DNA from: Ulvibacter sp. MAR_2010_11 | GTDB lineage: Bacteria > Bacteroidota > Bacteroidia > Flavobacteriales > Flavobacteriaceae | Direction of reading: 5' to 3' | Assembly (NCBI RefSeq): GCF_002813135.1 | Contig: NZ_PHTY01000001.1 | Span: forward strand, 119,501-183,500 | Length of the DNA: 64,000 nt | Shown here: positions 1 to 64,000 of the stretch, one piece after another | Position numbering within the stretch: the stretch's first letter is position 1 | How the letters are laid out: each line of letters starts with the position of its first letter | Notes under the pieces: generated by a model | What the model was told of the DNA's origin: nothing | Databases searched by the model: none | Seen by the model: only the letters and a program-made list of their open reading frames with translations | Translations under genes and position numbers: made by a program

Positions 1-4
1 ATTA

Positions 5-520
5 GTGGTTTTAATTGCGATCTACGCCACGCTGTTTCTGGGAGGTCAACTTCTGGATTTAATGGTTGAACGGCGAATAATAGAACAGGGTTTATTTTAC
101 TTATTCCTTCTATTATTCATCACATTCATAATTAGCGGATGGAAAAGTTCCAGAAATAGATTAGAAAATTGGATTTATGCTGGAGTGATTGCAGTTTATG
201 GCATGGCTTTGTTACGAATGGATATCACTACTTCTGAGCGCTCCCATATGATTGAATATGGGCTACTCTCAATTTTAATTTATGAAGCATTGATTGAAAG
301 AAAGCGCAATGGTGTGAATGTCAAAATACCAGTCCTGACTTCAATTTTGGGAGCTGGAACTATCGGATTATTGGATGAATGTATTCAGTATTTTTTATCC
401 TATCGCATTTTCGATATGGTAGACATTGGGTTCAATTATTTGGCATCTGCATTCGGAGTAATTACAAGTATTGGAGTTAGAAAATTAAAACAAGTTTTTA
501 CGAATTGGCAAATGAAGTAG
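5..520 (+). CDS. VanZ-family membrane protein (possibly 5'-truncated by the window edge)
   Basis: This is a small integral membrane protein of the VanZ family. The family is named after a teicoplanin-resistance protein, but the role of most members is unknown. Four hydrophobic segments are visible. The family signature is clear: ERSHMIEYG at residues 78-86, then LLDECIQ at 122-128, then VDIGFN at 139-144. The frame is still open at base 2, so the GTG at 5 may not be the true start and a few N-terminal residues may lie outside the window. A palindromic spacer begins about 17 bases after the stop. Family assignment is confident; function is not. Confidence 0.85.
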   Translation: MVLIAIYATLFLGGQLLDLMVERRIIEQGLFYLFLLLFITFIISGWKSSRNRLENWIYAGVIAVYGMALLRMDITTSERSHMIEYGLLSILIYEALIERKRNGVNVKIPVLTSILGAGTIGLLDECIQYFLSYRIFDMVDIGFNYLASAFGVITSIGVRKLKQVFTNWQMK

Positions 521-536
521 ATAAGAATATAAAAAC

Positions 537-707
537 TATACGCAACAACTCATATCGAAAATGGCTAGCAATGTCGAATCAGATTCTTTATCATCATAAA
601 AAACTATATTTTTAATCTAACTAAATGAAAAGCGGCTTCACCATTGCCCGCCCTTACCTATCCCGAGCTTGTTGAAGGGTCATAGCTGCGAGCGTGGGAA
701 TGCATAC
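537..707 (+). repeat. Cassette-type spacer A with a REP-like core
   Basis: Non-coding spacer between the VanZ and NTF2-like genes. Its left end (CGCAACAACTCATATCG, from 541) resembles the left ends of other spacers here. Its inner part runs from AGCGGCTTCACCATTG (631) through a degenerate copy of the widespread palindrome GAGCTTGTCGAAGG (665-678), then CATAGCTGCGAGCGTGGGAA (681-700). The same order of blocks recurs at 4402-4536 and, more weakly, at 20345-20420. No ORF or terminator is seen in it. Confidence 0.55.
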
Positions 708-753
708 GAAAGCAAATCAATAGAATTTAACAGTTGGCTAACAAAAAGAAAAA

Positions 754-1119
754 ATGGACTTAAATAAAGTGGTAAAACAATGGTTTAAAAAATGGGAAAA
801 AGGAGATTATCTCAACCTCCCTATTTCGGCAAATTTCACACATATAAGTCCCTTTGGCACTATAAACGGAAAGAAGACATATCTTGACTTGGTTAAAGAG
901 AATGAAGATAAATTCATTGGACAATATTTTGAAATACACGATGCAATTTATGAATCGAATAGGGCTTGTGTTCGATATACTGCCAATCAAGGAAAAGATT
1001 TTAGTTTGGACGTAAGTGAATGGTATTATGTAAAAAATAATCTGATTGAAAAAATAGTCGCATATTACCACATAGGCGACATACGCGAAGACAGAAACAT
1101 TGAAAACTACAATAATTAA
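754..1119 (+). CDS. NTF2/SnoaL-like small protein
   Basis: A soluble 121-residue protein with no signal peptide. Its length and pattern fit the NTF2-like/SnoaL fold: an N-terminal helix with KQWFKKWEKGDY, then alternating strands, a GKKTYLDLVKEN helix, and a C-terminal strand pair ending IEKIVAYYH. Such proteins are often small-molecule-binding or isomerase-like, but no catalytic pair can be assigned. It stands alone between two spacers, so there is no operon context. The family call is by overall pattern only. Confidence 0.6.
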   Translation: MDLNKVVKQWFKKWEKGDYLNLPISANFTHISPFGTINGKKTYLDLVKENEDKFIGQYFEIHDAIYESNRACVRYTANQGKDFSLDVSEWYYVKNNLIEKIVAYYHIGDIREDRNIENYNN

Positions 1120-1134
1120 ATAAATGTACGATAC

Positions 1135-1250
1135 GCCAACAATGGTTATAAGTAATAGCTTGTTTTCGTAGATTTTCAGTTTGGGATGCACTTACAAAGT
1201 TAAGTGCTAAACCAAGCAACTAATGATCGCCGCGACCGTTGTGCAACATA
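1135..1250 (+). repeat. Cassette-type spacer B (attC-like)
   Basis: A compact spacer 15 bases after the preceding stop. The left end is GCCAACAATGGTTATAAGTA (1135-1154). The conserved inner box AAGTTAAGTGCTAAACCAAG plus CAAC is at 1197-1220. The right end is GACCGTTGTGCAAC (1234-1247), partly complementary to the left end. Very similar boxes occur in the spacers at 9049, 10028, 12227 and 16724. This is the cleanest of the attC-like elements. Confidence 0.6.
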
Positions 1251-1407
1251 AACGTTTGAATACAGTGGTAGAAATTGTAACCGACCATTTATTAGTTTGG
1301 AAATAGGATTATCAGTTATTTTATCTGAACATTCTAAGGTCAAACTCTCAATTTTTGCAAGAAATGGAATACGCTCGGCAAGAGGCAATCATTGATGTGA
1401 CGCGTAA

Positions 1408-1617
1408 AAGAAAGAAGCTATTTTAGCTTATGACAAACTTTACAAAGATTTTAACCGAATTTTTGAAATAATTGAAGTGCAAATTTCAGATTCTCCGAAT
1501 AATCACCTGGAGAAATTTGAAAAAAAAAGGAAATTGTTAAAATGGCTTTTTAATTTTAAATATGAAAAGATTAAAAATCGTAATATTAATGTTTACTGTC
1601 ATTACAGCATCAAGTTT
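1408..1617 (+). pseudogene. Possible C-terminal gene remnant, unrecognised
   Basis: Between spacer B and the DJ-1 gene, a frame without a plausible start is open from 1408. It encodes a charged helical stretch beginning KEAILAYDKLYKDFNRIFEI and runs into the next gene in another frame. It may be the tail of a lost cassette gene. No family was recognised. The rest of 1251-1407 shows nothing interpretable. Confidence 0.25.
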
Positions 1618-2380
1618 TAAAGACACACACAAAGAACCACCATCTGAAAAAGTTTCAGATGAAAAAATTGAATTACAAAAACATAGACAAATGAAAATAT
1701 TATTCGTTCTTACATCTCACGATAAATTAGGAGATACTGGAAAAAAAACAGGATTTTGGGTTGAAGAATTTGCAAATCCATATTACACATTATTAGACAA
1801 AGGTGCAACTATTACAATTGCAACACCCAAGGGAGGGGCTGCACCCATAGATCCTAGTAGTGATTCGCCAGATGCTGCAACTGAATATACAGAACGTTTT
1901 GATAAGGATGCTGAAGCAAAAGAAAGAATTGCAAACACAAAAGTGTTGGCAGATATGAATCCGGACGATTTTGATGCTGTCTTTTATCCTGGAGGACATG
2001 GTCCGTTATGGGACTTGTCAAACGACAAGACTTCTATTGCTTTAATTGAAAAATTTAATAGTCAAGAAAAGCCCATTGCCTTTGTCTGTCACGCACCCGC
2101 AGCGCTAAAAAAAGTGAAAGGTGCAAATGGAAATCCATTGGTAAAAGATAAAAAAGTAACAGGATTTACAAATACTGAAGAAGAAGCGGTGGGACTTACT
2201 AATGTTGTGCCATTTTTAGTAGAAGATATGTTGAAAAAAAACGGAGGAATCTACTCTAAAAAAGAAGATTGGGCATCTTATGCTATTCAAGATGGAAATT
2301 TAATTACGGGTCAAAACCCAGCTTCATCAGAATTGGTAGCAGAATTATTAATAAAAAAAATAGACCATATTATTAAATAG
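1562..2380 (+). CDS. DJ-1/PfpI-family protein with signal peptide
   Basis: A type-1 glutamine-amidotransferase-like protein of the DJ-1/PfpI superfamily, close to the Hsp31/chaperone-protease branch (members are glyoxalases, deglycases or chaperones). A cleavable-looking signal sequence fills residues 1-18. The domain runs from about 44 to 270. Visible marks are the conserved Glu region GFWVEEF (64-70), PGGHGP (143-148), and the nucleophile elbow FVCHAPA with Cys166 followed by His167. Length (272 residues) suits an exported member. It is a single-gene unit between spacers. The superfamily is firm; the exact activity is open. Confidence 0.85.
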   Translation: MKRLKIVILMFTVITASSFKDTHKEPPSEKVSDEKIELQKHRQMKILFVLTSHDKLGDTGKKTGFWVEEFANPYYTLLDKGATITIATPKGGAAPIDPSSDSPDAATEYTERFDKDAEAKERIANTKVLADMNPDDFDAVFYPGGHGPLWDLSNDKTSIALIEKFNSQEKPIAFVCHAPAALKKVKGANGNPLVKDKKVTGFTNTEEEAVGLTNVVPFLVEDMLKKNGGIYSKKEDWASYAIQDGNLITGQNPASSELVAELLIKKIDHIIK

Positions 2381-2399
2381 TACTTATAAAAAACCAGTA

Positions 2400-2530
2400 G
2401 CTAACAATGCATAAGAGCAATAGCGGTTTGGATCTTAATTTAAACCGTTTTGCTTTTAATTAAGTATCTTGTTATTAGAAAGTAGCAGCTTTTTAATCCG
2501 CTAATGCTCATGAACTTGACCATTGGGCAC
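2400..2530 (+). repeat. Cassette-type spacer C (attC-like)
   Basis: Starts 19 bases after the DJ-1 stop. The left end GCTAACAATGCATAAGAGCA (2400-2419), followed by ATAGCGG, is imperfectly complementary to the right end CCGCTAATGCTCATG (2498-2512) plus GACCATTGGGCAC (2518-2530). The whole element can fold as one long interrupted hairpin. The middle (2430-2490) is AT-rich and non-coding. Confidence 0.55.
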
Positions 2531-2599
2531 AATTAAACTGTCTGTGTTCACATCCAATAAAATTCATGCCTATCGATTTTTTAATCAAAATCAACTATT

Positions 2600-3514
2600 A
2601 TGAAACCATTTAAACTCCTAACGTTCTTTTTGCTTTTTAGCCTATTGTCAGGTACTTTGTTGGGTCAAGACCGACTTCCTATTATCGACATGCATATGCA
2701 TATTGGTGCGCCATTAGACTTACCTGCTGGTGCTCCAGCTCCTTGTCTGCCTCAACCATGCGTTAGAAAGGGACAGGCAACAGCAGATTCATCTAATAAT
2801 CTTATAAAGACGCTCGAAGCAATGGATCGCTATAACATTGTCAAAGGGTTTCTAAGTGATGTTAATGTGAATGAGCTCCAAGAGTGGGCAAATGCAGCAC
2901 CCGGTCGCTTCATTTTATCCTCATTTATTCTCGATCCGGCTAATTCTTCTCTAGAGGAACTAAGAAAGGAGCTAAAGGCTAAACGAATGGGGGGAATTGG
3001 TGAGATCGGATCACAACTTATAGGGATGGCTCCCAATGATCCCCGGCTAGACCCTTATTTTGCATTGGCGGAAGAATTTGATGTTCCGGTTCTGATTCAC
3101 ACCGAGGGAATTGGTCCTCCATTGCCCAGCTTTCGTGCTTCTGCCGGTAGCCCTCTTTTACTTGAAGCAGTGTTGGTAAGCCACCCGAAACTGCGGCTAT
3201 TCGTGGAGAATTCCGGATATCCTTATCTAGATGAAATGATTGCCATGATGTACCAGTATCCACAACTATATGGAGATTTATCTACGATAACTTGGATTAT
3301 TCCACAAAGTGCTTTTTACGACTACCTGAAACGACTCATCGAAGCCGGACTCGGAAAACGATTGATGTATGGGTCCGATCAGATGCGCTGGCCTGAAATG
3401 ATTGGGAAAGGAATCGAAGCTATTGAAGAAGCTGATTTTTTAACGAACGAACAAAAAAGAGACATCCTTTATAACAACGCAGTCAATTTTCTGAAATTAG
3501 ATATGGAGCATTAA
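2600..3514 (+). CDS. Secreted amidohydrolase family 2 protein
   Basis: An amidohydrolase-2-type metal-dependent TIM-barrel hydrolase or decarboxylase, 304 residues, with an N-terminal signal peptide (about 1-22, ending LLGQ). Metal-ligand motifs are visible: DMHMHIG at 30-36 (His32, His34), a mid-chain VLIHTEG, and a late YGSDQ carrying the expected Asp. Export suggests a periplasmic role. Substrate cannot be read from the sequence. The gene stands alone between spacers. Two other amidohydrolases in this half of the window belong to a different branch. Confidence 0.85.
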   Translation: MKPFKLLTFFLLFSLLSGTLLGQDRLPIIDMHMHIGAPLDLPAGAPAPCLPQPCVRKGQATADSSNNLIKTLEAMDRYNIVKGFLSDVNVNELQEWANAAPGRFILSSFILDPANSSLEELRKELKAKRMGGIGEIGSQLIGMAPNDPRLDPYFALAEEFDVPVLIHTEGIGPPLPSFRASAGSPLLLEAVLVSHPKLRLFVENSGYPYLDEMIAMMYQYPQLYGDLSTITWIIPQSAFYDYLKRLIEAGLGKRLMYGSDQMRWPEMIGKGIEAIEEADFLTNEQKRDILYNNAVNFLKLDMEH

Positions 3515-3569
3515 GTACTAGTAAAGTATTTTAGCTGATTAAACATCGGATAGATTTAAACTGCTCACA

Positions 3570-3862
3570 ACAACACACAACGCTAACGGTTTTGTCTGTA
3601 GTAAGCTTGATGCTTCTCATTTAGAAAATCAATATCTTTAACTTAAAAAAAAAGCAAGTGGCATTGCCATTGCTGGGAAAAGCACGCTGCCACGCCGGTA
3701 GCGGATGCCAGCCCGACAGTTTATTCTGGCGGGTACGTTCGGGCGGGCTGCTGATTCGCACCCTGTTGCGCGGCTTTCAACATTTGCTCCGCAAATTTGG
3801 TTCCGTCCGAATCTCAGCCGCAAGTCGCCACAAACATTATATGAAACCGTTGACGGCAATTC
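3570..3862 (+). repeat. Cassette-type spacer D with GC-rich folded core
   Basis: The left end CACACAACGCTAACGGTTTT (around 3574-3593) pairs with the right end GAAACCGTTGACGG (3843-3856), which lies just before the ATG at 3866. Between them, about 3658-3835 is strikingly GC-rich against AT-rich surroundings. It contains nested inverted repeats, for example GCTGATTCG with CGAATCTCAGC, and ATTTGC-TCC-GCAAAT. Long ORFs over this segment look like chance products of the GC bias. Confidence 0.55.
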
Positions 3863-3865
3863 ACC

Positions 3866-4306
3866 ATGATAACCTTAGACTACGAACTTTTTGGAGCCGG
3901 TTGGGCCAATGTAACCATTGGGAATGGAAATTCTCAATTTACATTGTCATACTCCTATTTACACGATTCACTCAAAGAACTTGCGAAATCGGCTGTACAA
4001 ATAAAACATTCACAAAGCAGCACAATTGTCTTTGTTTTAGAGCCTGAAGAATGTCAATTGATCTTAAATAAATTAGAAACTAATAAATTGCGGTTTGAAT
4101 TAAGGAAGTATCCCGAATGGTCTGAATACAATTCAACTAGAACAAATTTTGAACTTTTGATGAGTGGTACCTGTACTGTGAATAATTACATCAATGAAGT
4201 TAGAAATATCTTGATAGGTATATTAGAAAAAATGAGCCCATCAGATTATAAAAAGAAATGGAAACTAAGCGATTTTCCAATATCAGAGTATGAACTCTTG
4301 AGATAG
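3866..4306 (+). CDS. Hypothetical protein, 146 residues
   Basis: Soluble and acidic, with no signal peptide and no recognised family. The N-terminal half looks beta-rich (TIGNGNSQFTLSYSYL), then a helix (LHDSLKELAKSAVQIK), then a second beta-alpha unit (TIVFVLEPEECQLILNKLE). This general pattern is seen in small immunity-like or DUF proteins, but that is only an impression. The start is 4-9 bases after the right end of spacer D, fitting a gene cassette. Coding status is supported by low-GC codon use that contrasts sharply with the preceding spacer. Confidence 0.65.
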   Translation: MITLDYELFGAGWANVTIGNGNSQFTLSYSYLHDSLKELAKSAVQIKHSQSSTIVFVLEPEECQLILNKLETNKLRFELRKYPEWSEYNSTRTNFELLMSGTCTVNNYINEVRNILIGILEKMSPSDYKKKWKLSDFPISEYELLR

Positions 4307-4307
4307 A

Positions 4308-4536
4308 CTACCAGCATCACCGATATCTGTAAAGCTAATTTTGCCTATTAGATGATATGTTGAACAAATAACCTACATTTATCTAACCGAAAATATTGAC
4401 CAAGCGGCTTCGTCATAGTCCGCCAGTACCGGATAGGTAATTGCCTGCATGGTTCGGGTGGGCGCTCGGGCGGGAGGCGTACCCCGTCCTGTTCTGAGCA
4501 TGTTAAAGGACCATAGCTGCACACATTAGTGGCAAT
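4308..4536 (+). repeat. Cassette-type spacer E with REP-like core
   Basis: The left end CTACCAGCATCACCGATATC begins one base after the preceding stop. The core AGCGGCTTCGTCATAG (4402-4417), a degenerate GAGCATGTTAAAGGACC (4495-4511) and the right end CATAGCTGCACACATTAG plus TGGCAAT (4512-4536) follow the same block order as spacer A. The next ATG is at 4546. There is no ORF or terminator. Confidence 0.55.
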
Positions 4537-4545
4537 TATAACAAA

Positions 4546-5751
4546 ATGCATAAAGGGAACAATCCTATATTACCAAAAAATAGAATTGAATTTCTAGATG
4601 CCCTTCGAGGCGTGGCGCTTTTAGGTATTATTCTAGCCAATATGGTAAGCTACTCACTCTTTCTATATTTGGCGGATCATCAACTTAACAATATCGGATT
4701 ATCTAGATTAGATAAGATCCTTGATTTCCTAGAACTGATGTTGATAGAAGGTAAATTTTACACGATATTTTCTATATTATTTGGAATAGGATTTTCAATA
4801 ATTATAGAGAGGTCAAGGTCAAAAAATCAGAATTTTATAAGATTCTTTTTGTGGAGAATGACATTATTAGCCTTAATGGGAGTAATTCATGCCATTTTCT
4901 TTTGGCATAATGACATTTTACTATTTTATGCCTGCTGTGGAATGTTACTAATTCCAATGTCAGGGCTTTCCGGTAGGACTATCCTCTTTATCGCAATTAT
5001 TATGTTTCTTGTTCCGCTGGGAATAAAGTTGACTTTTGGAACAACGGGAGACCTATTTTTACAGATTCAAAATCAACTATTTGAAAAATATGGGTTTACA
5101 GAAAGTAATAGAGTAGATGTATGGACAAATGGTAGTTGGATTGATATCTTACAATTAAATCTAAGCATGTGGTTTGGTCAATTTGAATACGTAATTGGTC
5201 ATGGCATGATCTATAAAATATTTGGAAGTTTTTTAATTGGATATTTATTTGGCAGAAGAAAGCTTCACGAAAGATTAGTAGAGCTTAAGCCGGATTTAAA
5301 AAAAATTGCTTTATGGGGTGTACTTATAGGCCTTGTACTAAATTTCATTTATGCATCAAACTTTTATACCGAATCCTGGAAATTGTCCCTATCCGAGACC
5401 TTCGGTATACTACCATTAAGTTTAGGATATATTGCTTTAACCGCGATATTCTGGCAGAGTGATCAATTTAAAAAAGGAATGTCGCTATTTGTTCCGGTTG
5501 GAAGAATGGCATTGACCAATTACATATTTCAAAGTGTTATTTGTACATTGATATTTTACAATACCGGTCTTGCGCTTGGAGCAGAATATGGGCCTTCTCG
5601 TTATTTACTGCTTGGACTTATTATATATGCGTGTCAAGTAATTATGAGTAAAGTTTGGTTAGCAAAATTTCAATACGGCCCACTAGAATGGTTATGGCGA
5701 TCGTTAACATATGGAAAAATTTTAAGTAACTTGAAAAATAAAAACCACTAA
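4546..5751 (+). CDS. DUF418 (YeiB-like) membrane protein
   Basis: A 401-residue polytopic inner-membrane protein of the DUF418/YeiB family, distantly related to acyltransferase-3 and heparan-acetyltransferase-like proteins. The N-terminus carries the typical RIEFLDALRGVALLGI signature (residues 13-28). Eight to ten hydrophobic segments follow, and the C-terminal part (from about 230) is the DUF418 domain with FVPVGRMALTNYIFQS. The length is normal. A transport or acyl-transfer role is suggested for the family but unproven. Its TAA stop lies inside the left end of the next spacer (CACTAACAATAAG), as is common for integron cassettes. Confidence 0.88.
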   Translation: MHKGNNPILPKNRIEFLDALRGVALLGIILANMVSYSLFLYLADHQLNNIGLSRLDKILDFLELMLIEGKFYTIFSILFGIGFSIIIERSRSKNQNFIRFFLWRMTLLALMGVIHAIFFWHNDILLFYACCGMLLIPMSGLSGRTILFIAIIMFLVPLGIKLTFGTTGDLFLQIQNQLFEKYGFTESNRVDVWTNGSWIDILQLNLSMWFGQFEYVIGHGMIYKIFGSFLIGYLFGRRKLHERLVELKPDLKKIALWGVLIGLVLNFIYASNFYTESWKLSLSETFGILPLSLGYIALTAIFWQSDQFKKGMSLFVPVGRMALTNYIFQSVICTLIFYNTGLALGAEYGPSRYLLLGLIIYACQVIMSKVWLAKFQYGPLEWLWRSLTYGKILSNLKNKNH

Positions 5752-5773
5752 CAATAAGTATGTGCCATATGCT
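5746..5773 (+). repeat. Left end of a degenerate cassette spacer
   Basis: CCACTAACAATAAGTATGTG (5746-5765), then CCATATGC, overlaps the DUF418 stop codon and matches the left-end pattern of the other spacers. No convincing partner right end is seen before the gene remnant that starts near 5903. The stretch 5774-5900 holds no ORF. Confidence 0.4.
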
Positions 5774-5902
5774 TTGGATTATTCTGTCAAGTTGATTCTA
5801 ACGTAACTGCGCTTTTTGTGGTTTTACATGCAAAAAGAACTTTCGGAGGTCTCCCTGAACCAACTTTGCGAAGTGACACGCCACTCAAATTCCGTTTGAT
5901 AC

Positions 5903-6166
5903 AAATGTACTTTTAAATATATTCCACTCAAATGCAAAGAAAGTAAGGATTATCTAAATAGACTTAATGAAGAATTAGTGAATGAGTTACAGACCGGCGG
6001 AGAGTTATTTTTATCAAATGCTATTGTAAATGAAATGTATAGTTTAAGAGATTGTATTGTTAATTTCAGGACTTCGAAAAATGATATTACAAAGATTATT
6101 GAAATTATAGTTAGAGAGGGAAGAAAGACTCATTCGAGATTACAAGAACGAAAAATGAATTCATAA
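5903..6166 (+). pseudogene. C-terminal remnant of a PLP-dependent decarboxylase
   Basis: An open frame running into the stop at 6166 encodes LNRLNEELVNELQTGGELFL, then SNAIVNEMYSLRDCIVNFRT and IIREGRK-like residues. This is the typical C-terminal end of group-II pyridoxal-phosphate decarboxylases (the aromatic amino acid/glutamate decarboxylase-type fold). The catalytic lysine and the whole large domain are absent, so it cannot be an active enzyme. A GTG at 5978 could still start a 62-residue peptide. It looks like the surviving tail of a lost cassette gene, just before another spacer end (about 6169-6190). Confidence 0.6.
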
Positions 6167-6227
6167 GGTGTTGCAACAACATATAACCCTTAGACAAATT
6201 GGTTGGGCACCATTAAAATAGAAAACA

Positions 6228-6857
6228 ATGAAAAATATTTTAGGAATACTCTTTTTGGTTTTTATCATTTCTTCTTGTAAAGGTCAAACTGAAAAGGTTA
6301 GTAATAGACTAATTGGAGGTCCATGTGAGGATTGTGATGCGGCTTTAGACTATAAAGTCTTGAATATCGACCCAGAACCGACTGTAACAATAAATGGATT
6401 TAACACGACCGATCCAAAAATCAAAATTACTGGAACCGTTTTGAAGCCTGATGGTAAAACACCGGCGGACAACGTGATTCTCTATGTTTATCAAACGAAT
6501 CGTAAAGGATTTTACGAACCCAGCGAAAACCCGGTCGGTTGGGAGAAAAGGCACGGAAAATTTCGGGGATGGATGAAAACAGGTTCCGATGGAAAGTTTG
6601 AATTTTATACATTCAGACCGGCACCATATCCCGACGGAAGAGAGCCAGAACACATTCATCTATACATAAAGGAGCCCGGTAAAAATCCCTATTATGTGGA
6701 TAATTATCTGTTCGATGATGACCCTATGCTAACCAATGAGGAAAGAAAGTCAATAGACAAAAGAGGTGGCTCAGGAATAATAGAATTAGAAAATAATAAT
6801 GGGATATTCTCTGCAAATAGAGATATTATTCTTGGATTGAATATTCCGGACTATTAA
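6228..6857 (+). CDS. Intradiol ring-cleavage dioxygenase-like lipoprotein
   Basis: A lipoprotein (lipobox ending at Cys17) with the beta-sandwich domain of intradiol dioxygenases, the non-haem Fe(III) enzymes that open catechol or protocatechuate rings. The four expected iron ligands can be proposed: Tyr96 (KGFY), Tyr134 (PAPYP), His142 and His144 (EHIHLYI). The early GGPCEDCDAAL motif (30-40) is common in the Bacteroidetes subgroup. At 209 residues it is close to a single catalytic domain. A secreted lipidated dioxygenase is unusual compared with the cytosolic catabolic enzymes, and no aromatic degradation genes are nearby. It may act on other substrates. Confidence 0.85.
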   Translation: MKNILGILFLVFIISSCKGQTEKVSNRLIGGPCEDCDAALDYKVLNIDPEPTVTINGFNTTDPKIKITGTVLKPDGKTPADNVILYVYQTNRKGFYEPSENPVGWEKRHGKFRGWMKTGSDGKFEFYTFRPAPYPDGREPEHIHLYIKEPGKNPYYVDNYLFDDDPMLTNEERKSIDKRGGSGIIELENNNGIFSANRDIILGLNIPDY

Positions 6858-6866
6858 TAAGAAGAC

Positions 6867-6961
6867 GTTGCACAACAATGGCCATTATATGAATAATGTA
6901 AAAAATAAAGCTATTTCAAGATTTATTGTTATTTTAATACTGAACATTAATCCATTTTAAA
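6867..6961 (+). repeat. Cassette-type spacer with clear left end
   Basis: GTTGCACAACAATGGCCATT (6867-6886), then ATATGAATAATG, follows the dioxygenase stop by 9 bases and matches the other left ends. A complementary right end is not obvious before the ATG at 6962, so the element is short or degenerate. Confidence 0.45.
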
Positions 6962-7420
6962 ATGAACACATTTTCATACTATTTCACATTCTTAGTGATA
7001 ATTTTTATTATCGGACCGAAGTCTGCTTTGGCACAGAAGCAAGATGAATATAAAGTTGTAGTAAATCACGAGGAACAATATTCGATTTGGCCGGTCAATA
7101 AAAATCCTCCCAAGGGTTGGCAGGAGACAGAGATACTTGGAAATCAAGCCAAATGTCAAGATTACATAGAAGAAGTTTGGACCGATATGCGGCCTTTAAG
7201 TATTCAAAAAATGAATTTACCTGAAAATACGGAGTACTTCGTAGTTATAAATCATGAAGAGCAGTATTCCATTTGGCCAAAAGAACTCGCTTTGCCAAAA
7301 AATTGGAAGCCAACAAAAATCCATGGAACCCTCTATCCTTGTGTGAAATACATTAAAAAAGCTTGGACAGATATGCGGCCTTTAAGTCAACGTAAAGGGA
7401 GAATGATTAGGAAAAACTGA
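6962..7420 (+). CDS. Secreted protein with two tandem MbtH-like domains
   Basis: 152 residues: a signal peptide (1-25, ending ALAQ) followed by two MbtH-like domains. Domain 1 (about 28-82) has NHEEQYSIWP (35-44), Cys65, YI (68-69) and WTDMRP (73-78). Domain 2 (about 90-143) repeats NHEEQYSIWP (97-106), Cys127, YI and WTDMRP (135-140). MbtH proteins are normally single cytosolic domains of 60-80 residues that bind and activate adenylation domains of nonribosomal peptide synthetases. Here the family core is kept, but the protein is duplicated and apparently exported. No synthetase lies in the window. The family call is strong; the function is unknown. Confidence 0.9.
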   Translation: MNTFSYYFTFLVIIFIIGPKSALAQKQDEYKVVVNHEEQYSIWPVNKNPPKGWQETEILGNQAKCQDYIEEVWTDMRPLSIQKMNLPENTEYFVVINHEEQYSIWPKELALPKNWKPTKIHGTLYPCVKYIKKAWTDMRPLSQRKGRMIRKN

Positions 7421-7667
7421 GAGGCCGTAAGCTTGAAGAATTATCAAATTTTTTAACAAAAAAGTTCGTAAATATGGTTTGTGACAACCTTTATTTTTTG
7501 AGAATACTAACCCCACACAAAATCATATATAAAAATTGCTCAAGACTTGGTTATCTTTAAATTCTCCCTACTTTTAAAAAACAATTAAAGCCGGAAGATT
7601 TGTGCTTCTAATGAATCGCACTTTTCTTACCGGGTGTATTCCATCAAATAAATCAAGGGAAAATCAA
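7421..7667 (+). other. Intergenic region with promoter-like element
   Basis: No convincing spacer ends are seen here. A -7-like TATCTTTA lies at 7552-7559. An in-frame ATG at 7602 would add 22 unconserved-looking residues to the next protein, and the ATG at 7668 is preferred. Confidence 0.3.
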
Positions 7668-8927
7668 ATGAAAAAAAAGTTTACAATTTATTATAATAGG
7701 CTGCGCGGTCAGCTATGGTTTAGACCGCTACTATTTTGTTTGTTCTCGGTTGCTGGTGCTTTAGCAGCTCATCAAGCCGATGGAATTGGAATCAATGACC
7801 TTGTTCCCAATATTGATACCGAATCAATCGAAGGCCTCTTAGATACCATTTCAGCCAGCATGTTGGTCATTTCAATATTTGCTGTTGCATCCATGCTCTC
7901 CGCATTCTCGTCGGCAAGTGGTACAGCAACCCCAAGATCTTTCAAAATCGTAGTCACGGATGATGTATCACAGAATGCACTGTCTATTTTTATAGGAGCC
8001 TTCATCTTTAGTATAGTTGCGACGATAGCACTTGATAATGGATATTATGAAAAAGCAGGTAGATTTATTCTGTTTTTGTTGACTTTATTATTGTTTGTAG
8101 TTGTTATACTTACCTTTTTAAAGTGGGTAGGGAGAATTTCAAGATTAGGACGTTTAGAGCACACAATACAGCAAGTAGAAACAGTTGCTTCCAAGTCCTT
8201 ATCCACCTATATAAAACATCCTTATCTAAAAGCTCTTCCGATAAAAGATAAATTCGATGCTGGTAAAGTAATCTTCGCAAATACTATTGGATATGTTCAA
8301 CATATCAATTTGGAGTCTTTACAAATGTTGGCAGAAGAAAAGGAATTTAGAATTCAACTTAATTGTCTTCCGGGCAAGTTTGTCCATAAAAATTTTGCCA
8401 TTGCACACCTAAGCTCAGCCCATAATTTGGATATTAATGAGATCCAAAAAAGTATAAACGAGTCAATTCATATAGGTCACACTAGATTATTCAGCGAAGA
8501 TCCTAGATTTGGATTAATATCATTGACTGAAATTGCAAGTAGAGCCTTATCCCCTGGCATTAATGACCCTGGAACGGCAATCCAAATTCTAGGTAGCCAC
8601 GAAAGGTTGTTTTTTTTATGGCAAGAAATAGAAAATAACACTGATGAAACAGTGGAATATGATCGAGTAGAAGTGCCTAAAATCTCGATTCAAGATTTCT
8701 TTGACGATGCTTTTAGACCAATTGCGAGGGACGGTGCAGTTAATATTGAGGTGATGTTGAGATTACAGAAAGCATTGACATCAATAGAGACTATTTCTAA
8801 TCCAGAATTAAAAGAAGCTGCAATGCAACATTCCATAAAAGCGTACAACAGAGCTGAAATAGGAATGGAGTTTAAAGACGATATCGCTATTTTAAGAACA
8901 CATTGTTTATTTAACAAAAATCTATAA
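7668..8927 (+). CDS. DUF2254 predicted membrane protein
   Basis: A 419-residue membrane protein of the DUF2254 family. The N-terminal half has four hydrophobic segments, with a conserved SISAxMLVISIFAVASMLSA-type region and SASGTATPRSFKIVV. The C-terminal half is soluble and contains the family's well-conserved LTEIASRALSPGINDPGTA. Function is unknown. The start at 7668 (MKKKFTIYYNRLRGQLWFRP) matches the usual N-terminus. The gene is followed by a well-preserved spacer. Confidence 0.88.
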   Translation: MKKKFTIYYNRLRGQLWFRPLLFCLFSVAGALAAHQADGIGINDLVPNIDTESIEGLLDTISASMLVISIFAVASMLSAFSSASGTATPRSFKIVVTDDVSQNALSIFIGAFIFSIVATIALDNGYYEKAGRFILFLLTLLLFVVVILTFLKWVGRISRLGRLEHTIQQVETVASKSLSTYIKHPYLKALPIKDKFDAGKVIFANTIGYVQHINLESLQMLAEEKEFRIQLNCLPGKFVHKNFAIAHLSSAHNLDINEIQKSINESIHIGHTRLFSEDPRFGLISLTEIASRALSPGINDPGTAIQILGSHERLFFLWQEIENNTDETVEYDRVEVPKISIQDFFDDAFRPIARDGAVNIEVMLRLQKALTSIETISNPELKEAAMQHSIKAYNRAEIGMEFKDDIAILRTHCLFNKNL

Positions 8928-8939
8928 AGCAAGAAGAAA

Positions 8940-9096
8940 GCGTAACAGTGTTTATATTTAATGGGTAGTGCTCGCCAACTTACGAAAATTGCGCTCGCCA
9001 GTTCGTTTCGCTCGTGGCTCAGGGATTTTCTATTTGGTTTTTTTGCATAATCTAGTGCTTAAACTACGCAACAAACCATACACAAGGCCTTTAGCT
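8940..9096 (+). repeat. Cassette-type spacer G (attC-like, homologous to spacer J)
   Basis: The left end is GCGTAACAGTGTTTATATTT (8940-8959). The middle carries GAAAATT ... GTTCGTTTCGCTCGTG ... ATTTTCTATTTGGTTTTT, which matches spacer J (12115-12279) block by block. The conserved box AATCTAGTGCTTAAACTACG plus CAAC is at 9049-9072. GAAAAT and ATTTTC are inverted, giving an inner hairpin. Confidence 0.6.
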
Positions 9097-9116
9097 TTCA
9101 CAAGAACTTCAATAAC

Positions 9117-9876
9117 ATGATAACGTTTTATCTACTTGTACTACTTCTATGTTTGTTGTAAACAGAGAGATTCTGAATGGATTGATCTATCTAAACATGA
9201 AGGATTATTTGAAATTAATGCAACTGACAAATTCGAAACCTATTCCACACAATCGAAACCAGAGCATCTACAAAATACTATCGGAAACATTGAGTCAGCA
9301 AAAGAATACTTTGATAAAATATTTGATTAGCATCTAAAATTTGCTGTTCTTTTCATTGGTAATAAAAACCGGAAAAAAAATGCATTTGCACCTCCTCCGG
9401 GAATGCCACAAGCTTATTACGATGGGAACATGGTGCTTGGATTGGAAAAATCAGTTATGGCTCACTTACAGGAGGAAACCTTAAAAAATGCTTCAATTAC
9501 GGAACTCGATACCCTGAAAAAATATCACGGAAGTGAGATAAATTTGGATTTATTTTACAGAGATGCCTTGCCTATTCATGAACTTGGAGATTTGTATCAA
9601 TCTTTTCATACCGGTAGAAAATCACAAAGAAAGTGGCTGGATGAACTTTTTGCAAATCTTTGTCAAGTTGGCGTAGTCAAAAATTTTAAAGACCAAAGTA
9701 CTTTTCAAAGAATGGATGCTTATCAAGGGTATGTAATTAGGGCCGACCAATGGGGAGAAATAATATTCACATCACTTGATCAATTTGAAAAAGACTATTT
9801 TGAGATATTCAAGCAAGGACGAAATTATATTCAAAAGCCAAAAGATTACATGCGTTGTATGGAGACAATATTCTAA
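9117..9876 (+). pseudogene. Broken paralogue of the HExxH protein encoded at 43180-44127
   Basis: Three pieces reconstruct one decayed gene. ATG at 9117 gives a signal-like MITFYLLVLLLCLL and stops. After a frame change, 9136-9330 reads SAKEYFDKIFD and stops at a TAG. The same frame continues to 9876 with APPPGMPQAYYDGNM, an HELGD motif, WLDELFANL and TSLDQFEKDY. These align in order with the intact protein at 43180 (DAGNYFQEE, HEMGH, WMGELFVNI, TSLEDFERLY). The second His of HExxH has become Asp and the C-terminus is about 40 residues short. The protein is unlikely to work. A separate gene from a GTG/ATG near 9403 cannot be fully excluded. Confidence 0.7.
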
Positions 9877-10012
9877 TCAAATTCCGAGACTTTCATATTA
9901 AAATCAATACTAAAATCCGTGAAAAAATTGTCACAAAAAATTATTCGAGATGATGCTTAAGGAATTTGGAATTGAAACTATGCATATATTAGAATGGAAA
10001 TACGATAGCTAA
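9877..10012 (+). pseudogene. Short C-terminal remnant ending inside the next spacer
   Basis: A frame ending in TAA at 10010 encodes KKLFEMMLKEFGIETMHILE then WKYDS. Its stop codon falls in the GCTAAC left end of the next spacer, which is where integron cassette genes often stop. No start or family is recognised. It is probably the tail of a deleted cassette gene. Confidence 0.3.
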
Positions 10013-10138
10013 CTTCGTATAAAAAAATTTGCTAAATTAGTATTACCCAACGTCAGGTGCAGTTTTGTTACATCTGATTTTCCTTCAAAAATCAGCGCAC
10101 ACAAAACCGCTACCCATCTTTTACAAGCGCGTTGTAAC
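10008..10138 (+). repeat. Cassette-type spacer H (attC-like)
   Basis: The left end is GCTAACTTCGTATAA (10008-10022). A shortened copy of the conserved box, TTTGCTAAATTAGTATTACC plus CAAC, is at 10028-10051. A hairpin CTGATTTTCCTTCAAAAATC plus AG follows. The right end is GCGCGTTGTAACC (10126-10138), about 20 bases before the ATG at 10158. Confidence 0.55.
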
Positions 10139-10157
10139 CAATTTATTATAATGACTT

Positions 10158-10892
10158 ATGGACAAGAAATTAAAAATCAAAGTGTTCCCCAAAGCGCATT
10201 TATGGTTATTAATACCATTTGTACTAACAATCGCTGGATTTTATTTGTCATATTGGAGTAAATTCAGTGAAGCTCCATGGCGACAACATATGCATGGTTT
10301 ATCAGCTACTGCCTGGTATATTCTTGTAATATTACAGCCTTGGTTAATTCATAATAAACCTCCTATCTATCATAAAAAATTGGGGATTATAGGCATCTTT
10401 TTAGCAGGTGCTGTAGTTTTTTCAGCAGCTCAAGTGATGCCGCATCAGGTAGTAAACGAGTTTCTTCCAGACGTGCTTAAATATGGATTTTCTTTTGCTG
10501 ATTTATGCGCGCTTGCCGGTTTTAGTATATGTGTAATCGTAGGAGTATGGAGTGCTAGAAATATCAATGTACATGCCCGATGGTTAATTTCAACAGTATT
10601 TTGGATTTTATTACCAGCCACGGCCCGATTAGTTTTTTTTCCTATGTTAAATATCTACGATGGCAACCCTCCTATTACCTATTTACAAACGGTTTATATT
10701 TGTTTCGTTTTGACGACTTTATTACCATTACTTTATATGATATTCTTGGATTACAAAAGGGAGAATAAAGTATATAAATCGTATCTATTTACATTAAGCG
10801 GGATTACCTTTTATACGTTAGCTATTGCTCCCATGGGAAAATGGCCATGGTGGATTGACATTTGCCATAATATCATTGGAAAAGGAATGTAA
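10158..10892 (+). CDS. Polytopic membrane protein, possibly DUF2306-like
   Basis: 244 residues with about seven hydrophobic segments. The region WRQHMHGLSATAWYILVILQ (residues 42-61), followed by PWLIHNKPPIYHKKLG, contains regularly spaced histidines. It resembles the HxHG/QPW...HRRLG pattern of DUF2306-type and cytochrome-b561-like small membrane proteins. This suggests a possible haem- or quinone-related protein, but the assignment is tentative. The start follows a spacer right end, and the gene ends 8 bases before the next left end. Confidence 0.6.
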   Translation: MDKKLKIKVFPKAHLWLLIPFVLTIAGFYLSYWSKFSEAPWRQHMHGLSATAWYILVILQPWLIHNKPPIYHKKLGIIGIFLAGAVVFSAAQVMPHQVVNEFLPDVLKYGFSFADLCALAGFSICVIVGVWSARNINVHARWLISTVFWILLPATARLVFFPMLNIYDGNPPITYLQTVYICFVLTTLLPLLYMIFLDYKRENKVYKSYLFTLSGITFYTLAIAPMGKWPWWIDICHNIIGKGM

Positions 10893-10900
10893 TATAATTG

Positions 10901-10925
10901 GCTACAACACCGGCTATAATTCAGC
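10901..10925 (+). repeat. Cassette spacer left end I
   Basis: GCTACAACACCGGCTATAAT (10901-10920), then TCAGC, is close to the consensus left end and starts 8 bases after the preceding stop. No clear right end is seen. The 230 bases up to the ATG at 11155 hold only an unconserved upstream extension of the next reading frame (from 11014). Confidence 0.5.
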
Positions 10926-11154
10926 AGGTCTGAATCGTAAACTTGATATTTATTGCTACATTTAACCTTATTATTAATTGGAATGAATTCGGTGAGAAGC
11001 TCCTACATCCAACTTGTCCGCCTACTCTTTAGCATCGACGAACACTACGAGTGTCGTGCCTATACTACCGAAATTATATCCAAACCCTTTTGTGCTATTT
11101 GATCCTGCCGCTTTCTATAAGGTGGTTTTTTTAATAATTCTTAAATTAAAATAT

Positions 11155-12093
11155 ATGACCTCCGGAAATACCAACATTAAAGATGCCATAGGGTGTACCC
11201 CAATGATAGAATTAAAAAATATAGTCCCCCCTAATTCTGCCCGAATTATAGCAAAATTAGAAAGTGCCAATCCAACAGGAAGCATGAAGGACAGAATGGC
11301 CAAAGCAGTAATTGAAGAAGCCGAAAGAAAAGGGTTTATAAAAAAGGGAAGTACTATTGTAGAATATACGGCCGGAACAACAGGTATATCACTCGCATTT
11401 GTATGCGCATCCCTTGGTTATAATTTTCATGCAGTCTTTTCTGATGCTTTCAGCAATGAAAAGAGAATTACGATGAAGGCTTTTGGAGCTACCATTACAG
11501 ACGTATTAAGTGATAATAAAAAAATAACTGAACGTCTCATTAAAGAGATGATTGATACATCAAGGAAGTTTAGTGAGCAAGAAAATCACTGGTGGGCAGA
11601 TCAATTAAACAATCGTGATGCAGAGAAGGGTTATTATTCGCTTGGCGATGAAATATGGGAACAATCTAAAGGAAGTGTAGATGCTTTTGTTCATACAGTA
11701 AGTACGGCACATTCCATCCATGGTGTAACTAAAGCGCTTTTAAAGCATAACGATAAAATACAAACATTTGCCGTAGAACCAGATGAGTCTGCAGTCTTGT
11801 CTGGTCGACCTTCCGGCTCACACAAAATTGAAGGTATTGGCATCGGTTTTATTCCTCCGTTATGGCAACCGGAAATAGTAAACGAGATTTTAACTGTTAC
11901 AACCGAAGATGCTATGAGTATGGCTAGAAGAGTTGCTAAAGAAGAAGGAATTTTTGCAGGTACTTCTACCGGAGCCAACATTTGCGCATCCCTGAAAATA
12001 GCGGAGAGACTTGGTCCTGGAAAAACTGTAGTAACCCTAATTGTTGATTCCGGGCTGAGATATATCAGTACGCCTTTATATCAATCCCTATAA
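11155..12093 (+). CDS. Cysteine synthase-family PLP enzyme
   Basis: A fold-type II pyridoxal-phosphate enzyme of the O-acetylserine sulfhydrylase/cystathionine beta-synthase family, 312 residues from the chosen ATG. The PLP lysine is Lys45 in GSMKDRM; IGCTPMIEL (12-20) and YTAGTTG (71-77) are the substrate loops. The usual asparagine after the TGSMKDR block and the glycine-rich phosphate loop (HTVSTAHSIHG, where typical enzymes read GTGGT) are altered, so the substrate may not be O-acetylserine. The longer frame starting at 11014 adds 47 residues of unlike composition, so 11155 is preferred. Confidence 0.8.
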   Translation: MTSGNTNIKDAIGCTPMIELKNIVPPNSARIIAKLESANPTGSMKDRMAKAVIEEAERKGFIKKGSTIVEYTAGTTGISLAFVCASLGYNFHAVFSDAFSNEKRITMKAFGATITDVLSDNKKITERLIKEMIDTSRKFSEQENHWWADQLNNRDAEKGYYSLGDEIWEQSKGSVDAFVHTVSTAHSIHGVTKALLKHNDKIQTFAVEPDESAVLSGRPSGSHKIEGIGIGFIPPLWQPEIVNEILTVTTEDAMSMARRVAKEEGIFAGTSTGANICASLKIAERLGPGKTVVTLIVDSGLRYISTPLYQSL

Positions 12094-12114
12094 ACAAAAA
12101 ACTCACTAAAAACA

Positions 12115-12279
12115 GCACACAATACCGGCTATAAATAATTACTTGTTCTCGCCTATTTCTGAAAATTACTTGCAAAAGTTCGTTTCGTTCGTGCCTCGCG
12201 TATTTTCTATTCGGTTTTTATTTGCTAAATTAGTTGCTAAATCACCCAACAAAATCACGCAAAAAACTGTTGGTGATCG
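12115..12279 (+). repeat. Cassette-type spacer J (attC-like, best preserved)
   Basis: The left end GCACACAATACCGGCTATAA (12115-12134) is followed by ATAATTACTTGTTCTCGCC. A middle homologous to spacer G comes next, with GAAAAT and ATTTTC inverted around GTTCGTTTCGTTCGTG. The conserved box AAATTAGTTGCTAAATCACC plus CAAC is at 12227-12250. The right end CTGTTGGTGATCG ends 6 bases before the ATG at 12285. Confidence 0.65.
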
Positions 12280-12284
12280 TTCTC

Positions 12285-13646
12285 ATGCTTTTGAAAAATT
12301 TAATAATTCTATTCCTGAGCCTTCTTATCCTAAGCTGTTCAAAACAAACAGCAAAATACGACTTGGGCATCAGCAATGTCAACCTTATTGATGGAACGGG
12401 AAGTCCTATTCAGGAGGGAGTATCCGTTTATATTAACAAGGGAAAAATAGTTGAAATTAATACGTTGACTACTCATCAAATTGAAAACGTCATTGACGGC
12501 ACCGGCAAGTACCTGATACCCGGATTATTCGATTGCCATGTTCATACAACAAGCTTTCAAGAAGACTTTCCTAAACTGATCCATTATGGAGTTACTTCCG
12601 TTTTTGTGCCCGGCGGGAGTACTTGCACGAATGATTATTATGCCACACTTCGATCTATAGGAAACCAAGACTCCATACCTGCGCCACGAGTATTTCATAC
12701 CAGCCAGCATTTTACTATGGAAGGACGGCACCCGGTAAAAACTTATGCCAGTAGTAACTGGAAAGAAGGTGAGACGGTATTCTTTCTTAAGGATACAGCT
12801 CAAATTGCTGAAATAGTTAAAGAAGTGGCCAAGTATCCTATTCTTGGAATAAAGCTGACGATTGAAGATGGGCCTGCTCCACCCTTTGTTGAGCGAATGC
12901 CGCAAGATTTTATTAACAAGACAGTTTCAGAAGCAGCTAAATACGGATTGGAAGTTTTTGCGCACGTAAGTGACAATGAGGAATTTTTGATGGCTGTAAA
13001 GGGTGGTGCTCAAAATATTGTTCATTTCGTAGGAATTGAGATTGATTGGGAGAACGATGAACATATTTCAGCGATCAATAAACTATTGGACCGGGAGGGT
13101 TCAATTGTAACGACACTTATGATTGATAAATCGTTCATCTATCCATTGAATCCTGAATGGCTTAAGACACCTTCAATAATTGAAGCATATCCGGCAGTCG
13201 AATTAAAAAAACTTCTTACCCCTCAAGCGATTGGACGCGCACAAAAAATGGCCGCGCTAACCAAGTTGGAATATGGTCTGGATGAAATTTCCATGGAGAG
13301 CTTATTCTTATCAAAAGTGGAGGATATTCAAAGACTTCTTGATCTTGGAATGAACATTACACTTGGTACTGATGCTGGTAATTCCTTCAATTTTCACGGA
13401 TACAGCCTGCACGAAGAAATGCAAATACTTGAAATGGGTGGAATCGCGCCACGAGACATCATCAAAATGGGAACACTTAATGCTGCAAGAATGATGCATG
13501 TTCAAGATAGTCTAGGTTCTATTGAGCCGGGAAAACTTGCTGATTTAATTCTACTGAATGCGAACCCTTTGGCATCTATTAGTAATTGCTTGGACATAAA
13601 TACGGTGATTAAGAACGGTGTGATACAAAAGAGGATTGATAAATAA
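12285..13646 (+). CDS. Imidazolonepropionase-like amidohydrolase lipoprotein
   Basis: A 453-residue metal-dependent hydrolase of the amidohydrolase-1/imidazolonepropionase-like group, with a lipoprotein signal (LLILSCSKQ). Visible features are a composite N-terminal beta domain, the zinc motif IPGLFDCHVHTT, EVFAHVSDNEE and HFVGI (further His ligands), TLGTDAGN with the catalytic Asp, and a C-terminal GSIEPGKLADLILLNANP block. Members include prolidase-like and Xaa-Pro dipeptidases, but the substrate cannot be told. An ATG at 12234 lies inside the preceding spacer, so the start at 12285, giving a proper signal peptide, is preferred. Confidence 0.88.
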   Translation: MLLKNLIILFLSLLILSCSKQTAKYDLGISNVNLIDGTGSPIQEGVSVYINKGKIVEINTLTTHQIENVIDGTGKYLIPGLFDCHVHTTSFQEDFPKLIHYGVTSVFVPGGSTCTNDYYATLRSIGNQDSIPAPRVFHTSQHFTMEGRHPVKTYASSNWKEGETVFFLKDTAQIAEIVKEVAKYPILGIKLTIEDGPAPPFVERMPQDFINKTVSEAAKYGLEVFAHVSDNEEFLMAVKGGAQNIVHFVGIEIDWENDEHISAINKLLDREGSIVTTLMIDKSFIYPLNPEWLKTPSIIEAYPAVELKKLLTPQAIGRAQKMAALTKLEYGLDEISMESLFLSKVEDIQRLLDLGMNITLGTDAGNSFNFHGYSLHEEMQILEMGGIAPRDIIKMGTLNAARMMHVQDSLGSIEPGKLADLILLNANPLASISNCLDINTVIKNGVIQKRIDK

Positions 13647-13651
13647 AATCG

Positions 13652-13781
13652 GCTACCAACAGATGGGATGAGTGAATGAAGTTTCATCGGTCAGGATATT
13701 TCGGCGGCTCTTGAAAAGTCCGCGACGAAGTGTAAATTAAATGTTTGTGACTTGTACTAGTGGAAACGTTGGTGATTTTTA
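13652..13781 (+). repeat. Cassette-type spacer K
   Basis: The left end GCTACCAACAGATGGGATG begins 5 bases after the stop. The right end GGAAACGTTGGTGATT (13762-13777) shares GTTGGTGAT with spacer J. The middle carries CGGCGGCTCTTGAAAAGTCC and is non-coding. Confidence 0.5.
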
Positions 13782-13782
13782 A

Positions 13783-14172
13783 ACCCCGCACATCATAGTG
13801 AGTTCAAAAAATTTTGGAAAAATTCCTAAAATGGCTGTATGTTATGAAAATGATAGGATAGGAAACTGGAAATCTAATGAAGAATACTATTTAAATCATT
13901 TAATTGAAGCTGGAGGAATTTATACCAATATAAATGATTACAGCAAATATCTTGAAGCATTAAGGCAACGACGAATATTTACTGATTCGACACATGTTCT
14001 ACTTTTTAAATCAATGTCCATGAAAATTGAATTTCATTCACATCATATGAGCGTTTTGAAAGGTAAGAAATCGTCGTATGCCATGGGTTGGGAAATAACA
14101 GATTCTTTAGCTGTATCAGCAGGATTATATTATGGAGTTAATAACCGTGTTGAACTAAGAGAAAAAACTTGA
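13783..14172 (+). pseudogene. Fragment of a class-C beta-lactamase-family serine hydrolase
   Basis: The readable piece (GTG at 13798) has EAGGIYTNINDYSKYLEALR and SSYAMGWEI, typical of the middle-to-late part of beta-lactamase/penicillin-binding-protein-like serine hydrolases. The N-terminal SxxK and YxN catalytic motifs are absent. After AMGWEI the usual HGG segment is missing and replaced by an unrelated tail ending VELREKT. The fragment is flanked by a spacer right end and a GCGACACAATATTG left end (14183), so it may be a decayed cassette. Confidence 0.55.
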
Positions 14173-14236
14173 GAGAAATTTAGGCGACACAATATTGTTA
14201 AAGACTTAGTTACAGTATAAACTTAAAACAATAACA

Positions 14237-15766
14237 ATGAAAAGAAGTGGGATTTTTTTAGTATTAATTATTCTCTTGGGTTCATGTAAAAAAGAAAGTT
14301 TCAATAGACAATACCAAAGTAATAATTACTACCAAATTGCAAAAAATAGACAAGTAGCCGAATGGGAACCGGCCCAAGGTGTGTATTTTGTTTGGCCTCC
14401 AGTTATTCCTAAAGAACTAATTATTGAATTGTCAAATGACACCCGTATTTTTCCAATTGTGGATGGACAGGCAGGACAGGCACATGCGGAAAAATGGCTT
14501 GTAAAGTGGGGAATAAATTTACAAAATGTGAATTTCTTGCATCTAAAGACTGAGGAGGAACTTCAGCCAAGAGATTGGGGACCAAGTGCAGTTTTTACGG
14601 GAACGGGAGCATTTAAAATTACGGATGGACAGTATAAATACGCCTGTCCTGGAACAGACCTAAAATGCAATGATTCTCTAGAATTTCAAAAGAAAGACAA
14701 TGGCCAAATATACAGAAGTACCATCGTAGATACTGCTATTGTTTACCTTGGGAATAAACTTGGTTTTGATGTTTTGGAATTACCATTTACAAATACAGGG
14801 GGAAATGTAATCACCGATGGTATGGGTACGGCATTTTCTACTTGTGTCCTTTTAACAGAAAACAGATTCAACGGAATAAGCGATAAAGAATTTTTTCAAT
14901 TGAACGACTCACTATTAGGACTGTCAAACTATAACATTATTTCAAATTTTGACAAAATTGGTATTCAACATATTGATTGTTTGCTGAAATTGATTGACGA
15001 AGAAACTATTTTAGTTGCTGAACCACCAAAAAACCATGAATTATATAGTATTTACGAGAATATTGTTCAAAATGAATTATCACATCTGAAAACTATCTAT
15101 AATCGTCCTTACACAATTAAAAGAATTAAAGTAGCTCCTTATTATACTGATGATGAAGCAGCTTATCTTACTGCTTACACCAACTCTCTAATACTAAATA
15201 AAAATGTTTACGTACCGCTCTTTGGTATTGAGGAAGATTCTTTAGCTTTGGAAACGTGGAGATCTGTAATGCCCGGGTATTCAATTAAAGGATATGAATA
15301 TGTGCTTAAAGATCAACCGGTTAAAACTAAGTATCATTTTGAGGGTTTTGAAGAGTTAGGAGTAGAAACGGGATGGTTATACGAAGATGCCATACACTGC
15401 AGAATAAAATCAATATGGGATGAGAATATGGTTTTTATTTCTGTTAAAAAAGTCTTGCCTGAAGTTAACATTAACCAAAGTGCTGTGCTTAATGCCACGA
15501 TTATAGATTATAATAATGCCAATTTAACTGTTGAGGAAGTATTCCTGAAATGGAGGGTGAAAGGTGAGGAATCGTGGGTAAAACAGAAAATGACAATGGA
15601 TACTAACCCGAATCATTGGTTTGCGGAATTTCCAGCCAAGGAAAAAGAGATAGAGATCGAATACTACATAGAAGCACAATCAGGTTCTGGTGCAACTCAA
15701 AATAGACCAATTACAGCACCGGAAGGATTTTATACATTCAAATACGTTACACATAAAAGTATATAA
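14237..15766 (+). CDS. Agmatine/peptidylarginine deiminase-family lipoprotein
   Basis: A 509-residue guanidine-modifying enzyme of the agmatine deiminase/Porphyromonas-type peptidylarginine deiminase family, with lipobox Cys17. Catalytic landmarks are present in order: AEWEPA (41-46), PRDWGP (111-116), TGGN (187-190), IQHID with His245, and the nucleophile region DAIHC with Cys378. From about 405 there is an extra beta-rich C-terminal domain (VLPEVNINQSAVLNATI onward). Cell-surface or periplasmic deimination of agmatine or peptidyl-arginine is plausible. The gene stands alone between spacers. Confidence 0.85.
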   Translation: MKRSGIFLVLIILLGSCKKESFNRQYQSNNYYQIAKNRQVAEWEPAQGVYFVWPPVIPKELIIELSNDTRIFPIVDGQAGQAHAEKWLVKWGINLQNVNFLHLKTEEELQPRDWGPSAVFTGTGAFKITDGQYKYACPGTDLKCNDSLEFQKKDNGQIYRSTIVDTAIVYLGNKLGFDVLELPFTNTGGNVITDGMGTAFSTCVLLTENRFNGISDKEFFQLNDSLLGLSNYNIISNFDKIGIQHIDCLLKLIDEETILVAEPPKNHELYSIYENIVQNELSHLKTIYNRPYTIKRIKVAPYYTDDEAAYLTAYTNSLILNKNVYVPLFGIEEDSLALETWRSVMPGYSIKGYEYVLKDQPVKTKYHFEGFEELGVETGWLYEDAIHCRIKSIWDENMVFISVKKVLPEVNINQSAVLNATIIDYNNANLTVEEVFLKWRVKGEESWVKQKMTMDTNPNHWFAEFPAKEKEIEIEYYIEAQSGSGATQNRPITAPEGFYTFKYVTHKSI

Positions 15767-15777
15767 TCCGATAAGGG

Positions 15778-16101
15778 GTATACAACGCCCTTATGTTCTG
15801 CTTAGAAGATGCAGGATATTCAAATATGACTAGAATATTAATGATAATTTTAATTTTCACTTTTAAACTTTGTTAGTGGTTTAGTGATACTTTCGATTTT
15901 AGTATTAATTTACTTGAGGTATTGTGTGAAAGACGAACCTTAATAAAATACAGAAGCAAAAACTAAGTTTAACAAGGTTGAAAAATTATAAGTAGTTTAG
16001 TGCTTACATAATGAGTAGTCTCGATTCGCTAACTTAAGATTTTCCTGCTGAAAATACCGGCAATTAATGCCGTACTATTCTTATACATAAACGCTGTATA
16101 C
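15778..16101 (+). repeat. Cassette-type spacer L with long terminal inverted repeat
   Basis: The left end GTATACAACGCCCTTATG (15778-15795) and right end CATAAACGCTGTATAC (16086-16101) are inverted copies with small differences, the best outer palindrome in the set. The 290 bases between hold a GTTTAGTGCTTACAT piece of the conserved box (around 15995-16009) and no ORF. The next ATG is at 16120. Confidence 0.55.
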
Positions 16102-16119
16102 AAATTACAAAGACATCAT

Positions 16120-16629
16120 ATGAATGAAATTAAATATCCTAAATCTTTTTCACACATTGGAATAACTGTTCCGGAAATAAATCAAGCAGTAAAATTCTAT
16201 CAGGATATTATGGGATGGTATGTAATAATGCCTCCGTCTATCATAAAAAAAGAACATGATACCGCTATTGGACAAATGTGTATTGATGTTTTTGGAACGA
16301 ATTGGGAAGAATTCGAAATCGCCCATATGTCCACTTCAGACGGTATTGGTATAGAATTATTTTCTTTCCCACACGGAGTAAAAAAAGCCCCTGAATTCAA
16401 TCCATTTAATACCGGACTCTTTCACTTTTGTGTTCAAGACCCGGATATTGAAAATTTGACCAAAAGAATTGTGGAAGCAGGGGGCAAACAGAGAATGCCA
16501 ATACGAGAATATTATCCAAATGAAAAACCATATAAAATGGTTTATGTGGAAGATCCCTTTGGAATTGTTTTTGAAATCTACACTCATAGTTATGAACTGA
16601 CGTATTCTTCAGGCGCCTATTCAGTATAA
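16120..16629 (+). CDS. Glyoxalase/VOC-superfamily metalloenzyme
   Basis: 169 residues of the vicinal-oxygen-chelate superfamily. The N-terminal half begins FSHIGITVPEINQAVKFYQDI, with His12 as the expected metal ligand. The second half has GLFHFCVQDPDIENLTKRIV with a matching His and ends VEDPFGIVFEIYTH with the conserved Glu ligand. It is soluble, with no signal. The reaction (glyoxalase, dioxygenase or resistance type) cannot be decided. It is a single-gene unit with a spacer on each side. Confidence 0.85.
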   Translation: MNEIKYPKSFSHIGITVPEINQAVKFYQDIMGWYVIMPPSIIKKEHDTAIGQMCIDVFGTNWEEFEIAHMSTSDGIGIELFSFPHGVKKAPEFNPFNTGLFHFCVQDPDIENLTKRIVEAGGKQRMPIREYYPNEKPYKMVYVEDPFGIVFEIYTHSYELTYSSGAYSV

Positions 16630-16638
16630 AAACCATTT

Positions 16639-16770
16639 GCCAACATCGTGTTTTATTAATTGTCTTGGCTGATACCTATTTAGAAATTTCGAAGGAATTC
16701 TCATTGGTTCGAGATTGTTTATTAAATTAGGCGTAAAACCGCGTAACTAAGTATTAAAGAACACGTTTGC
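16639..16770 (+). repeat. Cassette-type spacer M (attC-like)
   Basis: The left end GCCAACATCGTGTTTTATTA (16639-16658) is complementary to the right end TAAAGAACACGTTTGC (16755-16770). The conserved box AAATTAGGCGTAAAACCGCG plus TAAC is at 16724-16747. The next ATG is at 16772, directly after the right end. Confidence 0.6.
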
Positions 16771-16771
16771 T

Positions 16772-17638
16772 ATGAAATCAGTACGTCTGCAGAAAATACT
16801 AAAGTTGACAATCATCTATACTATTTTAATCACTGGTTATACCAGTTGTAGACACAGTATAAAATCCGATTTTAGCCACATTGAAATTATCCTGGATTCA
16901 ACTTCCTTTGAAAAACTGGTCGCGAACGACTATATCTCAAATATCTTAGCCCCCAGCACCTACGATACCATGTTGGCTTCTCCACTGGTGTTAAGCTACT
17001 ACCTGCAAGGTGAAACCGATTTCATTCATTTCAATCCCAATAGGGGTTATTTTGCTTCTCAGCGGGGAACCGCTTATCTTATTTTTCAAAGCAGAAGACC
17101 CGGACAAGGAAAATTATTGGAAGAGCAATGGCAAAGGGTTTCAAACGATTCCCTCGTTCGATATGATGTTACGGGTCCGGATTTTACATTAACTGAAGTC
17201 GTTTACAATCACCATGACTACCTCAGTAAAAAGCAGCATAACAACCTTATTCCCATGTTGAGCTCCTACTCGGTGGAAAGCTATCGAAACTGGGGTTTGG
17301 GTGATTCGGTAGAAGTTGGCATGAAGCAATTTCTATCAAAGGATTCGGCAAATAACAGTAAACTATATAAAAACATTATTTCGATTGATCTGGAAATCAC
17401 ACAGAAGGAATTAAATGATCTGACACCGGTTTTGGAACTTATGGGATATCGAAAAATAGATAAGAGCTTTTTTAAGAATGCTGAGCCTACTATTTCTTAC
17501 GTTATAAACAATAATCTGGACATTACGAAAGTAAAAAAGTTAAGCTTACAACTTTCTGAAGATGCCGGCAATAAGAGTTTTAACTATGGCTCTATGAGCT
17601 TACGAATTAAAAAAAATAAAGCTGAATTTTCTTTTTAA
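16772..17638 (+). CDS. Hypothetical lipoprotein, possibly DUF5829-like
   Basis: A 288-residue predicted lipoprotein (signal followed by YTSCRHS). The segment SHIEIILDSTSFEKLVANDY then FASQRGTAYLIFQ suggests a VOC-like/DUF5829 arrangement, but I cannot confirm this. The C-terminal third (DLEITQKELNDLTPVLELMG) looks like a second alpha-beta unit. No catalytic motif is recognised. It is a single-gene cassette: the spacer right end abuts the start codon. Confidence 0.6.
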   Translation: MKSVRLQKILKLTIIYTILITGYTSCRHSIKSDFSHIEIILDSTSFEKLVANDYISNILAPSTYDTMLASPLVLSYYLQGETDFIHFNPNRGYFASQRGTAYLIFQSRRPGQGKLLEEQWQRVSNDSLVRYDVTGPDFTLTEVVYNHHDYLSKKQHNNLIPMLSSYSVESYRNWGLGDSVEVGMKQFLSKDSANNSKLYKNIISIDLEITQKELNDLTPVLELMGYRKIDKSFFKNAEPTISYVINNNLDITKVKKLSLQLSEDAGNKSFNYGSMSLRIKKNKAEFSF

Positions 17639-17969
17639 CCAAACTGCCGGCATTGTCATATATTGAAATGACTAAATAGAATGAAAACGAGCATTTACCG
17701 CTTTTGAGAAAGCCGGGGATAAAGGTGATATTGAATTTTTAGATAAGGATTGGTAAACAATGTCTCCCCTCCTCTTTCAACAAAAAGGATCGAAGGGTAG
17801 TCATCGCAAATAATATGGAAACTTAAAAAACAGGAATCATTACAAATTCTAACATTGAATTTATGAGTCGTATTAAAAATTTCGTAAATTTAAGTAGGTA
17901 AAATACAACAATAAATCCTCCCGGGTGGATCCGGGAATTTTTGCAAATTTAGTTTAAACTACAAGGGTT
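17639..17969 (+). other. Intergenic region with gene tail and hairpin
   Basis: TAACCAAACTGCCGGCATTG after the stop may be a decayed spacer end. A frame ending at about 17756 gives FTAFEKAGDKGDIEFLDKDW, a possible gene tail. A hairpin TCCCGG-GTGGA-TCCGGGA (17919-17936) followed by ATTTTT lies 33 bases before the next start and could be a terminator or attenuator. Nothing else is seen. Confidence 0.35.
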
Positions 17970-18431
17970 ATGAGTATGGCAACCGAGGCATACATTTACA
18001 CGCATAATGAGAGTGAGTTGCGTTGGATGGGGAAGACATCAACCCACTTCTTAGCCACAGGAGCACTTACCGGAGGAGCATTTGGTCTTGTTGAAGAACA
18101 GTCAATGCGGGGTGTGAGCGTGCCGCTTCATAAACACGACAACGATGTAGAGTCTTTCTATATCCTCGAAGGCGAAATATCATTTTTTTTGAACGATAAT
18201 CCCGGCGTTCGAGCTACCAAGGGTTCCTTTGTACACATTCCGGGAGGCACGATACACGGTTTCCGTATCGAGTCTGAGACCGTACGTTACCTCATCCTCA
18301 CAACGCCGCTGCACGTGGAATTTTATCGTGCGATTAGCTTGCCTTTGTTTGAAGCTCCAATAGACGATACTACCATTGCCAATGCATGCCGGAAATATGG
18401 CGTTGAGTATGTGGGAGAATTGCCGGTTTAA
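17970..18431 (+). CDS. Cupin-domain protein
   Basis: A single-domain cupin, 153 residues. Cupin motif 1 is PLHKHDNDVESFYILEGEIS (His and Glu metal ligands) and motif 2 is FVHIPGGTIHGFRIES. The C-terminal extension ends CRKYGVEYVGELPV, a pattern seen in quercetin-dioxygenase-like cupins. Base composition is visibly richer in GC than the neighbouring genes, suggesting a different or more recent origin. The metal and substrate are unknown. Confidence 0.85.
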   Translation: MSMATEAYIYTHNESELRWMGKTSTHFLATGALTGGAFGLVEEQSMRGVSVPLHKHDNDVESFYILEGEISFFLNDNPGVRATKGSFVHIPGGTIHGFRIESETVRYLILTTPLHVEFYRAISLPLFEAPIDDTTIANACRKYGVEYVGELPV

Positions 18432-18866
18432 TTTGAGTATGCTGTGTTCTGTAAACCACAATTGAGGGTGAAAAAGAAAATTAATTCATAACATAATACA
18501 GCTCACAATATCACTTATATCTACACTGCGAACTTTTTTAAGAACAAAAAAGATCGAACGAACAACTTATAACTTGTTCCCTGAAATATCAATCTAAGCG
18601 ACTTTAATCAAACTTTAAAAACTAGTTTTGACCCGGTTATAACAGTCTAAGGGGGATTTAAACCTCTTCTAAACTCGAAAGGTTAATAACATCCTGAAGT
18701 AAATTAGTTACTACAACATCGGCTGCAACAGAAGGGCTGAATTCGAGCTAAATACATGTTTGTCACACAAAATCACTATCTTAGAATCTCACATTATTGC
18801 GAAGTCCAGCCGTTTAAGCGGCAGAGACTGACATACATTTGATAGGGTCACTACTATTTATTCGAT
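18432..18866 (+). repeat. Long spacer with two cassette-type left ends
   Basis: GCTCACAATATCACTTATAT (18501-18520) and TACTACAACATCGGCTGCAA (18710-18729) both follow the left-end pattern, suggesting two joined spacers or a deleted gene between them. A TCACTATCTTAGA stretch at 18773-18785, also present at 33928, may be a promoter. There is no ORF of note. Confidence 0.4.
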
Positions 18867-20219
18867 ATGAAAAATATAAAGAATATTATATTCATTCTAG
18901 CACTATTAACTATAGGTAATAGAACACTTTCTCAGACAAATTCAAATAATGGAATTGCGCTGACAAATGTCACAATAATTGATGTTGAAAATTCCCTACA
19001 GATGGAAGAAATGACCATCATTATTGAGGGTGAAAAAATTAAATCGATTCAACCAAGTGATTCAACAAGCTTAAAAAATATAGGACAAATTATTGATCTT
19101 AAGGGAAACTATGTAATTCCAGGACTCATAGATTCTCACGTACATCTTTTTAGACCCAAAAACCGCATCGAAATTTTAACAGCACTACTTTATTCAGGCA
19201 TTACAACGGTTCGTGATATGGGAGGCGATGCGCGAATGTACCAATCGCTGATGAAGGAGATCGAAAATGGAACTTTGGATGGACCGGATATCTACTACTC
19301 GGCGAACTTTTTTGGACCGACCTTTCTGGAAGATCCACGAACCAAATTTGCAGCTTCCGGATATCAACCGGGAGAAGCACCATGGATGAGAATGATCACT
19401 GAGGAAACAAACCTCCAACAAGTAGTGTCTGAAGTGAAAGAGGTGGGGGCAACCGGAATAAAAGTGTATTCCAATATCACACCGCCATTATTAAACAAAA
19501 TTAGTAATGAAGCCCATACCCAAGGCTTACAAATGTGGAGTCATTCCAGTGTATTCCCGAGTAAGCCGAGCGATGCGGTAACCGCAGGCGTGGATGTTTT
19601 ATCACATGGGGTTGGAATGATTTTCGAAACACAATCCAATCTGCCAATTTCTTTTAACGATGCCATAAAAAATCATATAAAACTTCAAGATTTCAAGAAT
19701 ACAGACGCGACAGCTCCGGAGTTTTTGTCATTATTTAAAACGATGAAGCTGAATGAGACCATTTTTGAACCCACATTGTCTTCTTGGAAGCCCATTATTC
19801 GTGCTCAAGAACAAAAAAATGCTGTAGTAGAACAAGTGAACCCAACGGCACATTTAAAAGCTGCTGCCAAAACAATAGACCCTCTTGCTATGGATGACTG
19901 GGCGAAACGAATTACCAAAGCAGCCTACCAAAATGGAGTTACTATTGCGGCTGGAACAGATTTCAATACAACCATAAAATGGGTTCAAGATGAAATCATC
20001 TTTTTGACTGAATGCGGCCTTTCAAATTTGGATGCTTTAAAAGCTGCAACTCTAAACAATGCTAGAGCAATAGGAATCGAAGACACTCACGGCTCAATTT
20101 CAATTAATAAAAAAGCCAACTTAGTCATACTCTCCCAAAACCCTTTAGAGGATATTAAAAACATCCGAACCGTTATCTCGGTATACAAAAACGGTAAAAA
20201 ATACCTGAAAAAGGAATAA
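18867..20219 (+). CDS. Secreted imidazolonepropionase-like amidohydrolase
   Basis: A 450-residue amidohydrolase of the same broad group as the one at 12285, with a signal peptide (to about residue 22). Motifs are the N-terminal beta domain, VIPGLIDSHVHLF with the HxH metal site, MWSHSSVFPSKPSDAVTAGV and LSHGVGM (His ligands), and TIAAGTDFNT with the catalytic Asp. The C-terminal sequence is KANLVILSQNPLEDIKNI. It shares architecture but not close sequence with the 12285 protein, so the two look like independent acquisitions rather than a tandem duplication. Confidence 0.87.
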   Translation: MKNIKNIIFILALLTIGNRTLSQTNSNNGIALTNVTIIDVENSLQMEEMTIIIEGEKIKSIQPSDSTSLKNIGQIIDLKGNYVIPGLIDSHVHLFRPKNRIEILTALLYSGITTVRDMGGDARMYQSLMKEIENGTLDGPDIYYSANFFGPTFLEDPRTKFAASGYQPGEAPWMRMITEETNLQQVVSEVKEVGATGIKVYSNITPPLLNKISNEAHTQGLQMWSHSSVFPSKPSDAVTAGVDVLSHGVGMIFETQSNLPISFNDAIKNHIKLQDFKNTDATAPEFLSLFKTMKLNETIFEPTLSSWKPIIRAQEQKNAVVEQVNPTAHLKAAAKTIDPLAMDDWAKRITKAAYQNGVTIAAGTDFNTTIKWVQDEIIFLTECGLSNLDALKAATLNNARAIGIEDTHGSISINKKANLVILSQNPLEDIKNIRTVISVYKNGKKYLKKE

Positions 20220-20222
20220 AAA

Positions 20223-20420
20223 CCCTACACTTACATACCCTATGCTGAGGGCAATTTTAATTATGTTTTTAGTTTAAAACTTTATCTTAACTTTCTAATC
20301 AATAAATCAAAACAGATTAGTTATTTCCTGTCGGAATATTATTAGGCGGAAATTTGGGTGGGAGGAGTGCCAACCTGTGCTGAGCGAAGTCGTAGGACCT
20401 TAGTTGTGAGCATTGGGAAC
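20223..20420 (+). repeat. Cassette-type spacer P with REP-like core
   Basis: A weak left end (CCCTACACTTACATACCC), then a core with GGGTGGGAGGAGTGCCAACC and the REP-like TGCTGAGCGAAGTCGTAGGA (20379-20398). The right end is CTTAGTTGTGAGCATTGGGA (20399-20418). The block order matches spacers A and E. This is the last recognisable spacer of the series. A TATCTTAACTTTCT promoter-like string is at 20284-20297. Confidence 0.45.
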
Positions 20421-20464
20421 AGCTTAGAAAATGACCCGCATAATAATTAAATAATTCGAAAATA

Positions 20465-21103
20465 ATGGATGGATGGATTGAAATAATATTGCACACCGAT
20501 GATGCTCTATTAGGTATAGTAGCACAAAATGTTTTATTCGCTTATATTTTTCTTTTTATGATTATCCTGCTGGAAACGGGCTTAATAATTTTTCCTTTTT
20601 TGCCCGGAGATGGTTTACTATTTTCAGCAGGGGTAGTTGCAGCTTCTACCGAATTAAATGTTTGGATTTTACTTGTAGTCCTTATAATTGCGGCAGTTCT
20701 AGGGAATGTTTTAAACTATTCAGTTGGAAAGGTGCTTGGAAATAGGATCAGACAAAGTGATAATTTTATTATAAAAAAATATATAATAAATAATTTACCT
20801 CGTACACAAGTATTCTATGACAAACACGGTGGAAACGCAATAGTATTTGGTCGTTTTTTTCCCATTATCAGAACATATATTCCATTTTTTGCGGGAATTG
20901 TCAAAGTGGAGAAGAGTTTATTCATTGAGAAAACGATTATTGGGGCCGTTTCGTGGATATCCTTATTCTTGTTGCTTGGCTTTTTTGTTGGAGAGATTGA
21001 ATGGGTAAAAAACAACTACGGACTTATCTTTCTTTGTCTTATAATAATTACATTGATTCCTTTATTATTTTCGTTGATTAAGAAAATTATATCTAAAAAG
21101 TAG
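20465..21103 (+). CDS. DedA-family membrane protein
   Basis: A 212-residue DedA/SNARE-associated (VTT-domain) inner-membrane protein. Members flip undecaprenyl phosphate or phospholipids and support membrane homeostasis. Family marks are visible: FPFLPGDGLLFSAG (about residues 43-56), GNVLNYSVGKVLG, and FGRFFPIIRTYIPFFAG (about 137-153) with the conserved Arg pair. Four to five membrane segments and normal length. No partner genes are adjacent. Confidence 0.9.
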   Translation: MDGWIEIILHTDDALLGIVAQNVLFAYIFLFMIILLETGLIIFPFLPGDGLLFSAGVVAASTELNVWILLVVLIIAAVLGNVLNYSVGKVLGNRIRQSDNFIIKKYIINNLPRTQVFYDKHGGNAIVFGRFFPIIRTYIPFFAGIVKVEKSLFIEKTIIGAVSWISLFLLLGFFVGEIEWVKNNYGLIFLCLIIITLIPLLFSLIKKIISKK

Positions 21104-21219
21104 AACATTTTAGAGATACCGAGACTAAACATATTTGAGAATCCCGGCAATTTTTGTTGTTGCGCGTGACTCTTTTGTAGATCTACTATTTCTACATCTG
21201 AAAAACAGACCAAAATCAA

Positions 21220-21714
21220 ATGAACAATACCGAATTATCGAAGAGCTACGACAAAATTGCCGGTAAATGGAATGACGAAATGCTCAATTCTACTTATGGC
21301 CTTTCGATGGTCGAAAGAGCCATTCAATTTTGCACTTCCAAAGCCAAGGCACTGGATGTTGGCTGTGGCAGTGGCGGCAGAATAATAAACAAAATATTAG
21401 ATTCCGGTTTTAATCTAACGGCAATAGACATTTCACATAACATGCTCGAATTGGCTAGAAATAAACATCATGAAGTGAATTTTATGCTCGCTGATATTAC
21501 TAAATGGGAGACGACTGATACATTTGATCTAGTTGTTGCATGGGATAGTATTTTTCACTTACCTGTTAAATCCCATGCCTCTGTTTTGAAAAAACTCTGC
21601 AATTTACTCAGTCCAAACGGAATTTTATTATACACATTTGGCGATGCAATCGATGAACATATCGACATGTTTTTTAGCTTTCCTAATATTAATTTCCAAA
21701 AGATAACACTATGA
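21220..21714 (+). CDS. SAM-dependent methyltransferase, C-terminally truncated
   Basis: A class I methyltransferase. The SAM-binding motif LDVGCGSGGRI is at about residues 46-56, TAIDIS is the acidic motif II, and DLVVAWDSIFHLP is motif IV-V. At 164 residues it is shorter than usual. The expected last strands after LLYTFGDAIDEHIDM are missing, replaced by SFPNINFQKITL, so the end looks like a deletion junction near 21669. Its stop overlaps the next ATG by 4 bases, which may have arisen by the same event. Activity is uncertain. Confidence 0.75.
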   Translation: MNNTELSKSYDKIAGKWNDEMLNSTYGLSMVERAIQFCTSKAKALDVGCGSGGRIINKILDSGFNLTAIDISHNMLELARNKHHEVNFMLADITKWETTDTFDLVVAWDSIFHLPVKSHASVLKKLCNLLSPNGILLYTFGDAIDEHIDMFFSFPNINFQKITL

Positions 21715-22082
21715 CAAACTACATAGATGGCTTCGTGCTTCCAATTCCTCGAATATATTTGAACAAATACAAAAGGGTCGCTGAACAAGTGTCCGAAATT
21801 TGGAAAGAGTACGGCGCTATTGCCTACTTCGAATACATAGGTGATGATTTATCTTTGGAAGGCACGAGATCCTTTATAGAAACTATTGATGCAAAAGAAG
21901 ATGAGGCAATAGTTTTTGGATGGGTTGTTTTTCCTTCTAAGGAGATCCGGGATGCAGCCAACAAAAAAGTCCCCACAGATCCAAGAATGACCGAATTAGT
22001 CACACCTTTAATCAATCCTGAAAAATTGATCTTCGACGCCCGGAGAATGGTCTATGGTGGATTCAAACCCCTTGTACAATAA
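21711..22082 (+). CDS. DUF1428 family protein
   Basis: A 123-residue small soluble protein of the DUF1428 family (dimeric alpha-beta barrel, ABM-like). Typical signatures are NYIDGFVLPIP at the N-terminus, EYIGDDL, VFGWVVFPSKEIRDAAN, and the end FDARRMVYGGFKPLV. The family is widespread and uncharacterised. The start overlaps the stop of the truncated methyltransferase, so the two may be co-translated. A 17-base perfect palindrome follows the stop at 22089. Confidence 0.9.
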   Translation: MTNYIDGFVLPIPRIYLNKYKRVAEQVSEIWKEYGAIAYFEYIGDDLSLEGTRSFIETIDAKEDEAIVFGWVVFPSKEIRDAANKKVPTDPRMTELVTPLINPEKLIFDARRMVYGGFKPLVQ

Positions 22083-22088
22083 GACGAA

Positions 22089-22105
22089 TATCTTAAATTA
22101 AGATA
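22089..22105. repeat. 17-base perfect palindrome
   Basis: TATCTTAAATTAAGATA, eight bases on each side of a central A, lies 6 bases after the DUF1428 stop. There is no T-tract, so it is not a typical terminator. It could be an operator or chance in AT-rich DNA. The rest of the gap to 22303 holds nothing recognisable. Confidence 0.35.
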
Positions 22106-22303
22106 GACATTCATGCTGTAATACCACCTGAAGCTTCGGCACCAACGACAGCCCCTGACTCACTTATTTGTAGTATGTGAAAAACCATTCCGGTATGAGT
22201 TCTTAAAAAAATGATTAATTTAGGTTCTAACACGTTCTCAAATTAGTGAGATATAGTACTCAGGTACATACGACAACCAATGTCCAATCTAAAAGTAGAA
22301 GAT

Positions 22304-22768
22304 ATGAAAACTTTTAAAATTATCATAGTCGGAATAATACTCTTTCTCAATACTACGGAACGCATGTATGGCCAAACTTCAGATATGGAATCGATAAAAT
22401 CTGAGCTCCAGGAAGCTACCAACAAAGAGCAACTCGCGTTTAAGAATGGTGATTGCCAAGAAGTAGTAGACTCTATGGAATCGGACATCACATTCATTGC
22501 AAATGGCAATAAAGTGCCCTCTAAAGCTGTAATACAGAAGTTTTGTAATTCTATTCCAAGACCTTTCAAAAAAGCTACTATCGACAATTTGGATATTTAT
22601 CCCCTTACAAATGAAACGGGTTACACCATTCGTACCCTAGAGTATCAAAAAGATAGTCAAATTAAAATACTGGAATACGTCACGAAAATTTGGAGGAAAT
22701 CTGATGGAAAATGGAAAATCACGCATTTTCAATCTACATTGAAGGAAATTTCCATTTCAGATAAATAA
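22304..22768 (+). CDS. Secreted SnoaL/DUF4440-like protein
   Basis: An NTF2-like protein with a signal peptide (MKTFKIIIVGIILFLN to about MYGQ). The mature domain shows the DUF4440 pattern: a long first helix with EQLAFKNGDCQEVVDSM, strand TFIANGNKVPSKAVIQKF, and the end VTKIWRKSDGKWKITHFQST. The start at 22304 is chosen over 22280 because it opens directly with the signal peptide. Function is unknown. Confidence 0.75.
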   Translation: MKTFKIIIVGIILFLNTTERMYGQTSDMESIKSELQEATNKEQLAFKNGDCQEVVDSMESDITFIANGNKVPSKAVIQKFCNSIPRPFKKATIDNLDIYPLTNETGYTIRTLEYQKDSQIKILEYVTKIWRKSDGKWKITHFQSTLKEISISDK

Positions 22769-22941
22769 TTCTTGGGTCATTTAGGACGCTATAGCATTAC
22801 TGATTATATCGTTACAATACTAAATCTCACAAAATACACTAAGTACGATTAACCCATGATCTGTGCTGTCCCAATTGTAATTAAGATGGCCGTATCAACT
22901 ATAATGGGGCGTATGGACAAATAAATTTAAATTCAACCGGT

Positions 22942-23246
22942 ATGTATAAAATAGCATTAATCAGCTATACGGCAGCATTACTTTTGTGCTGCAACGAGAA
23001 ACATCCTGAGACGCCGCATAGTGCTTCAGAAGACGTAGCTATATTGATCAACCCATAAAAGATTGGGAAACAAAAGATTTAGAACTGGCGCTTAGGAATT
23101 ACGCAAATGAAACAGATAGGACAAACGCCTTTGGGGATCGGGTTCAATCTAAAGCCGAGTGAAGAGAGTTACTTCAGTTTATTTTGAATATAGACTTTGG
23201 AATGGCAGGTGACAACCGAGTTTCAAAATCGGCCTCAAAAACCTAA
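22942..23246 (+). pseudogene. Broken SnoaL/DUF4440-type lipoprotein gene
   Basis: ATG at 22942 opens a lipoprotein signal (MYKIALISYTAALLLCCNEK) that runs to a stop at 23056. The homologous sequence continues in another frame from 23046: DQPIKDWETKDLELALRNYA, then NETDRTNAFGDRVQSKAE, a TGA, and RELLQFILNIDFGMAGDN. This is the start of a SnoaL-like domain, interrupted by one frameshift and one nonsense codon and missing its C-terminal half. It is non-functional as written. Confidence 0.6.
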
Positions 23247-23313
23247 CAATTTTACGGTTTCGTGGAGCCCCGAAACGATAAAAGCATTACCCGGCTTTTC
23301 TAACGATAAAGTG

Positions 23314-23321
23314 TAACTTTG
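23314..23321 (+). promoter_or_regulatory. Bacteroidetes -7 promoter element TAACTTTG
   Basis: Matches the TAnnTTTG element used by the Bacteroidetes primary sigma factor. It lies 27 bases before the antiporter ATG. No good -33 TTG was found at standard spacing. Confidence 0.45.
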
Positions 23322-23347
23322 CACACGGAATACGGATAAAATACACG

Positions 23348-24829
23348 ATGAACTTAACCATTGAAAATATAGTATTAGTTGGGTCCTTATTGCTTTTTGT
23401 AAGTATTATCGTGGGTAAGACTTCCTATAAATTTGGCGTACCCACCTTATTACTCTTCTTGGCGATTGGAATGTTAGCAGGGTCTGATGGGATTGGGGGT
23501 ATAAATTTCGACAATCCGAAAATTGCGCAATTCATAGGTATTGTTTCTCTTAACTTTATTCTGTTTTCAGGGGGGCTTGACACCAATTGGAGGTCAATAA
23601 AACCAATTTTACGAGAAGGGCTTGTACTATCGACCCTGGGAGTTTTATTAACCGCACTGTCTCTTGGAACCTTTGTGTATTTTATAACCGACTTTACCAT
23701 TTATGAAAGTATGCTGCTGGGTTCCATTGTTTCCTCTACAGATGCGGCAGCCGTATTTTCAATTTTACGCTCAAAAAGTCTGGCCCTTAAAACCAATCTA
23801 CGGCCCACATTAGAACTAGAAAGCGGAAGTAACGACCCCATGGCGTATGTGCTAACCATTGCGTTTTTAACCCTGGTTATCAATCAGGATCAAAGTTTGG
23901 CATCGATCGTTCCTTTGTTTTTACAACAAATGTTTCTTGGTGCAATCTTTGGTATTGCCTTTGGTAAACTAAGCAAATTTATAATCAATAAAATAAAACT
24001 TGATTTTGAAGGGCTCTATCCGGTGTTGGTCATTGCCCTTATGTTCATTACTTTTTCCGCTACCGATTTTGTGGGAGGTAATGGATTTCTCGCTATCTAC
24101 ATCTGTGCTGTGTATTTGGGAAATCAAGAATTGATTCATAAGAAAACCATTTTAAAAATGTACGACGGCTTGGCCTGGTTGATGCAGATCGTACTTTTCC
24201 TTACGTTGGGCTTACTTGTTTTTCCTTCGCAAATAATTCCCTATTTCGGAATTGGAATAATCATCTCGTTATTTTTAATACTTATTGCCAGACCGGTAAG
24301 TGTTCTACTCAGCTTGATGTTTTTCAAAATGAAGCTAAAAAGAAGATTTTACATTTCATGGGTTGGTTTGCGGGGTGCAGTACCAATTGTATTTGCAACC
24401 TATCCCCTATTGGCCGGGATCGACAAGGCCAATATGATCTTCAATATTGTGTTTTTCATATCTGTCACCTCGGTTCTCATTCAAGGAACAACTTTATCAT
24501 TGGTCGCAAAATGGTTGAAAGTTGCCTTACCCGAAAAATCTAAAAAGATATCCGAAATGGATAAATTATTTTTAGAACTTCCAAAATCATCCATGCAGGA
24601 ATTTGAAATACTACCACAGTTTTACGCGGTAAACAAAAGAATTGTTGATTTGAATTTTCCAAAATCTGCCTTTATTGTGATGATTCGAAGAAACGACGAA
24701 TTTATTCGGCCGGGGGGCTCCACTCAGTTGCAGCCCAATGATGTTTTGATGGTTCTTGCAGATGATCAGGAGGATTTTGCCAAAGTGACCGATTGTTTGT
24801 ACAAGGCACACAAAAACCCTGTATCCTAA
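23348..24829 (+). CDS. CPA1-family potassium/proton antiporter (NhaP2/CvrA-like)
   Basis: A 493-residue cation:proton antiporter. About 12 membrane segments fill residues 1-390. Diagnostic motifs are STDAAAVFSILRS and LELESGSNDPMAY, carrying the conserved Asp pair of the ion site. The C-terminal 100 residues form a cytosolic TrkA-C-type domain (EILPQFYAVNKRIVDLNFPK), as in K+/H+ antiporters of the NhaP2/CvrA branch. It probably exports K+ or Na+ for pH or osmotic control. A -7 element lies just upstream, and glutaminase follows after 190 bases. Confidence 0.92.
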   Translation: MNLTIENIVLVGSLLLFVSIIVGKTSYKFGVPTLLLFLAIGMLAGSDGIGGINFDNPKIAQFIGIVSLNFILFSGGLDTNWRSIKPILREGLVLSTLGVLLTALSLGTFVYFITDFTIYESMLLGSIVSSTDAAAVFSILRSKSLALKTNLRPTLELESGSNDPMAYVLTIAFLTLVINQDQSLASIVPLFLQQMFLGAIFGIAFGKLSKFIINKIKLDFEGLYPVLVIALMFITFSATDFVGGNGFLAIYICAVYLGNQELIHKKTILKMYDGLAWLMQIVLFLTLGLLVFPSQIIPYFGIGIIISLFLILIARPVSVLLSLMFFKMKLKRRFYISWVGLRGAVPIVFATYPLLAGIDKANMIFNIVFFISVTSVLIQGTTLSLVAKWLKVALPEKSKKISEMDKLFLELPKSSMQEFEILPQFYAVNKRIVDLNFPKSAFIVMIRRNDEFIRPGGSTQLQPNDVLMVLADDQEDFAKVTDCLYKAHKNPVS

Positions 24830-24868
24830 ATAGGGTACCTATGCATCTATTTATGTATGCGTACTGCA

Positions 24869-24895
24869 TAAAAGTAGTATCTTAACTTTCTGAAA
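24869..24895 (+). promoter_or_regulatory. Shared 27-base upstream element, copy 1
   Basis: TAAAAGTAGTATCTTAACTT then TCTGAAA is identical to 41587-41613. It contains a -7-like TAACTTTC and lies about 125 bases before the glutaminase start. The other copy lies about 120 bases before a DUF1801 gene. Probably a promoter. Confidence 0.4.
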
Positions 24896-25020
24896 AAAGA
24901 AATAACCGCCTTATTATCGTCGACTACAATCACAATTAAAACCGAGGCAAACGCGAACCTAGCTGTTTTGGAAAAACGGATTTTGATAAGCTCGCAGAGT
25001 ATAAACCTAAACCCAACTAA

Positions 25021-25935
25021 GTGAATTTTAAAGAAATAATTCAAGAGATTTACCTGAAAATTAAACCGATCGAAGATAATGGGCAATTGGCATCTTATAT
25101 TCCTGAATTAGCCAATGTTAATCCGGAAAATTTTGGAATACATATTTCGACACTTGACCGCGTTGATTTTGGCATTGGGAATTGTTACGATAAATTCTCT
25201 ATTCAGAGTATAGCGAAAGTACTTTCATTGTGTCTGGCCTATCGCATTGTGGGTGAAAACTTGTGGGAAAGAGTTGGGGTTGAACCTTCGGGAACCTCCT
25301 TTAATTCACTTGTCCAGCTCGAAACCGATAATGGGATCCCCAGAAACCCATTTATAAATGCCGGAGCCATCGTCATTTCGGATATTCTTATTAGTAATTT
25401 GGAAAACCCAAAGGAAGATTTCTTAGCTTTTGTTAGAAGTCTTTCTAGCAATTCAGAATTAAATTATTCGAGAAAAATAGCCGCATCAGAAAAAACCGTA
25501 GGATTTCGAAACACTGCCTTATGTAATTTTATAAAGTCCTTTGGAAATATAGAAAATGATCCTTCAGAGGTTTTAGATTTCTATTTTGACCTTTGCTCTC
25601 TTGAGATGAATTGCAAAGAACTTTCGGCCTTGTTTCTATTCTTAGCTAACGACGGAAAAAATATAGTTGACAACAATCAGATTTTAACCAAAAGTCAAAC
25701 TAAAAGAATAAATGCCCTAATGCTAACCTGCGGCTTTTACGACGAATCGGGGGATTTCGCTTTTAAAGTGGGAGTTCCCGGAAAGAGCGGCGTGGGTGGA
25801 GGAATTGTAGCCGTACATCCCAATCAATATTCAATTGCGGTTTGGAGCCCTAAGTTGAATGAAAAAGGAAATTCATATAAAGGAATGCGGTTTCTTGAAG
25901 AGTTTACTACAAGATCCGGCTTATCAATATTCTAA
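25021..25935 (+). CDS. glsA: Glutaminase
   Basis: A 304-residue serine-dependent glutaminase (EC 3.5.1.2) that hydrolyses glutamine to glutamate and ammonia. The beta-lactamase-like catalytic motif Ser63-x-x-Lys66 is in KFSIQSIAKV. NPFINAGAI (about 109-117) and the late GVPGKSGVGGGI are diagnostic. The length is normal. The GTG start is the first in frame that gives the usual N-terminus. Ammonia release next to a proton antiporter could reflect acid or osmotic stress response, but that is inference. Confidence 0.93.
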   Translation: MNFKEIIQEIYLKIKPIEDNGQLASYIPELANVNPENFGIHISTLDRVDFGIGNCYDKFSIQSIAKVLSLCLAYRIVGENLWERVGVEPSGTSFNSLVQLETDNGIPRNPFINAGAIVISDILISNLENPKEDFLAFVRSLSSNSELNYSRKIAASEKTVGFRNTALCNFIKSFGNIENDPSEVLDFYFDLCSLEMNCKELSALFLFLANDGKNIVDNNQILTKSQTKRINALMLTCGFYDESGDFAFKVGVPGKSGVGGGIVAVHPNQYSIAVWSPKLNEKGNSYKGMRFLEEFTTRSGLSIF

Positions 25936-26037
25936 AATAAAATTGATCAAGTTTTGGCTTGTAGTAGTTTTAAACTATATACAAAAACCGGATTTATACA
26001 AAAAATACTACTTTTAAGATATTGAAAAAATAGTAAA

Positions 26038-27174
26038 ATGAAGCAAATCGTAATTTTTATAGTTTTAATAAGTTCTTTAGGATTTTCTCAAACCACCAAT
26101 GAGCTTGAAGTTCAAATAAAAGGGCTTTTATATGATTATGGAACCTTTATGGTTGAAGGAACAAACACCTCTTCAAATCAGCAAAAGGTTTGCAGTGTCA
26201 CCTTCAATAATCGTGTGGTGTCGATTAAACTCACACATTCTAACCATCCAACAGCAATTCAGATTGCCAATGCTTCAGACCCGTGGAATTCGGTTGTCGA
26301 TTCAGGAATGTATGTACAAGAATATACGTTTAACATAGATAACCTAAAACATTTTGACAATGGCACCTTTATACGCTTATTGCAACAGGTCGATAAACAT
26401 TCCACCACACTTTATGTCAAAGCCGCTGCAACCTACAAGGCATACTATGTAGGAGAATCACATCATAAAAATGACGTGAACAAGAAAGTAAAGGTGTATG
26501 CTTCAGCATTTGACAACATTCCATTATATAACAAACCGGGAGCGGAAGGGCTTATGAAATCCATCTCACGAGATTTGATACAAATTCCGGTAAAACCTAT
26601 TGCTTATGACCAGGATTGGTTTAAAAACACCTTAAATCGGCTATTCACCAAATATTTAACTCGGAATACCGATATCACTTACGAATATGGAGAGAATGGT
26701 ACAACAACTTCTATGACCCATTGGCAGAATGGCCTAAGACACGGCCAACAAATTTTCTTTTATGAAAGTGGCGGACCCAAACTTGTTGAAACGTGGATGA
26801 ACGGAAAGCGAACAGGTTTTTTAGATCAATTCCTTTCAGATGGGACACAAATTTTAAAAAATGGTAATGGGGTACACATGACATTCCATAAAAATGGTGT
26901 AAAAGAATATGAAGCAGAATATATTGAAGGTAAAAGAGCCGGAAAAGCAAGCTGGTATTATGATAACGGACAAGTGATAGAATCGGCAATTTATAAATAT
27001 AACCCTGAGGACCATCAAGGATTTCGGTGGGAAATAGTGTCTTCATTTCATAAAGACGGCACTCCACGCGACAAAGGCACTCTTAAAGAAGGGAATGGCA
27101 CATGGTTTTTATATGGAGATAATGGAAAGTTAGAAGAAGTACTTCAATATAAAAATGGTATCCAGGTGAAATAA
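26038..27174 (+). CDS. Secreted MORN-variant repeat protein
   Basis: 378 residues with a signal peptide ending GFSQ. Residues 20-200 form a domain without a recognised family, rich in beta strands. From about 215 a series of MORN-variant/YwqK-type repeats appears: ITYEYGENGTTTSMTHWQNG, RHGQQIFFYESGGPKLVETW, GVHMTFHKNGVKEYEAEYIE, KASWYYDNGQ and GTWFLYGDNGKLEEVLQY. Such repeats are common in Bacteroidetes exported proteins and probably mediate binding. Antitoxin labels given to related proteins rest on weak grounds. Confidence 0.8.
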   Translation: MKQIVIFIVLISSLGFSQTTNELEVQIKGLLYDYGTFMVEGTNTSSNQQKVCSVTFNNRVVSIKLTHSNHPTAIQIANASDPWNSVVDSGMYVQEYTFNIDNLKHFDNGTFIRLLQQVDKHSTTLYVKAAATYKAYYVGESHHKNDVNKKVKVYASAFDNIPLYNKPGAEGLMKSISRDLIQIPVKPIAYDQDWFKNTLNRLFTKYLTRNTDITYEYGENGTTTSMTHWQNGLRHGQQIFFYESGGPKLVETWMNGKRTGFLDQFLSDGTQILKNGNGVHMTFHKNGVKEYEAEYIEGKRAGKASWYYDNGQVIESAIYKYNPEDHQGFRWEIVSSFHKDGTPRDKGTLKEGNGTWFLYGDNGKLEEVLQYKNGIQVK

Positions 27175-27176
27175 AA

Positions 27177-27312
27177 TCCTCATGAAACAATTGCCCTTTA
27201 TTCGCATAGCGATTGTCATCAATAGTGTAATCTTCAAAAAACCTTGACCCCCCAATCTTCGCACCTAAGGCAATAGTTGCAATGGAAAATGACCAGGCAT
27301 TCTAAACTTATA
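27177..27312 (-). pseudogene. Possible minus-strand coding remnant
   Basis: Read on the - strand, this gap gives an uninterrupted NAWSFSIATIALGAKIGG then SRFFEDYTIDDNRYANKGQL, with protein-like composition. No start is seen, and the frame runs into the MORN gene antisense. The family is not recognised. It may be a vestige of an older gene replaced by the present + strand genes. Confidence 0.3.
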
Positions 27313-27411
27313 TATACATTTTTAAATTATTAATAAATGAAAAATGGGGCACACTTTTTGCTCATATAGTACTCATTACTAGTTAACTAAATAATTTAAA
27401 CCTTAGAAATT

Positions 27412-28173
27412 ATGAAAACTACCATCATTACAATAGCTCTCGTTGCTATTTCAACTATCTCATGTCAATTGGCAGCTCAAGAAGTAGCCGCAAAATCTGT
27501 GGGATACGACTTACAAAAAAATATAAAGTGTCGAGTAATCCCTACCGAAACCGGATTTTCAGTTGCTTTTGAATATGATACAAAAGCAACACAAGAGGAT
27601 AAGGTTGCTCAGGCATCCGGGAAAAAAGGATACGATTATTACAAGGCTAAGTCCGAGTTCACTGTAAATTTATCAGACAACACCGTCACTGAAGTAGTGA
27701 GCCCCAGAGATGCCGCCAGTGGGTTGCCAAGCGGAAAAAGACAACACAAGCCATTGACAATAACCAAAGAAATGGACAAGAGCACCCCTGTAATTTATAA
27801 TAAAGTCTCAAGTGCGGGAGCAACTACCGATGGTGTGGCAACAACAAATAAAGGCTTAGGCACAGGAAAAGTGAATATGCAGGATATGAGTTTTACAAAA
27901 AGATGCGCAGATCTTACAACTGTTTACCCTGTTGTGGATGGTGTAAGCATTATACCCGTTGATGATTGCCCAAACGGAAGAGGAAAGATAATTTGGACAT
28001 GGGCTGATGGAACTTTAGAGAGTTCGGATGATTGGACTACCAATAAGCGAGCGCAGCCAACTCATACAATTGAGTTTATTATGGATATTCAAGACGGAGT
28101 ATGTACCGCGATGGCCATTAATGAAAAGGGATTACCCGGAGAAAAACCGAAAAAAACCAAACCAAAAAATTAA
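27412..28173 (+). CDS. Secreted protein with an Hcp-like motif
   Basis: 253 residues with a signal peptide (lipobox-like ISCQ or cleavage near AAQ). The middle, about residues 98-135, reads SPRDAASGLPSGKRQHKPLT, then ITKEMDKSTPVIYNKVSSAG. It closely resembles the SGxPSGxRxHKP...K..P..YN..SSG segment of Hcp tube proteins of type VI secretion. The rest is not recognisable and is longer than Hcp, and no other secretion genes are nearby. The C-terminus ends in a Lys/Pro-rich tail. The role is unknown. Confidence 0.6.
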   Translation: MKTTIITIALVAISTISCQLAAQEVAAKSVGYDLQKNIKCRVIPTETGFSVAFEYDTKATQEDKVAQASGKKGYDYYKAKSEFTVNLSDNTVTEVVSPRDAASGLPSGKRQHKPLTITKEMDKSTPVIYNKVSSAGATTDGVATTNKGLGTGKVNMQDMSFTKRCADLTTVYPVVDGVSIIPVDDCPNGRGKIIWTWADGTLESSDDWTTNKRAQPTHTIEFIMDIQDGVCTAMAINEKGLPGEKPKKTKPKN

Positions 28174-28219
28174 GATTAATTTTCAGCCAGGCAACATGCC
28201 TGAAATGTAGTCACTTTAA

Positions 28220-28245
28220 GAATCCAACGAATTATCGTAGGATTC
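28220..28245 (+). terminator. Imperfect hairpin after the Hcp-like gene
   Basis: GAATCC and GGATTC enclose ACGA-ATTA-TCGT. Only a weak T-run (GGTTTT) follows. It could act as a terminator or be a remnant repeat. Confidence 0.3.
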
Positions 28246-28292
28246 AGATTGGTTTTGCGTCACATATTAGAAAATTGTATGCATTCTATTGT

Positions 28293-28300
28293 TATATTTG
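28293..28300 (+). promoter_or_regulatory. -7 promoter element TATATTTG
   Basis: An exact TAnnTTTG match 37 bases before the Crp-like gene, with a TTG at 28275-28277 upstream at slightly short spacing (15 bases). A plausible Bacteroidetes promoter. Confidence 0.45.
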
Positions 28301-28337
28301 ATCTTACCAATTGATAGGATAAGACAATCATTAATGT

Positions 28338-28925
28338 ATGAGTGACTGCACGAGCATACTTATAGATTATTTCAATCGTCATATTCCGCTAAATAAAGAG
28401 GAAGAAGCAGCTGTTAAGGTCCTTTTTAAAGAACGGAGAATACGAAAGCGACACTATCTGCTACAAGAAGGAGATATATGTGTAAACAATAGTTTTGTGG
28501 TAAGTGGGTGCTTCCGAATGTTTATGGTGGACAAAAACGGGAAAGAACATAACCTGCAATTTTCCACTGAAGATTGGTGGATTTCCGATTTATACAGCCT
28601 GTTCAAAAGAGAGCCCAGTAAACTATATATAGAAGCTCTCGAAAATTCAATTATTCTATATACAACAATCGATGAACTCCTTCAATTGTTTGAAGACTAC
28701 CCTACTTTCAGCCATATATTCAGAATTCTTACACAAAATGCATTAGCCAGCCAACAGCAACGTATTTTACAGTATGTTAGCTCCACTGCCGAAGAACGCT
28801 ATCTTTGTTTTGCTCAAAAAAGACCTGAACTCTTACATAGAATTTCGAGCGTACAAATCGCTTCGTATTTAGGGGTAACACCCGAATTTCTAAGTACTAT
28901 TAGAAAGAAAATTGCAAAATCTTAA
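28338..28925 (+). CDS. Crp/Fnr-family transcriptional regulator
   Basis: 195 residues. The N-terminal cyclic-nucleotide-binding-like domain (RHYLLQEGDICVNNSFVVSG) and C-terminal winged helix (SVQIASYLGVTPEFLSTIRK) are typical of the Bacteroidetes Crp group that usually lacks a real cAMP site. It has no Fe-S cysteine cluster like FNR. It is followed by an O-acetylation-type gene pair, which it might control. A paralogue of similar length lies at 33993. Confidence 0.88.
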   Translation: MSDCTSILIDYFNRHIPLNKEEEAAVKVLFKERRIRKRHYLLQEGDICVNNSFVVSGCFRMFMVDKNGKEHNLQFSTEDWWISDLYSLFKREPSKLYIEALENSIILYTTIDELLQLFEDYPTFSHIFRILTQNALASQQQRILQYVSSTAEERYLCFAQKRPELLHRISSVQIASYLGVTPEFLSTIRKKIAKS

Positions 28926-29043
28926 TCTATCTTAAGAATTTCTCTTAAAGCACTTTAATGTTTTTTCTTAAAGTACATTATAAGCGCAAACATTCTATTC
29001 TCCTCAATTTTGCGCCGTTAAAATTCACTTTAAGATCAACAAT

Positions 29044-30108
29044 ATGAAAACACAGGAAATAGCAAAAATGAAGCTAAGTACTTTATTGATTGCAATAGGC
29101 TTTGCAATCGTTTCCCTAACTACATGGGAAATTTATTGTCGCACGATGCAATATCAGGTTGCCCCTAATGACGACCAGGATTTATGGGTTCACCATAGAG
29201 CAAAACTTGACAAGCTAAAAAATGATGACGTCGTAATTATCGGCTCCTCGAGAGTGATGTTCAACTTCCAGTTGGATGAATGGGAAAAAGTCAGCGGAAA
29301 GAAGCCGGTAAATATTGCCGCTGCAGGATCAACCGTGTTACCCGTGCTCGAAGATGTAGTAGAGAACAGCGACTTTAACGGAACACTAATAATTGGGGTA
29401 ACACCTCCTCTTTACTGGGTCCCACAATCGATGGATGTACTCCCGTATGCCAGAATTCAAAAATGGGTAAACCACTATCACGATCAAACCCATGCTGAAA
29501 GTTTCAATCATTTTATTTCGAAAAATGGTCCGCAAAAAGCCTTTTCATTCTTAACTGCCTCTAACGAGAATTTTTATAATGAACTGGATTTAAGATCCCT
29601 TATTCAACGAATTCCCACTCCGGCACGAATTCCGGGTCCCCCACCATTCCCTATTCTTTATCAGGTTGATGATAACCGAAATGTCAATCTTATGCCTCAA
29701 GTTACCACAGACGAAAACTATGTGAGCGAAATCACCGACTTTTGGTCGTTTATATTTGAACCGCCAAAAGATCCGAACGTCACTTTGGAAATGATAGAGG
29801 GCAACCGAAGACACATCATTGACAAGTCGGCACAATTGTTAGCAAAATTCAAAGAAAGGGGCGGAAAGGTCATCCTGGTGAGATGTCCGTCGCAAAATAA
29901 AGTGAGAGAAATCGAAAGGACTGTCTACCCAAGAGCATCCTATTGGGATGCCCTGGTAAAAGCCGTGAATGCTCCTGCTTATCACTTCGAAGATTACCCT
30001 TTTATGAATAAATATGAGCTTCCTGAGTGGTCACACCTTGCAACTCCCGATGCAAAATCTTTTACCATAGATTTTGTCAACCAACTGAAAAAAGACAACC
30101 TCCTTTAA
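29044..30108 (+). CDS. SGNH-like protein partnered with MBOAT
   Basis: 354 residues with one N-terminal membrane anchor (about 10-30). An SGNH/GDSL-type esterase/acyltransferase fold is suggested by VVIIGSSRVMF (Ser68 in GSSR), NIAAAGST and LIIGVTPP, with a late catalytic-type His in EWSHLATPDA (about residue 331). Its position, 24 bases before an MBOAT gene, matches AlgX/AlgJ- or DltD-like partners that receive acyl groups across the membrane. It probably transfers acetyl groups to an exported glycan. Confidence 0.75.
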   Translation: MKTQEIAKMKLSTLLIAIGFAIVSLTTWEIYCRTMQYQVAPNDDQDLWVHHRAKLDKLKNDDVVIIGSSRVMFNFQLDEWEKVSGKKPVNIAAAGSTVLPVLEDVVENSDFNGTLIIGVTPPLYWVPQSMDVLPYARIQKWVNHYHDQTHAESFNHFISKNGPQKAFSFLTASNENFYNELDLRSLIQRIPTPARIPGPPPFPILYQVDDNRNVNLMPQVTTDENYVSEITDFWSFIFEPPKDPNVTLEMIEGNRRHIIDKSAQLLAKFKERGGKVILVRCPSQNKVREIERTVYPRASYWDALVKAVNAPAYHFEDYPFMNKYELPEWSHLATPDAKSFTIDFVNQLKKDNLL

Positions 30109-30132
30109 TCACTATTTAAAATATTCATCATC

Positions 30133-31542
30133 ATGTTATTTAATTCGATCGGATTCATCGTATTTTTTATCGCAGTTCTTGCGCTTTATTACTCTCCTAT
30201 AACCTGGAAAGGCAAAAAAACAATGCTACTTGGGACAAGTTACATCTTCTACGGATTATGGAACCCACCTTTAATAGTACTGCTATGGATTTCTACTATG
30301 GTAGACTGGACAACCGGAAACAGGCTTCATAAGGAGGATTCAGCCTCAAAACGCAAAATGTGGTTGCTGTTAAGTATGGTAGTTAATCTTGGGTTTCTAG
30401 CCTTCTTTAAATATGGAGGATTCCTTCTTGAAAACTTTAGCCTACTTGTAAATAGTCTTGGAATTAATTATAATCCGGCAAAACCCGATATTTTATTGCC
30501 GATGGGAATTTCTTTCTACACTTTCCAAACAATGTCTTATACCATTGATATTTACAACAAAAAAATAAAACCGGCAAAAAGCTTCCTGGATTTCGCCTTG
30601 TATGTTACGTTTTTCCCGCAATTAGTTGCCGGGCCAATTGTGAGAGCAAAGGGACTTTTAAACCAGTTCAAAAAACCTAAGAAGGCCACCAGAGATCAAT
30701 TTATTTGGGGAGCATTCCTCCTTACTTTGGGACTCTTCCAAAAAGTGGTATTGGCCGATACCTTATTGGCACCAACAGCCGATACTGTTTTCAAAACCCC
30801 TTATGGATTAGCAAGCATTGATGCGTGGAGCGGAGTGCTGGCGTTCTCGGGACAAATATTCTTCGACTTTGCCGGCTATTCTACAAGTGCAATCGGGATT
30901 GCTATGATGTTAGGGTTTTTTCTGCCCCACAACTTCTTGTACCCTTATGCCTCGATTGGCTTTTCCGACTTATGGAGAAGATGGCATATTTCGTTATCTA
31001 CCTGGTTAAGGGACTACCTTTACATCCCCATGGGAGGTAATCAGAAAGGTTTGGTAAGAACCTATGTTTTCCTAATGATTACTATGCTTTTGGGCGGATT
31101 ATGGCACGGTGCAGCATGGACATTCGTCGCCTGGGGTGCCTTGCACGGTTTCTATCTTATAGTGGAACGAATCCTGAAAAACAATATTAGCATAAAAATC
31201 AACAGATTTACCGGAATTGCACTGGCGCTGCTAACATTTATATGTGTTAACATCGCATGGGTCTTTTTTAGAGCCAGCGATTTTCAGGCGGCAATTTCGA
31301 TACTGGCATCGATGTTTTCATTTAACTCAGGAGGTACCATGGTCATACAGTATCTCGATATTTATATAACCTTTATTGTAATTGGTCTCATGTTTATCTC
31401 TCATTGGGTGATGCGAAACAGGACTTTGGAATCCCAGGCAATAAAAAGACAACCCTTAATTGGTGTAGTCTGGGGCGTGATGTTGGTATTGCTTTTTATA
31501 GCACAAAGCAATGGTGAGCAGTTTATCTACTTTCAGTTTTGA
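30133..31542 (+). CDS. MBOAT-family O-acyltransferase (AlgI-like)
   Basis: A 469-residue polytopic membrane O-acyltransferase of the AlgI/DltB branch. Characteristic motifs are LLPMGISFYTFQTMSYTIDI, FPQLVAGPIVRA, DLWRRWHISLSTWLRDYLYI and the catalytic-histidine motif GGLWHGAAWTF (around residue 320). It moves acyl groups from a cytosolic donor across the membrane to a periplasmic partner, here likely the SGNH-like protein just upstream. The two genes form one operon, closed by a strong terminator at 31588. Confidence 0.93.
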   Translation: MLFNSIGFIVFFIAVLALYYSPITWKGKKTMLLGTSYIFYGLWNPPLIVLLWISTMVDWTTGNRLHKEDSASKRKMWLLLSMVVNLGFLAFFKYGGFLLENFSLLVNSLGINYNPAKPDILLPMGISFYTFQTMSYTIDIYNKKIKPAKSFLDFALYVTFFPQLVAGPIVRAKGLLNQFKKPKKATRDQFIWGAFLLTLGLFQKVVLADTLLAPTADTVFKTPYGLASIDAWSGVLAFSGQIFFDFAGYSTSAIGIAMMLGFFLPHNFLYPYASIGFSDLWRRWHISLSTWLRDYLYIPMGGNQKGLVRTYVFLMITMLLGGLWHGAAWTFVAWGALHGFYLIVERILKNNISIKINRFTGIALALLTFICVNIAWVFFRASDFQAAISILASMFSFNSGGTMVIQYLDIYITFIVIGLMFISHWVMRNRTLESQAIKRQPLIGVVWGVMLVLLFIAQSNGEQFIYFQF

Positions 31543-31587
31543 TCTAAGTGAATTAGTGTAACGTAATAGATAGGCATCATCATTAGG

Positions 31588-31618
31588 CCATCAGGTATCC
31601 TGATGGTCTTTTTGTTTT
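31588..31618 (+). terminator. Rho-independent terminator
   Basis: Perfect stem CCATCAGG-TAT-CCTGATGG followed by TCTTTTTGTTTTT. It ends the SGNH/MBOAT operon. The remaining gap to 31808 holds no ORF; a TATCTTGC string at 31779-31786 may be a -7 element. Confidence 0.85.
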
Positions 31619-31808
31619 TGGAAATTCCTAATTTAAATTAAATCGACGTTTGAAAAATCCAGGTAATGAAAAGTTGAAAACGAAAACCTTCTAAATTTCG
31701 GAGTAAAAGCCGGATAAAAAAATGGCTGGAATGGGGTTTTAAAAAGGTTGGTGCCGCTTTAAAAAATTCTAATTATTGTATCTTGCGGCCTACTAAAAGG
31801 TAGAAATT

Positions 31809-33653
31809 ATGGAGGCCAATAAAATACAAAATTACATTAAAGATGTATTAGCAAATATGCCGGAGGAGTGGTTGCGTTTAACAACTTACAGACTGGATAT
31901 TTACAACGAAGAATTGTCCAAAATTCAATTTTTAGAGCAGTTTGAAATCTTATTTGAAAACAATAATTCTGAAACATCAGCACTTGAGCAATTACCCACT
32001 GCGTACGACTATATTCGCTTAGGCCATCCATTGTCCTGTGTACTGGAATGGGTGATAGCAAAGCTAAATAACCTAAAACCGGGAAATGTAATCAGTTTTT
32101 CATCACAAACCACTCCTATTCTGGCAGTTCTCAGAAAAAATTTATTGGATAATAAAAACACCCAAATCGTATACGATGGTGAAGTACCTCCATTTTTCGA
32201 TGCTGAAATCATAAGAAGGGTGTATGGTTACAACTTTGATTTAAAGAAAGTTGAATCGGCTTCCGACATTTCAGCCTTTGACGGCAGCACAATTTTTATA
32301 TCAAAGCATAATGAAATTGCAGAGACACAACTCCATCCAAAAATTGATTTTTATATAAATACGCCTTCTCATTTGGGAAGTATTATAATCGTTAATGGGA
32401 AACAAAATGAAAGTTATAGTTCCGAAATTCAGCATGTGCGAAGAAGAGAAACCATTGCGATGACACCGGCCGATTGTCTTACGGCTTTGAGGTTGCTTAT
32501 TGACAAGCCATCTGATAACACCAAAGAAGATTCTTCAGAAAGAAACATAACATTGGTGTTAGATGCAATTAAAGCTATAACCGGTTCAAATACGAAGCCA
32601 CTGGTTGGTTCCAGCGGACTATCGATTCAATACGCGATTATGATGGGGCTAATTCACGATGCCCTGGAAAGACATAAAGGAAAGCGCATCAAATTTGTTG
32701 TACCGCCCAATTGTTACGGAGGGACTAATGATCAGGCAAGACGTGTTGCGGCTTGTATCGACAATGTGGAAGTGATGGATTTACCTGTGGATGGAGATAA
32801 TGATATGGTGCAGAGTATCGAAAGGGTTTTGACTGAAATTGCCAAGGAAGATGCCATCCCATACATCATCGCCGAAATTCCAACCAACCCTCGGGTAGAA
32901 GTTCCGGATTTAATAAAATTAAAAGATACGTTGCGCAAAGAACGCAAAACAAATAAGGGTGAAGTTGCTGTCGATCCCGTTTTTATTTTAGATCAAACCT
33001 TTTGTCCTAATGTTCACTTTTTGGGCGAAGGTGAAATTCTCTCGACTGTTAGAACCATCTCCTATGTGAGTGGCTCAAAGTTTCCCAGCGGTGGTCAATG
33101 TACTGCCGGCTATGTTGTAAGCAATGAAAAAACAGAAGCCTTGATGGAGAAGATAAATTTACATCTAAGACTTTGTGATAATGAGGCTACGGCGCTTCAA
33201 TTGGAAATTTTGGCGGAATCATTGCCCAGTATGAATCAACGAATTTTGGATGCTTATAAGAACACCCGCGAATTTGTAAACTTTATCAAGCAAACATTGC
33301 CCGAGGCGAAAATCAATTTTGTTTCAGAAGAACTGGCAAAACAAGGATTTACTCCATCAGTGTTTTCTTTAGATCTACCCACAAAGGGGAATACGGCCGA
33401 AGAAAAAGAAACTTATAAAAGAGCGCTAAATTATAAATTAATCAATTTAATGATTTCCAAAATCCCCAATGAAAGTAAATATTGCGTGAGCTACGGGCAG
33501 CTAAAAGGATGTTACTGGACCATACCTGCAACATCAACTCAAGGGACCACTAAGGAAGGCGACAAGGATTATATTGCCCGAGTGGCACTCTCTGCCAATA
33601 TGGATCTTGAACTTCATAAAAAAGTTTTTTTAGATTTCATTCGAAATAGTTGA
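31809..33653 (+). CDS. Long PLP-dependent Cys/Met-metabolism-type transferase
   Basis: 614 residues, much longer than the 380-400 of cystathionine gamma-synthase-like enzymes. The fold-type I PLP core occupies about residues 255-614. The cofactor lysine is probably in SYVSGSKFPSGGQCTAGYVV (about 410-429), and PPNCYGGTNDQARRVAACID and ILDQTFCPNVHF fit the PLP pocket. The N-terminal 250 residues (PTAYDYIRLGHPLSCVLEWV onward) form a separate domain without a recognised family. It is cytosolic. The substrate is unknown; sulfur amino acid metabolism is a guess from the core. Confidence 0.75.
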   Translation: MEANKIQNYIKDVLANMPEEWLRLTTYRLDIYNEELSKIQFLEQFEILFENNNSETSALEQLPTAYDYIRLGHPLSCVLEWVIAKLNNLKPGNVISFSSQTTPILAVLRKNLLDNKNTQIVYDGEVPPFFDAEIIRRVYGYNFDLKKVESASDISAFDGSTIFISKHNEIAETQLHPKIDFYINTPSHLGSIIIVNGKQNESYSSEIQHVRRRETIAMTPADCLTALRLLIDKPSDNTKEDSSERNITLVLDAIKAITGSNTKPLVGSSGLSIQYAIMMGLIHDALERHKGKRIKFVVPPNCYGGTNDQARRVAACIDNVEVMDLPVDGDNDMVQSIERVLTEIAKEDAIPYIIAEIPTNPRVEVPDLIKLKDTLRKERKTNKGEVAVDPVFILDQTFCPNVHFLGEGEILSTVRTISYVSGSKFPSGGQCTAGYVVSNEKTEALMEKINLHLRLCDNEATALQLEILAESLPSMNQRILDAYKNTREFVNFIKQTLPEAKINFVSEELAKQGFTPSVFSLDLPTKGNTAEEKETYKRALNYKLINLMISKIPNESKYCVSYGQLKGCYWTIPATSTQGTTKEGDKDYIARVALSANMDLELHKKVFLDFIRNS

Positions 33654-33992
33654 TGGATATGATGGGGTTAAGTTGCCGGTAGCTGTAATTATCCGGCGGG
33701 TCAAAATCAAATGTCCCATCTACATATGCTTGAAATGACCGCTAGTGATCTGAGTCTCTCTGCCTACATAATTTACAATTACATCGACAGAAGATTTCAG
33801 ATTATTTTTCCGACATAATGAAATAAAATCCAACCAAAATTACCTATGTACATATGCCTGTATGGTTTGTAATGCCTTTTTTTCATTTCCGAAAATATTC
33901 TTTTAATTATGTGGTTCGTCCCTAATCACTATCTTAGATTCCACGTATCGAATCTATAATCTTAACACTTGGTGTACCTAAACACATATTAA
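33654..33992. other. Intergenic region without recognised features
   Basis: 339 AT-rich bases with no ORF, terminator or spacer end. The string TAATCACTATCTTAGA (33926-33941) is shared in part with 18771-18785 and may be a promoter for the regulator that follows. Confidence 0.4.
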
Positions 33993-34571
33993 ATGAATTT
34001 TAAACCTTTTTTTGAATACATTAACGCATACATAAGCTTAACTTCTGAAGAAGAGAATCTTCTGCTATCGAAATTAGTTATTCGAAACTATATCAAAGAT
34101 CAATTCATAGTCCAACATGGCGATATATGCAGAACGACTAACTTCATAATTTCTGGCTGTACAAAAACTTATTATATAGATTTGGAAGGACAAGAACACA
34201 TCATTATGTTTTCTGTTGAAGATTGGTGGACATCAGACTTGGGAAGCTTTATTTCTCAGAGCCCGGCCGATTTTAACGTTCAATGTTTGGAGAACACCCA
34301 AGTGGTTCAATTTACTTATGATAATTTAGAAAAAATATATGAAGAAATCCCCAAATTTGAACGCCTCTTTAAGAAGATTATAGAACGATCATTCGTAGCT
34401 TCCCAAAAAAGAATTATTAGAAATTTTAGCCTATCAGCTAAAGATCGCTATCTAATTTTCCGTCAGACCTATCCGAAAATAGAGCAGCGAGTTCCACAAT
34501 ATATGATCGCTTCTTATTTAGGAATTACCAAAGAGTTCTTAAGTAAAATAAAAAGCCAACTTCTTCACTAA
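33993..34571 (+). CDS. Crp/Fnr-family transcriptional regulator
   Basis: A 192-residue paralogue of the regulator at 28338 with the same layout. The N-terminal effector domain has IVQHGDICRTTNFIISGCTK and the winged helix has YMIASYLGITKEFLSKIKSQ. No FNR cysteines are present. An NTF2-like gene and a YceI gene follow on the same strand and may be its targets. Its stop codon sits in CACTAACAATAG, like the left-end string at 5746, but no full spacer follows. Confidence 0.87.
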   Translation: MNFKPFFEYINAYISLTSEEENLLLSKLVIRNYIKDQFIVQHGDICRTTNFIISGCTKTYYIDLEGQEHIIMFSVEDWWTSDLGSFISQSPADFNVQCLENTQVVQFTYDNLEKIYEEIPKFERLFKKIIERSFVASQKRIIRNFSLSAKDRYLIFRQTYPKIEQRVPQYMIASYLGITKEFLSKIKSQLLH

Positions 34572-34672
34572 CAATAGATGTTAATCTAGTTTAATATCAT
34601 TTCATATTCTACTTCACTTTCTATAGGTACGTTGTTTTAGACATTTGTTCTATAATATTTAAAACAAAAAAA

Positions 34673-35026
34673 ATGAATACACTTTTAGAAAAAATTAGCA
34701 TGATGAATCATATGATATCCGAAGGAAAAGCGATAGAAGCCTTTGATCAATTCTATCATGAGGATATTGTAATGCAAGAAAATGAAAATCCTACAGTTAA
34801 AGGGAAAACAGCCAACCGACAAAGAGAACAGGAGTTTTTTGCTCAGATTTCAGAATTTAGAAGTGCTCAACCCATAAAGGTAGCAATTGGAGAAAATACA
34901 ACAATGGTAGAATGGCATTTCGATTATACTCACCAAGATTGGGGCATTAGAAATTACACTCAAGTTGCTGTTCAAAACTGGAAAGACGGAAAGATTATTA
35001 AAGAAAAATTTTATTACGCAGTATAA
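34673..35026 (+). CDS. SnoaL-like (NTF2-fold) protein
   Basis: 117 residues, cytosolic. The pattern EAFDQFYHEDIVMQENENPT, the NRQREQEFFAQISEFRS helix and MVEWHFDYTHQDWGIRNYTQ, ending GKIIKEKFYYAV, are typical of the SnoaL-like polyketide-cyclase/NTF2 group. It lies 31 bases before a YceI gene and may share its transcript. Function is unknown. Confidence 0.8.
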   Translation: MNTLLEKISMMNHMISEGKAIEAFDQFYHEDIVMQENENPTVKGKTANRQREQEFFAQISEFRSAQPIKVAIGENTTMVEWHFDYTHQDWGIRNYTQVAVQNWKDGKIIKEKFYYAV

Positions 35027-35057
35027 TTTAAAGACCACAAACTTAATAAAGACAAAG

Positions 35058-35633
35058 ATGAAAAATTCAATTAAAAAATTAGGGGCTATTGCGATAGTTG
35101 CATTTGTAGGAGTATCATTTACAACCAATGATAGCAAAAAAGAAATTAAAGTGGAAAAAAGCAAAATTGTTTGGAAAGGCCACAAAGTCACGGGTTCTCA
35201 TCAAGGAACGATAGATATTAAATCTGGATATTTAAGCTTCAATGAAGGTAAATTGACAGATGGAGAGTTTTTTATAGACATGTCTACAATCACCAATACC
35301 GATTTAGAGGGTGAATCGAAAGGAAATCTAGAAGGCCATCTCAAATCTGATGATTTTTTTGGAATAGAAAAACATCCAACTGCATCGTTAGTTTTTAAGA
35401 ACATAAAATCTATCAATAAAAACACCTATAAAGTAACAGGTGATATAACAATAAAAGAGATAACAGAATCTATTACATTCAATTTATCGGTTCATGCAAA
35501 TAAGGCAAATGCTTCTTTAAAAATTGATAGAACCAAATTTGGTGTAAGATTCGGGTCGTCAAGTTTCTTTGATGGTTTAAAAGATAAAGCTATTTATGAT
35601 GAGTTTGATTTAATTGTCGACTTAGAATTTTAA
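35058..35633 (+). CDS. YceI-family periplasmic lipid-binding protein
   Basis: 191 residues from the chosen ATG with a signal peptide (to about residue 22). The YceI lipocalin-like barrel is clear: SKIVWKGHKVTGSHQGTIDI, FFIDMSTITNTD, LEGHLKSDDFFGIEKHPTA and FGVRFGSSSFFDGLKDKAIY. Members bind isoprenoids or other lipids and respond to stress. An upstream in-frame extension from 34965 overlaps the previous gene and is rejected. A strong terminator follows at 35715. Confidence 0.92.
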   Translation: MKNSIKKLGAIAIVAFVGVSFTTNDSKKEIKVEKSKIVWKGHKVTGSHQGTIDIKSGYLSFNEGKLTDGEFFIDMSTITNTDLEGESKGNLEGHLKSDDFFGIEKHPTASLVFKNIKSINKNTYKVTGDITIKEITESITFNLSVHANKANASLKIDRTKFGVRFGSSSFFDGLKDKAIYDEFDLIVDLEF

Positions 35634-35714
35634 CAACTCTTATAAGCTTATAGCGATATATCTTATGCGGAGCACAAAATATGCCTAAAAGCATATTCAA
35701 GAATAGCGATATGT

Positions 35715-35742
35715 GCGCAAACCGTTTGGTTTGCGCTTTTTT
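35715..35742 (+). terminator. Rho-independent terminator
   Basis: GCGCAAACC-GTTT-GGTTTGCGC followed by TTTTTT: a perfect nine-pair stem and T-tract. It closes the SnoaL/YceI transcript upstream of the WYL regulator. Confidence 0.9.
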
Positions 35743-35777
35743 ATGCATTTTTATCCCTACAAAAGTTGTATTAAACA

Positions 35778-36467
35778 ATGAATCGGCTAACCCGCATTAC
35801 CTCGGTTTTAATCCAGTTACAATCAAAACAAAGCGTAACTGCTCGCGAAATTTCAGATAGATTTGAAATCAGTTTACGAACCGTTTATCGAGATATAAAA
35901 ACCCTTCAAGAGTCCGGAGTTCCTATTGGTTCATTAAACGGAAGCGGGTACTTTATAGTTGATGGTTATTCCCTTCCTCCTATTATGATTACCAAAGAAG
36001 AGGCAAATGCTTTGAGTATCTCCGAAAAATTTATTCTAAATCAAGGTGATACCTTTCTTAAAAAAGATTTCAACTCGTTGCTTTTAAGAATCAAGTCCAT
36101 ATTAAGAAATTTTGACAAAGACAATATTACAAAGCTTGAAAACAAAATTTCCTCCTCCTCTTTAAGTGAAAATTTTAAAAGCAATTCTTTGTCAATAATT
36201 CAAAAAGCAATTTCAAACAACACTGTTGTTAAAATCCATTACCATTCTTTGTATAAAAATGAAGTTTCCGAACGAGACATAGAAGCCTTGGGGCTTTATT
36301 TAACTCAAAAAGCTTGGATTGTTGTTGCACACTGTAGATTAAGAAATGCGATTAGAGAATTCAGATTGGATAGAATTGTAACGACTATTACAACTTCTCA
36401 AATCTTTGATTTTCAAGAAGAATTCAATCTATTACAATATTTAGATAATCTAACTGCACAAAGTTGA
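35778..36467 (+). CDS. YafY-type HTH/WYL transcriptional regulator
   Basis: 229 residues. An N-terminal HTH_11 domain (MNRLTRITSVLIQLQSKQSV, then EISDRFEISLRTVYRDIKTL) is followed by a WYL-type ligand domain. In the latter the nominal WYL residues are replaced by LYLTQKAWIVVAHCRLRNAI, and REFRLDRI is retained. Such regulators often control the adjacent gene. Here that is a broken SRPBCC lipoprotein gene 58 bases downstream. Confidence 0.88.
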   Translation: MNRLTRITSVLIQLQSKQSVTAREISDRFEISLRTVYRDIKTLQESGVPIGSLNGSGYFIVDGYSLPPIMITKEEANALSISEKFILNQGDTFLKKDFNSLLLRIKSILRNFDKDNITKLENKISSSSLSENFKSNSLSIIQKAISNNTVVKIHYHSLYKNEVSERDIEALGLYLTQKAWIVVAHCRLRNAIREFRLDRIVTTITTSQIFDFQEEFNLLQYLDNLTAQS

Positions 36468-36525
36468 CATAGGGTTGTCACTCACCCCATTTATTTTTGC
36501 CTCTCAAATATAAAATTAATCTAAA

Positions 36526-37151
36526 ATGAAGCAATTATTAATTATTATCACAGCAATAGCATTTATGAGTTGTGGTAATCAAAAAAATGGAGTTATGGAA
36601 GCAAACACACACACGCCAAAATCGGTAAAAAAAAGTAGAATCATTCCACCTAAGGCAATCGATTTTGTAAAAGTCCCTTTAGAAACAGAATTAGATTAGA
36701 GCTTCATGCTCCTGTTTCTGAAGTTTGGGAACTGGTAGGAAAATTGGAGCGAATGCCAGAATATAGTTCTGGATTAAAAAAGTTAGAGGCCATCTATGAC
36801 AATGAAAATAAATGCACAGACTATGTATGTTACTTTTTTCCCATGGAAGAAGGAGGTGATGTGACCACCCATAGTGAAACTAATACATGGTATGAGCGCA
36901 ATACAGGTTTCGCTTCCTTGGCCCACGAACCCAACATACTGGGTTTACAACAATCCCTAGGTATCGTTACACTGGAAAACCTTGGCAATCAAACTATTTT
37001 ACAATGGGACAGTTATTTTACCGCCGAAAGCGAAGAAATCGTAAAAATGAACCTATGGGGCTTTGAACAGGCTTTAAATATAGATATTGCCCAAAATCTC
37101 ATTAAAATCTTTGGCGGCAAAGTATTAGAAAACTACGTTAATCGAATGTAA
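36526..37151 (+). pseudogene. Frameshifted SRPBCC-family lipoprotein gene
   Basis: ATG at 36526 opens a lipoprotein signal (AIAFMSCGNQ) and runs to TAG at 36697. One frame over, homology continues without a break: LHAPVSEVWELVGKLERMPE, then YSSGLKKLEAIY, to the stop at 37151, giving a complete START/Bet v1-like lipid-binding domain. A single indel near 36690-36702 separates the halves. The second half alone has no good start. It may be a real pseudogene or a sequencing error. Confidence 0.65.
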
Positions 37152-37182
37152 ATCATTCAAGCGGTTGTTAGAATTCAACATG

Positions 37183-37207
37183 AGCCCATTTGAAATTCAG
37201 ATGGGCT
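37183..37207 (+). terminator. Possible terminator hairpin
   Basis: AGCCCAT and ATGGGCT form a seven-pair stem around TTGAAATTCAG, 31 bases after the SRPBCC frame. There is no strong T-tract. Confidence 0.35.
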
Positions 37208-37221
37208 ATTATAAAAATGTT

Positions 37222-38328
37222 ATGGGAGAATTATTAAATAATAAATACAATCCAATTTTCTTTGAGAGATTAACGTCATCGATGCAATTAATCCTTCCAG
37301 ATTTTGACGCCAATGCAATTTGAAAAGATATTATCGATATCCATTGGGCCGAAAAAGAGTTAAAACAAAGAATGAAACACATCACCCATGTACTTATAAA
37401 TTATTTGACAGACGACTTTGGGCGGAATGTCAATATTTTACTGAAACTCATCGACGAGTTACGAAATCAAGGGGTTACGTCCGGAGAAGTGGAATTTTTA
37501 TTCTTACCAGATTTTATAGAAACCTACGGATTGGAAGAGTATGAAGCATCCGTAAAATCTTTTGAATCCATCACTCAATTTGTTAGTTGTGAATTTGCCG
37601 TGAGACCTTTTATACTTAAATATGAGTCATTTATGATTCATCTAATGTTTAATTGGTCCAATCATCCAAACCCAGAGGTTAGACGACTTGCTTCGGAAGG
37701 TTGTAGACCAAGACTTCCATGGGCAATGGCACTTCCATCCTTAAAGAAAAATCCAGATCCGATTATTTTAATTCTAGAAAATTTAAAAAACGACGAATCG
37801 GAATCGGTAAGACGAAGCGTTGCGAATAATTTAAATGACATTTCGAAAGATAATCCAGAAGTAGTCATTGAAATAGCAAGAAAATGGAAAGGTGAATCGA
37901 AAGAAACAGACAAAATCATAAAACACGCCTGTAGAACACTATTAAAACAAGGAGTGCCAGAGGTGATGCAATTGTTTGGTTTTGGACATATTGAGCACAT
38001 AAGAATTACAGATTTTAAAATTCACACTTATTCTGTAAAAATTGGATCTGACTTACGATTTTCGTTGAGTCTAACTAATACAGATAATGCCACATCAAAA
38101 CTACGCTTAGAATATGGATTGTATTACCAAAAGGCGAATGGCTCCTTATCCAAAAAGGTCTTTTTGATTGGTGAAAAAAAGTATCCGAAGCAATCAACTA
38201 CCAAAATTATTAGAAAACAACCCTTCAAAATAATCACAACTCGAAAATTCTATGCGGGAAAACATAATTTATCTATAATAATAAATGGAACAGAGATTGA
38301 AAAAATAGATTTTGAGCTATTAGTATAA
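37222..38328 (+). pseudogene. AlkC/AlkD-like DNA alkylation repair protein with in-frame stop
   Basis: Read from ATG 37222 the frame gives MGELLNNKYNPIFFERLTSS, then PDFDANAI, TGA at 37321, then KDIIDIHWAEKELKQRMKHI onward to 38328. The downstream part has HEAT-like repeats (NPEVRRLASEGCRPRLPWAM, SVRRSVANNLNDISKDNP), as in AlkC/AlkD base-excision glycosylases, and a C-terminal beta domain. The stop removes the first 34 residues. Translation from the ATG at 37372 could still yield a 318-residue protein, possibly functional, so this may be a shortened gene. Confidence 0.6.
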
Positions 38329-38524
38329 TAAAAACCAAAACCGGATAAGATATTAATAATGTTTTTGTTTTAATTTTACGAGCGAACATAGAGACAGCGA
38401 TACAAAATATCAATTACCTATAGGATAACATTGCCGGAAACAGAGTTGAATATTTATGGTTTCGAATATTAATTCCACCAACAAGTAAGATAGAACCTAG
38501 ATTAAATTTAAAAACGAAATTGTT

Positions 38525-38830
38525 ATGATAGCAAGAATTTGGGAAGGAAGAACTAAGCTTGAGCATCTAGAAGCGTATACCGAATTTATGAAAATTCGAG
38601 CCATTCCGGACTACAAAAAGACCGACGGATTTATCAAACTCACATTTATGAGTAGTATCCATAACGAATTGGCCTGTTTCAAACTGATAACCTTTTGGGA
38701 AAATTTTGAAGTGATCAAGAATTTTGCAGGTTCTGATATTGAAAAAGCCAAGTATTATGCAGAAGACAAAGACTTTTTAATTGATTTTCCTGAAAAGGTA
38801 GCCCATTATGAAGTATTCGCCGATGAATAA
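38525..38830 (+). CDS. ABM-like (antibiotic biosynthesis monooxygenase fold) protein
   Basis: 101 residues, a dimeric alpha-beta barrel pattern: IARIWEGRTKLEHLEAYTEF, then GFIKLTFMSSI, ACFKLITFWENFEVIKNFAG and ends AHYEVFADE. Related small proteins include haem-degrading and quinol monooxygenases, but the key catalytic residues are not identifiable. It is cytosolic and single-gene. Confidence 0.7.
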   Translation: MIARIWEGRTKLEHLEAYTEFMKIRAIPDYKKTDGFIKLTFMSSIHNELACFKLITFWENFEVIKNFAGSDIEKAKYYAEDKDFLIDFPEKVAHYEVFADE

Positions 38831-39019
38831 CCGACTCTTAATATAATCGCTAGCTGCAGTGTTTAATTGCGGGGGAATAGTGGGCTTGTGGCATAAAATC
38901 CATTTTAGGTTGTCTGAAAAACAATCCAAATGCCCGGCCGGCTAACAGTCTCCTTACTGCCGAAAAACAGATTTGAAGACCATGATTCAAATTAAATACA
39001 ACAATAAGTAAGAAGCGTT

Positions 39020-39469
39020 TTGAAAAATTTAGATTTATATAAAGATCACTATCTGCTTTCGACAGACAGGAATAAATTGGACATCGAATTGATTCATGAA
39101 TTTTTGTGTAATGAATCTGGTTGGAGTAATGGAATTCCTTACGAAACGGTAAAAAAATCAATTCATAATTCATTAAATTTCGGATTATACGATGAAGAAA
39201 AACAAATTGGATACGCACGGGTTATTTCCGACTTTTCAACCATTGCATATCTGGGAGACATTTTTATTTTGAAAAAATATAGAGGCCTTGGATTGAGTAA
39301 ATGGTTGATGGAAATAATTATGGGTCATGAGGAACTACAAAATTTAAGGCGCTGGATTTTATTGACAAGTACCGCCGAATGGCTTTATGAAAAATATGGT
39401 TTTGTAAATCTTCCGAAGCCTGAAATTTATATGGAAAAGTTTAACCCCAACGTGTATCACAAAATTTGA
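39020..39469 (+). CDS. GNAT-family N-acetyltransferase
   Basis: 149 residues with a TTG start. GNAT motif A is IFILKKYRGLGLSKWLMEII (acetyl-CoA pyrophosphate loop RGLGLS). The end WLYEKYGFVNLPKPEIYMEK is typical of single-domain members in Bacteroidetes. The substrate is unknown. A spacer-like string (GCCAACTTCCTGCCTCATAA, 39480-39499) follows the stop. Confidence 0.88.
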   Translation: MKNLDLYKDHYLLSTDRNKLDIELIHEFLCNESGWSNGIPYETVKKSIHNSLNFGLYDEEKQIGYARVISDFSTIAYLGDIFILKKYRGLGLSKWLMEIIMGHEELQNLRRWILLTSTAEWLYEKYGFVNLPKPEIYMEKFNPNVYHKI

Positions 39470-39728
39470 TTTAATTTCTGCCAACTTCCTGCCTCATAAA
39501 ATGATAGCTACGTTACTCGCTTAAAAAAATCATTAACTTTCAAGATACTAATTGATCGTATTTCTTTTCCACAAGGGGTACACTATGAAGACCGCCTGCC
39601 GCAAGGTATGCTTGAAGAGTTATAACCCAGACCCTTATTGTATGTAATAAAAACTGGTATCATGAAAATTAAATTGACCTAATTTCTTTGTTTTTCTGCC
39701 TTCTTATTGTTTTGTCACAAAAAAAACA

Positions 39729-41414
39729 ATGATACACAGTAACATCTTATTTCTCGTCCTCCTATTTCTTCTGTTAAATGGTCTTTCTATTCTTGCACAA
39801 AAGGAAGTAAACTATGCTATAGAATCTATCCCATTGGTTGACAGAACTAATTTTAAGATTTCTGTGACCTTCAAAGCAGAAAAAGATAGTATGAGTATAA
39901 AATTACCTACAGACATTTATGGCACCCCAAATATTCACCAATTTATAAGTTCATTCACCGGGGACAGCCGGTACAATTATTAAACCCGGAGGGAGCGATT
40001 TGGACCGTATGGTATTCCCGAATTCGGATGGAGACATATCTATTAATTATATAATTTCCTATAATCCTTTAGAGCTGGAAGGCTATGCTTTTGCACCTGT
40101 AATTGAGGCAGATTACTTTAGCATTGCCGGCTGTCAATGGATGTTGCACATTGGGGATGATCAACAAAAACGGGATTTCTTTATACAATTGCTGGATGCA
40201 AAATACGGGTACTGCATTCGTCAATTGGAGCAGATCCTAAAGGTCTTAAAATTAATGCCAGTTACAACGAGTTGATATCATCCCGAATAGGCGGAGGAGG
40301 CGAGCATTATACGTTCAATGTAAAGGAGAAACCTGTGTTGGTTGTTGTGAAGGGAAATTTCGGCATCGCTTCCCAAGATATTTTTAATGGGGTTGAAAAA
40401 ATTGTAACGCTACAGCGCGATTGGTTTGGCGATTATGAATATCCTTTTTATCGCGTAGTTATAAATGAGCGCAAAGAAATAATAGCCGGCACAGCGGTTA
40501 AAAATCAATTTGTGTGCTTTGTTAAGGCCGATATCGATGCAGACGAACTGAATATTATCCTTTCTCACGAGATGTTTCACAACTGGCTGCCGGAAAAGAT
40601 AAAAATAACGCATACCGCCGATTATTACGGTACTATTTACGAATGGTTCACGGAAGGTTTTACAACGTATTTTGCCAAAAAAATTCTTTTGGAGGCAGGG
40701 CTACTTTCTATCGAAAAATATATTGAACTCATCAACAAAGAAATTCAAAATATTGGCGACAGTCAGCTAAAAAATGTTACATCTGCCGAAATTATTGCGA
40801 CCATCAAAGAAGGAAAATTCTATTCGGAATACAAAAAATTGGCATACTGGCGAGGCGCCCTTATCGCACTTAAATGGGAAGCCGAGCTACAAAATTCGAA
40901 AGAAAAAGAATCCTTGTCCGGATTCATTAAAGCATTATACCGGTTTGCCCAAAATAAAGGAGGAAAAATTTCTGAACAAGAGTTTCATCTATTCTCTGAA
41001 GAATTTGGCATTCACGCAGCAGCAGATTTTGAAAAATATATTGTAGGTGGAGCATCTATTTTGCTTCCACATTCTTTGCCATTGGAAGTAAGCGAAAGTG
41101 TGGAAATTGCTGAGATCGATTTTCACGTATTTGATCCCGGGTTCGACCTAATTACCACAAAGAAGACGTCGCTAATCTCCGGAGTTGCTAAAAACGGAAA
41201 GGCCTACAATGCGGGATTGCGCGATGGTATGAAATTTGTACGATCGGAAAATTCGACCAGAGGGGACTTTGGATGGAATGAAGACAGACTTTTAAAAGTA
41301 ACCGTGAAAGAAAATGAAACCGAAGCGGAAATTACTGTTGCCTTCATTCCGTTAGACAGCCTGGTAAAAATACAACAGCTTTCCCTGAAAACGGTCTTTA
41401 CAAGGATGCAGTAG
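39729..41414 (+). pseudogene. Frameshifted M61-like metallopeptidase gene
   Basis: Three frames together encode a signal peptide and N-terminal domain (39729-39983), a middle part (PGGSDLDRMVFPNSDGDISI, to about 40210), and the catalytic part (to 41414). The last has ILSHEMFHNWLPEKI (HExxH zinc motif) and EWFTEGFTTYFAKKIL (the Glu ligand), then a PDZ-like tail. This is the layout of M61 glycyl-aminopeptidase-like enzymes. Two frameshifts, near 39975 and 40210-40250, break it. The catalytic residues are intact, so the breaks may be recent or sequencing errors. Confidence 0.7.
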
Positions 41415-41733
41415 TTCCGGGAGAATGCACAGCAAGTCGCCTACCACCATTCATCCCGATTGAAGTGGCGAAACTGCAAAAGCAGTAAAGTTAATCTGGA
41501 ATTAAAAGCATTCGAATAAAAGGAACCACAAACCATAACATCACATCATTTGCTTTTATCGGTAATTGGAGTTTATTTTTCTCCCCTAAAAGTAGTATCT
41601 TAACTTTCTGAAAGGGTAACGAACAGCCCGGCCATTCTCTACTGTTAGAAGGCAGGATTGAAAAGTCTAAGCCGCGACTGTTGGTCGGTATTTCTGAAAT
41701 CAACAGGGCAAAAAATCAACAACAACCGAAAAA
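41415..41733 (+). other. Intergenic region with shared promoter element, copy 2
   Basis: The 27-base element TAAAAGTAGTATCTTAACTT then TCTGAAA at 41587-41613 is identical to that before the glutaminase gene and includes TAACTTTC. GCCTACCACCATTCATCCCG (41441-41460) faintly resembles a spacer left end. There is no ORF. Confidence 0.4.
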
Positions 41734-42168
41734 ATGGCTAAGAATAAAACCACCGAAAGAGAAGCCGATATATCTGAATTTATTAATTCATTCGTAGACA
41801 ATGAACAAAAGAAAACAGACAGTTACGAGTTAATAAAACTAATGAGTAAATGGTCCGGTTGTGACCCAAAAATGTGGGGTCCCACAATCATCGGGTTTGG
41901 GAGTTATCATTATAAATATGCCAGTGGTCACGAAGGGGATGCCCCTTTAATAGCCTTCTCGCCACGGAAAGCACAGTTTTCACTCTACGTTCACTCGAAT
42001 ACAGAAAAAAGCAAACTCTTACTGGAAAATCTTGGCAAATGTAAAATTAGCAAAGCGTGTATCTATGTAAAAAAGCTTGCTGATATTGATATTTCAGTCC
42101 TGGAAAAACTATCCTTGGAAACATTTGCCTATCTCGAAGAACATAACGAATGTTCGTGTAGACATTAG
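41734..42168 (+). CDS. DUF1801 protein
   Basis: A 144-residue cytosolic protein of the YdhG/DUF1801 fold. Recognisable pieces are KKTDSYELIKLMSKWSGCDP, KMWGPTIIGFGSYHYKYASG and IAFSPRKAQFSLYVH, ending KACIYVKKLADIDISVLEKL. Function is uncharacterised. A second, distinct DUF1801 protein is at 54336. The gap after it carries an inverted GAAACCT/AGGTTTC pair (42172-42226). Confidence 0.9.
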   Translation: MAKNKTTEREADISEFINSFVDNEQKKTDSYELIKLMSKWSGCDPKMWGPTIIGFGSYHYKYASGHEGDAPLIAFSPRKAQFSLYVHSNTEKSKLLLENLGKCKISKACIYVKKLADIDISVLEKLSLETFAYLEEHNECSCRH

Positions 42169-42292
42169 CTGAAACCTACCAACATCACTTAAAAGCTGCG
42201 GTTCTTTTTCAGTAATTAAAATTAGGTTTCAAATAAAAAACTTAGGATTCCATAACTAAAGACTACCTTTCTGAGAGAAAACATTACTTACA

Positions 42293-43120
42293 TTGGATGT
42301 AAAAATATACATACCGCATCCGGCATTACAGGAATATGTTTTAAACATAGCTACTGTAAACATTGTACTGCCTGAATTAATGAGTGATGTGGTAACTCCA
42401 TATCCACCAACTCCCTTTCAATCTTTGATCTTTTACTGTAATAATCCCGTATCGATGGGACGAATAGAGAGCGGAGGTTTCGAAAAGCAACCTCTTTCCG
42501 TGCTGGTAGGTCCGCAGTTTTCGAGGGTGAACATCAAAGTACATCATCAATTAAGTGCTATACGTGTCGATTTTCTTCCGGGTGCCATGTATCGCATTTT
42601 GGGTATTCCCATGCATGAAATGTTCGATGAAGCATACGACGCCACCGATTTATTTGGTTCCGAAATGAGAAGTGTTAATGAACAACTGCAGCACACTCCC
42701 AATTTGGAAGAGGGTAAAAATATTGTAGAGAAGTTTCTGCTAAATCGGTTATCGAATTTCAAGGAAAAGATGCCTTTAGATTTGGCCTTGCGTATGCTGT
42801 TTAACAATAGCGGCAATATGCGTATTGAAAAAACAGCATCCCTTTCTTGTCTCAGTTTGAAACAGTTTGAAAGAAAGTGCAAAGAAAGAATTGGAATGAA
42901 CCCTAAATTATACGCCCGTATTCTGAAATTTTCGAAAGCCTACAGGTTACATGAATTTTGTCCGGAACATACGTGGACACAAATTGCCTACGATGTGGGA
43001 TATTACGATCAAATGCACATGATCAAGGACTTTAAAACCTTTGCGGGAGTAAATCCTTCAGTTATAGAACAGCAACTCCTATCCACTCCCATTCGGATGC
43101 AAAAAGATCTGCCCAACTAA
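42293..43120 (+). CDS. AraC-family transcriptional regulator
   Basis: 275 residues from a TTG codon, giving the usual N-terminus (MDVKIYIPHPALQEYVLNIA). The N-terminal cupin-like ligand domain (about 1-160) carries FSRVNIKVHHQLSAIRVDFL. The C-terminal AraC DNA-binding domain has KTASLSCLSLKQFERKCKER and WTQIAYDVGYYDQMHMIKDF. A TACCTTTC -7-like string is 22 bases upstream. Its neighbour 60 bases downstream, the HExxH protein, is a candidate target. Confidence 0.9.
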   Translation: MDVKIYIPHPALQEYVLNIATVNIVLPELMSDVVTPYPPTPFQSLIFYCNNPVSMGRIESGGFEKQPLSVLVGPQFSRVNIKVHHQLSAIRVDFLPGAMYRILGIPMHEMFDEAYDATDLFGSEMRSVNEQLQHTPNLEEGKNIVEKFLLNRLSNFKEKMPLDLALRMLFNNSGNMRIEKTASLSCLSLKQFERKCKERIGMNPKLYARILKFSKAYRLHEFCPEHTWTQIAYDVGYYDQMHMIKDFKTFAGVNPSVIEQQLLSTPIRMQKDLPN

Positions 43121-43160
43121 AATGTCGATTTTTTACTATGCCGACCACCCGGGTGCGGTA

Positions 43161-43168
43161 TACCTTTG
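43161..43168 (+). promoter_or_regulatory. -7 promoter element TACCTTTG deciding the next start
   Basis: An exact TAnnTTTG match lying inside the upstream part of the next reading frame, 12 bases before the ATG at 43180. It makes an ATG at 43138 unlikely and suggests a near-leaderless transcript. Confidence 0.45.
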
Positions 43169-43179
43169 TTAAAAAAATC

Positions 43180-44127
43180 ATGACAACACATTCACGAAAT
43201 GGGCTATTAAAAAACACAATTCGAATCACTTGGGCATTACTATTTTGCCATATTGCCGCTTTTACACAGCCTACTGAAAAGTCGAACACCTACCCCTTAC
43301 AACTGGAAAAGTTAAAAGGATTTACTCAAACTTATTTGTTCAGTGATGGCTTTCAAGCAAGAGCCAAAAGTATTGCCGAATTTATGGAAGATGCAGGCAA
43401 TTATTTTCAGGAAGAGGTACACTTCACCCCTGAGATAACATTGTATATTCTAGCACCGCAGCACTGGAGAGCGATTGCTGCAAAACCTTTGCACGACACC
43501 TATGGTTTTCCGCATAATATCGACATGCAGCGATTAGCCATGGCAGCCGAAGACAATCCCTTCTGGCAAAGTTTTTTGCCTCCATTGGACAAACTTCCCG
43601 AGCCGTTGGTTGCTCAGATTGATCAAGCTTATGGCAAGCCTGATGGTGGCCACAGCATGATGCCATTTTTCGATCTGCTGGCACTGCACGAGATGGGACA
43701 TTCTTACCACGGTCAGGCAGGTTTAAAAATGCATCGCAATTGGATGGGTGAATTGTTTGTAAACATCATGCTACACACTTATATAGCCGAAAATAGGCCG
43801 GATCTGCTACCTGCCTTGGAAACTTTTCCGAATATGGTTGTGGGAGCCGGTGCGGCCGAATATCAATACACGAGTCTGGAAGATTTTGAAAGGTTGTACG
43901 CATCCTTGGGAATGGGGCCTAAAAATTATGGTTGGTATCAGTCCAAATTACATTCGGCTGCAAAGGATATTTACAATGCGGGCGGAAAAGAAGTGTTGAA
44001 AAAACTTTGGAAGGCTTTGGAAAAGCATCAAGAAGAAATGACGGATGAAGCGTTTGCCGATATGTTGAACAATGAAGTGCATTCTTCAGTAGCAAATGTG
44101 TATTTAAAATGGAGTAATCTGAATTAG
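43180..44127 (+). CDS. Secreted putative metallopeptidase with HExxH motif
   Basis: 315 residues from the preferred ATG, with a signal peptide ending about AAFTQ. The gluzincin-like motif LALHEMGHSYHGQ lies in the middle. It is followed by WMGELFVNIMLHTYIAEN, where a Glu could be the third ligand, and then TSLEDFERLYASLGM. No named family was recognised. A decayed paralogue at 9117-9876 has HELGD in place of HEMGH. The position just after an AraC regulator suggests regulated expression. Confidence 0.75.
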   Translation: MTTHSRNGLLKNTIRITWALLFCHIAAFTQPTEKSNTYPLQLEKLKGFTQTYLFSDGFQARAKSIAEFMEDAGNYFQEEVHFTPEITLYILAPQHWRAIAAKPLHDTYGFPHNIDMQRLAMAAEDNPFWQSFLPPLDKLPEPLVAQIDQAYGKPDGGHSMMPFFDLLALHEMGHSYHGQAGLKMHRNWMGELFVNIMLHTYIAENRPDLLPALETFPNMVVGAGAAEYQYTSLEDFERLYASLGMGPKNYGWYQSKLHSAAKDIYNAGGKEVLKKLWKALEKHQEEMTDEAFADMLNNEVHSSVANVYLKWSNLN

Positions 44128-44495
44128 TCTAAAACCGTTACTAAGCTAGGTATGAGCATCATTTATTTCTTTCGGAAGTCGTTTTTGAACTCCCCGAAAA
44201 ATTATTCAAACTGTACTATGATTTACCATAGTTCTAAGAAAGCCATTTTTGAATTCATCATTTTCTAAAAAATGAACGTAACAAACTTAAAATTTAGACG
44301 TCATTATGTATAGATAAGATCCAGAATGTACTCTGTATTCGGTCTATTCCTTGCAATCCCTTATTGCGTTTTCATTGCTCAAAATTTGGTAATAGAAATA
44401 GTAAAAAAGATTGCTATCCTATTAAAATAACAAGGCATATTCATTATAAATGAAAGAAATGTATTCTTAACTTTGAATTTTCATTATTAGACCAA
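44128..44495 (+). promoter_or_regulatory. Intergenic region with promoter for the GNAT gene
   Basis: A TAACTTTG -7 element at 44468-44475, 20 bases before the ATG at 44496, is the main feature. A short hairpin ACTATG-ATTTAC-CATAGT (44214-44231) lies further up. There is no ORF in the rest. Confidence 0.45.
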
Positions 44496-45029
44496 ATGAT
44501 ACATTTTGAAAACTATACGATAAGGCCTCTGGAGCTTGACGACTTAGTACCATATTTTAACTTGGTTGAAAGAAATAGGAAAAGACTGGAAGATTTTTTT
44601 ACTGGTACCGTTTCAAAAACAAAGGATCTTGATGCCACGCGTATTTTTTTGGCTGAAATTATTGAAAAAAGACAAGCAAAGCAGTATTTCCCATATCTTC
44701 TGGTCGATAATGTAACCAATGAATTTGTTGCATTCTTTGATCTGAAGAACGTAGATTGGACAATCCCAAAAACGGAGGTTGGATGTTATACCGACGAGAA
44801 ATTTGCCGGTAAAGGACTCACATCAGAAGCTATAAAACTATTTATTGAGTATTGTTTTAAGCATTTTGAATTCAAAAAAATATATCTAAGAACACATCAT
44901 TCAAACAAGGCAGCGCAACATTTAGCCGAAAAATGCGGTTTCGAAAAAGAAGGAACCATTAGAATGGACTACATCACAACCTCCGGTGAAATAGTAGATT
45001 TAATTTATTACGGCCGAATTCAGAAATAA
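44496..45029 (+). CDS. RimJ/RimL-type GNAT acetyltransferase
   Basis: 177 residues, close to RimJ/RimL ribosomal-protein N-acetyltransferases: IRPLELDDLVPYFNLVERNR at the start, CYTDEKFAGKGLTSEAIKLF as motif A, and IYLRTHHSNKAAQHLAEKCG, then FEKEGTIR at the end. It may acetylate an N-terminal amine or a small molecule. The next gene starts 22 bases downstream and is probably co-transcribed. Confidence 0.9.
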   Translation: MIHFENYTIRPLELDDLVPYFNLVERNRKRLEDFFTGTVSKTKDLDATRIFLAEIIEKRQAKQYFPYLLVDNVTNEFVAFFDLKNVDWTIPKTEVGCYTDEKFAGKGLTSEAIKLFIEYCFKHFEFKKIYLRTHHSNKAAQHLAEKCGFEKEGTIRMDYITTSGEIVDLIYYGRIQK

Positions 45030-45051
45030 TACAAAAGGAATTTAAGACTAA

Positions 45052-45705
45052 ATGACAACACCCAGAGTAAAAATTTGTTGCATCAGCAGTATTGAAGAAG
45101 CGAGAATGGCCATAGCACATGGCGCTTCGGCATTGGGATTAGTAGGGAATATGCCCAGTGGACCCGGAATTATTGAAGACGAATTAATCTATCAAATTGC
45201 AAAAACAGTTCCGCCCCCTATTTCAACTTTCTTGTTGACAAGCGAAACAAAATCGAATGAGATTATTTCACATTACAAACGTGTGTACACTTCGACCATT
45301 CAAATTGTAGATGCTTTGGAACAACGAGACTATGAGTTACTTCGCAAGGAACTGCCCGGCGTAAAACTGGTACAAGTAATTCATGTAATTGATGATGATT
45401 CCGTAAAAGAAGCCATACAGGTTTCAAAGTTCGTGGATGCAATTCTGTTGGATAGTGGAAACCCGAATCTTGCAGTTAAGGAATTAGGAGGAACCGGGAG
45501 AATTCACAACTGGGAGTTAAGTCGTGAAATCAGGCAAGCAATTCCAATACCATTATTCCTTGCCGGAGGCCTGAATAAAGACAACGTAAGGGTCGCCATT
45601 GAAACTGTCAAGCCGTTTGGACTGGATCTGTGCAGTAGCGTTCGTACTGATGGGAAACTCGATTCTTCTAAGTTGACCGACTTTTTTAAAGCCATAGATA
45701 CATAA
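45052..45705 (+). CDS. Phosphoribosylanthranilate isomerase-like (TrpF family) protein
   Basis: 217 residues with the TrpF barrel. The first strand reads RVKICCISS, where Cys9 is the expected catalytic base but the usual KICG has become [15 protein letters not shown] carries the matching acidic residue, and [11 protein letters not shown] plus [15 protein letters not shown] form the phosphate and closing loops. Standard TrpF lies in a trp operon; here its neighbours are a GNAT and a VF530 gene. It may be a stand-alone isomerase with a different substrate, or a second TrpF. Confidence 0.8.
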
Positions 45706-45718
45706 GATTTTATTCACC

Positions 45719-45964
45719 ATGAAAGATTCGAATCCATTAGGTAATACACAACCAAACAACCCGTTGCACGGGGTGAAATTGATAGTTATACTTGAAAAAT
45801 TAGTTGCAGAATACGGATGGGAGAAACTTGGAATGAAAATTAAAATCAATTGTTTCAACTCTGACCCTTCCATCAAGTCAAGTCTGAAATTTTTGCGAAA
45901 GACACCATGGGCCAGAGAAAAAGTGGAACAGTTATACCTACATCTGCTAAAAAAGAATAAATAA
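45719..45964 (+). CDS. VF530 (DUF2132) small DNA-binding-like protein
   Basis: 81 residues. Family signatures are [20 protein letters not shown], then [20 protein letters not shown] and [20 protein letters not shown]. The family has a helical fold thought to bind DNA. It starts 13 bases after the TrpF-like gene and probably shares its transcript. Confidence 0.92.
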
Positions 45965-46072
45965 GTTATAAGGTTAGGTTTTATCTAAAATCAGGCTGCT
46001 AAATGGATCGCTGCTATTGCAATACTTATAAAAAAGATTATTTTTATAAAATCATAAGTAGAAACAGAAGAT

Positions 46073-46435
46073 ATGAGCACAACAAGTCATCACGATGAAC
46101 GGATTGCAAAAATGACCTTTGCCTCGGTGTATCCACACTACATCACCAAAGTTGAGAAAAAAGGGAGGTCAATAGATGAATTAAATCAGGTTATTGAATG
46201 GCTCACCGGATATGATAAAAAAAAGCTGGAAGTACTTATAAAAGAAAAGGCAACCTTTGAAGCGTTTTTTCAAAATGCAACATTGAATCCAAATGCGAAA
46301 CTAATTACCGGAGTAATTTGCGGATACAGGATTGAAGACATTGAAAATGAGTTAACCAAGCAAGTACGCTATTTGGACAAGCTGGTAGACGAATTGGCAA
46401 GAGGTCGTAAAATGGAGAAGATTTTACGAGATTAA
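46073..46435 (+). CDS. DUF2200 family protein
   Basis: 120 residues. Clear family pattern: [20 protein letters not shown], then [20 protein letters not shown] and [21 protein letters not shown] small soluble protein of unknown function, often found in stand-alone genes. It lies head-to-tail with the preceding gene and convergent with the - strand gene that follows. Confidence 0.92.
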
Positions 46436-46461
46436 AAAAAAACTTTCTAAAAATTCTGTGG

Positions 46462-47358
46462 TTAATGCACTACAATCTTGAGGATTATCTTACGCTCAAA
46501 CTCGCTAGAATAAGCCGATACAAGATATATTCCGGACTTGTAGTGTGATAAATCTAAAGTAACGGAATTGTTCCCTCTATTGGTCAATGCAGCGTGTTCC
46601 TTTCCAATAATGTCGTATACTTTAATTATAGAGACGTTTTCTGTGTTGATAATTTGATAGGTTCCCGTTGTAAGATTACTTATTAACTTCACATTAGTAA
46701 AAGGGTTTTCAATATCATCCACATTCAGTACGATGGTGGGTTCACAAGTATCCATAATATCGAAATCTGTATAAAACGGAATACTGCTTTTATACATACA
46801 ACCCAATCTACCCACACTATTTACACTGGGATCCCCACTGGGAGCATTAATAAGTGAAAGTGAGCCGGCTCCTTCTACCCAAATAGCATTGTTTGTTCCT
46901 GCCGGATTCGATGGCGTAGGCGAAAAATAGTAATGCCTGTAATCGTTCCCGTCTACCAAGGGTCTGGGAATTATTGAATCTAACCGATAATAACCTGCAT
47001 TTTCGGGAAAGGGCGTCAACGGATTCTTCATATCCATGGAATCACCAACCTTCAGACTAAAATCATAGAGTAGATATTCACTATCACCTCCCGGCGGTAC
47101 GAGCCGTAAATACACCTTCTGTTCAGCCACTTCTTCCCGAAGCAAAAAGGTTCTGGAAATATAATGGTATCCATCCAATATTTTATAACTCGTGTTATCT
47201 ACAATGGTATCTCCGTTGGTGTAATAAATATCGGTTGAGCAGTCGACAAAACAATATCTAAGATGCCATTCGTTATAATAATCCAACAAAGGTTTATAAT
47301 CCTGTGCAACAATTGGAATTGTACTTAATAGCAAAAAGACAACTACTAATTTCTTCAT
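46462..47358 (-). CDS. Secreted protein with type IX sorting domain
   Basis: 298 residues from the MKKLVVVFLLLS start, with a signal peptide ending IVAQ. The first 220 residues describe an extracellular domain without a recognised enzyme motif. The last about 75 are a T9SS type-A sorting domain (KVYDIIGKEHAALTNRGNNS, then LDLSHYKSGIYLVSA), which directs export through PorSS and anchoring or release at the surface. A 12-residue upstream extension is in frame but lacks support. This is the first - strand gene in the window. Confidence 0.85.
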   Translation of the reverse strand: MKKLVVVFLLLSTIPIVAQDYKPLLDYYNEWHLRYCFVDCSTDIYYTNGDTIVDNTSYKILDGYHYISRTFLLREEVAEQKVYLRLVPPGGDSEYLLYDFSLKVGDSMDMKNPLTPFPENAGYYRLDSIIPRPLVDGNDYRHYYFSPTPSNPAGTNNAIWVEGAGSLSLINAPSGDPSVNSVGRLGCMYKSSIPFYTDFDIMDTCEPTIVLNVDDIENPFTNVKLISNLTTGTYQIINTENVSIIKVYDIIGKEHAALTNRGNNSVTLDLSHYKSGIYLVSAYSSEFERKIILKIVVH

Positions 47359-47553
47359 AATAGAATGTATCTGTTTTAAAATAGATTCCTTCATTAATCC
47401 ATAATTCGTAAATATAAAATTTTAATACTATAACAGATACAGATTATCCGTTAGTTCCTAATTGAAGAAAATATTTTTACCTTTATTAAGCCGAAAAAAA
47501 TACAACTTAACCAATACTTCTAATCCTAAGCTAACACGCCCGAACTGAAAATA

Positions 47554-48039
47554 ATGGAATTCATTAACACCAAAGCTCTGACGAAATCTCAAAAAGAAGA
47601 GATTCATAATTTATGGAACAATGAGTACCCTGAAAAGTTAAACCATGCGAATTTATCGGCATTTGAAAAGTATTTAGAAAGTCTCTCAAATCAATCGCAT
47701 ATCTTATTAATCGATGATAATAAGATGATTAAGGGTTGGTATTTTCACTTTCTTCGAGAAAATGAAAAGTGGTTTGCAATCATACTGGATTCTGAGATTC
47801 AAGGGAAAGGATTTGGTTCTAAAATTCTAAATTTAGCAAAGGAGACAGAAACAGAACTAAATGGTTGGGTAATTGATAAAAGCAGTGATAAAAAGAGAAA
47901 TGGAGAATTATACAAATCGCCGTTGCACTTTTACTTGAAAAACGAATTTGAATTACTGCCCGAAATAAGATTAGAACTCGAAATACTATCGGCTGTAAAA
48001 ATAAAGTGGGTAAAAGCAATTGCACACAACCTGTCCTGA
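47554..48039 (+). CDS. GNAT-like N-acetyltransferase
   Basis: 161 residues. NLWNNEYPEKLNHANLSAFE is a typical N-terminal region. FAIILDSEIQGKGFGSKILN carries the Q/R-x-x-G-x-G/A acetyl-CoA loop. The C-terminal end FYLKNEFELLPEIRLELEIL follows the usual GNAT pattern. The substrate is unknown. It is divergently oriented from the sorting-domain gene. Confidence 0.82.
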   Translation: MEFINTKALTKSQKEEIHNLWNNEYPEKLNHANLSAFEKYLESLSNQSHILLIDDNKMIKGWYFHFLRENEKWFAIILDSEIQGKGFGSKILNLAKETETELNGWVIDKSSDKKRNGELYKSPLHFYLKNEFELLPEIRLELEILSAVKIKWVKAIAHNLS

Positions 48040-48457
48040 GTAGAGCTTTTATATATAATCATGGTCGGTGCTTACAATTTGAAGGAAACAGAGCAATTGT
48101 TTTTAATGTATCTGAAAAGCTTCCGGAAATCGAATTAAGACATTGTATTGCAATAGCATTAACATATCACAAAATCAAGCACTTACCTTTATTAGGGGCC
48201 TAACAATTTCGGAAGGAAATACTTTGCAACCACGTCGTTTTTTAAGAGAAATGTAACAAAAGCAATAGAACAAAAATGCAAAAAATAAGTTACCTTTAGC
48301 TAATAGAAAAAATCATCGTCTAGCAGTTCATTTCTGTCCCTTTCCCACCCTCTAAACCCAAAATAGGACAACCATGCGCAGTGAAATGTGGGCTATAACA
48401 CTTTGGAATCGATATTGTTATTGATTCAATTTCGGAAAACAAATCGAAAATAAAAAA
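48040..48457 (+). other. Intergenic region, no firm feature
   Basis: 418 bases between the GNAT and SDR genes. An open frame (to 48203) giving SRAFIYNHGRCLQFEGNRAI has no start or family and may be a remnant. TACCTTTA at 48289-48296 is a weak -7 match. There is no terminator or clear spacer. Confidence 0.35.
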
Positions 48458-49153
48458 ATGAGAAATTATGTAGTTATAGGGGGTTCCTCTGGAATCGGGA
48501 AAGCGCTTGTAAAAGTACTCAAAGATAAAGACGCTACGATTATATCCACTTTTAATAAAAATACCCCGCAAGAAGAAAATGAAAATGTTTCCTATCATAA
48601 ATTTAATGTATTAAGTGACTCTTTAGACCTTGCACTTTTCCCTGAAGCACTTCACGGTTTGGTCTATTGCCCCGGAAGTATTAATTTGAAACCCTTTCAC
48701 CGTTTTTCAGAAGATAGTTTTATTGAAGATTTTAAACTACAGGTAACCGGTGCAATCAAAATAATTCAACTCCTTTTACCAAAATTAAAAAAAAGTGAAG
48801 ACGCTTCCATCGTATTATTTTCTACAGTGGCAGTCCAACAAGGTTTTAATTTTCATTCACAAGTTTCAGCATCAAAAGGTGCAATTGAAGGGTTGACACG
48901 GGCACTGGCCGCCGAGTTTGCGCCGAGTATTAGAGTAAATGCTATTGCACCCTCTCTTACCAATACTCCCTTAGCCGAAAGATTACTGAATAGTCCGGAA
49001 AAATTAGCCGCCCAGTCCGACCTTAACCCCTTAAAAAGAGTGGGGAAATCCGAGGATGTTGCCGAAGCTGCAGCTTACTTATTGTCGCCAAAATCTTCCT
49101 GGATTACCGGTCAAATTATTCATGTAGATGGCGGCTTTTCATCAATAAAATAA
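48458..49153 (+). CDS. SDR-family oxidoreductase
   Basis: A 231-residue short-chain dehydrogenase. The NAD(P) motif GGSSGIGKAL is at residues 8-17. The active-site lysine is in SQVSASKGAIEGLTRALAAE; the normal YxxxK tyrosine is replaced by a Ser/Ala-containing SASK, as in some SDR subgroups. The end YLLSPKSSWITGQIIHVDGG is classical. It heads a six-gene operon with tight spacing that ends in a photolyase. Confidence 0.9.
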   Translation: MRNYVVIGGSSGIGKALVKVLKDKDATIISTFNKNTPQEENENVSYHKFNVLSDSLDLALFPEALHGLVYCPGSINLKPFHRFSEDSFIEDFKLQVTGAIKIIQLLLPKLKKSEDASIVLFSTVAVQQGFNFHSQVSASKGAIEGLTRALAAEFAPSIRVNAIAPSLTNTPLAERLLNSPEKLAAQSDLNPLKRVGKSEDVAEAAAYLLSPKSSWITGQIIHVDGGFSSIK

Positions 49154-49159
49154 ATTACT

Positions 49160-49333
49160 ATGTTTAAACTGTTTAAGAAAAAAACTAAAATTGAAAAATT
49201 AGAAATTCAATACCGCAAATTATTGGAGGAAGCTCACAAACTTTCCACTACCAATCGAAAATTGAGTGATCGTAAAATATTCGATGCAAATGAAATCCTT
49301 AAACAAATTGAACTTTTAAAAGAAAGCAATTAG
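49160..49333 (+). CDS. Lacal_2735 family small protein
   Basis: 57 residues, ATG at 49160, 6 bases after the SDR stop and 1 base before the next ATG. MFKLFKKKTKIEKLEIQYRK, then LLEEAHKLSTTNRKLSDRKI matches the small Flavobacteria-specific Lacal_2735 family. It is charged and probably coiled-coil, of unknown role. Its tight operon placement supports it being real. Confidence 0.85.
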   Translation: MFKLFKKKTKIEKLEIQYRKLLEEAHKLSTTNRKLSDRKIFDANEILKQIELLKESN

Positions 49334-49334
49334 A

Positions 49335-49796
49335 ATGGGGTTTTATCAATTTTACAAACAACAGTTGGTGCATCAACCTGTTGAAAAATTATGGGACTTT
49401 ATTTCGCGCCCAGAAAATCTTAAAAAAATCACGCCAAAAAAAATGGGTTTCGATATCACATCTGAAAACCTACCGGAGACCATGTACAGTGGCATGATTG
49501 TGAGTTATATAGTCGCTCCCATTTTAGGTATAAAAACTACTTGGGTCACAGAGATAACACATGTAAAACCGCGTGAATATTTTGTAGATGAACAACGCGT
49601 AGGACCTTATAAACTATGGCATCATCAACATTTTTTAGAATCGGTACCCGAAGGAACCTTAATGAGAGATATCGTTAGCTATCAGCCTCCTTACGGAATT
49701 CTGGGAAGCATTGCAAATCAACTTTTTATAAAGAGAAAACTGAATGAAATTTTCGAATATAGATCGAAAGTACTCACTCAATTATTTAACCATTAA
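49335..49796 (+). CDS. SRPBCC-family ligand-binding protein
   Basis: 153 residues. LVHQPVEKLWDFISRPENLK, then KITPKKMGFDI, GMIVSYIVAPILGIKTTWVT and WHHQHFLESVPEGTLMRDIV are typical of START/Bet v1-like SRPBCC proteins, often annotated as cell-division inhibitor-like in Flavobacteria light-response clusters. It probably binds a hydrophobic ligand. Operon position between Lacal_2735 and the NAD-binding/DUF2867 gene. Confidence 0.88.
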   Translation: MGFYQFYKQQLVHQPVEKLWDFISRPENLKKITPKKMGFDITSENLPETMYSGMIVSYIVAPILGIKTTWVTEITHVKPREYFVDEQRVGPYKLWHHQHFLESVPEGTLMRDIVSYQPPYGILGSIANQLFIKRKLNEIFEYRSKVLTQLFNH

Positions 49797-49877
49797 TAAG
49801 GATAAATCTATAAATGAAATCGTAGCTTACAAAAAATTACTTTGTTTAGATAAAGGCATAATTGTACTATAATTTAT

Positions 49878-51293
49878 ATGAAAATACTTTTAACAGGAGC
49901 CACCGGATATATTGGCAAGCGATTATTACCCTCTTTGGTGGAAGCAGGGCATGAAGTAATTTGTTGTGTTCGTGATATTAATAGATTTTATCCTCCCGAA
50001 TCTTTAAAAGATAAAATTACAACAATACAGCTGGATTTATTGGATGAAACCACATTAGATGCTATTCCTAAGGACATAGACGGAGCCTATTATCTAGTGC
50101 ATTCCATGTCTGCTTCAAGCGATTATAAAACCCTCGAACAGCAATCGGCCACAAATTTCAGAAAAGCCATTTCAGAAACAAAGGTGCAGCATGTAATTTA
50201 TTTAAGCGGAATTGTAAACGAAGACAACCTCTCTGAACATCTGGCCTCCAGAAAAAACGTAGAAGATGAGCTTAAAAAAGGACCTTATAATTTTACCACC
50301 TTAAGAGCGGGAATTATTATTGGCTCCGGGAGTGCATCTTTCGAAATAATTAGGGATTTAGTCGAAAAGCTTCCCATAATGATTACCCCAAAATGGCTCA
50401 AAACAAAATGCCAACCTATAGGAATCTCAGATGTAATTTCCTTTCTTTCCAAAACGTTGTTCAACCCAAAAACATTCAATCAAAATTTTGATATTGGCGG
50501 CCCGGATATTTTATCCTACAAGGATATGCTCCTGAATTTCGGCAAGGTGAGAAATCTAAAAAGAACCATTTTAATAGTTCCGGTGATGACACCAAAACTG
50601 TCTTCGTACTGGTTGTATTTTGTGACTTCAACTTCCTATAAACTTGCCGCTTCTCTCGTAAATAGTATGAAAATTGAAGTGATTTGCAGAAACAATGATC
50701 TGGCATCCATTCTAAACATAACCCCATTAAGTTACGAGGAATCTTTGAAAAAAGCCTTCAGCAAAATTGAAAATAACGAAATCGTCTCCAGCTGGAAAGA
50801 CGCGTACGTTAGCAGCGGGATGGCGATTAATATATCCGATTTTATTGAAGTGCCAAAATACGGATGTTTCAAAGATAGCCGCAGTATGGTTTACGAAAGC
50901 CGAGAAAAGTGTGTCAATAAAATATGGAGTATCGGTGGAAAAACGGGATGGTATTACGGAAATTGGCTCTGGAAAATACGCGGGCACTTGGATAAGTTTT
51001 TTGGGGGAGTAGGACTAAGACGAGGCCGTACCAATCGAAATTCAATTCAAATTGGTGACGCCTTGGATTTTTGGCGTGTATTATATGCAAATAAAGAAGA
51101 AGGCAGATTATTGCTGTTTGCCGAAATGAAACTTCCGGGAGAGGCATGGCTTGAGTTTAAATTGGACTCGGGGAAACTTATTCAAACTGCCACGTTCCGG
51201 CCCCTGGGTTTATTGGGAAGGGCTTATTGGTTTATGGTGTTGCCTTTTCACGGATTTATTTTTAAGGGAATGCTAAAGAAATTGGTAACATAA
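49878..51293 (+). CDS. NAD(P)-binding and DUF2867 two-domain protein
   Basis: 471 residues. The N-terminal atypical SDR domain begins MKILLTGATGYIGKRLLPSL with the GxxGxxG nucleotide loop (7-13). The C-terminal DUF2867 domain (from about 330) has WSIGGKTGWYYGNWLWKIRG, then LRRGRTNRNSIQIGDALDFW. Related two-domain proteins sit with photolyase and TspO in Flavobacteria. The reaction is unknown, possibly on a quinone or lipid. The next ATG begins 1 base after the stop. Confidence 0.9.
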   Translation: MKILLTGATGYIGKRLLPSLVEAGHEVICCVRDINRFYPPESLKDKITTIQLDLLDETTLDAIPKDIDGAYYLVHSMSASSDYKTLEQQSATNFRKAISETKVQHVIYLSGIVNEDNLSEHLASRKNVEDELKKGPYNFTTLRAGIIIGSGSASFEIIRDLVEKLPIMITPKWLKTKCQPIGISDVISFLSKTLFNPKTFNQNFDIGGPDILSYKDMLLNFGKVRNLKRTILIVPVMTPKLSSYWLYFVTSTSYKLAASLVNSMKIEVICRNNDLASILNITPLSYEESLKKAFSKIENNEIVSSWKDAYVSSGMAINISDFIEVPKYGCFKDSRSMVYESREKCVNKIWSIGGKTGWYYGNWLWKIRGHLDKFFGGVGLRRGRTNRNSIQIGDALDFWRVLYANKEEGRLLLFAEMKLPGEAWLEFKLDSGKLIQTATFRPLGLLGRAYWFMVLPFHGFIFKGMLKKLVT

Positions 51294-51294
51294 A

Positions 51295-51753
51295 ATGATT
51301 AAAAGAATACTGCTTTTTTTGGTTTTAAATTTTTCAGCCCTGGCTATTGGCGGATTGTTTACAAGAAGCGGCGTTGCTTCCCTATGGTATCAAAATTTGG
51401 AGAAAGCTCCCTGGACCCCACCCGGATGGGTGTTCGGAGCAGCTTGGACTTTTATTATGATTTGTTTTGCCATTTATATGGCCTATTTAATTGTAGAAAA
51501 TACCAATCGAAAAAAAATAATCTCATTGTTCGCATTTCAATGGATCTTAAATGCACTTTGGAATCCTGTCTTCTTTTACTTCCATGCTATGCTGGCCGGA
51601 CTTATTGTTATTACTTTGCTTACCCTACTAATTACTTATTTCCTTTTTCATTATAATAAAGAGCTTCGGTTAAAATCTGTATTTATACTTCCCTATTTTA
51701 TTTGGATTTTAATTGCCACTTCGCTCAACGCCTACATTCTAATAATGAATTAA
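51295..51753 (+). CDS. TspO/MBR family protein
   Basis: A 152-residue five-helix membrane protein of the TspO/peripheral benzodiazepine-receptor family, which binds porphyrins and responds to light or oxidative stress. Diagnostic are WYQNLEKAPWTPPGWVFGAA (residues 27-46), WILNALWNPVFFYFHAMLAG and the end LPYFIWILIATSLNAYI. It is in operon with photolyase 3 bases downstream, consistent with a light-related role. Confidence 0.93.
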   Translation: MIKRILLFLVLNFSALAIGGLFTRSGVASLWYQNLEKAPWTPPGWVFGAAWTFIMICFAIYMAYLIVENTNRKKIISLFAFQWILNALWNPVFFYFHAMLAGLIVITLLTLLITYFLFHYNKELRLKSVFILPYFIWILIATSLNAYILIMN

Positions 51754-51756
51754 TCT

Positions 51757-53037
51757 ATGGATAGCATTTCTATTTTTTGGTTCAGAAGAGACCTTAGACT
51801 CGACGACAATACTGCGCTCCACGAAGCACTGAAAAGCGGTGTGAGCATCTTGCCAATCTTTATTTTCGATGAATTTATTCTGAATGAACTCCCCGTAAAT
51901 GATGCCAGAGTTACTTTTATTTACGACAATCTACATAACATTGACCAAAAGTTAAAAGCACACAATTCTTCCATACTCTGTTTGAAGGGAACTCCTATCG
52001 AAATATGGAAAAAACTTATTGCAACCTACTCTATAAATAGTGTTTTTGTGAACAAGGATTATGAGCCGTATGCCCGAAAGCGCGATAATGAGGTTGCAAA
52101 GCTTTTGGCAGACAATGAGATTGAATTTCTTTCTTACAAGGATCAAGTGATTCATGAAGAAAATGATGTCTTAAAAAATGACGGGACCCCCTATACAGTC
52201 TTTACCCCCTACGCCAATAAATGGCTGGAAATCTATTCACCAAAAAATCCGTTGGGAGCACCTGCTTATAAAAACTTTTATCAGGAAATACATTCTTTCC
52301 CTACTTTGGACGATTTAGGTTTTAAACCGTCTACTATAAAAGTGCAGGATTATGACCTGTCTCAGGTTAATGCGTATTCTAAAAATCGTGACTTCCCACA
52401 TTTGGACGCCACAAGTTACCTCAGTGCGCATTTACGTTTCGGAACGGTGGGAATAAGAACCATCATAGCCCAATTGAAAAAGTCTGATTCGATATTTCTG
52501 AAAGAATTAATCTGGCGCGAGTTTTTTATGCAGATACTGTTTCATTTTCCCAAAGTCGTCACTGAAAATTTTAAAGCCAAATACAATAACATTGAGTGGT
52601 TAAACAATGAAAATGATTTTAAAAAATGGTGTGATGGTAACACCGGATATCCAATGGTGGATGCAGGTATGCGTCAATTAAATGCAACCGGGTATATGCA
52701 TAACCGTGTACGGATGATCACCGCCGGCTTTCTATGTAAGCATCTCTTGATCGACTGGAAATGGGGAGAGGCTTATTTTGCTTCGAAGTTGCTGGATTAC
52801 GAATTATCCTCAAACAACGGCAATTGGCAATGGGCTGCAGGTACGGGTTGCGATGCAGCACCCTATTTTAGGATATTCAACCCTACGGCACAATTAAAAA
52901 AATTCGACAAGGAACAACGCTACATAAAAAAGTGGATTCCTGAATTAGCTACCGATTCCTACCCTGAACCTATGGTTGAACATACATTTGCCAGAAAAAG
53001 AGCTTTGGAGGTTTACAAAAAAGGGATCCTCGATTAA
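51757..53037 (+). CDS. Deoxyribodipyrimidine photolyase (cryptochrome/photolyase family)
   Basis: A 426-residue class I photolyase that repairs cyclobutane dimers with light. The N-terminal alpha/beta antenna domain starts SISIFWFRRDLRLDDNTAL. The FAD-binding helical domain carries ELIWREFFMQILFHFP, GYPMVDAGMRQLNATGYMHN and NNGNWQWAAGTGCDAAPYFR. The length is somewhat short, but all core motifs are present. It ends the light-response operon. The FAD-domain motifs support CPD repair rather than a sensory cryptochrome. Confidence 0.93.
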   Translation: MDSISIFWFRRDLRLDDNTALHEALKSGVSILPIFIFDEFILNELPVNDARVTFIYDNLHNIDQKLKAHNSSILCLKGTPIEIWKKLIATYSINSVFVNKDYEPYARKRDNEVAKLLADNEIEFLSYKDQVIHEENDVLKNDGTPYTVFTPYANKWLEIYSPKNPLGAPAYKNFYQEIHSFPTLDDLGFKPSTIKVQDYDLSQVNAYSKNRDFPHLDATSYLSAHLRFGTVGIRTIIAQLKKSDSIFLKELIWREFFMQILFHFPKVVTENFKAKYNNIEWLNNENDFKKWCDGNTGYPMVDAGMRQLNATGYMHNRVRMITAGFLCKHLLIDWKWGEAYFASKLLDYELSSNNGNWQWAAGTGCDAAPYFRIFNPTAQLKKFDKEQRYIKKWIPELATDSYPEPMVEHTFARKRALEVYKKGILD

Positions 53038-53286
53038 AATACACCTAAGTATAGAATTGTGACCTTTTTTATTTTGAATTCAGCAGATATTGTTTTTAAA
53101 TTAATTTTATATCCGTTAATTTTAACATTGAAGGCTGGAAGATCCAATTCATTTGGTGCGATATTTTTTACTGTGTATTAAGGATCGTAAAAATATGATA
53201 CCATTCCGGGCAGCACCCGGGTACTTTTCTCGTGTCATTCCTTTTCATTGCCTCATCGATACAAACAACTAAACAATTGAAAAGAA

Positions 53287-53742
53287 ATGAAAAAATCGAA
53301 TTACACTACATTTATCTTGATGTTGATTTGTTCCGCAGTTTCAATGTACATCACCATGTATTTTAACACGTATGAAATGAGTCATGTGTATTTTAGTTGG
53401 ACGAGAATGTACATGACCTTTATAGGGATTGGCGGGATGTCAATTATCATGTTTTTGTTTATGAAAAAGATGTACCTCAACAAGGTGAAAAACACGGCAA
53501 TAGTTGTGGGAAGCCTTTTTTTAATGGCAATTTCCACCTATTTGGTGCGTCAACAAATTCCTATAAGCGACCTTAAGTGGATGAAGGCAATGATACCCCA
53601 TCATTCTATTGCAGTTCTTACAAGTACCAGAGCCGAATTGAAAGACCCTGAAGTTAAAAAATTAGCCGAAGAGATTATCAAAGCTCAGGAAAAAGAGATT
53701 GCTGAGATGAAAAAAATGATCGAACGCTTGGAAAATAAATAA
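53287..53742 (+). CDS. DUF305 membrane protein
   Basis: 151 residues: three to four membrane segments, Met-rich in places, then a C-terminal DUF305-type ferritin-like helix with KAMIPHHSIAVLTSTRAELK. The MIPHH motif could bind metal. Related proteins often occur near copper or silver resistance genes, but none are seen here. The next gene follows after 5 bases. Upstream, 53206-53220 has a short CCGGG-CAGCA-CCCGG hairpin. Confidence 0.88.
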   Translation: MKKSNYTTFILMLICSAVSMYITMYFNTYEMSHVYFSWTRMYMTFIGIGGMSIIMFLFMKKMYLNKVKNTAIVVGSLFLMAISTYLVRQQIPISDLKWMKAMIPHHSIAVLTSTRAELKDPEVKKLAEEIIKAQEKEIAEMKKMIERLENK

Positions 53743-53747
53743 TAGTT

Positions 53748-54311
53748 ATGAAAACTAAAAAGGAACTGTCTTCCCCACAAATTGATGACCTTCTTGGAAT
53801 TTTAAAATCCCGATTTGAAGCAAACATGCATCGCCACAAGAATATGGAATGGTCTAAAGTGCAATCCAAACTGGAAGCCAATCCAGAAAAACTATGGTCT
53901 CTTTATCAAATGGAAAGCACCGGAGGCGAGCCGGATGTGATGGGGATCGACAATAAAACAGGTGAATACATTTTTTATGATTGTGTAAGTGAAAGTCCGA
54001 ATGGACGCAGAAGTCTTTGTTACGACCGGGAGGCTTTAGAGTCCAGGAAGGCACACAAGCCCAAAAACAGCGCAATGGATATGGCTACTGCTATGGGTGT
54101 TGAAATTTTAACCGAAGAACAATACAGAGCATTGCAACAATTCGGCAATTTCGATACAAAAACATCGAGTTGGTTGAAAACACCTACCAATATCCGAAAA
54201 TTGGGTGGGGCTATTTTTGGGGATTTCCGTTTTGACACTATCTTTATCTACCACAACGGAGCAGAATCATACTATGCGGCCAGAGGTTTTCGCGGAATGC
54301 TAAAAGTCTAA
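53748..54311 (+). CDS. DUF4256 protein
   Basis: 187 residues. The family is recognised from LGILKSRFEANMHRHKNMEW, WSLYQMESTGGEPDVMGIDN, then EYIFYDCVSESPNGRRSLCY and LGGAIFGDFRFDTIFIYHNG. Cytosolic, unknown function. It is the second gene of a run that starts with the DUF305 gene; the spacing of 5 and 24 bases suggests an operon. Confidence 0.92.
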   Translation: MKTKKELSSPQIDDLLGILKSRFEANMHRHKNMEWSKVQSKLEANPEKLWSLYQMESTGGEPDVMGIDNKTGEYIFYDCVSESPNGRRSLCYDREALESRKAHKPKNSAMDMATAMGVEILTEEQYRALQQFGNFDTKTSSWLKTPTNIRKLGGAIFGDFRFDTIFIYHNGAESYYAARGFRGMLKV

Positions 54312-54335
54312 TAGGTGGAATTTTATAAATAGCCT

Positions 54336-54728
54336 ATGAATAAGGATACTCAGCAATACAATCAGGCGTTTTTGAGTGATGAAAAAGCCATCTGTGATAT
54401 TTTGGCGGAGGAAATCCACACTCATCTTCCCGAAGCCGAAAACAAAATATGGCATCGCCATCCTGTGTGGTTTTTGGATGCTAATCCAATTGTTGGTTAT
54501 AGTAAAATAAAAGCCGGAATACGTTTGATGTTCTGGAGCGGTGCAAGTTTTGAGGAAGAAACTCTAAAGCCCGGAACGGGAAAATTTAAGGATGCTTCCA
54601 TTGTCTATACTTCGGCCGATCAAATACATCTTGCTGACCTGAAACGTTGGATTAACAAGTCGGTTAAAATCCAATGGGACTATAAAAATATTGTGAAGCG
54701 TAAAGGGAGGCTTGAAAGATTGAAATAA
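54336..54728 (+). CDS. DUF1801 protein
   Basis: 130 residues of the YdhG/DUF1801 type: HRHPVWFLDANPIVGYSKIK, then GIRLMFWSGASFEEETLKPG and KDASIVYTSADQIHLADLKR. It is distinct from the 41734 protein and closer to the subgroup with a C-terminal basic helix. Member of the 53287-56309 run, function unknown. Confidence 0.88.
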   Translation: MNKDTQQYNQAFLSDEKAICDILAEEIHTHLPEAENKIWHRHPVWFLDANPIVGYSKIKAGIRLMFWSGASFEEETLKPGTGKFKDASIVYTSADQIHLADLKRWINKSVKIQWDYKNIVKRKGRLERLK

Positions 54729-54743
54729 CCTAAAACCGAAATA

Positions 54744-55124
54744 ATGTATACTATTTTGAACAAACGAATTTTTATAGTATCCCTTTTGGTTTGTTGTTAT
54801 GCCTGTAAAAACGACGCCAAAGAAAACAACAATTTGCTTGAGGAGGGGATGGTTTTTGACCATACTAAATGGCAGGCAAAAGAGGGTGATAATTATATTT
54901 ACAGAGACAAAATGCTCAATGATGTTGTTTACAACGATACCGTGAGATCTTTGAACAAAGAGGAGATATTGGTGTTACTTGGAGAGCCGGATCGCATCAA
55001 TGAAAATGTACTATACTATACCATCGACAAGAAACAACTGGGGTTTTGGACATTGCACACCAGAACTATGGTAATTCAATTTTCAGACTCGAATACCGTA
55101 GATTGGATTAAAATTCATGAGTAA
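54744..55124 (+). CDS. Small lipoprotein, SmpA/BamE-like fold
   Basis: 126 residues, lipobox YACKND. The latter half (LNKEEILVLLGEPDRINENV, then WTLHTRTMVIQFSDSNTVDW) shows the helix-GEPD-strand pattern of the SmpA/OmlA/BamE-like fold. Function is unknown. The last bases overlap the first possible ATG of the next frame at 55117, but the preferred start there is 55138. Confidence 0.7.
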   Translation: MYTILNKRIFIVSLLVCCYACKNDAKENNNLLEEGMVFDHTKWQAKEGDNYIYRDKMLNDVVYNDTVRSLNKEEILVLLGEPDRINENVLYYTIDKKQLGFWTLHTRTMVIQFSDSNTVDWIKIHE

Positions 55125-55137
55125 TAAATTTAAAAAA

Positions 55138-55890
55138 ATGAAATGTTTAATTTATAAGAGAACTTTATTGGTGTGGGTGTCTGTAGTGCTTCTAAGCAGC
55201 TGCAATTCCAACACCTCAAAATCTGATATCGCAACAGACCCAACCATCGCAAAAGACACCCTAACCCCTCATAAAAAGTCTCTTAAAACAAATTTACCCA
55301 CAATTGGTCTTTTACTATACGAGGGCGTGCTGACAACAGAAGTTACCGCTACAGCCGATGTTTTTACAAAGCCGACCGAAGATGGGGTACAACTTTTTAA
55401 TGTAATAACCATCGCTGAAACTAAAAACCCAATAGTTTCTGAAGAAGGGCTCACCTTCCTTGCCGATTATACCTTCGAAGATTGTCCGAAATTAGATGTC
55501 CTCTTCGTCCCCAGCGCTTACGATATGTACGCCCAGGTTCACAACGACAAAATTGTAGCATTTATCAGGGAAAAGGACAAAGAGACATCCTATACGGTTA
55601 GCAATTGTGCAGGGGCTCAATTAATTGGAGCTTCGGGAATTGCAGACGGCAAGAAAATCGTGACCTGGATTGGCGGTGGAGTGGACCTTCAGAAAGAGTA
55701 TCCAAATCTGCTCGTACAAAACGATTCGCTGGTAACCTATGTTGAAGATGGTAAATACAGCTCTTCCAACGGAAATCTGGCGAGTTATATTTCGGCATTG
55801 AAATTAGTTGAAAAAATGACGAGTCCCGAACATAGAAAATATGTGGAATCGTATTTATATCTCGACCGACTTCAAAACTGGAGAGAATAA
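55138..55890 (+). CDS. DJ-1/PfpI-family lipoprotein
   Basis: 250 residues from the preferred ATG, lipobox LSSCNSN. The domain shows TIGLLLYEGVLTTEVTATAD, LDVLFVPSAYDMYAQVHNDK and the nucleophile elbow TVSNCAGAQLIGASG, with the Cys that is typical of GATase1-like/AraC-type DJ-1 proteins. The surroundings of the elbow differ from the 1562 protein, so this is another branch. Periplasmic, unknown substrate. Confidence 0.85.
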   Translation: MKCLIYKRTLLVWVSVVLLSSCNSNTSKSDIATDPTIAKDTLTPHKKSLKTNLPTIGLLLYEGVLTTEVTATADVFTKPTEDGVQLFNVITIAETKNPIVSEEGLTFLADYTFEDCPKLDVLFVPSAYDMYAQVHNDKIVAFIREKDKETSYTVSNCAGAQLIGASGIADGKKIVTWIGGGVDLQKEYPNLLVQNDSLVTYVEDGKYSSSNGNLASYISALKLVEKMTSPEHRKYVESYLYLDRLQNWRE

Positions 55891-55937
55891 AATTATTGTG
55901 AATTCTATATTTTTGAATGAACTTAAAATAAAGAAAT

Positions 55938-56309
55938 ATGAAATTAGGAGCCTTTTCTATTAGTTTGTCAGTCAAAGATCTCATGGCATCGCGAACATTT
56001 TACGAACATCTGGGATTTATCGTTTTTGCAGGAGATGTAAAAATGAATTACCTCATTATGAAAAATGGAAATGCCTTAATTGGATTGTTTCAGGGTATGT
56101 TCGACAAGAATATTCTAACCTTCAATCCTGGGTGGGACGAAAATGCAAAAACTCTTGAAAATTTTGACGATGTACGGAAAATTCAGGATCATTTAAAAAG
56201 TAAAAAACTGAGGTTAGAACAGGAAGCCGACGAAAACACAACCGGGCCGGCCAGTGTTGTATTGATCGATCCGGATGGCAATCAAATTTTGATTGACCAG
56301 CACATTTAA
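55938..56309 (+). CDS. VOC/glyoxalase-superfamily protein
   Basis: 123 residues. GAFSISLSVKDLMASRTFYE, then FIVFAGDVKMNYLIMKNGNA and the end VVLIDPDGNQILIDQH with the usual DPDGN turn. The first metal histidine position holds Ser instead of His, so metal binding may be lost, as in some binding-type members. It is the last gene of the run and convergent with the thioredoxin gene. Confidence 0.85.
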   Translation: MKLGAFSISLSVKDLMASRTFYEHLGFIVFAGDVKMNYLIMKNGNALIGLFQGMFDKNILTFNPGWDENAKTLENFDDVRKIQDHLKSKKLRLEQEADENTTGPASVVLIDPDGNQILIDQHI

Positions 56310-56367
56310 CCAGTTTTTTAATAAAGGAACCGGTGAATTTTATGTATGGAGAAGAAATCGCAATGGG

Positions 56368-56928
56368 TTATTCTGATAGTAATTCGTCAATTAACCTTTT
56401 TACCTTTTCTGAATTCCAGTCGGCTGCACCCTCCTTTTCAATGACAATGGCTCCACTTTTCGAAATAAGATAGGTGGTGGGCAAAGCGGTTGTTTGAAGC
56501 GGTTGCGGTGCCTGTTGGGGCTCAAAATACACCGGAAAGTTGTATTCCTTTTTCTGTAGAAATTTTTGTACAACTTCAGGTTTCTCGGAGGTGACAAAAT
56601 AAAAATCTACCGTATTGCCATAGGTATCAAACAATTTCTGAAAGGATGGCATTTCAGCAATACAGGGCGGACACCAGGTAGCCCAAAAATTAATGACACT
56701 CACTTTCCCTTCAGATTGCGCAAAATTTACTGTATCTCCAGCTTCATTTATAAGATTCCAGTTGTAATTCTTTACTATTTTTCTGTCTTCTTGGGCAACT
56801 TCAGAAGGGCTAAAAGAAATAATTCGTTGTAACGCCACTCTAATTGGGACGCCGGTTTGAGGTATCAAAAACAAGGCAATAACCAATAACAGCCCTATAT
56901 TTCCCCAATTCTTTCGTAAAAAGTGCAT
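56368..56928 (-). CDS. TlpA-family membrane-anchored thioredoxin
   Basis: 186 residues with an N-terminal membrane anchor (about 10-30). The thioredoxin fold has the active-site motif FWATWCPPCIAEMP, and the cis-proline region is PTTYLISKSGAIVIEKEGAA. TlpA/ResA-like proteins reduce disulfides outside the cytoplasm, often for cytochrome c maturation. No such genes are adjacent. It is convergent with the VOC gene. Confidence 0.93.
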   Translation of the reverse strand: MHFLRKNWGNIGLLLVIALFLIPQTGVPIRVALQRIISFSPSEVAQEDRKIVKNYNWNLINEAGDTVNFAQSEGKVSVINFWATWCPPCIAEMPSFQKLFDTYGNTVDFYFVTSEKPEVVQKFLQKKEYNFPVYFEPQQAPQPLQTTALPTTYLISKSGAIVIEKEGAADWNSEKVKRLIDELLSE

Positions 56929-57136
56929 TTTTATTTAAATTTTTTTTCTGACTGAATATAATGTAAATAAACAACGTAACACAACACTAACAAAAGAAAC
57001 CATCAATTATTTTTTTAACATTTTTCATATGTAACTATTGTGTTTTTAGGCTTTTTATCGGTTTTATTAGCATTTTATAGATTTTTTTATTACATTTAAG
57101 TTCTCCCCGAATTTAGTAACCCTAACTCAGTGCGTT
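56929..57136. other. Divergent intergenic region
   Basis: AT-rich space between divergent genes. TACATTTA at 57092-57099 could be a -7 element for the + strand gene. There is no ORF or terminator. Confidence 0.35.
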
Positions 57137-57805
57137 ATGAATTTGAAAATTATTTACCTGCTAATGTTCTTTTCAACAGCTACTTTTTCTCAAGTAGGAA
57201 TAGGAACAACTTTCCCAAGTGCAAGTCTTGATATTAACGGAAATCTAAAAATTAGACTCATCCCGGAGGAAGCGCTAGTTAACGATGTAAAGGATTCTGT
57301 CCTTGTAGTGAATGGTAACTATGTAAAGAGTATCCCTACTAAAAGCCTTGTGACAGCAGCCTTACCAACAACCATTAAAGGCACTTTCTCTACCACTGGC
57401 GCCGTAAACTTATCCCTGCTTAGTGGGGTGCAAACCATCCCTTTTAACGATCTGCATTTCGATGTGAATAACGAATTCAATACAACCACCTATATGTTTA
57501 CCGCCAAACAAGATGGCATTTATGCGGTGAACGTACATATTGAAGCCGGCAGCAGTATAGGTATTGCTACGAATTTTGGAGTGAGAATTTTAAAAAATGG
57601 GACTGTAGAAAGCCGAAACAGCTTTGCAAATGTTGGCGTATTGGGTGTTAATGTTACACCTCCGGTACGAAGTTCACAAACTCTATTGCAATTGTCAACC
57701 AACGATACCATAAGTTTTCAAATAGAAGGCGATATTGCACTGGGCTCTGTAAATCTTTTGGGAGCCGATCAAGATAGTTACTTTACAATTCATCAGGTTC
57801 GGTAA
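57137..57805 (+). CDS. Secreted protein with C1q-like jelly-roll domain
   Basis: 222 residues with a signal peptide ending FSQ. VGIGTTFPSASLDINGNLKI is the short head repeat common in Bacteroidetes surface proteins. The C-terminal half (TYMFTAKQDGIYAVNVHIEA then TLLQLSTNDTISFQIEGD) resembles the C1q/TNF jelly-roll. Probably a surface or adhesion-type protein with no enzymatic motif. It ends at a strong terminator. Confidence 0.75.
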   Translation: MNLKIIYLLMFFSTATFSQVGIGTTFPSASLDINGNLKIRLIPEEALVNDVKDSVLVVNGNYVKSIPTKSLVTAALPTTIKGTFSTTGAVNLSLLSGVQTIPFNDLHFDVNNEFNTTTYMFTAKQDGIYAVNVHIEAGSSIGIATNFGVRILKNGTVESRNSFANVGVLGVNVTPPVRSSQTLLQLSTNDTISFQIEGDIALGSVNLLGADQDSYFTIHQVR

Positions 57806-57830
57806 CATATTTCTGCTGAAATATTAAAAG

Positions 57831-57859
57831 AACCACCTTCCTTACAAGGTGGTTTTTTA
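57831..57859 (+). terminator. Rho-independent terminator
   Basis: AACCACCTT-CCTTAC-AAGGTGGTT followed by TTTT: a perfect nine-pair stem after the C1q-like gene. Confidence 0.85.
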
Positions 57860-57894
57860 GTTTGTTATTTCAACAAATACCCTATTTATTTTTC

Positions 57895-57902
57895 TAAATT
57901 TG
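57895..57902 (+). promoter_or_regulatory. -7 promoter element TAAATTTG
   Basis: An exact TAnnTTTG match, 23 bases before the GH109-like gene. It probably drives the three-gene sugar operon. No clear -33 TTG was found at normal spacing. Confidence 0.45.
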
Positions 57903-57925
57903 TTTGAAACCAATTTATCCCAACC

Positions 57926-59287
57926 ATGAGCTCAAGAAGAGATTTTGTAAAAAAAACAGCCATTCTAGGTACCGGAATAGTACTTGCCCCTCACCTTTCT
58001 TTTGGCGCAGCAAGTAATTCGACTAAGGAAATATTGAATGTTGGTCTTATTGGCGTGGGTTTAAGAGGCACCAATCATTTAAACAATGTACTGCTTCGGG
58101 ACGACGTACATGTGGTGGCGATATGCGATATCGACGAGAGACGAAACGCCATCGCTCTTGAAATGATTTCAAAAGCCGGGCAAAAAAAGCCGAAGGTGTT
58201 TAGCGATAGTGAACTTGCTTATAAAAATTTATTAGCCCTTCCCGAAATAGACGCCGTTATCATTTCAACTCCATGGTTGTGGCATGCCCGAATGGCAAAA
58301 GACGCAATGATTGCGGGAAAATACACAGGTCTCGAAGTATCTGCCGCCAATACCATGGAAGAGTGCTGGGACTTGGTTAATTTGCACGAACAGACCGGGT
58401 CTCACCTGATGATTCTTGAAAATGTATGCTATCGACGAGACATCATGGCGGTGCTTAACATGGTGCGCCAAAATGTTTTTGGTGAGTTATTACACTTCAG
58501 ATGTGGTTATCAGCATGATTTACGATTTGTAAAATTCAACGACGGTAAGACTGCCTACGGAAAAGGTGTGGAATTTGGTGAAAAAGGAATTTCCGAATCG
58601 GCGTGGAGGACGCAACATTCTTTACTTCGCAATGCCGATGTGTATCCAACGCATGGGGTAGGTCCAATCGCTACCATGTGCAATATAAACCGTGGAAACC
58701 GTTTTGTTTCTATGACTTCCATGGCTTCAAAAGGGGTAGGATTGCACAACTATATTGTAAAAAACGGAGGCGAAAATCACCCCAACGCCAAACTAAAATT
58801 TAAACAAGGTGACATTATTACTTCTATGATTGAAACAGCCAACGGCGAAACCATTATTGTAACCCACGATTGTAACTCACCTCGCCCCTATTCGTTGGGC
58901 TTCAGAGTGCAGGGCAATGAAGGTATCTGGGAAGTGGATGGAAACCGAATTTATATTGAAGACAAGGCTGCAAAACCCCATAATTGGGACGAAGCAACGG
59001 CTTGGTTGGAACGCTACGACCATCCGTTATGGCAAAAATATGGTGAAAAGGCTATGGGAGCGGGTCATGGAGGGATGGACTTCTTTGTAATTCACGCCTT
59101 TGTGGAATCGGCCAAACGCAATATTGCACCTCCTTTAGATGTGTACGATGCAGCGGCCTGGAGTGCTATTACCCCTCTTTCTGAAACTTCTATTGCAAAC
59201 AACGGAGAACCACAGGATTTCCCCGATTTTACTCGTGGTAACTGGGTAAAAAGACAGCCCTACAACTGGATAAAAGACACCTACTAG
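57926..59287 (+). CDS. Gfo/Idh/MocA-family protein, GH109-like
   Basis: 453 residues with an RR-type export signal (SSRRDFVKKTAILGTG). The NAD-binding domain has NVGLIGVGLRGTNHL. This layout matches glycoside hydrolase family 109 alpha-N-acetylgalactosaminidases, which use tightly bound NAD. GYQHDLRFVKFN and ADVYPTHGVGPIATMCNINR fit the second domain. It probably cleaves a GalNAc- or related sugar linkage outside the cytoplasm. The next gene starts 3 bases after its stop, giving a clear operon. Confidence 0.88.
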   Translation: MSSRRDFVKKTAILGTGIVLAPHLSFGAASNSTKEILNVGLIGVGLRGTNHLNNVLLRDDVHVVAICDIDERRNAIALEMISKAGQKKPKVFSDSELAYKNLLALPEIDAVIISTPWLWHARMAKDAMIAGKYTGLEVSAANTMEECWDLVNLHEQTGSHLMILENVCYRRDIMAVLNMVRQNVFGELLHFRCGYQHDLRFVKFNDGKTAYGKGVEFGEKGISESAWRTQHSLLRNADVYPTHGVGPIATMCNINRGNRFVSMTSMASKGVGLHNYIVKNGGENHPNAKLKFKQGDIITSMIETANGETIIVTHDCNSPRPYSLGFRVQGNEGIWEVDGNRIYIEDKAAKPHNWDEATAWLERYDHPLWQKYGEKAMGAGHGGMDFFVIHAFVESAKRNIAPPLDVYDAAAWSAITPLSETSIANNGEPQDFPDFTRGNWVKRQPYNWIKDTY

Positions 59288-59290
59288 GTT

Positions 59291-60382
59291 GTGATTGCTT
59301 CGGAAAAAGAATTCATACATATTCAAACGCCCGGCAGGATTTGTCTGTTTGGGGATCATCAGGATTATTTGGGGCTTCCTGTAATTGCATGTGCCATTAA
59401 CAGACATATTCATCTAAAAGCCGAAGTCAATTCAGAAAAAAAATTCAGAATCCTCCTTCCCGACATTCAAGAAGAGCGAATTATTCCAATTACCGAAACA
59501 TTGGAAGCATTACATGCCAGAGATTATTTTGCCTCCGCCTTGCGGGTAGTTAAACGAGTTGGTTGTATTCCCGGTCGAGGATACAACATTTCTATTTCGG
59601 GGAATATCCCAATAAATTCGGGTGTTTCCAGTTCTTCTGCCTTAGTTGTGGCATGGATTCATTTTTTACTGAAAGCCTTTGGTGCAAATCAATCCATAAC
59701 AGATCAATTCATTGCGAAATTAGCGCATGAGGCTGAAGTTCTCGAACATGGAGAACCCGGTGGAAAAATGGATCAGTACACCATAAGCATTGGAGATATT
59801 GTCTATATTGAAACAGGTGATGACTTCAATCTTCAGAAAATAGGAACCGAATTGGAAGGAATGATTTTAGCCGACTCGGGCGTGCAAAAGAGGACCTTGG
59901 GTGTGCTTTCCGAAGCAAAAGAAAAGGCGCTAAAAGCCATTGAATATGTGCAAAATCACATTGAGACCTTCGAGCTTTCAAAGGTGCGACTTGCTGAAGT
60001 CCCTGCATACGCAATTTTCATCCCCGAAGAATTACAAACTTATTTTTATGCAGCGGTGCGAAATCACATGCTCACGCAAAAAGCCTTATTAGAATTTGAA
60101 AAAGCAAATCTGAATTTGAAGAAATTAGGTGAGTTAATGACCCAACATCATACAGTTTTAAAAGATAAATTACATACTACGGTCCCAAAAATTGACGCAA
60201 TGATTGAAGCGGCTTTGCAGGCGGGAGCCTACGGTGCCAAAATAGTAGGCTCCGGAGGCGGCGGAAGCATTGTAGTACTTGCACCAAAAGAGAAGGAATT
60301 ACACATTTGCAATGCATTATTGAAGGCAGGTGCGAAAGCGGCCTATCCGGTTTCGGTTGCCAAGGGCTCACTTGAACTATAA
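59291..60382 (+). CDS. Galactokinase-like GHMP kinase
   Basis: 363 residues, GTG start. GRICLFGDHQDYLGLPVIAC replaces the common GEHTDYN-type galactokinase signature. The GHMP ATP motif is PINSGVSSSSALVVAWIHFL, and the third motif AKIVGSGGGGSIVVLAPKEK is intact. It probably phosphorylates a hexose or N-acetylhexosamine at C1. The context with a GH109-like enzyme and a nucleotidyltransferase suggests salvage to a nucleotide sugar. Confidence 0.88.
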   Translation: MIASEKEFIHIQTPGRICLFGDHQDYLGLPVIACAINRHIHLKAEVNSEKKFRILLPDIQEERIIPITETLEALHARDYFASALRVVKRVGCIPGRGYNISISGNIPINSGVSSSSALVVAWIHFLLKAFGANQSITDQFIAKLAHEAEVLEHGEPGGKMDQYTISIGDIVYIETGDDFNLQKIGTELEGMILADSGVQKRTLGVLSEAKEKALKAIEYVQNHIETFELSKVRLAEVPAYAIFIPEELQTYFYAAVRNHMLTQKALLEFEKANLNLKKLGELMTQHHTVLKDKLHTTVPKIDAMIEAALQAGAYGAKIVGSGGGGSIVVLAPKEKELHICNALLKAGAKAAYPVSVAKGSLEL

Positions 60383-60383
60383 T

Positions 60384-61223
60384 ATGGAACATACACTCGT
60401 CATACTTGCAGCAGGAGCCTCTTCCAGAATGAAAAAGTCGGTCGATGCCCCTCTCGCTACAAATGAATCAAATTCAGGAAGCAAGGCGCTTATTCAGTTT
60501 GGGAAAGACAACAGACCCTTTTTAGATTACTTACTTCTAAATGCCCAAAAAGCCGGGTATCGCGACATTATTTTAGTAATTGGCAAGAATTCTCAAGGCT
60601 TTATCACTTATTACGAAAACAATGCTTCGTTTAGAGAATTGAACATTTCATTCGCAACACAAGCCATCCCTACAAATCGAGTAAAACCCTTGGGCACTGC
60701 CGATGCTGTCCTTCAGGCAATGGAACAGTTCTTAGAATTACAAAAGGAAATATTTTCGGTGTGTAATGCAGATAATTTATATTCGGTATCGGCCTTGAGT
60801 GACCTTCAAAAATCAACTGCTTCAAATGCTTTTATAAGTTACGATCGCGGCGGACTTGATTTTTCGGCAGAGCGAGTAACATCGTTTGCATTGGTAAGTT
60901 TGGATTCTGAAAATTATTTATTGGATATCATTGAAAAACCAGGAGCTGATGAAGTTTCCAACTTTAAAGATCGCACCGGAAAACTGAGAGTGAGCATGAA
61001 TTTATGGAAGCTGAACGGTTCACAAATGTATTGGTATCTAAAAGATTGTCCGTTACATCCTCAACGGGACGAAAAGGAGCTGCCAACCGCTATTCTGAAT
61101 ATGGTAAAAGAGAATCCGAGATCGGTTTTGGGTATTCCCAGAAAGGAACACGTACCCGATTTAACTTCGAAAGAGGATATTGCCATTCTGAAAAAATACA
61201 TTGAAGCTCATTTTCCGGAATAA
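60384..61223 (+). CDS. Nucleotidyltransferase (sugar-phosphate type)
   Basis: 279 residues from the chosen ATG. HTLVILAAGASSRMKKS is the nucleotide-binding signature of the NTP-transferase fold. KPLGTADAVLQAM and FSVCNADNLYSVSAL hold the substrate and Mg site, and MNLWKLNGSQMYWYL is later. It probably converts the kinase product to an NDP-sugar. The start is 1 base after the kinase stop; a longer frame from 60330 overlaps it and is rejected. It closes the operon. Confidence 0.88.
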   Translation: MEHTLVILAAGASSRMKKSVDAPLATNESNSGSKALIQFGKDNRPFLDYLLLNAQKAGYRDIILVIGKNSQGFITYYENNASFRELNISFATQAIPTNRVKPLGTADAVLQAMEQFLELQKEIFSVCNADNLYSVSALSDLQKSTASNAFISYDRGGLDFSAERVTSFALVSLDSENYLLDIIEKPGADEVSNFKDRTGKLRVSMNLWKLNGSQMYWYLKDCPLHPQRDEKELPTAILNMVKENPRSVLGIPRKEHVPDLTSKEDIAILKKYIEAHFPE

Positions 61224-61250
61224 AAAAACTCCTGCAGAACAGGAGTTTAT
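61221..61250. terminator. Bidirectional terminator
   Basis: AAACTCCTG-CAGAA-CAGGAGTTT. On the - strand it is followed by a run of T, making a strong terminator for aconitase; on the + strand it ends the sugar operon. The two transcripts converge here. Confidence 0.85.
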
Positions 61251-61272
61251 CTTTTATAAAATAGTGTGCTAC

Positions 61273-63540
61273 TTATGAAGCATTTTGAATCTTGATAAGA
61301 TTCAAAGCAGAACCTTCTCGATACCATAGAATTTGTGCCTCATTATAGGTATGGTTTGCCATGATGGTGTCTTTAGTACCGTCCTTATGCACCACCTCGA
61401 TAGTTAAGGGCTTATTGGGCGCAAAAGAAGCTATATCGACAAAGTTAAAGGTATCATCCTCCTGAATCTTATCGTAATCGGCTTCGTTGGCAAATGTAAG
61501 GCCTAACATTCCCTGCTTCTTTAAATTAGTTTCATGGATACGTGCAAACGATTTCACCAACACGGCTGCTACACCTAAAAATCGGGGTTGCATGGCTGCG
61601 TGTTCACGGGAAGAACCTTCTCCGTAGTTATGATCTCCCACCACAATGGTTTTAATTCCCGCCTTCTTGTATTCGCGTTGTACATCGGGTACTCCGCCGT
61701 ACTCACCATCCAACTGATTTTTTACAAAATTCGTTTTCTTGTTAAAGGCATTCACCGCACCGATGAGTGTATTGTTGGCTATATTGTCCAAATGACCTCT
61801 GTATCGCAACCATGGACCCGCCATGGAGATATGATCGGTTGTACATTTTCCAAAGGCTTTAATTAGCAATTTGGCGCCCATAAGCTCGGAATCTTTAATA
61901 GGAACGAAGGGCTCGAGTAATTGAAGTCTTTCGGAAGTAGTGCTCACTTTCACGCTTATTCTACTACCATCTGCCACGGGCTCCAAATAACCGGCATCTT
62001 CTACTTCAAAACCTTTGGGTGGTAATTCGATACCTCTGGGGATGTCCAGTTTTACCATTTCACCATCTTCGTTTAATAAGCTATCGTTCATAGGATCGAA
62101 ATCTAATCTCCCGGAGATCGCAATTGCAGCCACCATTTCGGGGGAACCTACAAAGGCATGGGTATTTGGGTTTCCATCGGCTCTTTTTGAAAAGTTTCGG
62201 TTAAAGGAATGTACAATGGTATTTTTTTCATCTCCCTTACGATCGCTTCGGTCCCACTGACCAATACAAGGTCCGCAGGCATTTGTAAATACGGTGGCGC
62301 CTAAGTTTTCGAACACATCCAATAATCCGTCGCGTTCGGCTGTAAAGCGAATTTGTTCCGATCCCGGATTGATTCCGAAGTCACTTTTCGGCTTTAATTT
62401 TTTATCGATTGCCTGTTGTGCGATAGAAGCGGCACGCGTAAGATCCTCGTAAGAAGAGTTTGTACAAGAACCAATAAGTCCCCAGTCTACTTTTATAGGC
62501 CAGTCGTTTGCTTTTGCTTTTTCTCCCAATTGTCCAACCGGAGTTGCCAAATCGGGTGTAAAAGGTCCGTTAAGATGTGGGCGTAGTTCGGATAGGTTGA
62601 TTTCAATTACCTGATCGAAATAGGCTTCAGGATTTGCGTAAACCTCATCGTCACCTGTAAGATAAGGTCTTATTTTATTGGCTTCATCGGCAATTTCGGC
62701 TCTATCGGTCGCACGTAAGAAACGCTCCATGGCGTCGTCATATCCAAACGTTGAAGTGGTCGCACCAATTTCGGCACCCATATTACAAATTGTTCCTTTT
62801 CCTGTACAAGAAAGGTTCTTAGCTCCCGGTCCGAAGTATTCGACGATGGCTCCGGTTCCTCCTTTTACTGTAAGAATTCCGGCTACTTTTAAAATAACAT
62901 CCTTGGACGCCGTCCAGCCGCTGAGTTCTCCTGTTAATTTTACTCCAATCAATTTCGGAAATTTCAATTCCCATGGCATTCCCGCCATTACGTCCACAGC
63001 ATCAGCTCCCCCTACTCCTACGGCAACCATTCCCAAACCTCCTGCATTTACTGTATGCGAATCGGTTCCAATCATCATTCCGCCGGGGAAGGCGTAATTT
63101 TCTAATACCACTTGGTGAATAATCCCTGCTCCCGGCTTCCAGAAGCCAATTCCGTATTTATTGGAAACAGATTCCAGAAAATCAAATACCTCATTACTGG
63201 TTTCATTGGCGCGTTTCAAATCTAGCGCTGCGCCTTGTTTCGCCTGAATTAAGTGATCACAATGCACGGTGGTAGGCACGGCTACTTTGGTCTTTCCTGC
63301 CTGCATAAACTGCAACAGGGCCATTTGGGCTGTAGCATCCTGACATGCAATTCGGTCCGGCGCGAAATCGACATAATCCTTACCTCGGGTAAAAGCTTTG
63401 TTAGGCATTCCGTCCCATAAGTGATTGTATAGTATTTTTTCGGAAAGTGTGAGGGGTTTACCCACTACTTCACGCGCTTTATCTACTCGTTCTGCCATTT
63501 GAGAGTAGACCTTTTTTATCATGTCAATGTCGAAAGCCAT
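61273..63540 (-). CDS. acn: Aconitate hydratase
   Basis: 755 residues, mitochondrial-type aconitase (EC 4.2.1.3) of the TCA cycle, which interconverts citrate and isocitrate. The three Fe-S cysteines are in [11 protein letters not shown] and [32 protein letters not shown] and [20 protein letters not shown] are the other conserved loops. Length and N-terminus ([20 protein letters not shown]) are typical of Bacteroidetes. No citrate synthase or isocitrate dehydrogenase is adjacent. Confidence 0.97.
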
Positions 63541-63596
63541 AGTGTTATTTTTTTGTTTAAGAATAGTACACCTAAGTCCTGCTTCGGTGCGGAACG

Positions 63597-63604
63597 CAAA
63601 ATTA
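63597..63604 (-). promoter_or_regulatory. -7 promoter element for aconitase
   Basis: Read on the - strand this is TAATTTTG, an exact TAnnTTTG match, 57 bases before the aconitase start. No confident -33 TTG at usual spacing. Confidence 0.45.
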
Positions 63605-63739
63605 CAAAATTTTACAGCAATTTAAAAATGTTTAACAAAATACCTGTTTCATTGCTTATAATCTGTTAAATATCAATATTTATTGAATTAAATTATCAAT
63701 TATTCAATTATCTATAGTAGATATTATTAAATTCTAAAT

Positions 63740-64000
63740 TTAATTTCTTCCTAATAACCGTTTTAGTTTTGGGGAATCCCGCAAATCGGTGACAGGTTTT
63801 TCAAAATACACATACAAGAGGTAAGAAAGTAGAATGGTGATACCCCAATATAAAAAGGTGTAGGCCCAAAGTTCGAAACCTCTTAATGCTTCCGAAGGGA
63901 AAATCACCTTCATGGTATGTAAAATGATGGTATAATGCAGTAAATAAAGAGAATAGGAAATAAGACTGATGGTCGTTAAGAATTTGCTCCAAATTTTAGA
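63740..64000 (-). CDS. Acyltransferase-3 family protein, C-terminal part
   Basis: The last 86 residues of a gene cut by the window edge. TTISLISYSLYLLHYTIILH, then LSYLLYVYFEKPVTDLRD is the classic end of OafA/YrhL-type membrane acyltransferases (SYSLYLLH, YVYFEKP). It probably O-acylates a surface glycan. The stop TAA is at 63740-63742, and about 200 AT-rich bases separate it from the aconitase start. A different frame over the same bases is a shadow. Confidence 0.85.
   Translation of the reverse strand, partial: SKIWSKFLTTISLISYSLYLLHYTIILHTMKVIFPSEALRGFELWAYTFLYWGITILLSYLLYVYFEKPVTDLRDSPKLKRLLGRN

Follow-up and report, generated by a model that had tools for sequence, protein, structure and literature searches.

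The gene under study lies in the first part of the window (the whole stretch of 64,000 nucleotides analysed here), between a gene for an intradiol-dioxygenase-like protein whose start resembles that of a lipoprotein (6228-6857) and a gene for a DUF2254 membrane protein, both assigned by Pfam. The features of the locus are as follows:

6867..6877, + strand: GTTGCACAACA motif between the upstream gene and the double-MbtH gene (motif scan)
6962..7420, + strand: double-MbtH gene, an ORF of 152 amino acids with an ATG start and PF03621 in two stretches
6962..7033, + strand: predicted signal peptide of the Sec/SPI type, 24 residues, with the hydrophobic core FLVIIFIIG and then ALA↓QKQ (cleavage ALA↓Q)
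7028..7030, + strand: in-frame TTG, codon 23, a possible alternative start giving a form that lacks the signal peptide (start-codon scan)
7034..7417, + strand: predicted mature protein of 128 amino acids with an N-terminal Gln, expected as pyroglutamate (AlphaFold2 model)
7037..7207, + strand: MbtH domain 1, residues 26-82, with the Trp clamp W43 and W53 (64.5 bits by itself)
7223..7393, + strand: MbtH domain 2, residues 88-144, with the Trp clamp W105 and W115 (53.3 bits by itself)

An MbtH protein is usually a small single domain without a signal peptide, or else a domain of an NRPS chain, and the window protein departs from this form in having two domains and a predicted signal peptide. The MbtH family of Pfam (PF03621) is found twice along the 152-residue protein (4.7e-33 overall), either half by itself exceeding the cut-off of 27, and a 39-nt stretch is common to domain 1 and domain 2 at 87% identity. 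The AlphaFold2 model of the mature part, built with 24 sequences, has a mean pLDDT of 81.9 and predicts two units, each with three strands and one helix, with a weak linker and C-terminus and an unreliable relative placement of the domains (pTM 0.52); all seven matches from a Foldseek comparison with the PDB (E up to 0.001) are MbtH chains. The preliminary description of this DNA had recognised two tandem MbtH domains and proposed a structure prediction. The scores of the separate halves bear the recognition out, and the AlphaFold2 and Foldseek results point to two predicted MbtH folds. Compared with the consensus VxxNxExQxSLWP-x5-PxGW-x12-L-x6-WTDxRPxSL (PMC7593251, cited in part), domain 1 has I in SLWP, Q for the middle L, and I for the final L, and domain 2 has I, V, and Q at the same places as well as N for the G of GW. 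The I in place of the L of SLWP is also found in all 82 MbtH rows compared below.

A scan of the genome collection yielded at least 575 stretches encoding a relative of the protein, 80 of which were kept. Two of these are tandem (L003 with 62% identity and L004 with 64%), both from Saprospiraceae-labelled MAGs; in none of the remaining 78 does a single frame shorter than 400 amino acids contain a pair of WxDxRP-type motifs. A PF03621 search of 398 genomes of the family to which one of the two MAGs (G396) belongs found MbtH in 12, five of them with the tandem architecture or its first half: G395 (the source of L003), G396 (the source of L004), G517, G536, and G486. In G486 the contig ends behind domain 1 and so truncates the gene, while the G517 contig begins inside the signal peptide, following a presumably adapter-like stretch. 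Within the window's own family the tandem gene is carried by two of 397 genomes (that of the window and G1148) and was not found in two congeners; a class-wide sample of 395 genomes gave a PF03621 match in five, with two matches only in that of the window. The preliminary description had called for a search for secreted or duplicated MbtH proteins, and the outcome is a tandem family of which seven members have been seen, six with a signal peptide, two in the window's family and five in that of the Saprospiraceae MAG G396, both belonging to Bacteroidota. All seven pass the PF03621 cut-off. The two families are very likely distinct, because the aconitase of the window genome is 76-86% identical to that of six genomes of its own family and 66-69% identical, over most of its length, to that of G395, G458, G486, and G517 (for G536 the values are 71% and 62% in two pieces, and for G396 65% in one piece).

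The window protein is 71% identical to that of G536. In a tree of 95 domain rows and 57 columns, many forks of which are unresolved, the 13 domains of the tandem family form one clade (support 100/97); the first copies form a clade at 87/79, while the second copies do not, a topology that fits one duplication before the members diverged. Both domains are intact in all six members long enough to show two, and the mature part is under purifying selection (dN 0.157 and dS 3.2 for the pair from the window and G536; dS is saturated for most other pairs). Two other forms were met among the relatives: an MbtH domain that runs into a long tail in which acidic, Gln, and His residues are repeated (L127 3022-3354, from G604), and a degenerate short MbtH-like ORF of 44.8 bits without the WTDMRP end (L123 4298-4486, from G542), with a second weak match 8 kb further on.

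Signal peptides were called by a simple scoring of our own, based on the best 9-residue Kyte-Doolittle mean and a possible cleavage site. The window protein reaches a mean of 3.47, and six of the seven family members (window, G1148, G536, G395, G517, and G486) have a signal peptide, with a core hydrophobicity of 2.38-3.47. The possible +1 residue is Gln in all six (ALA↓Q, VSA↓Q, AIA↓Q, AIG↓Q, LMG↓Q, and VTA↓Q), as predicted by the Bacteroidetes Q-rule, according to which SPI substrates usually have Gln at +1, which is cyclised (PMC5837995 and PMC10653852, both cited in part). By its sequence the window protein appears to fit the Bacteroidetes Sec/SPI criteria, namely a hydrophobic core, small residues at -3 and -1, Gln at +1, and no lipobox Cys; there is no Lys or Arg ahead of the core. 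A crude scan of the window ORFs found 15 of 64 to be SPI-like, six of these 15, the double-MbtH gene among them, having a Gln+1 site. The signal peptide ending in ALAQ that had been described earlier thus agrees with the cleavage predicted here, and export of the protein from the cytoplasm is suggested by these features.

How firmly the signal peptide belongs to the protein bears on one rival explanation, namely a cytosolic tandem MbtH that still helps an NRPS, its hydrophobic N-terminus being either skipped by a start at TTG codon 23 or meaningless. A downstream start removing the signal peptide, named in the preliminary description as evidence that would speak against export, does exist in two members: the TTG of the window gene and, at the matching place just before the cleavage site, an ATG in G517. 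Both would favour this rival, but no start codon is found at the cleavage site in G1148, G536, G395, and G486, the four other signal-bearing members. The only other in-frame alternative start of the window gene is a GTG at codon 12, within the hydrophobic core. The seventh member also speaks for an NRPS helper, as no signal peptide precedes the G396 homologue, either in its own frame as far back as the stop codon or in the other frames within 180 bases upstream, and this homologue comes from a genome with ten Condensation matches. Against it, the hydrophobic core and the Gln+1 have been kept in six of seven members despite a fast change of letters: between the window and G536 the signal-peptide part has a dN of 0.341, compared with 0.157 for the mature part, so that the letters change faster while the signal character is kept.

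A set of 54 other MbtH N-termini, selected with a stricter pattern than the interface set used below, contains two with a hydrophobicity above 1.8 (L007 with 2.50 and L010 with 1.86). A looser scan found a hydrophobic stretch upstream of four ordinary MbtH domains (L010, L027, L079, and L104), each time with a Met in between. The MbtH of L007 (5983-6285, from a Xanthomonadaceae-labelled MAG) has a signal-like N-terminus with AVA↓Q and no start codon before the domain; judging from its sequence it looks like a case separate from the tandem family, and the genes that follow it are, we assume, halogenase-like and carbamoyltransferase-like.

The genome of the window, a single contig of 3,033,586 bases, contains no MbtH other than the double-MbtH gene by the PF03621 search, and a profile search of its 3.03 Mb found no Condensation domain and no amino-acid adenylation domain above the curated cut-off (best score 134.7 bits against 317.4). 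Its four AMP-binding proteins have as best matches the acetate-CoA ligase AcsA and the flexirubin ligase FlxY, both over the model cut-offs, and a FadD-type ligase and MenE, both below theirs. The earlier statement that the window holds no NRPS can thus be extended to the whole genome. The seven genomes with the tandem gene differ in their numbers of Condensation domains, with none in that of the window, G1148, and G536, two in G395, ten in G396, three in G517, and one in G486 (completeness is given for two of the seven, 99.98% for the window genome and 100% for G1148). Adenylation domains over the cut-off, scored in six of these genomes, are present in G395, G396, G517, and G486 and were not found in the window genome and G536.

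A link to an NRPS is therefore possible in the genomes of four members, which lends the idea of a retained NRPS helper some weight, but the three genomes without Condensation domains stand against it, as does the result that no NRPS gene lies beside any of the seven tandem genes in the stretches seen, three loci being cut at or near the gene. With the evidence from the N-termini taken together, we consider this rival unlikely. The absence of an NRPS is by itself nothing special, because single MbtH genes without a signal also occur in genomes in which no Condensation domain was found (G458, G604, G789, and G012); special are the export signal and the tandem arrangement. In G458, whose contig C1 of 7.5 Mb equals the whole assembly size given, the MbtH gene lies at L100 1453-1662, and G604 has an adenylation-type protein of 310.6 bits, just below the cut-off of 317.4. 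These single genes, like the three tandem-bearing genomes devoid of Condensation domains, would also suit a decaying leftover, i.e. a duplicate of MbtH whose hydrophobic start arose by chance, its host genomes having lost their NRPS. Such decay, however, is at odds with the two intact domains in six of six members, with the purifying selection on the mature part, and with the same architecture in two Bacteroidota families, and it is judged very improbable.

The surroundings of the gene were compared by all-against-all blastp of ORFs of 80 amino acids or more at the seven loci, of which those of G517 and G486 (contig end inside the gene) and G536 (143 bases after the gene) are cut close to it. 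The double MbtH was recovered at six of the seven, the cut frame of G486 having been dropped by the overlap filter, and no neighbour gene common to the loci was found beside it. The other families linked by blastp (amidohydrolases, a Crp-type regulator, SnoaL-like, short-chain dehydrogenase, and receptor-like proteins) each occur at two loci and are never gene-adjacent in both. A gene pair in the same order, with 58% and 62% identity, is found at 33993-35026 of the window, ca. 27 kb from the MbtH gene, and at L129 7727-8761, just after the tandem MbtH of G396; we take the two genes to be a Crp-type regulator followed by a SnoaL-like gene.

A scattered accessory gene of this kind might code for an exported protein acting against other cells or in defence (a secreted antagonist, a decoy, or a protein of the immunity type). 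Its patchy occurrence in two of 397 genomes of the window's family, with two congeners in which it was not found, would be in keeping with such a role, as would the lack of common neighbours around what is a small orphan gene with a predicted export signal. Nevertheless, no partner gene is conserved alongside it, Pfam recognises MbtH but neither a toxin nor an effector domain above a cut-off, and a search of 50,697 phage records (E up to 0.01) returned nothing for the protein, so that a function in antagonism or defence is considered quite unlikely.

As to mobile DNA, a phage or plasmid origin was considered and dismissed: the phage records gave no hit; 298 plasmid records match, and among the 20 matches listed the span is at most 258 bases, too short for the tandem. 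A viral-contig origin was likewise set aside, with one locus and a match spanning 198 bases. The motif at 6867-6877 is one of two GTTGCA...CAACA motifs (the other at 6170-6181) that flank the dioxygenase-like gene; 0.15 are expected, and two or more occurred in one of 100 shuffles, while none was found directly after the MbtH gene. A search for repeats at positions 1-20000 of the window found 13 families of direct repeats, the majority with just two short copies; one family is the internal repeat of the MbtH gene. The longest is a 90-base intergenic pair (8953-9042 and 12130-12219), 73% identical and present in two copies. Rfam gave no match over the window at gathering scores, and an integron or cassette array was rejected, k-mer counts and motif scans being unconvincing in the window and at the relatives' loci scanned. 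The cassette-like array in which the gene had been placed earlier thus finds little to sustain it: no convincing repeats were found around the MbtH gene, and the two motifs flank the upstream gene only.

The residues by which MbtH proteins touch adenylation domains were compared in 82 rows from 82 loci, each row an ungapped segment of 57 residues fitting a loose MbtH pattern; the loci were mostly chosen by likeness to the window protein, and MbtH with insertions or more distant ones were left out. TxtH residue numbers (PMC7593251, in the part cited) were converted to alignment columns with an offset of 7, which holds for all the residues mentioned in that part. In the tandem family the signature NxExQxSxWP...WTDxRP is nearly unchanged: each of the two clamp Trps is kept in 12 of 13 domains, S23 in 11 of 13, and WTDxRP in all 13. 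The periphery is different. The equivalent of K/R44, present in 82 of 82 compared rows, occurs in none of the 13 tandem-family domains, the equivalent of L48 occurs in 79 of 82 rows and one of 13 domains, and Gly at alignment column 32 in 75 of 82 rows and four of 13 domains. These differences are read from the counts themselves, because the rows are not independent of one another, as Fisher tests on the interface residues would assume. Residues 44 and 48 are predicted adenylation-domain contacts, that of R44 for one of two Txt domains only (PMC7593251, relevant part). Two predicted contacts would thus have been lost in the tandem family, with the clamp Trps kept. The loss of L48 is no proof of lost binding, because YbdZ, which has Gln at position 48 (PMC7593251, same part), binds the NRPS EntF, to go by the title of PDB entry 5ja1. 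An acid near the N-terminus (D6 of TxtH) was tried as a mark of lost NRPS binding and discarded as not diagnostic, being present in just 33 of the 82 compared rows. The nearly intact signature is also compatible with a protein that still binds the old kind of partner, and counts to that extent in favour of the retained NRPS helper.

Read from the sequence, the window gene combines two MbtH domains, a signal-peptide-like start, and membership of the tandem family, and it lies in a genome in which no NRPS genes were found. A job other than NRPS help is probable because an export signal is present and no synthetase was found in the bacterium, and the double-MbtH protein has probably been turned to such a job outside the cytoplasm. 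The preliminary description had seen in it a repurposed extracytoplasmic MbtH fold, a reading favoured by the lack of a detected NRPS in the genome, the signal peptide in six of seven members, and the predicted fold. The explanation that we regard, on balance, as probable is that MbtH gave rise to an exported protein with two binding sites that works independently of any NRPS, its clamp retained and its partner changed. It would have originated by one duplication of an NRPS-helper MbtH together with the gain of a signal peptide. The small soluble protein would be exported through Sec and cut by signal peptidase I after ALA, which would leave an N-terminal Gln, and the mature protein would fold outside the cytoplasm as two tandem MbtH domains, serving no NRPS in the window organism. 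Its most likely action would be that of a two-site binding protein, an adaptor or a chaperone. In an MbtH, the paired-Trp clamp and the S-I strand together hold a small residue that protrudes from the partner. Each domain would keep these two elements, and the clamp would probably be re-aimed at an extracytoplasmic protein or peptide, because the Trp clamp and the S-I strand have been kept while peripheral residues predicted to fit the adenylation domain have changed. The same pattern suggests both the retained clamp function and the change of partner; by analogy, one might guess that the new partner is an alanine-bearing loop or peptide. The broader proposal, that the MbtH fold was duplicated and exported in Bacteroidota and became an extracytoplasmic, NRPS-independent binder whose two Trp clamps grip a new partner, is also favoured, with a little more reserve. 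MbtH genes serve as pointers to NRPS gene clusters, and here such a gene occurs where no NRPS was found. If export is true, the MbtH fold serves a purpose independent of adenylation domains, and a Trp clamp retained in changed surroundings amounts to a natural experiment on the residues needed for NRPS binding.

The literature searched, with subscription journals lying largely outside it, yielded no description of an MbtH that is secreted or in tandem. PMC9205934 speaks of a duplicated gene within an NRPS cluster, and PMC10654065 treats MbtH as the ordinary NRPS helper; PMC7593251 mentions Baltz's signature for predicting functional MbtH homologues (each paper cited in part). Of the characterised proteins, PA2412 of Pseudomonas aeruginosa (PDB 2PST and 5JA2) resembles domain 1 at 1.5e-17 by phmmer and gives the best Foldseek matches, and the signature and the predicted fold of the PA2412/PF03621 family are the same as those of each window domain. 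The MbtH-like proteins known so far are, in the cited part of PMC7593251, single domains working with NRPS adenylation domains, whereas the window protein is a tandem with a signal peptide in a genome where no NRPS was found. SlgN1 and ObiF1, in which MbtH is fused to NRPS proteins, likewise have MbtH inside a longer chain, and the SlgN1 chain 4gr4_A matches window domain 2 weakly (E 0.0044), but in these fusions MbtH is joined to an adenylation enzyme or an NRPS module (PMC7593251 and PMC6668435, both in part), while in the window protein it is joined only to a second MbtH and a signal peptide. The SPI substrates obeying the Bacteroidetes Q-rule have the same kind of signal peptide with Gln at +1, and no MbtH protein is named among them in the part of PMC5837995 cited. 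The MbtH of Myxococcus xanthus is also called an orphan, but to judge from a title it reportedly interacts with several NRPSs, whereas the window genome shows no such partner.
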